From Candidatus Polarisedimenticolia bacterium (GTDB taxonomy: Bacteria; Acidobacteriota; Polarisedimenticolia; Gp22-AA2), in assembly GCA_036001465.1 (NCBI GenBank), contig DASYUH010000072.1:1-43517 (forward strand): 43,517 bases of DNA. Direction: 5' to 3'. The notes below the pieces were generated by a model. That model worked only from the letters and a program-made list of their open reading frames with translations. It was not told the DNA's origin and searched no databases. The translations under genes were made by a program, and so were the position numbers. Shown in pieces: positions 1 through 43,517 of this stretch; positions within the stretch are counted from its first letter, which is position 1, and each line of letters opens with the position of its first letter.

Positions 1-1
1 G

Positions 2-295
2 CGCGAGACCATCGCCTTCGGCCGCAGCTACAACGGCCTGGTCGAGCGACTCGCCCTGTTCGTGGTGTGGCGCAACCTGGTGCAGGCCCGCTCGGAGCGC
101 CATCCCAGAGACGGCACCACGGCGATGCGGCTCCGGCTCACCAACCGGCCCTGGGGCTGGCCACAGGTGCTGGCGGAACGGCTGCATCCCGCTCGTGTCC
201 AGGCAGGTCAGGAGGTGATGGAGCACTACCGCAGGAAGCTGGTCTGTCCTTCCCTGCCGAACGAGCAGCGTCACGCACTCTTACGCGCTTACTGA
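2..295 (+). CDS. Transposase, C-terminal part (cut by window edge)
   Basis: The reading frame is open from base 2 to a TGA at 293-295 and has no start in the window, so this is the 3' end of a longer gene. The visible 97 residues contain RSYNGLVERLALFVVWRNLV, then TTAMRLRLTNRPWGW and VLAERLHPARV. I recognise this pattern as the tail of a transposase found repeatedly in Acidobacteria and Planctomycetes genomes (roughly R-S-H-N-x-x-V-E-R-L-A-L, W-R-N-F-V, A-M-R-L-G-L-T). Whether the element is complete cannot be judged from here. No terminal inverted repeat was identified after the stop. Family placement rests on recall, not on a search. Confidence 0.6.
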   Translation, partial: RETIAFGRSYNGLVERLALFVVWRNLVQARSERHPRDGTTAMRLRLTNRPWGWPQVLAERLHPARVQAGQEVMEHYRRKLVCPSLPNEQRHALLRAY

Positions 296-380
296 CGCCG
301 CCCATCGCGCGGCGCCGTCACACGGCTCCCACCTCTTTCCACACTCTGAGCACCACTATGCATCGATTCGTGCCGCGGGT

Positions 381-409
381 TTGTCAGCCCCCGGACCCTT
401 GTGTATACT
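381..409 (+). promoter_or_regulatory. Sigma-70-type promoter of the bufferin operon
   Basis: TTGTCA at 381-386 and TATACT at 404-409 are separated by exactly 17 bases (5/6 matches to each consensus hexamer). The predicted start site is near 416, about 63 bases before the bufA2 start codon. Confidence 0.6.
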
Positions 410-478
410 CTCGAACCCTCCCGTCGCATCATGGTGGTCCGGCGGAGGTGTGGGCATCTCAGCATGGAGGTCAGACGA

Positions 479-775
479 ATGAACGCCAAGAAGGCCCTGG
501 GTTTCGTCGTAGCCGCGTCCGTCGTTGGCATGCTCGCGGGTGGCTACCAGTTCGCAGGGGAAGAGGGGAAGAAGGACGCCGGCAAGAGCGTGAAGTGCGC
601 CGGCGCCAATTCCTGCAAGGGACACGGAGAGTGCGGTGCCGCCGACGGCAGCCACGCCTGCGCCGGCAAGAACGAGTGCAAGGGCAAGGGCTGGGTCAAG
701 GTGAAGAGCGAGAAGGAGTGCACGGACAAGGGCGGCACGGTCGTCAAGGAAGAGAAGCCCGAGAGCAAGGGGTAG
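479..775 (+). CDS. bufA2: BufA2-type bufferin precursor (RiPP metallophore)
   Basis: This 98-residue protein has an N-terminal hydrophobic signal segment (about residues 5-24) and then a Cys-rich core with Cys40, 46, 52, 61, 67 and 81. The core holds two near repeats of the pattern C-A-G-x-N-x-C-K-G, the second continuing into G-W. That is the hallmark of BufA2-family periplasmic bufferins, whose Cys residues are modified by the partner maturase and which bind copper. The start is fixed by GGAGG seven bases before ATG 479; a longer in-frame reading from 401 would overlap the promoter. The tail (residues 82-98) is Lys/Glu rich. It is followed by its maturase BufB and by BufC, the canonical gene order. 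Copper binding is known for the family and inferred here. Confidence 0.85.
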   Translation: MNAKKALGFVVAASVVGMLAGGYQFAGEEGKKDAGKSVKCAGANSCKGHGECGAADGSHACAGKNECKGKGWVKVKSEKECTDKGGTVVKEEKPESKG

Positions 776-784
776 TTCAGGACG

Positions 785-808
785 CCGGCCTGCCGCGCAG
801 GCCGGTTT
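785..808 (+). terminator. Hairpin after bufA2 (attenuator/partial terminator)
   Basis: A perfect 9-bp GC-only-plus-one-T stem, CCGGCCTGC (785-793) with GCAGGCCGG (797-805), closes a 3-base loop and is followed by TTT. It starts 10 bases after the bufA2 stop. The T tract is short, so partial termination or 3'-end protection of the precursor mRNA is more likely than full termination. Confidence 0.55.
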
Positions 809-816
809 CAGACAGT

Positions 817-858
817 CCGGGGGCGCTCCCGGGCCGTGTGACGGCCCGGGGCCCCCGG
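817..858 (+). promoter_or_regulatory. Very strong long hairpin before bufB
   Basis: The stem consists of CCGGGGGC (817-824) paired with GCCCCCGG (851-858), a 3-base bulge (825-827), then CCCGGGCCGT (828-837) paired with ACGGCCCGGG (841-850) around a GTG loop. That gives 18 base pairs with no mismatch. It ends 17 bases before the bufB start codon, where no Shine-Dalgarno sequence is visible. It probably lowers maturase expression relative to precursor. Confidence 0.55.
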
Positions 859-875
859 TCCCTACCCACCATCCC

Positions 876-1733
876 ATGGGCCATCCGGATTCACTGGGTC
901 ACGGCGTCGGCCTGAGGCGCGATCATTTCGACCGCATCCTCGAGGGCCCGACACGCGTCGACTGGTTCGAGGCCATCTCCGAAAACTTCATGGTGGAAGG
1001 CGGCCGGCCGCTCGACGTCCTGACGCGGGTGCGCGAGCGCTATCCGATCGTCCTGCACGGCGTCTCGCTCTCGATCGGCAGCGCCGATCCCCTCGACGAG
1101 GCGTACCTGGACAGGCTCGACGCGCTGGCGAAGCGGTTCGAGCCGGCGTGGGTCTCCGACCATCTCTGCTGGACGGGCATCGGGGGCCGTCAGGCGCACG
1201 ACCTCCTCCCCCTGCCGTACACCGTGCAGGCGCTCGATCACGTGGTCGGGCGCGTGCTGCGCGTGCAGGAGCGGCTCGGCCGCCCGATCGTTCTCGAGAA
1301 CGTCTCGAGCTACGTCGCCTATGCCCACTCGGCGATGCCCGAATGGGAGTTCCTGGCGGAGGTCGCCCGGCGGTCCGGCTGCGGGATCCTCCTGGACATC
1401 AACAACATCTATGTGAGCTCGAAGAACCACCGCTTCGACCCGCGCGCCTACCTCCAGGGGGTCCCGAAGGGGGCGATCCGGCAGTTTCATCTCGCCGGTC
1501 ATTCGAACAAGGGGACCTTCCTGCTCGACACGCACGACCATCCGGTGATCGACGAGGTGTGGGACCTGTACCGGGACGCGGTGCGCCGGTTCGGCCCCGT
1601 GGCGACGCTGGTCGAATGGGACGACAAGATCCCGGAGTTCGAGCGGCTCGAGCAGGAATCGGCGCGCGCCAGGGCGATCCAGGAAGAGGCCCTTCGGCCG
1701 GAGCCCGTGAAGACGGGACGGGGGATGGCGTGA
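876..1733 (+). CDS. bufB: MNIO family bufferin maturase BufB (DUF692)
   Basis: 285 aa, usual length for the DUF692 multinuclear non-haem iron oxidases that convert bufferin cysteines into thiooxazole-type heterocycles. The TIM-barrel metal-binding landmarks are all present in order: His61 in VLHGVSLSIG, Asp95-His96 in SDHLCW, Glu141-Asn142 in LENVSSY, Asp174/Asn176 in LLDINNIY, His205 and His209 in FHLAGH, Asp218/His220/His222 in DTHDHPV, and Glu248 in VEWD. No Shine-Dalgarno is seen before ATG 876, which lies just after a strong hairpin. Its stop overlaps the GTG of bufC by 3 bases, so the two are translationally coupled. The substrate is presumably the adjacent BufA2. Confidence 0.88.
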   Translation: MGHPDSLGHGVGLRRDHFDRILEGPTRVDWFEAISENFMVEGGRPLDVLTRVRERYPIVLHGVSLSIGSADPLDEAYLDRLDALAKRFEPAWVSDHLCWTGIGGRQAHDLLPLPYTVQALDHVVGRVLRVQERLGRPIVLENVSSYVAYAHSAMPEWEFLAEVARRSGCGILLDINNIYVSSKNHRFDPRAYLQGVPKGAIRQFHLAGHSNKGTFLLDTHDHPVIDEVWDLYRDAVRRFGPVATLVEWDDKIPEFERLEQESARARAIQEEALRPEPVKTGRGMA

Positions 1734-2614
1734 AGGCGGACGGGCCGCTCGATCTCAAGGCGACGCAGGAGCTCTTCTGGGCCCTGATCACCGCGCCGGA
1801 AGGGGTGCGCGCCGTGATCGACGATCCGTCCGGCCGCGGCTCCATCGACCGGGCATCGGTCGACGCCCTGTTCGCGGGGGACGAGGGCCTGCCGGCGATC
1901 GAGCGCCTCGACATCTATGCCAACATGTATTTCTTCCGGCTGCTGGACTGCCTGGCGGAGGATTTTCCCAAGGTGCGCGCCGCCCTCGGGCCGGAGCGCT
2001 TCCATAACCTGGTGACAGACTACGTCCTGCGCCATCCGTCCGAGCACCCGTCGCTGCGGCACCTCGGCCGCAGGCTCCCGGAGTTCATCAAGAATCACGA
2101 ACCCGCAGCCGGCTTCCCATTCCTGGCCGACCTGGCCCGCCTCGAATGGACCCGCGCCGATCTCTTCGACGCCGCCGACGCGCCGCCGCTGTCGCGCTCG
2201 GCGCTCGCGCGTCTGCCGCAGGAGAGCGCCGGCGAAGCGCGCTTCCGGTTCATCCCCGCCTTCGCGCTCCTGCGCTTCGATCACGACGTCGTGCGCTACT
2301 GGCGCGCCCTGGACGAAGCCGGGGCCGGGACGGACGCAGCCGCCTCAGGCCGCATCACTCTCCCTCACCCGGTCCGCAGGAGGACCGCGGCCCGCGTCTG
2401 GCGCAAGGACCTGGTCGTGTACCATGCCGGCCTCGACGAGGAGGAGGCGCATGCCCTGGAGCTGGCCCTCCAGGGGGAAACGCTCGGGCGGATCTGCCAG
2501 GTGCTCGCGGCCGGCCGCAGCGCCGCGCAGGCCACCGAGAGAGCCGGAAGGACGATTCAGGCGTGGATCGAGGACGGCATCCTGGCCGAAATCGGGCCGG
2601 GCTCTTCCCTTTGA
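1730..2614 (+). CDS. bufC: BufC, RiPP-maturase partner protein (DUF2063/HvfC-like)
   Basis: 294 aa starting at GTG 1730, whose TG is shared with the bufB stop codon; the frame is open much further upstream but that part is only a shadow of bufB. The N-terminal half has the DUF2063 pattern: Q-x-x-F-W-A-L, I-x-x-R-L-x-I-Y-x-N-M-Y-F-F-R-L, a segment on the lower-chamber helix with L-x-x-D-F-P-K-V, and then D-Y-V-L-R-H-P-S. The C-terminal half has the L-A-R-L-E-W helix typical of HvfC/BufC. Members form a complex with the MNIO enzyme and help present the precursor; the old label 'putative DNA-binding domain' is probably wrong. The gene order bufA2-bufB-bufC supports the call. Confidence 0.82.
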   Translation: MKADGPLDLKATQELFWALITAPEGVRAVIDDPSGRGSIDRASVDALFAGDEGLPAIERLDIYANMYFFRLLDCLAEDFPKVRAALGPERFHNLVTDYVLRHPSEHPSLRHLGRRLPEFIKNHEPAAGFPFLADLARLEWTRADLFDAADAPPLSRSALARLPQESAGEARFRFIPAFALLRFDHDVVRYWRALDEAGAGTDAAASGRITLPHPVRRRTAARVWRKDLVVYHAGLDEEEAHALELALQGETLGRICQVLAAGRSAAQATERAGRTIQAWIEDGILAEIGPGSSL

Positions 2615-2623
2615 GGTGACCCG

Positions 2624-4814
<2,191 letters not shown>

Positions 4815-4816
<2 letters not shown>

Positions 4817-4838
4817 GAGCCTGTCCCAAGACTCGGAC
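4815..4838. repeat. Copy 1 of a dispersed intergenic repeat
   Basis: The segment begins inside the stop codon of the S9 peptidase with AGGAGCCTGTCCC and ends with ACTCGGAC. It matches the left part of the segment at 12193-12223 with only a few differences, although the two lie 7.4 kb apart in unrelated intergenic gaps. Confidence 0.4.
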
Positions 4839-4870
4839 CGCCCCTGACCGGCCCGAAGCGGGCGCTGTGC

Positions 4871-4876
4871 TAAGAT
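4871..4876 (+). promoter_or_regulatory. Possible -10 element; leaderless start of the next gene
   Basis: TAAGAT preceded by TG one base upstream forms an extended -10 element. Its predicted start site falls on the ATG at 4884. No Shine-Dalgarno and no clear -35 are visible. Confidence 0.3.
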
Positions 4877-4883
4877 TTCGGGC

Positions 4884-6941
4884 ATGTCGGCCCATCATTC
4901 CGTCTGCCCGCTCGACTGCCCCGACCGCTGCAGCCTCGAGGTGACACTCGAGAACGGTCGCGTGGCCGCGATCACCGGCAGCCGCGTCAACCCGCTCACC
5001 GACGGCTTCATCTGCGCCAAGGTGCGCGACTTTCCGCAGCGCGTCTACGGCAAGGACCGCCTGCTCTACCCGATGCGCCGCGTGGGGGCGAAAGGGGAGG
5101 GGCGCTTCGAGCGCGTCTCGTGGGACGAGGCGACGGCCGCCATCGCCTCGACCTTCAAGGCCATCCTGAAGGAGCACGGCGGCGAGGCGATCCTGCCGTT
5201 CTTCTACGGCGGGTCGAACGGCCTCCTGACCCAGGGGATGTCCGACGAGCGGCTGTTCCGCTCGATCGGCGCGTCGCGCCTGGCGCGCACCGTGTGCGCC
5301 GCGCCGACCGCGGCCGCCTCCGACGCCCTGTACGGCAAGATGGCGAGCGTCGACTTCACGGACTTCGCGAAATCCCGCTTCATCATCATCTGGGGCGCCA
5401 ACCCGAAACACAGCAACATCCATCTCATGCCGTACCTGAAGGCGGCCCGCGAGGCGGGCGGCCGGGTCGCCCTGATCGATCCGCGCCTGACGATGTCGGG
5501 CCAGTACGTCGACCTGCACCTGCCGGTCTTCCCGGGGACCGACGGCGCCGTCGCCCTGGCGATGATCGGCCACCTGGAGAGGATCGGCGCGGTCGATCGG
5601 ACGTTCCTGGAGAGGCACACGACCGGATGGGAGAAGCTCCTCGAACGGGCGCGCGCCTGGACGCTCGAACGGGCCGCCTCCGTGGCGCGCGTCGAGGCGC
5701 GGGACATCGCGACGATCGCCGAGGCCTACGCCGCGGCAGACCCGGCGCTGATCCGCTGCGGCTGGGGGCTCGAGCGCAATCGCAACGGCGAGCCGGCGGT
5801 CGCCGCCGTTCTCGCCCTGCCTGCGATCGCGGGGAAGTTCGGCCGGCCGGGCGGAGGTTACGCCCTGACATCCTCCCCGGCCTACCAGGTCGACGACGAT
5901 CGCCTCGCCGGCGTGCCCGAGGCGAAGACGCGCATCATCAACATGAACCGGCTCGGGCGCGTCCTCCTGGAAGAGACCCGCCCGCCGGTCAAGGCGCTGT
6001 TCGTCTACAACTGCAACCCGCTGGTCACGGTCCCCGATCAGAACCGCATCCGCCAGGGCCTGCTGCGCGACGACCTGTTCACGGTGGTGTTCGACCAGGT
6101 GACCACCGACACCGCGCTCTACGCCGACATCCTGCTGCCGGCCACGACCTTCCTCGAGCACACCGAGCTGTCGACGTCGTACGGCACCTACGGCGTGATG
6201 CTGGGGGACCCCCTCATCGAGCCGGTCGGCGAGGCGAGGCCCAACGAGGAGGTCTTCGGCCTGATCCTGGATCGCCTGGGGGTCGACGGCCGGCGGCCGG
6301 TCGGCGACGCGCTCCTGCGCGAGGCGCTGGCGGCCATCGGCGGGCCGCTCAGGGAGACCGGCGGGCCGCTCAAGACGCAGGCCGGCGGGTCCGACGGGGA
6401 ACCGGCCGCCGCGACCGGCGCCGAGAGGCTCGCGGCGCTGCGACGCGATCGCTTCCTGCCGTTCGACTTTCCCGGGCCGCTGCCGATCCAGTTCAAGACC
6501 GCCTTCCCGCGAACGCCCGGGCGGAAGGCCGACCTCTGGCCGGCGGCCCTGGGGGAGGATCCGTACGTGGTCCGCGACGATCCCGGAAGCGAGCGCTACC
6601 CGCTGGCGCTCATCTCGCCCGCGACCGACAAGACCATCTCCTCGACGCTCGGCGAGTTCAACCACCGGGACGTCAGGCTCGAGATGCACCCGCAGGACGC
6701 CGCCGCCCGCCGCCTCGCCGACGGCCAGGCGGTCCGCGCGCACAATCCCCTGGGAGAGGTGCGCGTCCGCCTGCGGATCAATCCCGACGTGCGGCCGGGC
6801 GTCGTCTTCCTGCCGAAGGGGATCTGGAACCGGCACACGCTGAACGGACGCGTCGGCACCGCCCTGGTGCCCGACGACGTGTCCGCCGTGTCCGGCGGGG
6901 CCTGCTTCAACGACGCCCGCATCGAGGTCGGCCCCGCCTGA
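4884..6941 (+). CDS. Molybdopterin-dependent oxidoreductase with [4Fe-4S] cluster
   Basis: 685 aa, DMSO-reductase superfamily. The N-terminus carries the [4Fe-4S] ligands Cys8, Cys12, Cys16 and Cys44 (C-P-L-D-C-P-D-R-C ... F-I-C-A-K). Typical later segments follow: R-V-S-W-D-E-A, W-G-A-N-P-K-H-S, D-P-R-L-T, P-G-T-D-G-A, Y-N-C-N-P-L-V-T-V-P-D and, from about residue 570, the C-terminal molydopterin dinucleotide-binding barrel with N-P-L-G-E-V. There is no twin-arginine signal, so the enzyme is probably cytoplasmic. The C-terminal part from 455 to 510 is variable. The substrate cannot be told from sequence; formate-dehydrogenase-like or BisC-like members are the nearest in style. It is followed after 77 bases by a cytochrome c peroxidase-type lipoprotein. 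Confidence 0.82.
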   Translation: MSAHHSVCPLDCPDRCSLEVTLENGRVAAITGSRVNPLTDGFICAKVRDFPQRVYGKDRLLYPMRRVGAKGEGRFERVSWDEATAAIASTFKAILKEHGGEAILPFFYGGSNGLLTQGMSDERLFRSIGASRLARTVCAAPTAAASDALYGKMASVDFTDFAKSRFIIIWGANPKHSNIHLMPYLKAAREAGGRVALIDPRLTMSGQYVDLHLPVFPGTDGAVALAMIGHLERIGAVDRTFLERHTTGWEKLLERARAWTLERAASVARVEARDIATIAEAYAAADPALIRCGWGLERNRNGEPAVAAVLALPAIAGKFGRPGGGYALTSSPAYQVDDDRLAGVPEAKTRIINMNRLGRVLLEETRPPVKALFVYNCNPLVTVPDQNRIRQGLLRDDLFTVVFDQVTTDTALYADILLPATTFLEHTELSTSYGTYGVMLGDPLIEPVGEARPNEEVFGLILDRLGVDGRRPVGDALLREALAAIGGPLRETGGPLKTQAGGSDGEPAAATGAERLAALRRDRFLPFDFPGPLPIQFKTAFPRTPGRKADLWPAALGEDPYVVRDDPGSERYPLALISPATDKTISSTLGEFNHRDVRLEMHPQDAAARRLADGQAVRAHNPLGEVRVRLRINPDVRPGVVFLPKGIWNRHTLNGRVGTALVPDDVSAVSGGACFNDARIEVGPA

Positions 6942-7018
6942 AGGCCCGTGCTATGCTCCGCCCCTTCATCGCCGCGCGGCCCCGTCGAGGCCGGCGGGAT
7001 CGGAAAGGAGGGCCTGGC

Positions 7019-8083
7019 ATGAAACTCGGGTGGAAGGTCGGGACGCTGGCGGCGCTTCTGGCGATCGGCTGCTCCAGGACTCCGAAGGAACCCGCGAAGC
7101 CCCCCGTACCGCAGGGAGAGAGCTTCACCTCGGGCGAGTACACGACGACCCTGCCGCTCGGCCTGCAGGCCGCGGCCGCCTACGTCCCCGAGAACAACCC
7201 GATCTCCGAGGCCAAGATCGACCTGGGCCGGAAGCTCTATTTCGACGCCCGCCTGAGCAAGGACGGAACCGTGTCGTGCGCCACCTGCCACGACCCCGAC
7301 AGGGGATTCTCCGACGCCCGCCCCACGTCGCTGGGCATCGGGCGCCAGGCCGGCTCGCGCAACGCGCCGACCGTCATCAACCGGTTGTTCAGCCAGGAGC
7401 AGTTCTGGGACGGCCGCGCCGCCGACCTCGAAGCGCAGGCGCTCGGCCCGATCCAGAACCCGATCGAGATGGGACACACGCTCCCCGAGATGATCTCGAA
7501 TCTCAAGGCCCTCGCCGGGTACGCTCCGGCGTTCCAGGCCGCCTTCTCCACACCCGACATCACGGAGGGCCGCGTCGCGCAGGCGATCGCAACGTACGAG
7601 CGCACGGTCCTCGCCGGCAACTCCCCGTTCGATCGCTATCAGGCGGGCGAGAAGTCCATGCTGAGCGAATCGGCGGTGCGCGGCATGACGCTGTTCAACG
7701 ACGCCCAGAAGGCCAACTGCGTCACCTGCCACGCCGGATTCAACTTCACCGACGAGTCGTACCACAACCTCGGCGTCGGCATGGAGAAGCCGAATCCCGA
7801 CTGGGGCCGCTTCGGCGTGACCAAGAAGGAGTTCGACAAGGGGGCCTTCAAGACCCCGACGCTGCGCAACGTCACCCAGAGCGGCCCCTACATGCACGAC
7901 GGCAGCGAGGCGACGCTCCTGGACGTGGTGAGGTTCTACGACCGGGGCGGATTCAAGAACCAGTGGCTGTCCAAGGAGATCAAGCCGCTGAACCTGACCG
8001 ACCAGGACCGGGCCGACCTGGTCGCCTTCCTCGAGTCGCTCAGCGGCGACGTGCGCGGGATCGAGAAGCCGACGCTGCCGTGA
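7019..8083 (+). CDS. Di-haem cytochrome c peroxidase/MauG family lipoprotein
   Basis: 354 aa with AGGAGG nine bases ahead of ATG 7019. A short hydrophobic segment ends in AIGC, a lipobox with Cys18 as the predicted lipidated residue. A proline-rich linker comes next, then two haem c motifs, CATCH (Cys87, Cys90, His91) and CVTCH (Cys234, Cys237, His238). Conserved family segments are L-G-R-K-L-Y-F-D, F-W-D-G-R-A, G-P-I-Q-N-P-I-E-M and F-K-T-P-T-L-R-N-V. The protein should sit in the outer part of the envelope and reduce hydrogen peroxide or oxidise a partner protein. Its start lies 77 bases after the molybdopterin enzyme, possibly a second cistron of one transcript. Confidence 0.88.
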   Translation: MKLGWKVGTLAALLAIGCSRTPKEPAKPPVPQGESFTSGEYTTTLPLGLQAAAAYVPENNPISEAKIDLGRKLYFDARLSKDGTVSCATCHDPDRGFSDARPTSLGIGRQAGSRNAPTVINRLFSQEQFWDGRAADLEAQALGPIQNPIEMGHTLPEMISNLKALAGYAPAFQAAFSTPDITEGRVAQAIATYERTVLAGNSPFDRYQAGEKSMLSESAVRGMTLFNDAQKANCVTCHAGFNFTDESYHNLGVGMEKPNPDWGRFGVTKKEFDKGAFKTPTLRNVTQSGPYMHDGSEATLLDVVRFYDRGGFKNQWLSKEIKPLNLTDQDRADLVAFLESLSGDVRGIEKPTLP

Positions 8084-8086
8084 ACT

Positions 8087-8467
8087 CTAGCGCCGTGAGT
8101 GCATTCCCTCGAGATTCTTCCTCGCCTGCTCGAACCCGGGCTCGAACGTGAGTGCCTCCTGGAAGTCCTGCAGCGCCCTCTTGCGCCTACCCAGCTTGAG
8201 GTACGCCAGCCCGCGGTTGTTGAGCGCCCACACATCGGTCGGGTAGAGGCGGAGCGATTTCGAGAAGAACCGGGCGGCTCGGCGGCACTCGCCGGCTCGA
8301 AGCAGATCGTTGCCGTAGTTGTACCAAGCCGCCGGCAGCCGCGGGTCCAGGTCGAGCGCCCGTCCGTACTCGATGGCCGCCTTCTCGAAGTTCTTTCTCT
8401 CCGAGTGGACAACCCCGAGATTGTTGTGAACCTGCGCCAGGAACTCGTCCGACGTCAGGTTGCGCAT
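8087..8467 (-). CDS. TPR-repeat protein, probably 5'-truncated
   Basis: The 126 residues from ATG 8467 (complement) contain three tetratricopeptide repeats: L-A-Q-V-H-N-N-L-G-V-V, P-A-A-W-Y-N-Y-G-N-D-L-L and V-W-A-L-N-N-R-G-L-A-Y-L, each followed by the usual A-x-x-x-F/Y-x-x-A-L helix. The frame stays open upstream to 8947. The part up to about 8600 (residues such as I-T-D-E-Q-Y-I-R-E-Q-R-I-P) still looks protein-like, while beyond it the opposite strand looks coding. I therefore think the 5' part of this gene was lost where it meets the inserted segment at about 8600. It converges on the cytochrome gene, with 3 bases between the stops. Confidence 0.6.
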   Translation of the reverse strand: MRNLTSDEFLAQVHNNLGVVHSERKNFEKAAIEYGRALDLDPRLPAAWYNYGNDLLRAGECRRAARFFSKSLRLYPTDVWALNNRGLAYLKLGRRKRALQDFQEALTFEPGFEQARKNLEGMHSRR

Positions 8468-8614
8468 GAACACTCCGCGGCGAATGGACTTCTCGGGGAT
8501 TCGCTGCTCGCGGATGTACTGCTCGTCGGTGATGCTGGCCCCCTGCTGCAGAGTCTCGATGTTGATGCGCGGGCCCAAGACCCCATAGGCGCGCGACGAA
8601 GCCTGGCGGACCAG

Positions 8615-9055
8615 ATGGCTCGAGTGCCGCCAGAGGTGAGAAAGGCCATTCCGGGCTTGGTCAAAGCGAGCAATTCGCCCTCCGGAAAAGATACGAAGGG
8701 TAGGCACCACGAAGAGACCTTGGTGTGGGGCAGAGACGCTTCGGAGAAAGTGGTGGTTTCCATCTGCGTTCCCGGGCCCTACTCTCCCCCAGGATCCGAC
8801 GTTGCAGAGACAGACTTTACTCCAGCCGATCCAAGCATACAGAAGCAGTTGAGGTCCATCGAAGGTATGGTATACGTTCATCCAGAGGGCGACAGCAAGG
8901 AACACTTCGACCAGTTCCCGTCGCAACACGATATCGACGTCGCTCAACCCTCACCCATCATCAATATGGTCGTGGGAGCTTACAGTCGCAGAGCTTATTT
9001 TTATGACAAGCAAGGGAACATAGGAGACGTCAAGCTTAAGGAAATTGCGCCATGA
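8615..9055 (+). CDS. Hypothetical protein with JAB/DUF4329-like motif
   Basis: 146 residues from ATG 8615; the true start may be lost, because no Shine-Dalgarno is visible and the reading frame runs into the antisense of the TPR gene. The core reads Y-V-H-P-E-G, then F-P-S-Q-H-D-I-D-V-A, then A-Y-F-Y-D-K-Q-G-N-I. This resembles the JAB metallopeptidase-type pattern H-x-H-P ... S-x-x-D seen in DUF4329 domains at the C-termini of Rhs proteins, but the first His is replaced by Tyr/Val. The stop overlaps the next gene's start by 4 bases (ATGA), a clear sign of an operon. The base composition is more AT-rich than in the neighbouring genes. The family call is tentative. Confidence 0.45.
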   Translation: MARVPPEVRKAIPGLVKASNSPSGKDTKGRHHEETLVWGRDASEKVVVSICVPGPYSPPGSDVAETDFTPADPSIQKQLRSIEGMVYVHPEGDSKEHFDQFPSQHDIDVAQPSPIINMVVGAYSRRAYFYDKQGNIGDVKLKEIAP

Positions 9056-9537
9056 GAACTGACAGAACACAAGGGTGGGAGTTATCGACACGAGGTATCA
9101 TGACCGTGAGCCTTGTTGTCCTGGCGCTCGTATCGACAATGTTGGCGACGGAGAAAAGGAAGCGGTTGCCTCAAGTCACCAGCGCTCAAGTGCCCTTCTA
9201 TCCTGAAGTGCCCCAAAAGGCTCATATTGAAGGGGTCATTCAATTGCGCATTGTGACGGACGGAAGACGAGCGTCATCAATAGATGTTGTGGACGGACAA
9301 CCGATGTTGGCGCGGGTGGCGATCGATAATGTCAAGACTTGGGAGTTCGAGCAACACCGGCCGGCGACATTTGAGACGATCTTCCGGTACAGCCTATTGC
9401 CAGCGGAGTGCGATGCTTCGTGCAACTGTGACAGCTTAGAGGCACCCTTCGTGCGCCTACGTTTGCCCGGTGAGGTGGAGGTTAACGCCCCAGAGGTGTT
9501 GACTTGCGACCCTAAATCAAAGCTGGAGCCTAAATAA
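9052..9537 (+). CDS. TonB C-terminal-like envelope protein
   Basis: 161 aa, translationally coupled to the preceding gene through ATGA. Residues 16-33 form one hydrophobic anchor or signal segment. Residues 47-118 fit the TonB C-terminal fold pattern: P-F-Y-P-E-V-P-Q-K-A-H-I-E-G-V-I-Q-L-R-I-V-T-D-G, then V-V-D-G-Q-P-M-L-A-R-V-A-I-D-N-V-K-T-W-E-F. Four Cys residues lie near the end (A-E-C-D-A-S-C-N-C and L-T-C-D). Free-standing proteins of this type are common in Acidobacteria. Without partner ExbBD genes or a receptor, energy transduction cannot be claimed. Base composition is AT-richer than the chromosome average here. An alternative start is ATG 9100. Confidence 0.6.
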   Translation: MRTDRTQGWELSTRGIMTVSLVVLALVSTMLATEKRKRLPQVTSAQVPFYPEVPQKAHIEGVIQLRIVTDGRRASSIDVVDGQPMLARVAIDNVKTWEFEQHRPATFETIFRYSLLPAECDASCNCDSLEAPFVRLRLPGEVEVNAPEVLTCDPKSKLEPK

Positions 9538-9783
9538 CCGCTATCCCTGCTGCGGAAGTGGGCGACTGATCGACCATCGATTGGCATCTGGTGTAGTGGT
9601 CCACCGAGAGTTGGTGGGGCTTTTCGCCACGTTGCCGTCAGCTCTCATGAGGGATGGGTGGCGGCAATTGGGGGTGTGGTTTGTACGGCCGGGCGGGCGA
9701 GGAGCTTGACGGGACTCAAAATGGTGGGCGGTCCTGACGTCGGAAGAGACGGGCACGCCTGGGAGACCCTTTGGGGGCGCCGG
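9538..9783. other. Non-coding stretch of atypical composition
   Basis: I see no convincing gene in these 246 bases. A short plus-strand frame from 9658 to 9927 overlaps the transposase remnant and has no recognisable motif. The stretch may be further decayed mobile-element DNA. Confidence 0.4.
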
Positions 9784-10071
9784 TTAAGCAGGGAGGGCTA
9801 CATCGCGCGCCGGAGTGTGACGATGGGGAGAATCCGAGAATCCGGTGTCACCGAGGAAGTGGATCTTGATTGTGAGTGTGACGCCAGGCTGACCGCGGAT
9901 GACAGTCATCGGCGAAGCACAAGGTGATGACCTTGGCCACCGCAGTCGTGGCTCGAAGCGGGGCGCGCGGACCATTGGCCGGCGGCGATGCTAGACCTCG
10001 TCAGGGGTCGCGCCCCGGAGCCACGTGTGAGGTCGGCGGCCGTTGTACCATTTGAAGTACGGTTGTGAAGC
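9784..10071 (-). pseudogene. Remnant of integrase-core transposase (C-terminal end)
   Basis: On the complement, from 10059, the frame reads Y-F-K-W-Y-N-G-R-R-P-H-T-W-L-R-G-A-T-P-D-E-V, the well-known end of an integrase-core (DDE) transposase domain. It is followed by a TAG at 9991-9993 and then, in the same frame, H-R-R-R-P, P-R-F-E-P-R-L-R-W-P-R-S-S-P-C-A and V-I-R-G-Q-P-G-V, the usual tail of this family. A second in-frame stop lies just upstream of the Y-F-K-W-Y segment. The catalytic domain itself is absent. This is a decayed, inactive copy marking an old insertion next to the JAB/TonB_C gene pair. Confidence 0.65.
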
Positions 10072-10268
10072 GGACCCCGACTACAAAGGGAATGAGGGAC
10101 GATACCTCGGATCCTCGCGACAACGAATGCCGTGCATCCGTAACGGCCGTCGCAACCGGAACGCAGCGGGCGTCTTCACACTTCCGCCCATCGCCAGCCG
10201 GCGCTGACTCCGGCACGCGCTCCGGCGAGCCGCCGGGGGCTCGGCGCTGAAGAGTGGCTGGAAGAGCA

Positions 10269-10778
10269 TCACTTCTCCACCGGCGCCGGCGAGTCGTGCA
10301 GGTGCACGACCTGCCAGCGGCCGTCGCGCTTGAAGAGGACGTCGGTCTCCTGGTGCCAGCTGGCGGTGGTCGTGCCGTCGGGGCGCAGCATCTTCGTGTA
10401 GATCCGGTAGGCGGCCACGGCGGCGTCGTTCTCCGGGGAGATGTGGAAGACGGGGTCGGCGGTCTTCACCTCGAGGATCTTGGTGCCGTCCGCGAGCTGC
10501 TTGGCCCAGTATTCCTTGTACTCCTTGATGTCGAGGCGCCCCTCCTCCCAGTACTGCGTCATGTCGTCGGCGTAGAAGGGCCAGTAGGCCTTCATGTCGT
10601 TCGATTGGTAGGCGGCGTTGAACCGATCGGTGAAATCGCGCACCTCGGCGAGCACCGCGCCGCGCCCGCCGGTCGCGGCGGCGGCCAGAGAGAGCAGGCC
10701 GGCCAGCGCCAGGGTGCAAGAAACCACTCCCGCCTTGCGGCGAGGCATGATGCCGTCGGGATTCGACTGTTCGCGCAT
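10269..10778 (-). CDS. SnoaL/DUF4440-like secreted protein (NTF2 fold)
   Basis: 169 residues from ATG 10778 (complement), preceded by GGAGGAGGAC at the right distance; a longer reading to 10880 would run into the start of the divergent aminotransferase gene. Residues 11-35 look like a signal peptide (A-G-V-V-S-C-T-L-A-L-A-G-L-L). The rest follows the NTF2-like pattern: F-T-D-R-F-N-A-A-Y-Q-S-N-D-M-K-A-Y-W-P-F-Y-A-D-D, then T-D-V-L-F-K-R-D-G-R-W-Q-V-V-H-L-H-D-S. Such proteins are isomerase-like or of unknown function. The N-terminus has an alternative ATG 11 residues later. Divergent from the aminotransferase, with a shared 76-base gap. Confidence 0.75.
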   Translation of the reverse strand: MREQSNPDGIMPRRKAGVVSCTLALAGLLSLAAAATGGRGAVLAEVRDFTDRFNAAYQSNDMKAYWPFYADDMTQYWEEGRLDIKEYKEYWAKQLADGTKILEVKTADPVFHISPENDAAVAAYRIYTKMLRPDGTTTASWHQETDVLFKRDGRWQVVHLHDSPAPVEK

Positions 10779-10854
10779 CGACTGTCCTCCTCCAGTATGG
10801 GCTGGGATGCTAGCATGGCGGCCGCTTTGATAGAATGGCCGCCACGAGGGACTC

Positions 10855-12177
10855 ATGCCGGATCGTGAAACCGGGATCAAGCCCGCGGCGGGAGCGGTGG
10901 CCGCGAGCGCGGCCGAGAAACACCGCCGCTATCTGTTCCCCTGCGCCACGACCTACTACGAGCAGCCGCTGACGCTGGTGCGCGGCGAGGGGATGCACGT
11001 CTGGGACGACGCCGGACGGAAATACCTCGACTGCTTCGGCGGCGTGCTCACGGTCAGCGTGGGCCACTGCCATCCCGAGGTGACGGACGCGATCGTGCGC
11101 CAGGTGCAGACCCTGGTGCACACGTCGACGCTCTACGCCAACCCGCCGCTGTCCGACCTGGCGGAGGCGCTGGCGCGGATCCTCCCGGGGGACCTCGACC
11201 GGGTGTTCCTGACCAACTCGGGGACCGAGGCGGACGAGACGGCGGTCCTCCTGGCGCGCGTCCACACCGGCCTCCAGGACGTGATCGTCCTGCGCTACGG
11301 CTACTCCGGCCGGTCGATGATGGCGATGGCCGCGTCGGGGCAGGCGCCGTGGAAGCAGGCCGGCAATCCGACGCCGGGGTTCGTGCACGCCGTGGCCCCG
11401 TACTGCTACCGCTGCCCGCTGAAGCTGACCTACCCGTCGTGCGAGGTCGCCTGCGCCCGGGACGTCGAGGAAGTCATCCAGACGGCCACCTCGGGGCGGG
11501 TCGCCGGGATCCTGGCCGAGGTGATCATCGGCTCGGGCGGGTTCATCGTGCCGCCGAAGGAATACTTCCAGATCGTCGCCGACATCGTGCGCCGCGCCGG
11601 CGGCCTGTTCATCGCCGACGAGGTGCAGACCGGCTGGGGGCGGACCGGGACGATGTTCGGCATCGAGCATTACGGCGTCGTGCCGGACGTGATGACCTTC
11701 GCCAAGGGGATGGCGAACGGGTCGCCGATCGGCTGCACCGCCACGACCGACGCGATCGCCTCGTCGCTCAAGCCCCTGTCCTTCTCGACCTTTGGCGGCA
11801 ACCCGGTGACGTCGGCGGCGGCCCTCGCCACGCTGCGCGTGATCCAGAAGCAGAAGCTCGCCGACAACGCGCGCGTCCTGGGGGAGCGGCTGCAGGCGGG
11901 GCTGCGCGGGCTGCAGCGCCGCTACCCGGTCATCGGCGACGTGCGGGGGCTGGGGCTGATGCAGGCGTGCGAGCTCGTCAAGGGAGACAAGTCGCCCGAT
12001 CCGAGGTCCACGGCCCTCGTCCTCGAGGGGACACGCCGCCGCGGCGTTCTCGTCGGCAAAGGGGGGCTGTGGGGGAACGTCCTGCGCCTCGCGCCCCCCC
12101 TGACGGTGAGCGAGGCCCAGATCGACGAGCTCGTCGCCGCTCTCGACGCGTCGTTCGCCGAGCTGCCCCAGGCGTAA
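10855..12177 (+). CDS. Class III PLP-dependent aminotransferase (AGXT2-like)
   Basis: 440 aa, standard for the family. Landmarks: the N-terminal V-W-D-D-A-G-R-K-Y-L-D-C-F-G-G, T-N-S-G-T-E-A-D-E, F-I-A-D-E-V-Q-T-G-W-G-R-T-G with the PLP-ring Asp, and the Schiff-base Lys284 in T-F-A-K-G-M-A-N-G-S-P-I-G. The closest style is alanine-glyoxylate/beta-aminoisobutyrate-pyruvate aminotransferase (AGXT2), which would yield methylmalonate or malonate semialdehyde from beta-amino acids; 4-aminobutyrate aminotransferase remains possible. GAGGG lies 4 bases before the ATG, and TAGAAT at 10831-10836 is a plausible -10. A Cys-rich insert (Y-C-Y-R-C-P ... S-C-E-V-A-C) around residues 183-199 fits AGXT2 relatives. 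The next gene downstream is an MFS transporter. Confidence 0.85.
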   Translation: MPDRETGIKPAAGAVAASAAEKHRRYLFPCATTYYEQPLTLVRGEGMHVWDDAGRKYLDCFGGVLTVSVGHCHPEVTDAIVRQVQTLVHTSTLYANPPLSDLAEALARILPGDLDRVFLTNSGTEADETAVLLARVHTGLQDVIVLRYGYSGRSMMAMAASGQAPWKQAGNPTPGFVHAVAPYCYRCPLKLTYPSCEVACARDVEEVIQTATSGRVAGILAEVIIGSGGFIVPPKEYFQIVADIVRRAGGLFIADEVQTGWGRTGTMFGIEHYGVVPDVMTFAKGMANGSPIGCTATTDAIASSLKPLSFSTFGGNPVTSAAALATLRVIQKQKLADNARVLGERLQAGLRGLQRRYPVIGDVRGLGLMQACELVKGDKSPDPRSTALVLEGTRRRGVLVGKGGLWGNVLRLAPPLTVSEAQIDELVAALDASFAELPQA

Positions 12178-12192
12178 ATCCGACAACATCCC

Positions 12193-12223
12193 AGGAGCCG
12201 GCCCCATACTCGGACAGGCTCCT
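12193..12223. repeat. Copy 2 of dispersed repeat, imperfect palindrome
   Basis: AGGAGCC (12193-12199) pairs with GGCTCCT (12217-12223) around a 17-base middle with partial further pairing. The left part plus ACTCGGAC matches 4815-4838. Located between the aminotransferase stop and the MFS gene, so it could also act as a weak terminator. Confidence 0.45.
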
Positions 12224-12243
12224 GAGCGTTCACGGGGGACTCC

Positions 12244-13467
12244 ATGTCTTTGGACGGCAGGATGCCCGTGGCGAGCGAGCCGGGATCGCCTCCTCCCGCC
12301 ATCGCGGCGCCGGCCGGCGTCCCGGTCCTCGGCGGGGCGGCGTCGGCGATCGCGCTGGCCCTCACCATGTTCGTCGAGGCGGTCGGCTACGGCATGGTCG
12401 CGCCGACGCTGCCGTTCCTGGCGCGCACCGCCGGCGCGGGCGAGGCGCAGATCGGCTTCCTGGTCGGGCTCTATGCCGCCGTCGGGCTCCTCGTCGGCAT
12501 CCCGTTCAGCACGCTCGCCAGCCGCTACGGCCGCCGGGTCCTCGTCCTGATCGGGCTCGGCTGCCTCACCGTGGCGTCGCTCGGCTTCGTGGTGGCGCCG
12601 ACGTACCTCTGGCTGGTGGTCGCGCGCTTCGCGCAGGGGCTCGGGGCCAGCGCCATCTGGGTCGGGGCCCTGACGATCGCGGCGGACCTCACGCCCGACG
12701 CCTCGATGGGACGGTCGCTCGCATGGATCACCGGATCCTGGTCGCTCGGGTTCGTCGTCGGCCCCGCTCTCGGCGGCGTCGGCAGCGTCCGGTTTCCGTT
12801 CCTGGCGTACGCCGTCCTGTCGGGCGTGGCCCTGCTCGTCGGCTTCGTCGCGCTGCCCGAGACCGGCCGCCCCGGCGTGCGCACGAGCCTCGCGGGGATC
12901 CTCCGCATTCTCAAGTATCCCGCCGTCCTGGGGTCGGCGGTGGCGACCTTCGCCCTGTCGTTCTTCTACGGCGCCTTCGAGGCGTTCATGCCGCTGCTCG
13001 CGGACGATCTCCACGTCAAGCGGATCGGCATCGGCTTCCTGTTCGCCATCGCCGGCCTGCCGAGCATCATCCTGCCCCGCGTGACCGGCCAGATCGCCGA
13101 CCGCATCGGGGACACCCGGCTCATCCTCGGCGGGCTGCTCTACTCCGCGGCGCTCTGCGCCCTCTTCCTGCCGATGGTCGGGGCTCTCCCTCTCTGGGTC
13201 GTGTTCTTCCTGTCCGGCCTGGTGGAGGTCCTGATCTACGTCCCCGCCGTCGCCCTCCTGAACCGCGGCATGGACCGGGACGAGCGCGTGTACGCCACGG
13301 GATCCCACAGCTACGCCTTCTCCCTCGGCTTCTTCCTCGGTCCGCTCGCCGGTGGAGCCCTGATGCCGCACGGCGGCTATGCGCTCCTCTTCGCCGCGCT
13401 CACCGCCGTCATGATCGCCGCCATCGTCTGCCTCTTCCGCCTGCGCGCCCGGATCGAATCGGCCTGA
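12244..13467 (+). CDS. MFS transporter (DHA1-like, 12 TM)
   Basis: 407 aa, mostly hydrophobic and consistent with 12 membrane helices. The motif A family signature between helices 2 and 3 is recognisable as S-R-Y-G-R-R-V-L, and the segment G-P-A-L-G-G on helix 5 fits drug:H+ antiporter-type members. The N-terminus has a Pro/Ala-rich tail of about 30 residues before the first helix. GGGGGA lies 5 bases before the ATG. It starts 66 bases after the aminotransferase, separated by an imperfect palindrome. The substrate is unknown; sugar or small-molecule efflux are the usual possibilities. Confidence 0.85.
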   Translation: MSLDGRMPVASEPGSPPPAIAAPAGVPVLGGAASAIALALTMFVEAVGYGMVAPTLPFLARTAGAGEAQIGFLVGLYAAVGLLVGIPFSTLASRYGRRVLVLIGLGCLTVASLGFVVAPTYLWLVVARFAQGLGASAIWVGALTIAADLTPDASMGRSLAWITGSWSLGFVVGPALGGVGSVRFPFLAYAVLSGVALLVGFVALPETGRPGVRTSLAGILRILKYPAVLGSAVATFALSFFYGAFEAFMPLLADDLHVKRIGIGFLFAIAGLPSIILPRVTGQIADRIGDTRLILGGLLYSAALCALFLPMVGALPLWVVFFLSGLVEVLIYVPAVALLNRGMDRDERVYATGSHSYAFSLGFFLGPLAGGALMPHGGYALLFAALTAVMIAAIVCLFRLRARIESA

Positions 13468-13513
13468 AATTCTTGCCAAGATCGCTCCCGGACGCTAACT
13501 TGGTCGGCGTAAG

Positions 13514-14935
13514 ATGGCGAGCGTGAAGGACAACAACCGGAAGAACGATGGCGAGAAGACCGCGGAGACGTCCGTCGCGGTCGAGACGCCGAAGGACGTC
13601 ACGGCCCCCGAGGCGAAAGAGGCGCCGAAGGAGGCACCCAAAGAGGCGCCGAAGCCTCCCACCCGCTTCCTCTTCATCTCGAAGTTCGCCCTCATCCACG
13701 ATCTTGCCTGGCAGATCCAGAAGGAAGGCTTCGAGGTGAAGTACCACATCATGTCGAAGGCCGACCGCGATGTCGGCGACGGGTTCGTCGAGAAGGTCGA
13801 TCGCTGGGAGGACTACAAGGACTGGGCCGACGTCATCGTGTTCGACGACTGCGAGTTCGGCTCCCTGGTCGAGAAGCTGCGCAAGGAGGGGAAGGCGGTC
13901 ATCGGGGGCAACTCCTACACCGACCGGCTGGAGATGGACCGCGACTTCGGCCAGGAGGAGATGAAGGCGTCCGGCATGACGACCCTGCCGCGCTGGGAAT
14001 TCACCTCCTTCGACGACGCCATCGCCTTCGTCAAGGAGAACCCCGGCCGCTACGTCGTGAAGCCGAGCGGCCGCGCCCAGAACGAGAAGGTGCTGTCGTT
14101 CGTCGGCCAGGAGGAGGACGGCCTCGACGTCCTGTCGATGCTCGAGCATTACAAGAAGGGCTGGGCCTCGAAGATCAAGGTGTTCCAGCTGCAGAAGTTC
14201 GCCAACGGGGTCGAGGTGGCGGTCGGCGCCTTCTTCAACGGCACCGACTTCATCATGCCGGTGTTCATCAACTTCGAGCACAAGCGGATGTTCAACGACG
14301 AGATCGGCCCGCAGACCGGCGAGATGGGGACCGCCGGCTTCTGGTTCGGCTCCAGCCAGCTGTTCAACCAGACGCTGGCCAAGATGAAGGACCGCCTGGC
14401 CGCGGCCGGCTACGCCGGCTACATCGACATCAACTGCATCGTGAACTCGCGCGGCATCTACCCGCTCGAGCTGACCTGCCGCTTCGGCTACCCGACCATC
14501 AATCTGCAGATCGAGGGCGTCCTGTCCAAATGGGGCGATTTCCTTCCCGCCGTGGCGCGCGGCGAGCCGTTCAACCTGCGCACCAGCCGCGGCTTCCAGA
14601 TCTGCGTCGTCATCGCCGTGCCGCCCTTCCCGTTCATCGACCCCGACGCCTTCCGCAAGTTCTCGGAGGACGCCGTCGTCCTGTTCAAGAAGCCGATGGC
14701 CGAGGGCCTGCACCCGGGCGACGTGCGCCTCGTCGACGGCGACTGGCGCCTGGCCGGAAACTCCGGCTACGCCATCGTGGTCACCGGATCGGGATCGACG
14801 ATGGACGATGCCCGCCGCGAGGCCTACAACCGGGTGAAGAACATCATGATCCCCAACATGTTCTACCGCACCGACATCGGCGAGCGATGGATCCGTGAAG
14901 GCGACCTCCTGCAGACCTGGGGATACCTCTCCTGA
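13514..14935 (+). CDS. ATP-grasp enzyme resembling phosphoribosylamine-glycine ligase
   Basis: 473 aa. Residues 1-46 form a low-complexity Lys/Glu/Ala/Pro tail with three K-E-A-P units. From residue 48 the protein has a PurD-like layout: an N-terminal Rossmann-like lobe (R-F-L-F-I-S-K-F-A-L-I-H-D-L-A), then A-V-I-G-G-N-S-Y-T-D-R-L-E-M-D-R-D-F-G, the ATP-grasp Lys183 in Y-V-V-K-P-S-G-R, and the metal-binding end Y-P-L-E-L-T-C-R-F-G-Y-P-T. It lacks the usual genomic context of purine synthesis and the P-loop is not the classic G-K-G. It may therefore ligate another amine or carboxylate; this is inference. It sits between two MFS-type transporters, which hints at a pathway whose product is exported or imported. 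Confidence 0.6.
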   Translation: MASVKDNNRKNDGEKTAETSVAVETPKDVTAPEAKEAPKEAPKEAPKPPTRFLFISKFALIHDLAWQIQKEGFEVKYHIMSKADRDVGDGFVEKVDRWEDYKDWADVIVFDDCEFGSLVEKLRKEGKAVIGGNSYTDRLEMDRDFGQEEMKASGMTTLPRWEFTSFDDAIAFVKENPGRYVVKPSGRAQNEKVLSFVGQEEDGLDVLSMLEHYKKGWASKIKVFQLQKFANGVEVAVGAFFNGTDFIMPVFINFEHKRMFNDEIGPQTGEMGTAGFWFGSSQLFNQTLAKMKDRLAAAGYAGYIDINCIVNSRGIYPLELTCRFGYPTINLQIEGVLSKWGDFLPAVARGEPFNLRTSRGFQICVVIAVPPFPFIDPDAFRKFSEDAVVLFKKPMAEGLHPGDVRLVDGDWRLAGNSGYAIVVTGSGSTMDDARREAYNRVKNIMIPNMFYRTDIGERWIREGDLLQTWGYLS

Positions 14936-14995
14936 GGACACGCTCCTGACGCTGGGCTTGCCGGCCGGGCCCCCGTATCATTATTAGTAGCACCC

Positions 14996-15023
14996 TTGAC
15001 TTCCGTCGGCCGGTCACCATATT
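14996..15023 (+). promoter_or_regulatory. Probable promoter of the AmpG-like gene
   Basis: TTGACT (14996-15001) and CATATT (15018-15023) are 16 bases apart, and the AmpG-like start codon follows 35 bases later. Confidence 0.45.
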
Positions 15024-15057
15024 GAAATCGCGCCTTCTGGCCGGCCGTGAGGAGCGG

Positions 15058-16308
15058 ATGACTCTTCGCAAGAAGCTGCTGTGGATCTCGGTCTTCTACT
15101 TCGCCCAGGGGATGCCGTTCGGCGTCGTCCTCGACGTCCTGCCGGTCTACTTCCGCCAGAACGGCGTGTCGCTGCGCGAGATCGGCATGATGGGCGCGCT
15201 CACCCTGCCGTGGACGATCAAGGTGCTGTGGGCCCCGCTCCTGGATCGCTTCGGCGAGCGCCGCACCTGGGTCACCATCTGCTGCCTCGCCATGGCGGTC
15301 GCCATGTTCAGCGTGCCGCTCCTCGATCCGTCGAACCCCGACCTCATCCTGTGGATGCTCCTGATCGCCTTCACGGTTTCCTCCGCCACGCAGGACGTCG
15401 CCATCGACGCCTTCGCCGTCGGCATCGCGGCCAAGGGGGAAGAGGGGGCGATCAACAGCATCCGCGCCGGGGTGTACCGCGTCGGCGTGCTCCTGTGCGG
15501 CGGCGTCACCATGTACCTGGTCGCCCCCCTCGGCTGGACCTGGGTCTTCCTCGGTCTGGCGCTCGCCTTCGTGGTCATGGCGATCGCGGCGCTCATGGCG
15601 CCGACCGTCGAGGTCGTCCACCAGCCCCCGCGCGAGTGGGCCAAAGGATTCCTGGCGTTCCTCAGCCGCCCCGGATCGGTCGCCATCTTCGCCTTCGTCC
15701 TGCTCTACCGGATGGACTTCGTCGCGGTCGGCCCGATGATCAAGCCGTTCTGGATCGACCGCGGCATGACCCCGGCCGAGATCGGCACCATCTCGACGAA
15801 CGCCGGCATGGCCCTCGGAATCTTCGGCGCCATCCTGGGCGGCCTGTTCACCTCCCGCTTCGGCATCTTCCACGGGCTGTGGTTCCTCGGCATCAGCCAG
15901 GCCCTGCCGAACCTCGGCTACGCGGCGGTCGCCCAGTTCAGCCTCGGGCGCCCGTATCTCTACGCGGTCTCGATGGCCGAGTCGTTCGGCGGCGGGCTCG
16001 CCACCGCCGCGTTCCTGTCGTTCCTGATGCGCATCTGCGACAAGCGCCAGGCCGCCACCCAGTACGCTCTATTGACCGCCCTGTACGCCCTTCCGCGTCC
16101 CCTCCTCGCCCCCATCGGCGGCCGGGTCGCCGACATCTGGGGCTACCCGACGTTCTTCTTCCTGACCTTCCTGCTGGCGGTGCCGGCCTATGCGCTCCTG
16201 CCGTGGGTGTACCGCTGGATCGGCCCGAACGGGCGGCGGCGGCCGGAAGGGGCCGAAGAGCCCGCGGACGCGGTTCCCGACCGGTCCCTCTCGCCGGCCG
16301 CGCGCTAG
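15058..16308 (+). CDS. AmpG-like MFS permease
   Basis: 416 aa from ATG 15058, which has GAGGAG five bases before it; a TTG further upstream gives a 12-residue longer version but overlaps the promoter. The protein is a 12-helix transporter. Y-F-A-Q-G-M-P-F-G, then P-W-T-I-K-V-L-W-A-P-L-L-D-R-F-G, and A-T-Q-D-V-A-I-D-A-F follow the AmpG/PAT family pattern. AmpG in Gram-negative bacteria imports muropeptides for cell-wall recycling; other members move acetyl-CoA or siderophores, so the substrate is not certain. The C-terminal tail is Arg/Pro-rich and variable. Confidence 0.75.
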   Translation: MTLRKKLLWISVFYFAQGMPFGVVLDVLPVYFRQNGVSLREIGMMGALTLPWTIKVLWAPLLDRFGERRTWVTICCLAMAVAMFSVPLLDPSNPDLILWMLLIAFTVSSATQDVAIDAFAVGIAAKGEEGAINSIRAGVYRVGVLLCGGVTMYLVAPLGWTWVFLGLALAFVVMAIAALMAPTVEVVHQPPREWAKGFLAFLSRPGSVAIFAFVLLYRMDFVAVGPMIKPFWIDRGMTPAEIGTISTNAGMALGIFGAILGGLFTSRFGIFHGLWFLGISQALPNLGYAAVAQFSLGRPYLYAVSMAESFGGGLATAAFLSFLMRICDKRQAATQYALLTALYALPRPLLAPIGGRVADIWGYPTFFFLTFLLAVPAYALLPWVYRWIGPNGRRRPEGAEEPADAVPDRSLSPAAR

Positions 16309-16331
16309 ATCCCGCGTCCCCCTCATAGGTC

Positions 16332-16359
16332 TTGACCCCCCGCCGAACCGGGGTATATT
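16332..16359 (+). promoter_or_regulatory. Promoter of the giant repeat protein
   Basis: TTGACC (16332-16337), a 16-base spacer, and TATATT (16354-16359) give a good sigma-70 match. The predicted start site near 16366 leaves a leader of about 72 bases before ATG 16438. Confidence 0.6.
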
Positions 16360-16437
16360 CCCGCTGCACCTTGCACTGAACGTCCCGTAGTCGTGCGCAC
16401 GAACGCCTGTCTGCTCCAGTCCGTCCGGGGGGAGAAC

Positions 16438-19400
16438 ATGCACTCGCGCCATCCGGTGCTCACGGGGATCCTCCTGTCGGCCTGGGCCTGGATGCCCGTC
16501 GTAGCGCAGCCGGTCTTCCCGGACCCCGTCCTGACGGTGCCGGTCCCCTCGGACGCGGTGGTGGCGGATTTCGACTTGGACGGGCACCTCGACCTGGCGG
16601 CGGCGAGCTTCAGCGACGCGGGAGTCACGGTCTTCCTCGGGCGGGGAGACGGGACCGTGGGCCCGCCACGGATCTTCCCCGCGCTGCCGGGCGCCCTGTC
16701 CCTCACGGCGGCCGACCTCAACCACGACGCGCGGCCCGACCTTCTGATCGTCAGCGACCCGGAGGACGGGAGCCACCCGCCGGAGGTCTCCCTGCTGCTC
16801 GGGAACGGCGACGGCACGTTCGCTGCGGAAGTCGTGCTGCCCGCGGGATTGTTCCAGCGGGCGGTCGCGGTCGCCGACTTCAACGAAGACGGACATCCGG
16901 ATCTGACGATCCTCGACGGGTGCTACGCGGCGGGACCCGGGTGCCCCGAGGAGGGGGGAGCGGTGTCGTTCCTGCCCGGCCACGGCGACGGCACGTTCGG
17001 CGCCGAGACGCGGTATCGCGCCGGGCACGAGCCGCTGGCGATCGTGACGGCCGATTTCGACGCGGACGGGCACCAGGACCTTCTGGTCGCGAACAGCACG
17101 CCGGACGGGGCCGGTGTCCAGGGACCTCTGGCGCTCCTGCGGGGCCGCGGCGACGGCTCGTTCGACGCGGAGGCGCGTGTCGGGGCGCCGTCCGACGTCG
17201 CCCGCCTGGCGGCCGTTGGGGATCTCGACCGCGATGGGCTGCCCGACGTGGCCGCCATCGGGGGAGGGAGCTTCGCCAGGATCTTCCTGAACCGGGGCGG
17301 CGGGACGTTCGTCGAGAGCAGCCTCCCGACGGGGGGATCGACCACCGACCTGGCGATCGGCGACTTCGATCACGACCTCTACACCGATGTCCTGGTCGCG
17401 GGAAGGACGCCGGACAGGATCTCCTTCTTCCCGGGAAACGGCAACGGGACGTTCGGCCTCAGGGTGGTCTCGCTGGCCGGGAACGGCCCCACCTGCCTGG
17501 CGCCGGGCGATCTCGGCGGCGATGGCCGGACCGACCTGGTGGTGTGCCGGGCCTCCGCGGATGCCGTGGCTCTCCTGGCAGGGAACGGGAACGGCACGTT
17601 CGGAGTTCCCGCCCGCCCGCTCGAGTCCCTGGGTCACTGGGAGACCGCCCTGACCGATTTCAATGGGGACGGCCGCCAGGACCTCATCGTGTCGAACGGG
17701 AGCCCAACCTACGATTTGTACGGCGATCTCTCCGTCCTCGACGGCCGCGGCGACGGGACGTTCGGCCCGGAGATCCACATCGCGACGGGACCGGTCCGCG
17801 CGCCCCTGCGCGCGGCGGACTTCAATCTCGACGGGGCGGTCGATCTGGCGGTCGGGAACTGGGACACCAGCGAGATCTCGCTGCTGCTGGGACGCGGGGA
17901 CGGCGGCCACTTTCCGGAGAGGCGCTACGCCATAGGCTTCAATCCGAGCCAGCTGTCCGTGGGGGACCTGGACGGCAACGGCATTCCCGATATCGTGACC
18001 GTGAATCAGGGACGGAACTTCCCGCCCCGCCTCCCGAGGGACGTCTCGGTCCTCCTGGGGAGGGGGGACGGGTCGTTCTTCCCCGAGGTGCGGACCAATG
18101 CCGTCCCCTTCCCGACGATGTCGGTGATCGCCGATTTCAACCGCGATGGACGGGGCGACCTGGCGATCACCAGCGAGGAATCCCAGGTCGACGGTGTCGA
18201 CGGCAAGGTCTACATCCTCCTCGGACGCGGTGACGGCCATTTCGATCCGGGTCCCGTTCTGGAATCCGGCGAAGGGGTGTTCGAGGTGGTCGCGGGCGAT
18301 TTCAATGCCGACGGACATGACGATCTCGCCGCGAACAATCGCGGCGGCCTCGGCGGGGGCGGCTCGCCAGGAGATGTGTCGATCTTCCTCGGCCTCGGGG
18401 ACGGGAGCTTCGCGACCACCCCGCATGTGCCGACCCCCGGCGCCCCCATCTACCTCGCCACCGCCGATTTCGACCTGGACGGCCGTCTCGACCTGGTCGC
18501 CTCCGAGTCGACGGGGGATGCGTCCGTCCTGATGGGGCACGGGGACGGCACCTTCGCTCCTGCGGCGCGCTTCCTGATCAAGGAGGTGCCCGAGGACGTC
18601 GCCGCCGCCGATTTGAACGGCGACGGCGCGCCGGACATCGTGGCGCAGGTCGGCAACTCGATCGTCGTCCTGCTCAATCGCACTCCGATCGACCGGGATC
18701 AAGACGGACTGGAGGACAGGGATGACAATTGTCCCACGGCTCCCAACCCCGGCCAGGAAGACGCCGACCAGGACGGCGTGGGGGACGCGTGCGACGGCTG
18801 CCCGGGCGTGCCCGATCCGTACCAGGAAGATTCCGATCGGGACGGGATCGGGGACGCCTGCGATTCCTGCGTCGATCGGGACGGCGACGGCGCCGGCGAT
18901 CCGGGATACCCGGGGAACACCTGCCCGACCGACAACTGTCCGCAGGCGGCGAACCCGTCGCAGACCGATTCGGATGGCGACGGGCCGGGCGACGCCTGCG
19001 ACGACTGCCCGCTGGCGTTCAACCCTTCGCAGGCGGACGCCGACCACGACGGAACGGGGGACACCTGTGATGCCTGCACCGACCGCGACCTGGACGGCTT
19101 CGGCGACCCGGGGTTCCCGGCGAGCCTCTGCGCCCCGGACAACTGTCCGGCCGCGGCCAATCCCGCGCAGGAGGACGCCGACGGCGACGGGCTGGGGGAT
19201 CTCTGCGACGCCTGCACCGACCGGGACGGCGACGGCGTCGGCGATCCCGGCCGCCCCCTCGACACCTGCGGAATCGACAACTGTCCCGCCACGGCCAATC
19301 CGGACCAGGCGGACGGCAACCGGGATGGCTCCGGCGACGCCTGCCAGCCGACCCTCGTTCTCGCGGGCGTCCGCGAGGACGGAGGCGAGACGCTCGAGGT

Positions 19401-21063
19401 CGACCTGCGCGTCTCGGATCCGCAGGGGGACCCGCTGGGCGGCCGGATCGAGATCCTCGCGACACCGAAGGAGATCCGGATCGAGGACCAAGGGCTCGAC
19501 GCCGCCTGCGCGTCCGGATTCCTCCCGGACGGCGTTCCGGGCCGGGGCATCGGCTACCTGTTCCGCTCCGTGGGCTCGCCGATCCTCTTCGACCTGGATG
19601 CCGCTCTCCAGTGCGGCGACGGCTTCGGAGACTTCCTCCTCGGCCTCGGGAGGTGCAGCCAGCCCGGGGTGTTCACCCCGATCCTCTTCATTGCCGATCT
19701 ACCGCTTCCACTCTCGGTCTGCCTTCGCACATCGAGCGCGGCGACGGGCGGGTTCGACCTGACCGTGCTCGAGCTCGATGAGGACAGCGTCCGTTTCGCC
19801 GTGGAGGACCCCGAGCCGATCCTCCTGGTCCCCTTCGGGCCGGGGTTGCCCGCGGCCGTCGATATCTCCACTCTCGTCCCGGGGACCCGCTACCGGCTTG
19901 CCGTCACTGTCACGGACGGCACGACGGTGCCGGTTTCGGCGGAAACGGAATTCCTGTTCCAGGCGGAATCGCGCATGGTGTTCCCGTCCCCGAACGCTCC
20001 GCCGGTGGCCGCGATTGCGGCGCCGGCCCTGGTCGAGTGCGACGGGCCGGCCGGATCCACGATCTTACTCGACGGCACCGGGTCGACCGACCCCGATCTC
20101 CCGGCTGGTGCGGGGGGCATCTCCACCTATCAATGGGTCGAGGACCCCGGCCTGCCGTCCGAGATTGCGCTCGGGACCGGCCCCACGCTGAGTCTCGTCC
20201 TGGCGCTCGGGGCCCACTCGATTGGACTGAGGGTCACCGATTCGGAAGGGGCGGTCGGCACGGCGCAGACGGTCGTCCTGGTGCGCGACAGCCTTCCGCC
20301 GACGCTCACGCTGGCGGTCGACATCGACGTCCTGTGGCCGCCGAACCACCGGCTCGTCTCCGTGCGCCCGGCCTGGCAGGTGAGCGACCGCTGCGACCCG
20401 TCGGCCACGGCACGCCTCGTGTCGGTGACCGCGAGCGAGCCGGACGACGCGCCCGGGGATGGAGACGGCAGGACCACGGGGGACATCGCCGGGGCGGAGG
20501 CGGGGACGCCGGACGCCGAGATCCTCCTGCGCGCCGAGCGATCGGGGAGCGGATCGGGCCGGACCTACGACATCACCTTCACGGCCACGGATGCCGCGGG
20601 GAACTCGAGATCGGCGCTGGCGATCGTCAGGGTGCCGCACGACCTGGGGGAGGGGCCCGAGCCGCTGCAGGTCGGCGTCGAGCCGGCCGCGACTCAGGAG
20701 ACGGCCCGCCTCTACTGGAACGCGGTGGCAGGGGCGCTGGGGTACGACCTGATCTCGGGAGACGTCGGGAGCCTCGAGGTGGACGGCGGACGGATCACGC
20801 TCGGCGCGGTGCGCGTCCTGGCGCGGCTGACGACGGCGACCTCGTGGGCGGAGATCTCCGGGTCGACCGGCAGCGTCGCCGTCGCGACGCCTGATCGCGG
20901 CAAGGCCTTCTTCTATCTCGTCCAGTACCGCGATGGTCACGGGTCGAGCGGCTACGGCACCGAGTCTGTGCCGCTGCCGAGCGAGCCGGCGTCGTGCTCC
21001 GGGGGCTGCCCCGGCGAGGACAGCCTTTCGATCGGATCGGGGGCCGACCCACGGCGCCGGTAG
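16438..21063 (+). CDS. Giant secreted VCBS/FG-GAP, thrombospondin-3 and PKD protein
   Basis: 1541 aa from ATG 16438, with GGGGGGAG six bases upstream. Residues 1-22 form a signal peptide ending near V-V-A-Q. Residues 35-750 hold about 14 VCBS/FG-GAP units, each with D-F-N/D-x-D-G-x-x-D-L and G-R-G-D-G-T-F, i.e. a calcium-binding beta-propeller array. Residues 751-970 hold about ten thrombospondin type 3 calcium loops (D-x-D-x-D-G-x-G-D-x-C-D) with D-N-C-P spacers. Residues 1185-1285 look like a PKD domain, 1285-1400 like a HYR-type domain with L-W-P-P-N-H-R-L, and the last 135 residues like a fibronectin III-type domain. No enzymatic domain or sorting signal is visible. It probably works at the cell surface in adhesion or binding. 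Confidence 0.85.
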   Translation: MHSRHPVLTGILLSAWAWMPVVAQPVFPDPVLTVPVPSDAVVADFDLDGHLDLAAASFSDAGVTVFLGRGDGTVGPPRIFPALPGALSLTAADLNHDARPDLLIVSDPEDGSHPPEVSLLLGNGDGTFAAEVVLPAGLFQRAVAVADFNEDGHPDLTILDGCYAAGPGCPEEGGAVSFLPGHGDGTFGAETRYRAGHEPLAIVTADFDADGHQDLLVANSTPDGAGVQGPLALLRGRGDGSFDAEARVGAPSDVARLAAVGDLDRDGLPDVAAIGGGSFARIFLNRGGGTFVESSLPTGGSTTDLAIGDFDHDLYTDVLVAGRTPDRISFFPGNGNGTFGLRVVSLAGNGPTCLAPGDLGGDGRTDLVVCRASADAVALLAGNGNGTFGVPARPLESLGHWETALTDFNGDGRQDLIVSNGSPTYDLYGDLSVLDGRGDGTFGPEIHIATGPVRAPLRAADFNLDGAVDLAVGNWDTSEISLLLGRGDGGHFPERRYAIGFNPSQLSVGDLDGNGIPDIVTVNQGRNFPPRLPRDVSVLLGRGDGSFFPEVRTNAVPFPTMSVIADFNRDGRGDLAITSEESQVDGVDGKVYILLGRGDGHFDPGPVLESGEGVFEVVAGDFNADGHDDLAANNRGGLGGGGSPGDVSIFLGLGDGSFATTPHVPTPGAPIYLATADFDLDGRLDLVASESTGDASVLMGHGDGTFAPAARFLIKEVPEDVAAADLNGDGAPDIVAQVGNSIVVLLNRTPIDRDQDGLEDRDDNCPTAPNPGQEDADQDGVGDACDGCPGVPDPYQEDSDRDGIGDACDSCVDRDGDGAGDPGYPGNTCPTDNCPQAANPSQTDSDGDGPGDACDDCPLAFNPSQADADHDGTGDTCDACTDRDLDGFGDPGFPASLCAPDNCPAAANPAQEDADGDGLGDLCDACTDRDGDGVGDPGRPLDTCGIDNCPATANPDQADGNRDGSGDACQPTLVLAGVREDGGETLEVDLRVSDPQGDPLGGRIEILATPKEIRIEDQGLDAACASGFLPDGVPGRGIGYLFRSVGSPILFDLDAALQCGDGFGDFLLGLGRCSQPGVFTPILFIADLPLPLSVCLRTSSAATGGFDLTVLELDEDSVRFAVEDPEPILLVPFGPGLPAAVDISTLVPGTRYRLAVTVTDGTTVPVSAETEFLFQAESRMVFPSPNAPPVAAIAAPALVECDGPAGSTILLDGTGSTDPDLPAGAGGISTYQWVEDPGLPSEIALGTGPTLSLVLALGAHSIGLRVTDSEGAVGTAQTVVLVRDSLPPTLTLAVDIDVLWPPNHRLVSVRPAWQVSDRCDPSATARLVSVTASEPDDAPGDGDGRTTGDIAGAEAGTPDAEILLRAERSGSGSGRTYDITFTATDAAGNSRSALAIVRVPHDLGEGPEPLQVGVEPAATQETARLYWNAVAGALGYDLISGDVGSLEVDGGRITLGAVRVLARLTTATSWAEISGSTGSVAVATPDRGKAFFYLVQYRDGHGSSGYGTESVPLPSEPASCSGGCPGEDSLSIGSGADPRRR
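16540..18690 (+). repeat. Array of VCBS/FG-GAP coding repeats
   Basis: About 14 units of 111 to 180 bases recur inside the giant gene. Each ends in a short DNA core like GGCGACGGGACGTTC and its variants. Protein conservation is higher than DNA identity, so the array is old. Confidence 0.75.
18691..19350 (+). repeat. Array of thrombospondin type 3 coding repeats
   Basis: About ten Asp-rich calcium-loop units, with Cys residues spaced for disulfides, lie between the VCBS array and the PKD part of the same gene. Confidence 0.7.
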
Positions 21064-21094
21064 GCTGATCCACCGAGGGCCGAGCGAACCGCAG

Positions 21095-21114
21095 GGCTGC
21101 GCTCATGCGCAGCC
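21095..21114. terminator. Hairpin downstream of the giant repeat gene
   Basis: GGCTGCG (21095-21101) pairs with CGCAGCC (21108-21114) around a 6-base loop. It begins 32 bases after the stop codon. There is no T tract, so it may be a factor-dependent terminator or a 3'-end stabiliser. Confidence 0.4.
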
Positions 21115-21187
21115 GTCCGACCGGTCGGTTCGTGTTCCACCCTGTGCGAAGAAGCCCCGAAAAGACGAAGGAAACTCCAGATCCTCG

Positions 21188-21216
21188 TTGACAGCGGCGC
21201 GCTCTGATTGTATCTG
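21188..21216 (+). promoter_or_regulatory. Candidate promoter of the pcs-mcr unit
   Basis: A perfect TTGACA (21188-21193) is followed after 17 bases by TATCTG (21211-21216), a weak -10. It lies 236 bases before the GTG start, leaving a long leader with a hairpin. Confidence 0.4.
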
Positions 21217-21412
21217 GATGATCATCTTGGTTGGGCGGGAGCCACGAATGAATTTGTTCCACCGTTCGGCACGATCCTCCGTACCCTTCGTATCCGTAGT
21301 CTGAGCCCGGTTCCGGGACCAGACTCCTCTCCCTCACTCCTTCCAGTCAGAGAGTTGGCGTCATAAAGGGCCGTCACCCCTTGGTCCCCGGAGCAGGGCG
21401 GGGCTTTGTTCG

Positions 21413-21430
21413 GGGCTCGTCAGCGAGCCC
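21413..21430 (+). promoter_or_regulatory. Hairpin in the 5' leader of pcs
   Basis: GGGCTCG (21413-21419) and CGAGCCC (21424-21430) form a perfect 7-bp stem with a TCAG loop. It ends 10 bases before the GAGGTG ribosome-binding site, so it could influence translation or transcript stability. Confidence 0.4.
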
Positions 21431-21451
21431 GGCGTATTTCTGAGGTGGCGC

Positions 21452-24400
21452 GTGCTCGAAGGCCAGCGCATCGGATCGGTGGACAGGACGGGACTGATGG
21501 CCATCGGCCACCGGGTCGAGAAGGGTGTCGCCACGCTGACCCTCGCGCGCCCGTCCGCCCGGAACGCCCTCACCCTGGAGATGATCGAGGCGCTGCACGC
21601 CGAGCTCGATCGGATCGAGGGGGACCCATCGGTCCGGATGGTGGTCCTGAGGGGAGAAGGGGACCATTTCTGCGCCGGCGCCGACATCAAGGAGCTCCTG
21701 CGCTCGATCGAGGCCGGGACGCCCCAGGCCGACCACTTCCTGGCGCGCGAGTACGCCCTGGACCTGCGTCTGGCGAAGCTGGCGGTGCCGCTCGTCGTCG
21801 TCGCGGACGGCGTCACGATGGGCGGGGGGCTCGGGCTGGCGTTCGGCGGCTACCTGGTCGCGACACCCCGGACCCGGTTCGCCATGCCGGAGTCGCGCAT
21901 CGGCTTCCTGCCCGACATCGGGGCCACGTACGAGCTGAAGCGGCGGCTCGGTCCCGCCCTGGCTCGCTACTTCTTCTGGACCGCCGACTCGTTCACCGGC
22001 GAAGAGGCCCTGCGCTGGGGCTTCGCCGAGGCCCTGGTGGCTCCCGAGGACATCGACGCGCTGCTCGAATCGCTGGGCCGTGCGGCCCGCGGCGAGAACG
22101 GCAAGCGGGTCAACGGATCGGCCGGTGCCGTCTTCCTGCACGCGCGCATCGCCGGCGGAGTCCCGGCCCGGCAGGGCCGCTGGACCCAGCGTCCGGCCCG
22201 GACGGCGGACGACGCGCGGGTCCGTTTCGCCCGCCGTCACTTCGAACGAACCGCCCCGCCCGACGTTCGGGCGTCCCTGGAGCGCGCCGCCAGGGGGGCC
22301 GACGACACCCTGGAGCGCGACTGGGCGCGGGAGACCCTGGCCCAGGTCGCACGGCGCAGCCCGGCGTCCATCTGGGCCTGCGACCTGCTCCTGCAGCTGG
22401 ACTATGAGGCGATGGCCCGCGAGGCCGCGGAAGGCTCGCCGTCCGGCCGGGAGCGGCTGGGCTACCTGCGCGACGCGCTCGGCCGGTCCGAGGTCGAGGC
22501 GGCGTGGCTGGCGGACGAGTTCCGGTCGATGCCGCGCGGCCTCGCCCTGGCGTGCGAGTACCTGTTCGCCACGGCCCTGTTCCGCCACCCCGACTTCGCC
22601 GAGGGGGCCCGGGCGTTCCGGGAGAAGCGCGAGCCGGAGTTCCCGTCGGCGGGAGAGCCTCTCGGGATCCACCGGGCGCTCTTCCGGGAGCGCGCCGGCT
22701 GGGCCCTGCTGCGCCACGCGGCCCGCCTGGCGCGCGACGCGTTCTGGATCGAGATCGCCCGTCAGGAGCTCGACTGGATGAAGCCGCCGCGGCAGGGGCA
22801 TGACGACACGGCCTTCCCGTGCGTGCGCTGGTTCGGGGACGGCACGCTGAACGCCAGCGCCGAGGCGCTCGATCGCTGGGTGGAGCGCGGCCGCGGCGCG
22901 CAGCCCGCGTTCATCTGGGAGGGGGACCGCATCGACTCGGAGCGCCGGCCACTCGAGCAGCGGACGATCAGCTACGGCGGGCTTCTGCGCGAGGTGCAGC
23001 GCTGCGCCGCCGCCCTGCGGGCCCTCGGCCTGCGCAAGGGGGACAGCCTCGTCCTCTACATGCCGAACACCATCGAGACCTACGCCGTGCAGCTCGCGGC
23101 GGCGCGCATCGGCGCGGTCTACCACCCGGTCTTCGCCGGCTTCGCCCGTCAGGAGCTGAGCGACCGGCTGCACCTGATGGGGGCACGCGTCCTCGTCACC
23201 GTCGACGGCGCCTTCCGCAAGGGGGAGGTCGTCCAGTACAAGCGCGACTACGTCGATCCGGCCCTGCGGGATTTCGTGCCGGTCGATCGGGCGGCCGCGC
23301 TGGCCGGCGCGGCCCTGGCGCGCCATGGCGCCGATCCGGACGGCGCCGTCCTGGCCCGGTTCCGCGAGGTCCTGGCCGACACGATCACGGTCGAGAAGAG
23401 CAAGGCGCGCGCCCTCCTGGCCCGGGAGCTCCTGGCGCGCCAGGCGTCCGCTGCCGGCCCGAGGCATGGCGAGGGCGAACCGGCAGGCGACGCCCTGCCG
23501 GCGGCGATCGACGCCGCGAAGGCCGGCGCGGATCTCGAGGCCCTGCTCCTCTCCGGCGGTGCGGGCGACGCGGCGGCCCCGAGGTTCATCGAACGTCTCG
23601 ACCGGGCGGCGGCCCGTCTCGATCGGCAGGCGGCGATCGAGTCGGGGGAGATCCTCGCGGAGGAGGAGGCCCTTCCGTCCCGACTTCAGTCGGCCCTGCG
23701 CGAGTTCGCGGCCGGTCTCGAACAGGTCCCGAGCGCGGTCCGCACGGTCGTGGTCCTGCGCGGTCTCGAGACCCGGAACGAGGCGGACTGGGTCGCCGGG
23801 CGCGACCTCTCCTACGAGGAATTCCTGGAGCGCGCCGGCGCCGCCTCCTCCCAGGCCGAGCCGATGGGCGCCGAGGACCCGCTGTTCGTGATGTTCACCT
23901 CCGGAAGCACCGGCAAGCCGAAGGGGGTAGTCCATACGCACGGCGGCTACCTGGCGCGGCTGCCGTTCCTGCTGCGCGTCCTGTTCGGCCTGGGCCGCGA
24001 TCAGCGGATCCTGACCGTCGCGGACCCGGGCTGGATCACCGGGCAGTCGTTCGCCTGCTGGGGGCCCCTGACCTACGGCATGACCAGCGTCCTGGCGGGA
24101 TTCGTCCCGGTCGAAGACCGGTTGTGGTCGGCCATCGAGCGGTATCGCGTCCACTTCCTTAAAACCGGCGTGACCGGCATCCGCGCCTCGATGGGGGACG
24201 ACCCCGGGCACATCCGCGCGCACGACCTGTCGAGCCTGCGGCACCGAAGCGGCGACGCGACGCTGGCCGCCCTGCGGAACGAGATCGAACGGCACGGTCG
24301 GGGCCTGCAGCCCGGCCACGCCGGCAGCCGCCGGCGGGTCGCCCTCGCGAGCCTGTCTCGGGGTGTCATCGACGCCCATCAGTCCCTCTGGAAAGGGAAT

Positions 24401-27400
24401 CCCGCCGACTGGCCGGCGATCTTCGAGGAGGCGATCGCCCGGGCGGAAGCCCGGCCGGTCGAGGATCTCCTCGACCCACTCCGGGATCGGGTGCGCGATC
24501 TCGCCCGCGACGCGGCGCGCGAGGAGCGGCGGTACACCTCCTGCTCCTGCGCCGAGCCGCTCGACGCCGCCGTGCAGGCCTGGTGGGAGGCGCACATCGG
24601 CCCGATGCAGAACTGCTGGTGGCGCACCGAGGACGGCGGCCCGGAGACCGGGGCCGACCCCGCCGCGTTCGCGCAGTCGCCCGACGCCTCGGCGCGCCCC
24701 CTTCCGTGGGCCGACCTCGGCGTGTTCGTGATCCGCGACGACGACGGGAACCCGGTTCCGCCGCGGCCGGCGGAGCCGGGCGAGAAGGGGACCGTCTTCG
24801 TGCGCCACAACCCCGGCATCGCCCGCGGGACCTGGGCCCGGCCGGCGGACGGCCCCGGCGGAGGCGGCGACTGGCGCGCCGATCCCCGCTTCCGTGAGAT
24901 CTACCACGCCGACGTGCCCGGCTGGCACAACACCGGCGACGCGGCGGTCGCGAGGCCGGACGGCGCCCTGACCTTTCTCGGCCGGGACGACGAGGTCCTG
25001 AACGTCAGCGGCCACCGCGTCGGCACGCAGGAGATCGAAGGGGCCGTGCGCGCGCACGCGGCGGTGGCCAACGTGGCCGCCATCGGCATCCCGGCGGAGA
25101 TCAAAGGGGACAACCCGGTCCTGTTCGTCACGCTGCGCGCGGGACAGCACGCCACGGGCCTGCTCGACAACCAGCTGCGCGAGGCGGTGTCCGAGGCCAA
25201 GGGGAGCCACGTGGCGCCGTCCAGCGATTTCATCTTCTATGTGCCCGGTCTGCCGACCACCAAGAGCGGCAAGATCCTGCGTCGCTTCCTGAAGTACGCC
25301 GCCGCTCTCGACCGCGACCTGCTGGGGTCGATCCTGGGTCGCCTGCGGGACGAGCGCCTGCGACAGGGGCTCGCCGCGGGGGACCGTGAGACGCTCCAGG
25401 CCCTGTTCCCGCCGCTCCTGCGGCAGGGACGGACGATGCACCTGGGAAGCGTCGCCACCGTCGACCGGATGGGGGTCCTGATCGACGTCCTCCTGTCGGT
25501 GGCCAGGCGGCGCGAGCTGGACGTGGACGACATCGCGGCGGCCGGCAGGCTCGACGTCGCGGCCCCCGCGCCGGCACAGGACGCCGCGGCCGGCGGCGAG
25601 TCGCCCGCCTGCAGGCCGTTCGAGGCAGCCCCCGGGGAGATCTACGCCCTCGGCCGGACCGACTTCAGGCCCGGCGTCGATCCGCTGCCGCTCGCCCAGG
25701 AGGCCTGGGCGATGGTGCGCGACGCCCACGGCCGGCCGGTGCACGGCGAGCCGAAGGAGGCTCTCCGGCTGGTCGTCGAGCCGGCGCCGCGCGATCCGGA
25801 GCCGAACGAGGTCATCGTCCAGAACCTGTTCGGAGGCTCGACGCACAACGTCCTGCACGCGCTTCTGGCCGACCCGACCTCGCCGTTCGAGTGGCACCGT
25901 CAGCCCTACCACGTGCTCGGCAGCGGCGCCGTCTGCCGCGTCGTGCTGTGCGGGCGGGAGGTCGAGCGGCAGGGGCTGTTCTCCCCCGGACAGCTGGCGA
26001 TCACCTTCCCCGCGACCTACCGGGCGCTCGATCCGAAGGTCTCGGAGGACGCCATGCACGCCGGCTTCGAGATTCAGGGGTTCGAGACGCCCGGGGGGAC
26101 CCTGCGCCCGTTCGACCGCCTGCAGGCGACGCAGCTCCTGCCGGTGCCGAAGGGGCTGACGCTCGAGCAGGCGGCGTCGTTCATGCTGAACCTGGTCACC
26201 GTCTATCGCGCGCTGACCCGCAAGCTCCAGCTGCATCCCGGCCAGAGGCTTTTGGTCGAAGGGGCGACCGGCGGCACCGGGGCGCACGCCGTCGACATCG
26301 GGACGATGCTCGGGGCGCGCGTCACCGGCATCGTCGGCAGTCCCGCCCGCGGCCGGCAGGCTCTCGAGGCGGGGGCCTCGGGGTTCCTCGACCGCAACGA
26401 GGCACGGGTGAAGGATCTCTGGAAACCGGTCCCGGACGACCCGACCGGCTGGAGCGACTGGGAGCGGAGCGGGACGCCTCTGCTGGAGGCGCTCCGTGCC
26501 GCCAACGACGGGGCGCTGGCCGACGCCGTCGTATCGTTCACCGGCCGGGACGCGTTCGGTCGCCTGGTCCAGATGCTCGCTCCGGGCGGCCGCCTCGTCT
26601 TCTTCGGCGCCTTCGGCGGCTACTGCCTGCGGTTCCTCGGCAAGGGGCAGGACCGGCCGGATTTCCCGAGCGGCGCCTCGAGTCCGGTCTCGACCACGCC
26701 GCCGGGGGAGATGCTCGAGCGCGCCGGCCTCAGGCCGGGGATGGGGGTCCTGGTCCACTACGGCGCCGGAGCGGCCGCGCCGATCGCCCGTGCGACGGCG
26801 GCCCGGGTCGAGGACCCGCTCGGTCTCGCGGCGATCCAGGCGGCGCTCGATCGGAAGGCGCGCGTCGTCGCCCTGACCCACAGCGACGCGCAGAGCGCCT
26901 TCATCCACCACGAGCCCTCGGTCGGCCCGCGCCTGCTCGGAACGATCAGCCTGGAGTCGCTGCGGCGCGGATCGCGGTTCGAGTGGCCGGACCGGATGCC
27001 CGACTCCGATCGCGACCGGAAGCGCTACGAGCACTATGAGACGTTCACCCTGAAGCCCCTGGCGACCGCGGTCGGTCGTCTGCTGCGCTCCCCCGGAGAG
27101 ACGCGCGGCCAGCCGGACCTGGTCGTGGCGCGCGGATCCGAGGACACGCTGGCGGCCGACCTGTTCATGGTGCGGCCGTTCACCGGGGCCGTGGTGTACG
27201 CCGAGTCGTGCGCCCGCGCCTACACCCTGTACGCCCCGCAGGTCTGGATGCGCCAGCGGCGGATCCTCTTTCCGACCTTCGAGATCCTCGGCACCCACAT
27301 GGGAAACCCGCAGCAGGGACGCGAGGTGATCGACTGGATTGGCCAGGGGCTCCTGCCGCTCCGCCCGCCGCGGGTGGTCGAGGCACGCGAAGCCCCGGCG

Positions 27401-28540
27401 GCGTTTCAGGCCATGCACGAGAACGCGGCGGGCGGTCCCTTCGTCGTCCACCTGACGGCCCCCGGCCGGGGCCTGACGACGGAGCGCGAGATCGACGAGA
27501 GGAACGGGGCGATCTTCTTCGACGAGAAGTACGTCACCGTTCGCCTCGACGCCCTGCCGGGCCGGCCGGAGCACCTGGCGCGCGTCACCCTGCGCGGCGA
27601 GGCCGGCAGGCCGCCGACTCTGGCGCGCGACGCGGTCTACCAGATCGGCGACGCCTTCCGTCGCCTGGCGGGGGACCGCCGCGTCTGCGCGGTCGTCCTG
27701 ACGGGAGAGGGGAGCGTCGCCTTCCTGGCCGGCCAGGACCTGCGGCAGCTCTACGACGAGGTGCAGGACGCCGGCGCGGCCCTCACCATCGCCCGGGACG
27801 CCCAGCGCATCTTCGATGCGATCGAGTCGTTCCCGCGACCGGTCATCGCGGTCGTCAACGGCGTCGCCCTCGGCGGGGGCCACGAGCTGCTCTCCTGCGC
27901 CCACTACCGCATCGCGGTGCGCTCGTCTCGCGTCCGCGTCGGGCAGCCGGAGATCGAGCTCGGCATCATCCCCGGGTTCGCGGGCACGCAGCGCCTGACG
28001 CGCCTCCTCATCGACCGTCTCGGGATCGAGCGCGGACTCGGGGGGGCCCTGGAGATGATCCTGAACGGCCGGCACTACGACGTCGACGAGGCCCGCGCCC
28101 TCGGGCTCTTCGAGGAGGTGGTCGAGGGGAACGCCCTGCAGCGCGCCTGCGCCCTGGCCGGCGAGCACGCGCGCGGCGCGGATCGTCCGCTGGCCGCGGC
28201 CCGCGAGGGGCGGCTGCGCGCGCGCCAGGCGTGGCGGCGTCCGGTGGATCTCCCGGACCAGCTCCTCGATGGGGACGTGCGGCTGCGGCATCTCTTGAAG
28301 CAGGCGCTCGATCCGGGCATCGGTCGCGGCGTGCCCGCGGTGCGCGCCGTCGAGGCGGTCCTGCATGGATTGCGGCATGGGTTCGAGGCGGGATGCGACA
28401 GGGAAGCGCGCCTGTTCGCGTCCCTCGTCGTGGATGAGCGGCACGGCAGGCGGGGCATCAGGAGGTTCCTGGATCGCCGGGAGCCGGCCCCCCTGCCGCC
28501 GCCGCGGCCGCGAACGCTCTCAGCCGACGAGGGGAGGTGA
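21452..28540 (+). CDS. pcs: Propionyl-CoA synthase-like megaenzyme: HIBCH-ACS-ECR-ECH fusion
   Basis: 2362 codons from GTG 21452 (GAGGTG five bases upstream; ATG 21497 is an alternative). Domain 1 (residues 15-410) is a full 3-hydroxyisobutyryl-CoA hydrolase-like crotonase with M-G-G-G-x-G-L, Glu147 in A-M-P-E and Asp155 in L-P-D-I-G, ending in D-F-A-E-G-A-R-A-F. Domain 2 (455-1290) is an AMP-forming acyl-CoA synthetase with T-S-G-S-T-G-K-P-K-G (816-825) and the thioester-step Lys1274 in S-G-K-I-L-R-R. Domain 3 (about 1430-2010) is an acrylyl-CoA reductase of the MDR type, with E-G-A-T-G-G-T-G at about 1602. Domain 4 (about 2030-2362) is an enoyl-CoA hydratase with Glu2145 and Glu2167. It would turn 3-hydroxypropionate, ATP, CoA and NADPH into propionyl-CoA. 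The canonical protein (about 1820 aa) has synthetase, hydratase, reductase in that order. Confidence 0.85.
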   Translation: MLEGQRIGSVDRTGLMAIGHRVEKGVATLTLARPSARNALTLEMIEALHAELDRIEGDPSVRMVVLRGEGDHFCAGADIKELLRSIEAGTPQADHFLAREYALDLRLAKLAVPLVVVADGVTMGGGLGLAFGGYLVATPRTRFAMPESRIGFLPDIGATYELKRRLGPALARYFFWTADSFTGEEALRWGFAEALVAPEDIDALLESLGRAARGENGKRVNGSAGAVFLHARIAGGVPARQGRWTQRPARTADDARVRFARRHFERTAPPDVRASLERAARGADDTLERDWARETLAQVARRSPASIWACDLLLQLDYEAMAREAAEGSPSGRERLGYLRDALGRSEVEAAWLADEFRSMPRGLALACEYLFATALFRHPDFAEGARAFREKREPEFPSAGEPLGIHRALFRERAGWALLRHAARLARDAFWIEIARQELDWMKPPRQGHDDTAFPCVRWFGDGTLNASAEALDRWVERGRGAQPAFIWEGDRIDSERRPLEQRTISYGGLLREVQRCAAALRALGLRKGDSLVLYMPNTIETYAVQLAAARIGAVYHPVFAGFARQELSDRLHLMGARVLVTVDGAFRKGEVVQYKRDYVDPALRDFVPVDRAAALAGAALARHGADPDGAVLARFREVLADTITVEKSKARALLARELLARQASAAGPRHGEGEPAGDALPAAIDAAKAGADLEALLLSGGAGDAAAPRFIERLDRAAARLDRQAAIESGEILAEEEALPSRLQSALREFAAGLEQVPSAVRTVVVLRGLETRNEADWVAGRDLSYEEFLERAGAASSQAEPMGAEDPLFVMFTSGSTGKPKGVVHTHGGYLARLPFLLRVLFGLGRDQRILTVADPGWITGQSFACWGPLTYGMTSVLAGFVPVEDRLWSAIERYRVHFLKTGVTGIRASMGDDPGHIRAHDLSSLRHRSGDATLAALRNEIERHGRGLQPGHAGSRRRVALASLSRGVIDAHQSLWKGNPADWPAIFEEAIARAEARPVEDLLDPLRDRVRDLARDAAREERRYTSCSCAEPLDAAVQAWWEAHIGPMQNCWWRTEDGGPETGADPAAFAQSPDASARPLPWADLGVFVIRDDDGNPVPPRPAEPGEKGTVFVRHNPGIARGTWARPADGPGGGGDWRADPRFREIYHADVPGWHNTGDAAVARPDGALTFLGRDDEVLNVSGHRVGTQEIEGAVRAHAAVANVAAIGIPAEIKGDNPVLFVTLRAGQHATGLLDNQLREAVSEAKGSHVAPSSDFIFYVPGLPTTKSGKILRRFLKYAAALDRDLLGSILGRLRDERLRQGLAAGDRETLQALFPPLLRQGRTMHLGSVATVDRMGVLIDVLLSVARRRELDVDDIAAAGRLDVAAPAPAQDAAAGGESPACRPFEAAPGEIYALGRTDFRPGVDPLPLAQEAWAMVRDAHGRPVHGEPKEALRLVVEPAPRDPEPNEVIVQNLFGGSTHNVLHALLADPTSPFEWHRQPYHVLGSGAVCRVVLCGREVERQGLFSPGQLAITFPATYRALDPKVSEDAMHAGFEIQGFETPGGTLRPFDRLQATQLLPVPKGLTLEQAASFMLNLVTVYRALTRKLQLHPGQRLLVEGATGGTGAHAVDIGTMLGARVTGIVGSPARGRQALEAGASGFLDRNEARVKDLWKPVPDDPTGWSDWERSGTPLLEALRAANDGALADAVVSFTGRDAFGRLVQMLAPGGRLVFFGAFGGYCLRFLGKGQDRPDFPSGASSPVSTTPPGEMLERAGLRPGMGVLVHYGAGAAAPIARATAARVEDPLGLAAIQAALDRKARVVALTHSDAQSAFIHHEPSVGPRLLGTISLESLRRGSRFEWPDRMPDSDRDRKRYEHYETFTLKPLATAVGRLLRSPGETRGQPDLVVARGSEDTLAADLFMVRPFTGAVVYAESCARAYTLYAPQVWMRQRRILFPTFEILGTHMGNPQQGREVIDWIGQGLLPLRPPRVVEAREAPAAFQAMHENAAGGPFVVHLTAPGRGLTTEREIDERNGAIFFDEKYVTVRLDALPGRPEHLARVTLRGEAGRPPTLARDAVYQIGDAFRRLAGDRRVCAVVLTGEGSVAFLAGQDLRQLYDEVQDAGAALTIARDAQRIFDAIESFPRPVIAVVNGVALGGGHELLSCAHYRIAVRSSRVRVGQPEIELGIIPGFAGTQRLTRLLIDRLGIERGLGGALEMILNGRHYDVDEARALGLFEEVVEGNALQRACALAGEHARGADRPLAAAREGRLRARQAWRRPVDLPDQLLDGDVRLRHLLKQALDPGIGRGVPAVRAVEAVLHGLRHGFEAGCDREARLFASLVVDERHGRRGIRRFLDRREPAPLPPPRPRTLSADEGR

Positions 28541-28611
28541 CGGACGTGTCGCCGTGGACGGAGGGGCGCCAGGAGATCGAAGGCAAGGCGAAGCAGGAAG
28601 GAGGCGGCGCC

Positions 28612-31600
28612 ATGCCACCCGGGTCCTTCCAGATGTTCGACCCGGACCAGTTCCGGGACAAGGTGGTCCTGGTCACGGGGGCCGGCAAGGGGACCGGCCC
28701 GGGCGGCATCGGCTACAACGCCGCCATGGCCTTCGCGCGCGCCGGGGCGCGGCTGGCCATCGTCGGGCGCACCGGCGAGACCGTGCGCGCGACGCGGTGC
28801 GAGATCGAGGCCCTCGGAGGCGAGGTGGTCGAGGCGATCGGGGACGTCAGCGATCCGGCCGTGATCGCGGGCCTGTTCGACGCCGTCGCGACGCGCTTCG
28901 GCCGGCTCGACATCCTCATCAACAACGCCGGCGTCTCGGGGGAGGTGCGCGCGCTCGTGCGCATCCCGGCGAAGAGCTTCCGCTACGCCTTCAACGTCCA
29001 CCTGCACACCATGACCACGACGCGACTGGCGGCGCGGCTCATGCGCGACAGGGGGATCCAGGGGACCATCCTGAACATCGGCACCTACTTCACGTCTCCG
29101 CACCGGCAGATCCTGCGTCCCTACCCGTTCCGCACGCCGTACACCGGCGCGCAGGCCTGGAAGCTCGAGCACGCGCGCGTCAGCGCCTGGGAGCTGGCGC
29201 GCGAGGGCATCCGCGTCATCGCCCTGAACCTGGGGCCGGTCGAAGGGGGCCGCATCGATTCGATCGTCTACCCCCTGGGGGCGCTCGAGCGCGGTCTGTG
29301 GGGCCGCGACGTCCGCGGGGACGACATCCGCCGCAAGACGGAGGAGATGCATCCCGCCCGGCGCTTCCTGACCCAGGACGACGCGGCCCGCTCGATCCTG
29401 GCGCTCGCTTCGCGGGAGCTGCGCGACTCGGCGAACGGCACGGTCGTCGAGCTGGCGGGCGGCGTGGACTACAAGGTCCCGCCGCAGGCGGCCCCGCCGT
29501 TCCTGGGCGGCCGCCTGCCCGACCTCGAGGGGCGCCAGGTCCTTCTGATCGGACATCCGTCCGAGGAGCAGGCGGCGACCCTGGTCCTCGCCTTCGCCGC
29601 GTGCGGAGCGGCCGTGGTCCTGGCCGCGCCCGACGCCTCGCGCATCCTGTCGAGCCTGGCCGCAGGCAGGGCCCCGCTGGAGTACACCGACGGGCAGCGC
29701 ACCCTCCTCGGCAGGGTGCAGGCCATCGATCTGAAGACGGACGACGACGCCGCGGTCGCCTCCCTGTTCGACCGGCTGACGACTCCCGCGGACGCGCCTC
29801 AGGACGGCTCGGTCCCCCCGCCGGCCGGCGCGGAGCGCGCGGCCCCCGGCCTGGACGTCGTGGTGGCCCTGACCGGGGACATCGTGTCCCCTGGAGCGTT
29901 CGCCGATTTGACCCGGGAAGAGGAGGACGCGCTCAAGGAGCGCTTCGCCTTCGAGCCGGCGGAGATCCTGCGCTGCGCCCAGGCGGCGATGCTGCTTCGG
30001 GGCATGCGCCGCGCGGCCGAGGAACGGGCCGCGGGCGCGCGGTCGAGTGGCGCGACGGGGGCCGCGGCGGCGGACGAGCGGTTCCTCTCGTTCCGCCCGT
30101 TCCTGGCGCTGCTCGAGCGGCCGCGGGGCGTCGCGTCGAGGACCGGCATCCAGCGGGTCAAGGGGGGGTGGACGCCCGACGAAGAGAAGACGCTCCAGGC
30201 CGGGGCGCGCCAGTCGCAGGGAAGCATCATCCTCGTGGGTCCGCGGCTGGCCCGCGCGGCGGCCGACGACGCTTCGGTGGTCGGCGTGCTGCGCGCCGGC
30301 CTCCAGGCGGTCGTGACCTCCACCGCCACGGAGATGGCCAGCGCCCGAAGCCCGATCCGGGTGAACGCCATCTTCCCCGGCAGCGACGCGGGCGACGCCT
30401 CGGCCTCCCGCGCGGCGCGGACGGCTCTCCACCTCGCCGCCGACAGCCGCGCCTCCATCGCCGGAATGATCTACTTCCCCGACGAACGAAACGCCGGTGT
30501 CGCGGACGAGGGCGCCCTGGCCGGCCGGACCGCGGTCGTCACAGGCGGCGGGCGCAACCTCGGGCAGGCGATCGCCATGCGGCTGGCGCGCGAGGGCGCG
30601 CGCGTCGTCGTGGCAGGGCGCGGGCGCGCCGATCTCGACCTGACGGCGCGCGCCATCACGGCGCTCGGCGGCCGCGCCCACGCGGTGGCGGCCGACATCG
30701 CCTTCCCGGGAGAGCGCGCCCGGATTCTCGAGGCGGCGCGCGAGGCTTCGGGCGAGGCCGGGCGCGGCATCGACCTGTGGGTGAACAATGCCGGGATCGG
30801 CGGCGCGTTCGCCACCCTGGGGGAGATCGAGCTCGACGGCGACGCGCGCTGGCACCAGACGCTCGCGGTGAACTTCGCGGGCGCCTGGCTCGGCATGGTG
30901 CGGGCGATCCTCGACATGCGCCGGCGCGGCGCTCGCGGCGGCGTGGTCAACGTCAGCACCTTCTACGCCGACCAGCCGTACGTCTTCCGCATACCATACA
31001 CGGTTCCGAAGATCCTGCTCCGCAGGACCGCGGCGCTCCTGGCCGACGCCCTCAGGCCGTACGGCCTGTTCGTCGCCGACATCGAGCCCAGCCTCATCGA
31101 CGGGCCGCGGTTCCAGTGGGTGGCGCGCAACTACGCCGAGCAGTTCAAGCGGCACGGCGCCGCGGACCCGCTGGCCGACCCCGCCGTGAAGGCGTGGTTC
31201 GAGCGCCTCATCCCGGTGCAGGCGCCGCAGGCGCGGGACGTCGCGCAGGCGGTCCTGTTCGCCGCCCAGAGAGGGTTGACCGGGACCGGGCAGGAGATCG
31301 CCGTCTCGACCCTGCCGCGCGCGCCGCGCGCCTCGGCCACGCGGGGATCGGGGCCGCGCCACCCGGGGCGCACGGTCGTCATCGTCACCACGGCGCGCGA
31401 CACCGCGGAGATCGATCGGGTCGGATCGATCGCCGCCTGGTGCCTGGAGTCCGGATCGCGACGGGTGATCGTGGCCGGCGACGACGGCATGATGGCGCGG
31501 CTCGGGCGGCGCCTGTCCCGCGGCGCCTCCGACTCGTCCTGGTGGAACCTGCCGGTCGCTCCCGAGGCCGACGGCCGCCTGGAGATCCGCGGCATCGACT

Positions 31601-32049
31601 CGCTGTCGGCCGCCGCGATGGCCGACGTGTTCGCCGGGCTCGATCGCGTCGACGCGGTGTTCCACGTGCCCGCCGATCCGGGGGCGGCGGAGAGGTTCGT
31701 CCTGTTCCCCGCGGACCCGTCGCTCACCGGCCTCGGTCCCGAGGAGATCGAGGCGCGCTACCGCGATCACCAGCGCGCCCTGTCGCTGTTCCTCGATCGC
31801 CAGGTGACCACCGGGCTCATCGTCGCGCGCCAGGCGGCGCGCTCGCTCGCGCCGGGCGGTTTCTTCATGGTGTCGCGCCGGCGCCCGCGCACCGCGGAGA
31901 CGATCCTGGCCACCGAAGCGCAGCGCCAGATCGTGCGCACCGCGGCGGAGGAGTTCCGCCTGCTCGGCATCGACGCGCACGCGACCTTCACGCACGGCGT
32001 CCCGGCTCTCAGCGCGCGTCTCGCCGCGTTCCAGGCGGCCTCGGCATAA
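28612..32049 (+). CDS. mcr: Malonyl-CoA reductase-like bifunctional double SDR protein, halves swapped
   Basis: 1145 aa from ATG 28612, with AAGGAGG eight bases before it; GTG 28537, overlapping the pcs stop, would add 25 residues. Two SDR modules, each followed by an SDR-like cap, fit malonyl-CoA reductase (about 1220 aa in Chloroflexus). That enzyme reduces malonyl-CoA to malonate semialdehyde and then to 3-hydroxypropionate with NADPH. Module 1 (residues 16-about 635) has an unusual Gly-rich loop from Thr22, N-I-G-T at Thr158, P-Y-P-F-R-T-P-Y (Tyr177) and G-P-V-E-G, matching the C-terminal CoA-acylating half. Module 2 (636-1145) has Thr644, S782 in N-V-S-T, Tyr796 and Lys800 in R-I-P-Y-T-V-P-K, matching the N-terminal alcohol-dehydrogenase half. 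In module 1 the usual Lys at Tyr+4 is Gln181. The order is therefore inverted relative to Chloroflexus. Its product feeds the upstream pcs. Confidence 0.8.
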   Translation: MPPGSFQMFDPDQFRDKVVLVTGAGKGTGPGGIGYNAAMAFARAGARLAIVGRTGETVRATRCEIEALGGEVVEAIGDVSDPAVIAGLFDAVATRFGRLDILINNAGVSGEVRALVRIPAKSFRYAFNVHLHTMTTTRLAARLMRDRGIQGTILNIGTYFTSPHRQILRPYPFRTPYTGAQAWKLEHARVSAWELAREGIRVIALNLGPVEGGRIDSIVYPLGALERGLWGRDVRGDDIRRKTEEMHPARRFLTQDDAARSILALASRELRDSANGTVVELAGGVDYKVPPQAAPPFLGGRLPDLEGRQVLLIGHPSEEQAATLVLAFAACGAAVVLAAPDASRILSSLAAGRAPLEYTDGQRTLLGRVQAIDLKTDDDAAVASLFDRLTTPADAPQDGSVPPPAGAERAAPGLDVVVALTGDIVSPGAFADLTREEEDALKERFAFEPAEILRCAQAAMLLRGMRRAAEERAAGARSSGATGAAAADERFLSFRPFLALLERPRGVASRTGIQRVKGGWTPDEEKTLQAGARQSQGSIILVGPRLARAAADDASVVGVLRAGLQAVVTSTATEMASARSPIRVNAIFPGSDAGDASASRAARTALHLAADSRASIAGMIYFPDERNAGVADEGALAGRTAVVTGGGRNLGQAIAMRLAREGARVVVAGRGRADLDLTARAITALGGRAHAVAADIAFPGERARILEAAREASGEAGRGIDLWVNNAGIGGAFATLGEIELDGDARWHQTLAVNFAGAWLGMVRAILDMRRRGARGGVVNVSTFYADQPYVFRIPYTVPKILLRRTAALLADALRPYGLFVADIEPSLIDGPRFQWVARNYAEQFKRHGAADPLADPAVKAWFERLIPVQAPQARDVAQAVLFAAQRGLTGTGQEIAVSTLPRAPRASATRGSGPRHPGRTVVIVTTARDTAEIDRVGSIAAWCLESGSRRVIVAGDDGMMARLGRRLSRGASDSSWWNLPVAPEADGRLEIRGIDSLSAAAMADVFAGLDRVDAVFHVPADPGAAERFVLFPADPSLTGLGPEEIEARYRDHQRALSLFLDRQVTTGLIVARQAARSLAPGGFFMVSRRRPRTAETILATEAQRQIVRTAAEEFRLLGIDAHATFTHGVPALSARLAAFQAASA

Positions 32050-32064
32050 AATGTCAAAATAGCA

Positions 32065-32093
32065 TTGCGTCTTGATACCTCTCGACGTATATT
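32065..32093 (+). promoter_or_regulatory. Promoter upstream of the small protein and etf genes
   Basis: TTGCGT (32065-32070), a 17-base spacer, and TATATT (32088-32093) lie just after the mcr stop. An AT-rich TAAAATGTCAAAAT stretch sits directly upstream. The 160 bases between here and the next start hold no other gene. Confidence 0.5.
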
Positions 32094-32255
32094 CCCGGCG
32101 GTCCGCATGAGGAGAGGGACCGGGGACTCAGCCGCAGAGACCCCCCGCAGTGGCCGGACATCCGTCGTGTCGTTCGCATCGCCGCAGATCGTCGCCGCGT
32201 CGCGCACCACCGCTGATTCATACGACACTCGCCGCAGACAAGGCAGGGCCACGGT

Positions 32256-32570
32256 ATGGATCTGCCCGATCGGATCAGGGAAGCGATCGCGAACGGAAAA
32301 CTCTTCGAGCCCTTCAGCGCCCGCGATCTGGCCGAGGCGCTCTCCGACCCCGACTGGCCGCAGTCCCGCGTGCACAGCTTCCTGGTGCGGCACTGCGTGG
32401 GGAACCTGGCCGCCAGCCAGATTTTCGTCGAGCGCGTTCACTACGGACGCTACCGCCTCATCTACGATGGTCCGCGAGAGCACGTCCCTCCACCCACGAA
32501 GTTCCGCAGACGCATGTCGCGAAGCGATCGAAAGGAGGGCCCGATCCTGCCGGGCGAGACCAAACCCTGA
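32256..32570 (+). CDS. Small protein of unknown function, possible winged-helix
   Basis: 104 aa from ATG 32256. I do not recognise a family. The first 70 residues (I-R-E-A-I-A-N-G-K-L-F-E-P-F-S-A-R-D-L-A-E-A-L then S-F-L-V-R-H-C and G-R-Y-R-L-I-Y) have the rhythm of a small helix-turn-helix or winged-helix domain in which S-A-R-D-L-A-E-A-L would be the first recognition element. The last 30 residues are basic and disordered-looking. It lies between mcr and the etf genes, on the same strand and behind its own promoter, so a regulatory role for the acyl-CoA genes is conceivable but unproven. No clear Shine-Dalgarno. Confidence 0.55.
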   Translation: MDLPDRIREAIANGKLFEPFSARDLAEALSDPDWPQSRVHSFLVRHCVGNLAASQIFVERVHYGRYRLIYDGPREHVPPPTKFRRRMSRSDRKEGPILPGETKP

Positions 32571-32714
32571 CCCGCCTACCGCCCACGGACGACGCGCAGC
32601 GCCACGTCCTTTCGGGCCTCCCTCATCACTCCGGCGCCGGCTCCCGACAGCCGGCGCCGGAATTCGTTTATGATAGGCGCCCCGACGCGGCGCTGCGGGG
32701 TGGCGGATGGACTC

Positions 32715-33509
32715 ATGAAGAGCCTGGTCCTGATCAAGCAGGTCCCGAACACCGACTCTCCCTTCCGGATCAACAGCGCCGGAACGTGGGTGGACGAGGG
32801 GAACCTCACGTTCGGGCTCAACGATTACGACCGGTACGCGCTCGAAGCGCTCCTGCGCTTCAAGGACACGGGCAAGGTCACCGAAGTCGTGGCCCTGACC
32901 GCCGGCCCGGAGCGCGCCTCGGCGGCGCTGCGCACCTGCCTCGCCACCGGGGCCGACCGCGCGATCCACATCAAGGATGACGCTCTGAACGCCGCCGACC
33001 CCCTGTCGATCGCCCGCGCCATCGTGGCGGCCATCAAGGACGAAGGATTCTCGCTGATCCTGGCGGGGCTGCAGGCCGACGACGACAACTACATGATGAT
33101 CGGTCCGTTCGTGGCGCGCCTCCTCGAACGTCCATGCGCCACGGCGGCGATGCGTCTCGAGCTTGTCGACGGGGGGACGGCGCGCGCCGAGCGGGAGCTC
33201 GAGAACAACCGCGTGCAGGTCGTCGACCTGACCCTGCCCGCGGTCATCACCGTGCAGACCGGGATCAACGAGCCGCGCTACGCCAGCCTCAAGGGGATCA
33301 TGGCCGCCAAGAAGAAGGAGATCAGGACGGTCACGCTCGCCGATCTCAAGCTGGACCCGGCCGCGATCGCCGCGTCGGCGGCCCGCTTCAAGACGGTCCG
33401 CCTGGCGCCGCCTCCCAAGGGGAAGGGGGCCGAGATCCTCTCCGGCGCGGCCGATCGTGTCGCGCAGGAGCTCGTGAAGCGCATCCGCGAGAAGACGGGG
33501 GTCATCTGA
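32715..33509 (+). CDS. etfB: Electron transfer flavoprotein beta subunit
   Basis: 264 aa from ATG 32715, chosen because the family begins M-K-x-L-V-L-I-K-Q-V-P-N-T; a frame start at 32670 would add an unrelated 15 residues. Conserved landmarks: N-D-Y-D-R-Y-A-L-E-A-L, A-L-R-T-C-L-A-T-G-A-D-R, L-A-G-L-Q-A-D-D, and the signature V-T-V-Q-T-G-I-N-E-P-R-Y-A-S-L-K-G-I-M-A-A-K-K-K near residues 178-205. It carries AMP or FAD in the EtfAB heterodimer, taking electrons from acyl-CoA dehydrogenases and passing them on to the quinone pool. Separated by 37 bases from etfA. Its position right after the pcs-mcr unit points to acyl-CoA redox chemistry. Confidence 0.9.
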   Translation: MKSLVLIKQVPNTDSPFRINSAGTWVDEGNLTFGLNDYDRYALEALLRFKDTGKVTEVVALTAGPERASAALRTCLATGADRAIHIKDDALNAADPLSIARAIVAAIKDEGFSLILAGLQADDDNYMMIGPFVARLLERPCATAAMRLELVDGGTARAERELENNRVQVVDLTLPAVITVQTGINEPRYASLKGIMAAKKKEIRTVTLADLKLDPAAIAASAARFKTVRLAPPPKGKGAEILSGAADRVAQELVKRIREKTGVI

Positions 33510-33546
33510 CATGGCGCGGTCGACGGCCGGCGTGGGGCGTGGCTGA

Positions 33547-34542
33547 GTGGCTTGCCGGATCCTGATCCTGGCCGAGCACGAGGGGGGCGCGGTCCGCGAG
33601 ACCACGTTCGAGCTCCTCGCTCTGGCCCACCGCCTGGCGGGGGAGGGGGGCGGCGGCCCGGCCGACGTCAAGGCGCTCCTCATCGGACACGGCATCGGCG
33701 ACCTGGCGAAGGGGCTGGCGGCCCGCGGCGCGGCCGAGGTCATCTACGCCGAAGGGGAGGCCGTCAAGGATTACACCGGCGACGGCTACGGCCGCATCCT
33801 CGAGTCGGTGATCAAGGTGGAGTCGCCGGACATCGTCCTCGCCAGCCACACCCCGAACGGCTGGGACTGCGCGCCGCTCGCCGCGGCCGGCATCGGCGTG
33901 CCGATCGCCACGGAATGCTCCCAGGTCGCCTTCGAGGGGGGCCGGCCTCTGTTCACGCGCAAGGCGTTCAACGGCAAGTTCATCCAGGTCCTGGATCTCG
34001 GAGACGCGAAGCCGAGGATGGCCACGGTGCAGAAAGGGGCCGTCGCCGCGTTCACGGGGACGACCCAGGGGACCGTGCGCACCATCTCCGCCGGAGTGGA
34101 CGCCGCCGGGCTGCGCGCCCGCTTCGCCGGCATCAAGAAGAGCGAGGCCGGCGGCGTCGACCTGACGCAGGCACAGGTGATCGTCTCCGGCGGCCGCGGC
34201 GTCGGCGCCCCCGAGAAGTTCGGCGTCATCAAGGAGCTCGCCGCCGCCCTCGGCGGCCAGGTCGGCGCCTCGCGCCCGGTCACCGACATGGGCTGGCTGC
34301 CGCACGAGCACCAGGTCGGCAGCTCCGGCGTCACCGTCAATCCGAAGCTCTACATCGCCTGCGGCATCTCGGGGGCCATCCAGCACATCGTCGGGATGAA
34401 GGGGGCCGGCTACATCATCGCCATCAACAAGGACCCCGACGCCCCGATCTTCGGCGTCGCGAGCGTCGGAGTGGTCGGCGACCTGTTCGAGATCGTCCCC
34501 GCCCTGACCAAGGCCGTCAAGGACGCGAAGGGGCAGTCGTAG
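33547..34542 (+). CDS. etfA: Electron transfer flavoprotein alpha subunit
   Basis: 331 aa. GTG 33547 is the first possible start because an in-frame TGA lies directly before it. The N-terminal domain is A-C-R-I-L-I-L-A-E-H; the C-terminal FAD-binding domain shows V-S-G-G-R-G-V-G (about residue 215), S-R-P-V-T-D-M-G-W-L-P-H-E-H-Q-V-G-S-S-G and V-N-P-K-L-Y-I-A-C-G-I-S-G-A-I-Q-H. This is a complete, typical EtfA. It forms the heterodimer with the upstream EtfB. Its last 26 bases overlap the end of the convergent HNH gene. Confidence 0.9.
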   Translation: MACRILILAEHEGGAVRETTFELLALAHRLAGEGGGGPADVKALLIGHGIGDLAKGLAARGAAEVIYAEGEAVKDYTGDGYGRILESVIKVESPDIVLASHTPNGWDCAPLAAAGIGVPIATECSQVAFEGGRPLFTRKAFNGKFIQVLDLGDAKPRMATVQKGAVAAFTGTTQGTVRTISAGVDAAGLRARFAGIKKSEAGGVDLTQAQVIVSGGRGVGAPEKFGVIKELAAALGGQVGASRPVTDMGWLPHEHQVGSSGVTVNPKLYIACGISGAIQHIVGMKGAGYIIAINKDPDAPIFGVASVGVVGDLFEIVPALTKAVKDAKGQS

Positions 34543-36823
34543 CATCGGGTCGTATCTCGTGGGATGGCGATCCGTCCGCCGATCCACCTGTTGGCGCGAC
34601 GACCCGCCGCTCGTTGCGGTACCAGACTCCGAGATCCTTCTTCCAGAGCCTCCACAGGATGCCAAGCGGCGCCTTGCCGCGGCAGGTCGCCAGCTCCCCG
34701 TGCTCTCCCAGGTAGTGGTGGAAGCGGCACGCGCAGACGCGATTGTCGAGCCCGTTGCCGCCACGCCGGGAGCGATAAAGGACGTGATGATCGTCCAGGT
34801 TCTTCCGCGAGGTGCAGCCGGGGGCGCTGCAGCGCCAACCAGCGCGGGAATAGACCGGGTCGCCGCGGCGCTTCGGGGCGCCCGCGCGGGCGCCGGTCGA
34901 GGCGCGGGCGACGCGGTACGGCGGGTCCCAGGTGAGGACGAAGTCTTCCAGAAGCGCCAGGAGGCCGACCCAGGCCGGCAGGCGGCGGGAGCGGACGGAA
35001 AACGTCCGGGCTGAGAGCACGGACGGCGCGGCGTGGGGATCGGGCCAGGGCTCGTCCCAGGGGACCGAGTCGGCCAGAGCCGTCAGGCGCTGCCGGGCTG
35101 CCTCGACGACACCGAGGAAGTCAGCGGCGAGATCGTGCGGCAGGCGGAGGCGGAGGAAAACGTCCGGGCCGGGGCGCTCGGCGGAGGCCATCCCGAAATA
35201 CTGGACGCGCCCGCGGGCGGTCCCCGGCTCGCGGCGCAGCGACGCGTGCCACGCGGCGTCGTCCAGCGGCATCGGGTGGGTGGGCTCGCCGGCGGCACGG
35301 ACGGAGCGCGTGCGCGCGAGCGCCCGGGCTTCATCCCGGAGGCGCTTCACGGTGGCCTCTTCGGCGCGGGCGACCCAGGCGCGCTCGATATCGGGGGAGA
35401 CACGGCCGCGGCCGAGGATCCTCAATATGAGAAGAGTGGCCTCGAAGCCGATTCGACCGGCTTCGAAGGCGGCGCGCAGGTGGGGGAACTGCCGGAGGGA
35501 GCGGGCGGCGCGGACGCGGTCCTCGGCGGAGGTGCGGGAGACGCCGAGGCGCTCTTCGGCGTAGTGCCCGATGCCGGCGAAGCGGAGGCGCGACCAGGCG
35601 CCGCGCTCGGCCATGTCGGCGAGCACCTTCGCCAGGCGGCCGTCAAGGTCCTCCTCGAGAGCCAGGAGGGCGCGGATCTGGCCGTCGAGCTCGGCCGCGC
35701 CGCCGGTCCCCGCGACGCTCTCGACGTCGCGCAGGCGCGCCAGGCTGGCTCCGGCCAGCGCCAGGGACCACGAAGCGGGCGACGTCGCGGGGAGGTGGCT
35801 CCAGTTGTCCGTCGAGCGCGCCAGCGCGGTCTCCACCACCGCCGGATCGGGGGACACCTTCATCGGGCGGCTGTCGGCGTCGGGGGGGAGGCCGGCGGAA
35901 CAGGCCTCTCCCACCAGCGCCTCGACGAAGGAGGTCACGCTCGCTTCGCGTCCCTCGACGCAGCGGTAGAGATCGACGACCTCGTCGAACGCAGCCAGGA
36001 GGGGGGACGGGACCGGGATGCTGACGAGGGAGCGGTCGGAGAGATCGTCTGGGTCAGCATCAAGCGGGCTCGCTGGATTGTCCGAGGGCGCCTTCAGATC
36101 GTCCGAAGGGGAGTGTGGATCGTCCGCGGACCGCTGCTCCGCATCGCCGGAGGAGTGGTCAAAGTCCGGCGGCCACTCCGAGCGGGCCATGCGCGCCGCA
36201 CGGACCGATTCGCGCAGCGCGCGGATCGGAACGCTCCGCGCCTGCGCCACCCAGGCGGCCAGCGAATCGGCCGAGGCGATCCGGGCGACGAGAAGCGCTG
36301 CGACGCGCCCAACGGGGCGGCCACCATCGTCTCCGGTCAGGGCGTCGGCCAGGGCAGGGAGAGACTGGAGCGCGCGGCCCAGCGAGGCGAAGTCCTTCTG
36401 CCACCGCCCCGAGCGGCCGAAGCGCTCGCGGGCGTGATCCTCCAGCCGGGCGAATCCGAAATCGGACCAGGCGTGCCGCTGCACGAACGCGGCCGCCGCA
36501 CGGGCCAGCGGGATCGCGATGCGGTCGAGCCCGGCCCGCAGGGACAGAGCCAGGGCGTCCGCCTGGCGTAGCGACCGCTCGATCGCGTAGGCGCTCGCGC
36601 CTGTGGGGGACGGGGTGTCAGCGGACGGGTCGCCACAGGCCGCGTCGTCACCGGCATGGTCGCGACCGGTCGGGGCGCCATAGGCCGGCGCATCCTCCCT
36701 GCAAGCGAAGCGCTGGAGGACGGCGACTCTCGCCGGCTGGGTGCGCGCGAGACCGGCGCGTGGCAGCTCGAAAGGCGGGTAGCAGGAACCATGCAATGCG
36801 CGCGAAGCAGCGGCGAAATGCAT
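34517..36823 (-). CDS. Large HNH endonuclease-domain protein
   Basis: 768 aa from ATG 36823 (complement). The C-terminus (about residues 665-720) has an HNH zinc-finger nuclease fold: Y-S-R-A-G-W-R-C-S-A-P-G-C, D-D-H-H-V-L-Y-R-S-R-G-G and N-R-V-C-A-C-R-F-H-H. This fits HNH proteins related to the DUF222 family. The first 600 residues contain two related segments, each with W-S-x-x-x-F-A-x-x-x-x-x-A-x-E/R-R-x-G and a following array of helices, about residues 125-215 and 400-510; I read this as an internal duplication. A Ser/Asp-rich linker (about 230-275) separates them. There is no Shine-Dalgarno, and a promoter places transcription start at the ATG (leaderless). The role is unknown; some relatives are homing or defence-associated. 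Confidence 0.75.
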   Translation of the reverse strand: MHFAAASRALHGSCYPPFELPRAGLARTQPARVAVLQRFACREDAPAYGAPTGRDHAGDDAACGDPSADTPSPTGASAYAIERSLRQADALALSLRAGLDRIAIPLARAAAAFVQRHAWSDFGFARLEDHARERFGRSGRWQKDFASLGRALQSLPALADALTGDDGGRPVGRVAALLVARIASADSLAAWVAQARSVPIRALRESVRAARMARSEWPPDFDHSSGDAEQRSADDPHSPSDDLKAPSDNPASPLDADPDDLSDRSLVSIPVPSPLLAAFDEVVDLYRCVEGREASVTSFVEALVGEACSAGLPPDADSRPMKVSPDPAVVETALARSTDNWSHLPATSPASWSLALAGASLARLRDVESVAGTGGAAELDGQIRALLALEEDLDGRLAKVLADMAERGAWSRLRFAGIGHYAEERLGVSRTSAEDRVRAARSLRQFPHLRAAFEAGRIGFEATLLILRILGRGRVSPDIERAWVARAEEATVKRLRDEARALARTRSVRAAGEPTHPMPLDDAAWHASLRREPGTARGRVQYFGMASAERPGPDVFLRLRLPHDLAADFLGVVEAARQRLTALADSVPWDEPWPDPHAAPSVLSARTFSVRSRRLPAWVGLLALLEDFVLTWDPPYRVARASTGARAGAPKRRGDPVYSRAGWRCSAPGCTSRKNLDDHHVLYRSRRGGNGLDNRVCACRFHHYLGEHGELATCRGKAPLGILWRLWKKDLGVWYRNERRVVAPTGGSADGSPSHEIRPDATTAPSRP

Positions 36824-36829
36824 AGTGTA

Positions 36830-36858
36830 AGTATGGAGTACATCAAATCAGATTGCAA
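36830..36858 (-). promoter_or_regulatory. Promoter of the HNH gene, leaderless arrangement
   Basis: On the complement, TTGCAA (36858-36853) and CATACT (36835-36830) are 17 bases apart. The -10 ends 6 bases before the ATG at 36823. Confidence 0.45.
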
Positions 36859-36920
36859 GCGAAAAGTGAAAGATTTTTTATCGTGGTTGACACTCGGCCA
36901 GGAGGCAGAACCGCGCGCGT

Positions 36921-36949
36921 TGACCCCGCCCAGCGTTTTCTCTAGAATC
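36921..36949 (+). promoter_or_regulatory. Promoter of the DUF1326 gene
   Basis: TTGACC (36921-36926), 17 bases, TAGAAT (36944-36949); a strong match. The start codon at 36984 follows 34 bases later, after a GGGGGGGAG tract. Confidence 0.65.
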
Positions 36950-36983
36950 CTCGAACGAAACCACTTGGGGGGGAGAAGCGGCC

Positions 36984-37766
36984 ATGTCCACAGGAAAAGT
37001 GTTCGGAGTCCTCGTCCTTTCGGCAACCCTCGCGACCGCGGCGGACAAGGCGAAGGCGGCCGCGCCCGCGGTTCCTGATTTCGAGGTCGAGGGCATCGGG
37101 TTCACGATGTGTGAGTGTCCCGCTTATGCCTGCCCCTGCAGATCGAACGCCCATCCCACTCACCATCAGTGCAATGCCGCCGACTTCGCCTACATCAAAC
37201 GAGGGCACGTCGGGAAGGTGAAGCTGGATGGCCTGAAAGCGGTCGCTGTGGGCGATCTGATCAATCCCGACCATTCCAAGACCTACGCGACGGTCTACTT
37301 CGACAAGAGCACGACGCCGGAGCAGCGCGAGGCCTATTCGCAGATGCTCCAGTTCATGTTCTCCGAGGGCTTCCCCGCGACGGTCGGGCCTGCCAAGATC
37401 GTCTCGATCGAGTTCAAGGAATCGGCCGACAAGACGGAATACACGGTGAATATCCCGGGCATCCTCGAAGAGAAGGCCGTCCTGAAACGGGACCAATCCG
37501 GCAAGCCCGCGCACACGGTCCCCGCGATGGACGAATGGGGCAACACGATCAGCTACGCGGACAACGTCGTGTTCAAGTACCACGACAAGGAGCTGGCCCG
37601 CGAGTGGGACGCCTCCGGCCACCAGTCCAACATCAAGTACTTCCACACCACCAAGAAGATGTACGACGAGAAGCAGCTCCTGGCGCAACACGGTGATCCC
37701 GCCGTCAACGGCTGGACCGAGAAACAGAAGGACATGATCACCAAGCTGGGGATGAAGCCCGAGTAA
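36984..37766 (+). CDS. Secreted DUF1326-type Cys-rich protein
   Basis: 260 aa. A short hydrophobic N-terminus (residues 4-20) suggests export. Residues 41-63 hold the family signature, C-E-C-P-A-Y-A-C-P-C ... H-H-Q-C, with Cys43, 45, 50, 52 and 63 and two His residues that could bind a metal. The rest follows the DUF1326 fold, with G-L-K-A-V-A-V-G-D and T-Y-A-T-V-Y-F-D-K. Function is not established for the family; metal binding is inferred from the Cys/His cluster. It has its own good promoter and its stop lies before a 60-base gap. Divergent from the HNH gene. Confidence 0.8.
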   Translation: MSTGKVFGVLVLSATLATAADKAKAAAPAVPDFEVEGIGFTMCECPAYACPCRSNAHPTHHQCNAADFAYIKRGHVGKVKLDGLKAVAVGDLINPDHSKTYATVYFDKSTTPEQREAYSQMLQFMFSEGFPATVGPAKIVSIEFKESADKTEYTVNIPGILEEKAVLKRDQSGKPAHTVPAMDEWGNTISYADNVVFKYHDKELAREWDASGHQSNIKYFHTTKKMYDEKQLLAQHGDPAVNGWTEKQKDMITKLGMKPE

Positions 37767-37877
37767 CCTCACGCCTCACCCCGCACCCCCAGGCGAAATC
37801 CGGACGGTCCGAGCGGACGGTCTGAGATGCTGGATCTGACCGCGTGTTCGATTCTCCAGGTCGGGGCGATCCGTCGC

Positions 37878-38224
37878 ATGACGTCCGACCCGCGACTGGC
37901 CGCCCACTGCGATTCCTGGCTGCAGGAGCGGGGCGCCCGAGGGGCGCGCCACTACCTGACCCTGCGCTTCGCGGGCCTGGCGGCCGGAGGGTTGATGTTC
38001 GTCTGGATGGAATTCGACGAAATAGTGGACGCGGAAGTGCCGTCGATGCGCCTGCTCCTCTGGACGGGCGCGATCGTGGTGTCGTTGATCGCGGCGTTCT
38101 TCGGGTTCATCCTTTCCTGCTGGCCCAGGTCCACTCGTGGTGGTGGAGAGGCGGGATCCTCTTCTGGATGGCCCTGGTCGGTGCGCTGGAATACTGGCGG
38201 ATGGAGCGACGGTCCCGCCGCTAG
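37878..38224 (+). pseudogene. Small membrane protein disrupted by a frameshift
   Basis: The frame from ATG 37878 encodes a soluble start (M-T-S-D-P-R-L-A-A-H-C), then two hydrophobic helices (F-A-G-L-A-A-G-G-L-M-F-V-W-M and L-L-W-T-G-A-I-V-V-S-L-I-A-A-F-F-G-F-I-L). After about 38120 the frame turns into meaningless Arg/Gly-rich text. In the neighbouring frame, however, a good continuation appears: L-A-Q-V-H-S-W-W-W-R-G-G-I-L-F-W-M-A-L-V-G-A-L-E-Y-W, ending at TAG 38224. One missing base between about 38110 and 38130 explains it, either a real mutation or a sequencing/assembly error. The joined product would be about 115 aa with three helices. Family not recognised. Confidence 0.55.
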
Positions 38225-38262
38225 TCGAGCACGAACTTCAGCCGGCCGCCGGCGCCTTGCGA
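38221..38262 (-). pseudogene. Remnant of a second GNAT gene, last 13 codons
   Basis: On the complement the frame ends S-Q-G-x-x-x-x-L-K-F-V-L-D-stop, the same tail as the intact GNAT acetyltransferase at 39877-40347. Eighteen bases (38225-38242) are identical to 39887-39904. Upstream the similarity ends, so this is the scar of a duplication or rearrangement. Confidence 0.5.
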
Positions 38263-38303
38263 TCGAAGTCACGGCGGCATCGCCACCCCGGATGTTTTTG
38301 CAG

Positions 38304-39875
38304 CTAAGGGCAGCTTCGCGCCGGGACGATCCCGCCGTCGCTGCGGTGGCCGGCGGGGCCGGAGCCGCAGGTGTTCTCCGCCCGGACGAGATAGAAGAGA
38401 CATTGGCCGGGGCCGGAGGGCGCGGCCAGATCGAGACTGTAGATCAGGTCGATCTGCGGCGCGATGTTGCTCCCCGCACAGGAGGCGCCGGACGTGAAAT
38501 CCGAAGCGCTGGCCGACCGGATGAGATCGTAACGGTCGTCGAGGACGTAGCTGCCGGGGTGGGGCGGCAGCTGCCACTCCGCGTACTGTCCGCCGGGGGA
38601 GAAGATCAGCATATCGGGCTCGTCGGGGACTCCCCAGGCGCGGCCGTCCGCCGGCGCGCAGTCGCAGGCGTCGCCGATCCCGTCGCCGTCGCTGTCCGCT
38701 TGCGAGGGGTTGATCACCGCCGGGCAGTCGTCGAGGCAGTCCGGGATTCCGTCGCCGTCGCTGTCCGCGCCGGCCGCGGCATCGAGCCGGTCGCGGATGA
38801 CCTGCTGCACCTGGTAGGCGACGATGAGCAGGTTGTCGGCCGCCGCCCCCGCGGAGTCATAAATCTCGAAGATGCCGGCGACCTCACGCTTCTTGTCGAT
38901 CCAGGGATAGAAGCCGAACTTGCCCGGGCAGGAAATCTGGCTGCCGTCCGGCATCCCGTAGTGGACATCACGCCATTCGCCGATCCCGTAACGGACGTAC
39001 GGGGGCGCCGGCGAGCAGAAGAAGGCCGCCTGCGCTGTCTGGTCCCTCTGCATCTCCGCGATCGCCGCGGAGGACAGGACGCGGGTGGCGCCATACATCC
39101 CGTCGTCCAGGATCATGCGCAGGAATTTCCCATACTCATTCATCGTGGTGATCAGCCCGCCTGCGATGGGCGGGTTCTGTCCGCCGAAATAGAACGTCGA
39201 AGTGAGTCCAAGCGGCGTGCGGATCTTGTCAGTGAAGAGCTGGCTCCAGCTTTTCCCGCTCGCCACCTCCGCCATCCGTCCGCCCACCTGGATCGAGTTG
39301 TTGCCATAACAGAAGAAGCTGCCCGGGGGGCCGATCATCGCGACGGTCTGGGCGATCTGCTGTGCGCAGAGATCGAGCGTCGTCGTGGAATCGTTCACGC
39401 AGGGGGCGTCGGTCCGGTTGTCGAGGCCTGAGGTGTGCGAAAACAACTGGCGCAGGGTCATGTCGGCCTTGGCCCCGGTGAAGTAGGGGAGATAGACGCT
39501 GACCTTGTCATCGAGCCGAAGGGTGCCGTCGTCCACGAGGCCCATGATCACCGCCGCCGAAAACCATTTGGTCGAAGAGGCGACCAGAAGCAGAGAATCG
39601 GGGGTGTAGTTGCCGAACATCCGCTGATGAATCGTGACGCCGCCCGCGTCAAAGAGCCAGAGTCCGGCCCCTGGCAGCGGGGTGGCCGAGACCATCGACT
39701 GCATGAGGCTGTCGGCCTCCTTGAAATCCGGCGTGCAGGCGGCGGCTGATGCGGGGCCGGGTCGCGCGGCAAACGGAAACAGCGCTGCGGCGATCAGGAC
39801 GAGACGCAGTCCTCCGGCGATCGGATGGGGATCCGAGCGGCACTCGAACCTGGGGCCGTGGTGGAGGTTCTTCAT
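38304..39875 (-). CDS. Secreted serine hydrolase (beta-lactamase fold) with TSP3 repeats
   Basis: 523 aa. A signal peptide ends near residue 46 (A-S-A-A-A). The beta-lactamase/class C penicillin-binding fold is shown by the S-x-x-K motif Ser100-Lys103 (S-S-T-K), H-T-S-G-L, and Y-G-N near residue 187. After about residue 365 come two thrombospondin type 3 loops (D-S-D-G-D-G-I-P-D ... D-S-D-G-D-G-I-G-D), then a C-terminal domain of about 120 residues with several Cys. This is the same calcium-loop module that occurs in the giant protein at 16.4 kb. The enzyme may be an esterase, D-aminopeptidase or carboxypeptidase. It starts 1 base after the GNAT stop, so the two are one operon. Confidence 0.82.
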   Translation of the reverse strand: MKNLHHGPRFECRSDPHPIAGGLRLVLIAAALFPFAARPGPASAAACTPDFKEADSLMQSMVSATPLPGAGLWLFDAGGVTIHQRMFGNYTPDSLLLVASSTKWFSAAVIMGLVDDGTLRLDDKVSVYLPYFTGAKADMTLRQLFSHTSGLDNRTDAPCVNDSTTTLDLCAQQIAQTVAMIGPPGSFFCYGNNSIQVGGRMAEVASGKSWSQLFTDKIRTPLGLTSTFYFGGQNPPIAGGLITTMNEYGKFLRMILDDGMYGATRVLSSAAIAEMQRDQTAQAAFFCSPAPPYVRYGIGEWRDVHYGMPDGSQISCPGKFGFYPWIDKKREVAGIFEIYDSAGAAADNLLIVAYQVQQVIRDRLDAAAGADSDGDGIPDCLDDCPAVINPSQADSDGDGIGDACDCAPADGRAWGVPDEPDMLIFSPGGQYAEWQLPPHPGSYVLDDRYDLIRSASASDFTSGASCAGSNIAPQIDLIYSLDLAAPSGPGQCLFYLVRAENTCGSGPAGHRSDGGIVPARSCP

Positions 39876-39876
39876 G

Positions 39877-40347
39877 TTACACGCGGTCGAGCACGAACTT
39901 CAGCTTCGGGCCGGTGAAGACGAACCCCTGGGACTCGTAGAACCGGCGGGTCCGATCCCAGGCGGGGGACTCGGGCGCGGTCACGTCGATCCGGCCCCAG
40001 CCGCGTCGCCTGGCCAGCTCTTTCACGGAGGCGATCAGCCGGCCGCCGACGCCCTTCGATCGATACGGCGGCGCCACGTACATCTCGTTGATCACGCCGT
40101 ACGCTCCGTTGGCGTAGATGGCGAAGGACTCGACGACGGTGGAGATCCCGGCGATCTCCCCCTCGCCGGTCCGGGCGACGAGCGTGACGGCTCGCGGGCC
40201 GGCATCGCGCCACGCGCGGGTGACCCGCGCCCGGTCGAGCGCCCCGAGATCGTCCGCCTCGTCGCCGAGCTCGCGCAGCAGGCGCAGGACCCACTCGAAG
40301 ACGAGCTCGGCCTCCTCGACCCCCGCTTCCTGAATCGTGATGTTCAT
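39877..40347 (-). CDS. GNAT family N-acetyltransferase
   Basis: 156 residues from ATG 40347 (complement), which has GGAGG seven bases ahead; a longer start at 40380 lacks this. The GNAT fold is recognisable: N-I-T-I-Q-E-A at the start, then N-E-M-Y-V-A-P-P-Y-R-S-K-G-V-G-G-R-L-I-A as the acetyl-CoA-binding loop (pattern R-S-K-G-V-G), and R-F-Y-E-S-Q-G-F-V-F near the end. The acceptor substrate is unknown. A truncated tail copy lies 1.6 kb away at 38221-38262. It is followed after 1 base by the serine hydrolase. Confidence 0.85.
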   Translation of the reverse strand: MNITIQEAGVEEAELVFEWVLRLLRELGDEADDLGALDRARVTRAWRDAGPRAVTLVARTGEGEIAGISTVVESFAIYANGAYGVINEMYVAPPYRSKGVGGRLIASVKELARRRGWGRIDVTAPESPAWDRTRRFYESQGFVFTGPKLKFVLDRV

Positions 40348-40496
40348 CTTCGGCCTCCGGAACCATCGCGCAGGATACATCGTCCGCGTCCCGGTCGCGA
40401 CAAGGTGACTTTCGTCACCGATCCGGGGCGGGGAGGGGATTCAAGCTGGCGGCGGACACCATTTCATCGCTCATCCGAGCGGAAAGGAGGCGGCAC

Positions 40497-41024
40497 ATGA
40501 CGCGTGTGGGAATCGTACGGCTGCTTGCGGGTCTGCTGGTTGTGGGGACGGTCGGTGCGCTGGTGTCGGCGGACGACAATGCCCGGACCCTGAAAGCTAC
40601 CTTGAAAGGGTTCGAAGAGCCCCCCTCCGTCTCCTCGACGGGCCGGGGGAGCTTCCGCGCCACGATCTCGGAGGACGGGACCGCCCTCAGCTACACCCTC
40701 TCGTACGAAGATCTCGAGGGGGACGTCCAGCAGTCGCACATCCACCTGGGACAGCGGGGGGTGAACGGCGGCATCGCCGTCTTCCTCTGCTCGAACCTGG
40801 GGAACGGGCCGGAGGGGACGCCTCTCTGTCCAGGACCGCGGGCGGGGAGCGTGAGCCGCACCGTGACCGGCGCCGACATCGTCGGGCCGTCGGGGCAGGG
40901 GCTGACGACGGGCGAGTTTGCCGAGCTGCTGCGCGCCATCGACAAGAACGTGACCTATGCCAACGTCCACTCCACCAAGCACACGGGCGGTGAGATCCGC
41001 GGCCAGATCGAAACGGAGGACTGA
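40497..41024 (+). CDS. Secreted CHRD-domain protein
   Basis: 175 aa with AAAGGAGG six bases before ATG 40497. Residues 1-26 form a signal peptide ending A-L-V-S-A-D. The remainder is a single CHRD domain: L-K-G-F-E-E-P-P-S-V-S-S-T-G-R-G-S-F, then Q-S-H-I-H-L-G-Q-R-G-V-N-G-G-I-A-V-F-L-C and, near the end, Y-A-N-V-H-S-T-K-H-T-G-G-E-I-R-G-Q. CHRD domains are extracellular beta-folds named after chordin; in bacteria their function is unknown. Divergent from the GNAT gene. Confidence 0.88.
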   Translation: MTRVGIVRLLAGLLVVGTVGALVSADDNARTLKATLKGFEEPPSVSSTGRGSFRATISEDGTALSYTLSYEDLEGDVQQSHIHLGQRGVNGGIAVFLCSNLGNGPEGTPLCPGPRAGSVSRTVTGADIVGPSGQGLTTGEFAELLRAIDKNVTYANVHSTKHTGGEIRGQIETED

Positions 41025-41031
41025 GAGAGAT

Positions 41032-41589
41032 TCACCCGGACCGCGCCGGCAGGCGGGCCAGCTCGAGCGTTTTCAGGAGGGTGTTCCAGTTGCGGAAGGT
41101 GCTCGTGGTCTTGAGCGTCGAGTCGAAATACTGCGCCGTCAGCCTGCTACGCGCCAGTCCGTTCGGGCACAAGAGATAGATCTCGCCGCCGCGCAGGACG
41201 AATCGATCCGGCCGCGAGCGATCGGGATCCAGAAGTGCCGCCCGCGAACGGCCGGGACGCTCCGCCAGGAAGACGACGTGCAAGGTCCTCGGGTCCGCAC
41301 CGTTGCGCAGGAACGGGTTGCTCCTCGCGACCGCGTCGAGCTAGGGGGCCGTCCGCGTCACGACCGGCGCCTCGAAGCCGAAGCGCTTCGAGATGCCCGC
41401 TGCGATCAGGGCGGGGACGCGGCGGGCGAGCGGCGTCGCGGCGGTGAACAGGACGTTGCCGCTCTGGATCCAGGTGCGCACGTCGGCGCACCCCGACTCG
41501 GTGAACAGGGCGGCCAGGGCGGTCATCGGCAGGGTGTGCTTGCCGCCGACGTTGATCCCGCACAGGAAGGCGACGTGGACGGTGCGCAT
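41032..41589 (-). pseudogene. DUF1697 gene with one in-frame stop
   Basis: The complement starts at ATG 41589 with V-A-F-L-C-G-I-N-V-G-G-K-H-T-L-P-M and W-I-Q-S-G-N-V-L-F, the DUF1697 signature. A TAG at 41341-41343 interrupts it, after which the same frame resumes with L-D-A-V-A-R-S-N-P-F-L, E-I-Y-L-L-C-P-N-G and F-R-N-W-N-T-L-L-K, the rest of the family pattern, to a stop at 41032. The full product would be 185 codons. GAG to TAG is a likely single-base change because the family often has Glu there. Either a fresh pseudogene or a sequence error. Confidence 0.75.
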
Positions 41590-41616
41590 GACTCTACACC
41601 GGGCCCCTGCGGCGGG

Positions 41617-41811
41617 TCAGCCCGTGTTGAGCGAAACCGCCGACAGGTGCCACATCGAGAACGCCATGCTGCTCCAAACCAATATTCCGCTCTGTGTCTG
41701 GCCGGCCCGTTCCAGCGAGGCCATGAGCCGGCCTCTGAAGAAGCCCTCCTCGGTGACGATAGCCACGAGGATCGTCGAGACGGCAACGAGCGCCAGGTTG
41801 AGCCAGGGTGA
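41617..41811 (-). pseudogene. C-terminal fragment of a CPBP (CAAX-type) membrane protease
   Basis: The complement reads W-L-N-L-A-L-V-A-V-S-T-I-L-V-A-I-V, then E-E-G-F-F-R-G-R-L (the E-E-x-x-x-R motif), then S-S-M-A-F-S-M-W-H-L-S, the second conserved motif with a His, ending at TGA 41617. These are the core motifs of CPBP family intramembrane metalloproteases. No start codon or N-terminal helices remain: the sequence begins 20 bases after the MDR gene's stop. It is a 5'-truncated remnant. A functional protein is unlikely. Confidence 0.6.
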
Positions 41812-41831
41812 GCAGCCGCGGCGTGGAACGC

Positions 41832-42836
41832 TTACACAACTTTGATGACCACTTTTCCCGTCGCCCGGCCGGACTCGGAGTAGGCGAGCGCATCACGCAC
41901 CTCAGCGAGACGAAAGACCTTGTCCACCAACGGAGTGATGGCACCGCTCTCCACCAGCCCCGCGATTTCTTTCAGCTGGTCTCCATCGGCATGCACGAAG
42001 AACCACTCATAACGGGCCTTGTGCTGCCGCGCTGCAGCCAAGGGTTTGCGGGACAGCACCCTGATCGCGAGAACGATGATGGGATTGAGCCCCCAGCTTC
42101 GTGCAAACGCCGGAGACGGGGTGCTGCTGTTGATGCTGACCACCACACCGCCAGGCTTCACGCACTCGAAGCACTTCAGCAGTGTGTCACCACCCGCGCT
42201 GTCCAGCACCACGTCACAATCCTTGGCCACGTCTTCAAAACGTTCGCTGCGATAGTCGATGGCGACGCTCGCGCCCAGACGCTTCACCAGCTCCACATTG
42301 CGTTTCCCCACGGTGGTAAAAACGGTTGTGCCCAGATGACGGGCCAACTGGATGGCCACGCTTCCAACGCCACCGCTGCCGGCGTGAATCAACACGCGCC
42401 GGCCGGCGCCAAGCCTTCCGATCTCCACCAATGCCTGCCACGCCGTCAGCGCAACCAGCGGAAGGGAGGCGGCTTCTTCAAACGTCACGTTGGCGGGCTT
42501 GAGGGCGGCGGCGCCATCGCGGACTGCCGCAAATTCCGCGAACGTTCCGACGCGGTGCGTGTCGACGCGCGCATAGACCGCGTCACCCTTCCTGAAGCGC
42601 GTCACCCGTGAGCCTACGTCGACAACCACGCCCGAGAGATCATTGCCCAGCACCAGCGGAAAACGGTATTTCAACAGCGTCTTCAGCTTCCCATCACGCG
42701 TCTTGATGTCCACCGGATTCACGCTTGCGGCGTGCACTCGAACCAGCAAGTCCGTGGCGCCCAAGGCTGGGATTTCAATATCCGCCACGCGTACGGCGTC
42801 ATTGCTTCCGTAGCGATCAATGAGTGCGGCCTTCAT
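41832..42836 (-). CDS. NADP-dependent quinone oxidoreductase-like MDR protein
   Basis: 334 aa, MDR superfamily without catalytic zinc: no Cys-His zinc pattern is seen. Landmarks: V-H-A-A-S-V-N-P-V-D-I-K, G-N-D-L-S-G-V-V-V-D-V-G, and the NADP-binding loop A-G-S-G-G-V-G-S-V-A-I-Q-L-A near residues 150-163. Start ATG 42836 has AAGGAG five bases upstream. Less GC-rich than most genes here. It lies 3' of an attC-like half site, so it may be an integron gene cassette. Substrate unknown; quinones or enones are typical. Confidence 0.85.
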   Translation of the reverse strand: MKAALIDRYGSNDAVRVADIEIPALGATDLLVRVHAASVNPVDIKTRDGKLKTLLKYRFPLVLGNDLSGVVVDVGSRVTRFRKGDAVYARVDTHRVGTFAEFAAVRDGAAALKPANVTFEEAASLPLVALTAWQALVEIGRLGAGRRVLIHAGSGGVGSVAIQLARHLGTTVFTTVGKRNVELVKRLGASVAIDYRSERFEDVAKDCDVVLDSAGGDTLLKCFECVKPGGVVVSINSSTPSPAFARSWGLNPIIVLAIRVLSRKPLAAARQHKARYEWFFVHADGDQLKEIAGLVESGAITPLVDKVFRLAEVRDALAYSESGRATGKVVIKVV

Positions 42837-42852
42837 GGGGCTCCTTGGGCCG

Positions 42853-42881
42853 GCTTAACGCCCCGACCAAGCTGCGGCGCG
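42853..42881 (-). repeat. attC-like half site in front of the MDR gene
   Basis: Read on the complement: CGCGCCGCAGCTT, nine bases, then GTTAAGC, which fits the R' core GTTRRRY of integron attC sites. The MDR start codon follows 16 bases later. The matching left half (RYYYAAC) was not found between the stop of the RibD/DHFR-like gene and here, so the site looks incomplete or degenerate. Confidence 0.45.
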
Positions 42882-42906
42882 CGTTCTGAGCCGCCTCGAC
42901 GGACGG

Positions 42907-43464
<558 letters not shown>

Positions 43465-43477
43465 TCCGGCGCAAGCT

Positions 43478-43508
43478 GTCTAACGGATCGCGCTTAAGCT
43501 GCGGCGCG
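43478..43508 (-). repeat. attC-like half site in front of the RibD/DHFR-like gene
   Basis: On the complement, CGCGCCGCAGCTT (identical over 13 bases to the copy at 42869-42881), eleven bases, then GTTAGAC (43484-43478), a standard attC R' box. The gene starts 13 bases after it. The left half of the site would lie at or beyond the window's end. Confidence 0.5.
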
Positions 43509-43517
43509 CTGAAGAAA

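Follow-up and report, generated by a model that had tools for sequence, protein, structure and literature searches.

A propionyl-CoA synthase-like protein with exchanged reductase and hydratase domains and a fused HIBCH-type domain in an uncultured soil acidobacterium

Propionyl-CoA synthase (PCS), found in nature, is a textbook case of an enzyme that keeps a toxic intermediate inside a closed reaction chamber. The Pcs of Chloroflexus aurantiacus, part of the 3-hydroxypropionate bi-cycle, runs in the order acyl-CoA synthetase (ACS), enoyl-CoA hydratase (ECH) and enoyl-CoA reductase (ER). This order also holds in every other fused or split PCS that we compared: the Erythrobacter sp. NAP1 enzyme (PDB 6EQO), taken as the sole representative of Pseudomonadota, three haloarchaeal plasmid proteins and the PCS of Chloracidobacterium. 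The haloarchaeal proteins (Natribaculum L048, Natrinema L050 and Natronococcus L051) are homologous three-domain chains of 1811–1817 aa. The Chloracidobacterium enzyme (L042–L047 and L010) consists of two proteins cut inside ECH, one with ACS and the N-terminal half of ECH and the other with the C-terminal half of ECH and ER, and their genes lie more than 100 kb apart. The pairs L042/L043, L044/L045 and L046/L047, together with L010, represent a natural trans-split of a chamber enzyme, and these genomes also encode a malonyl-CoA reductase (MCR) of ~1220 aa in the canonical arrangement (L075–L077). On a Haladaptatus plasmid (L049), a PCS-type ER is encoded by a gene of its own, and next to it are individual genes of the enoyl-CoA hydratase and acetate-CoA ligase families. 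A review describes PCS activity as separate enzymes or as a single three-domain chain, and in no other form (PMC10176485). Among the openly readable papers searched, which do not include the original PCS papers, no other order of a fused PCS is described.

The gene studied here lies in a window of 43,517 nucleotides, the whole stretch analysed, from the 4.58-Mb genome of an uncultured soil acidobacterium (phylum Acidobacteriota; labelled G000). It occupies 21452–28540 on the forward strand, begins with GTG and is free of internal stop codons over 2362 aa; the genes described downstream of it are on the same strand. From N to C terminus, the protein is composed of a 3-hydroxyisobutyryl-CoA hydrolase (HIBCH)-type crotonase domain (residues ~15–415), ACS (~416–1282), a 111-aa linker, ER (1394–2016) and ECH (2020–2353). 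Pfam places ECH_2 at 27–310 (3e-81), ACAS_N at 428–471, AMP-binding at 761–1127, AMP-binding_C at 1194–1274, ADH_zinc_N at 1608–1722 and ECH_1 in two C-terminal stretches; ADH_zinc_N_2 at 1930–1998 stays below threshold (23.8 against 27 bits). The top PDB sequence match is 6EQO, with a total E of 5e-249. ACS is collinear with it (query 445–1282 to chain 96–845), while ER aligns with the C-terminal ER of the chain (1230–1837) and ECH with its middle ECH (885–1212). Because 6EQO runs ACS–ECH–ER, the ER and ECH domains are swapped in the 2362-aa protein. All three PCS-type domains are thus on one polypeptide, in the order ACS–ER–ECH in place of the canonical one. The order synthetase, reductase, hydratase proposed by the initial annotation is borne out by this alignment and by Pfam. 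As 6EQO, the three haloarchaeal proteins and the split Chloracidobacterium enzyme are all of canonical order, the sequences compared include no standard PCS subtype with the permuted one. The three chemistries are already known; the permuted arrangement is absent from the openly readable papers searched. The four-domain order that the annotation named among its checks is confirmed, including an N-terminal HIBCH-type domain that it had left uninterpreted.

The annotation had suggested a search of other genomes, and the same order recurs in relatives. A full-length homologue (L009, 2377 aa, 69% identity) belongs to a different genus within the family, whose genome was assembled independently. 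In G145 the same chain of domains is spread over two contigs, and in G287 the ECH tail was found. Of eight genomes searched within the family, four have the gene, as do four of 41 in the class. Incomplete assemblies explain its absence from the other family members partly and not wholly, as G161, which lacks the gene, is 99% complete. Across the phylum, 7 of 396 genomes gave a match, and the other three are Chloracidobacterium, with canonical order. Between G000 and L009, dN/dS is lowest in ECH (0.29) and ER (0.31), followed by ACS (0.39), the HIBCH domain (0.47) and the linker (0.50). Purifying selection acts on all four domains, and the range of 0.29–0.50 indicates that every domain, as well as the new junction, is maintained.

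The individual domains retain most hallmarks of PCS. ACS (22697–25297; assigned by Pfam and the 6EQO alignment) contains the PCS-specific insertion DYVDPALRDFVPVD...TVEK, which Acs and PrpE lack. Its motifs include ADPGWITGQS, the P-loop TSGSTGKPKG at 816–825 and the A10 lysine, K1274, in TKSGKILRR. A further insertion of ~95 aa after LSSLR (24245–24532) is present in G000 and L009 and missing from G145 and from canonical PCS and Acs; it evolves fast (dN/dS 0.79). The linker between ACS and ER (25298–25630) is 64% identical between G000 and L009, and its ACS-side end is conserved within the family. ER (25631–27499), an acrylyl-CoA reductase of PCS type outside its canonical place, is 41% identical to residues 1230–1837 of 6EQO and scores 393.8 bits against that ER, while Ccr reaches just 102 bits, in agreement with the annotation of residues 1430–2010 as a Pcs-type reductase. 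Its PCS-specific extension of ~130 aa has no counterpart in the portion of Ccr that could be aligned, and the Rossmann segment GATGGTGAH is kept. The motif N(F/Y)ND(I/V)W is lost, however. All canonical-group ERs aligned keep NFNDIW and Haladaptatus has NYNDVW; the permuted protein reads THNVLH, with the second Asn alone retained and followed by Val at the counterpart of Asp1302 in 6EQO. A Val at this position could hint at a carboxylating ER, an idea we considered and do not argue. ECH (27509–28510) has an intact crotonase Glu pair (E2145 and E2167, equivalent to E1007 and E1027 in 6EQO) and a C-terminal extension that ends in GI(R/Q)xF(L/M)D(R/K)...PLP, common to PCSs. The motifs APQVWMRQRR, FTGAVVY and HGFEAG quoted by the annotation are found in the protein; its description of the hydratase as in the exact style of canonical Pcs goes too far, since ECH identity to canonical PCS is 35–39%. 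Compared to 6EQO, then, the protein shares three homologous catalytic domains, the PCS-specific insertions in ACS and ER, the ECH extension and the catalytic residues of ACS (P-loop and A10 Lys) and ECH (two Glu), but differs in its exchanged ER and ECH, long ACS–ER linker, additional HIBCH-type domain, ~95-aa ACS insertion and lost NFNDIW motif.

These features, together with the tight linkage to an MCR-like gene described below, argue that the 2362-aa protein is a deeply divergent, permuted PCS that converts 3-hydroxypropionate to propionyl-CoA, with an HIBCH-type domain fused in front, a reading to which we give a probability of roughly 0.74. ACS would convert 3-hydroxypropionate, ATP and CoA to 3-hydroxypropionyl-CoA, the C-terminal ECH would dehydrate this to acrylyl-CoA, and ER would reduce acrylyl-CoA with NADPH to propionyl-CoA. 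We infer 3-hydroxypropionate as the substrate, and the active sites would still open into one common chamber. The 111-aa linker takes the place of the shorter canonical ACS–ECH connection and could seat ER and ECH in their usual positions. AlphaFold2 modeling of ER–ECH, from an alignment of just three sequences, gave a pLDDT of 43.6. A natural PCS with another connectivity offers a test of what the chamber requires, a given order of the chain or domain packing alone, and this question bears on the design of synthetic CO2-fixation enzymes.

How the two orders arose is a separate matter. Common ancestry of ACS, ER and ECH with the parts of canonical PCS is clear from their sequences. The permuted family shares 35–42% identity per domain with canonical PCSs, which are mostly 50–62% identical among themselves. 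It is sister to all canonical-order PCSs in trees of ER (rooted with Ccr), ACS (outgroup Acs and PrpE) and ECH (outgroup other crotonases), built on few canonical sequences, with Chloroflexota missing and with modest support at some deep nodes (75 for ER). The initial annotation spoke of domain shuffling: the changed order is real, but a rearranged ancestor was presumed, and the trees equally allow a swap in either lineage, permuted or canonical, or two separate fusions of one set of modules. By the last route, separate PCS-type enzymes would have been fused twice, as ACS–ECH–ER and as (HIBCH–)ACS–ER–ECH, with the same chemistry and without any domain having moved. We regard this as a serious contender, at somewhat below even odds. 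The outside position of the permuted family in all three trees fits it, as do the stand-alone ER of Haladaptatus, the two-gene PCS of Chloracidobacterium and the statement of a review that the activity may reside in individual enzymes or in a single chain (PMC10176485). Against it, the PCS-specific insertions and the same tree topology are common to all three domains, which implies that the three parts had co-adapted before the split, and the trees themselves carry the limits of sampling and support given above.

Alternatively, the chain may activate and reduce another 3-hydroxyacid, such as 3-hydroxyisobutyrate, or accept a broader range of substrates. The identity of 35–42% in every domain means that the substrate could have shifted, the change of the ER motif to THNVLH that its preference may have drifted, and the N-terminal HIBCH-type domain would suit such a substrate. 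We nevertheless consider this unlikely, since the derived features of ACS, ER and ECH are those of the 3-hydroxypropionate-specific PCS rather than of other families, and an MCR-like gene adjoins the PCS gene in four genomes. In G000, this neighbour (28537–32049) overlaps the PCS gene by 4 bp and encodes a bi-SDR protein of 1170 aa, whose best solved relatives are the Chloroflexus and Roseiflexus MCRs (8hjw and 8hi4). It resembles these bifunctional enzymes in its paired SDR domains, similar length and SDR1 residues, and differs in having the active-site signatures in opposite halves. The C part (residues 658–1170) has the SDR1 signature VSTFYADQPYVFRIPYTVPK and, with exact spacing, all five residues that SDR1 of Roseiflexus MCR needs, Thr165, Tyr172, Arg175, Tyr178 and Lys182 (PMC10470521). 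The N part (residues 31–657) has the longer SDR3-type loop, PYPFRTPY, with an incomplete version of the set Ser731–Tyr743–Arg746–Tyr749–Lys753: Tyr, Arg and Tyr are kept, Ser is replaced by Thr and Lys753 by Gln in all four relatives. Lys753 is essential in Roseiflexus MCR (PMC10470521), and the Gln therefore makes malonyl-CoA reduction by the neighbour uncertain and gives the alternative substrate a further point in its favor.

The halves of the MCR-like neighbour may likewise be exchanged. We keep this as a lead because only active-site loop length and residues support it. Fragments of Chloroflexus MCR show a reciprocal pattern that fits exchanged halves (75 against 60 and 70 against 52 bits), but full Chloracidobacterium MCRs do not reproduce it for the C part (31 against 52 bits), and the SDR tree leaves the halves unplaced at 44–53% support. 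Assignment of the halves by overall SDR similarity was dropped for these reasons. AlphaFold2 on the N part, with two sequences only, gave a pLDDT of 43–44, and a plasmid search with the MCR-like protein returned no match.

The N-terminal domain (21494–22696; Pfam ECH_2) has its best PDB matches in 4hdt and 3bpt, both 3-hydroxyisobutyryl-CoA hydrolases. As in these enzymes, it is a crotonase-family domain with the HIBCH motif MPExxIGFxPDxG, including the Glu and Asp pair (Glu147 and Asp155), and it reads GGGLG, without the Glu, at the site of the first catalytic Glu of hydratases. Unlike these hydrolases, it is fused to a PCS, and its hydrolase activity is predicted. Neither 6EQO nor the haloarchaeal enzymes have this domain. 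The domain is conserved in L009 and partly deleted in G145, where the copy (L039; G145:C216) shows an in-frame loss of ~60 aa that includes the oxyanion-hole segment and leaves the Glu/Asp motif in place. This loss may be a real deletion or an assembly error; unless it is the latter, it favors a non-catalytic role, at least there. The fusion raises the question of editing or scaffold. Hydrolytic editing of wrong or stalled 3-hydroxyacyl-CoA esters would be one role and a structural lid another. Activity would mean hydrolysis of 3-hydroxypropionyl-CoA with loss of the ATP spent, a futile outcome unless it serves editing; if inactive, the domain may act as a scaffold.

HIBCH acts on 3-hydroxypropionyl-CoA in known routes of propionate oxidation, which lends some weight to an oxidative or detoxifying direction. 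ECH would then hydrate acrylyl-CoA, HIBCH would hydrolyse 3-hydroxypropionyl-CoA and the neighbouring SDR would oxidise 3-hydroxypropionate, with ETF serving acyl-CoA oxidation. Genes for ETF beta (32670–33509) and ETF alpha (33547–34542) are encoded a short way downstream, and relatives have such genes too, with an ETF-beta-like ORF likewise downstream in L009 and L041. We think this direction very improbable: a chain that joins an ATP-dependent ACS to an enoyl reductase of NADPH type points to reduction, the cluster yielded no acyl-CoA dehydrogenase, and the G145 HIBCH domain is without its oxyanion-hole segment. That an assembly or gene-calling error joined neighbouring genes, for which nothing but the unusual length speaks, is ruled out by the same continuous order in L009 and on the two G145 contigs, together with purifying selection across the junctions.

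Combining the permuted PCS with these observations on its neighbour and N-terminal domain yields a more ambitious picture, which we put forward tentatively and with some doubt. The locus could encode a second chamber architecture, where the swapped ER and ECH still enclose acrylyl-CoA, the HIBCH domain is an editing valve and the halves of the neighbouring malonyl-CoA reductase are exchanged as well.

With the permuted PCS reading, a 3-hydroxypropionate route in uncultured soil Acidobacteriota is probable; we do not claim a full autotrophic bi-cycle. Such a route could go unnoticed in searches built around canonical Pcs. Methylmalonyl-CoA mutase and carboxyltransferases are encoded elsewhere in the host genome, consistent with their carrying propionyl-CoA to succinyl-CoA. 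The genome also has one HpcH-family gene and isocitrate lyase. Overall, the initial annotation's interpretation is supported.

Other genes of the window are of separate interest. Positions 16393–21063, beside the PCS–MCR pair, encode large proteins that have FG-GAP repeats and thrombospondin-type segments, and at L009 proteins of this type flank the pair on both sides (3–764 and 12221–14545). A long ORF at 4884–8083 combines a molybdopterin oxidoreductase-like frame with a following MauG-type di-haem cytochrome c peroxidase domain. Positions 401–2614 contain a small Cys-rich ORF (CAGANSCKGHGEC...CAGKNECKGKG). After it come a bufferin maturase of MNIO type, which scores above the cut-off of NF050167, and an HvfC-like gene; together they are a predicted bufferin-type RiPP cluster.
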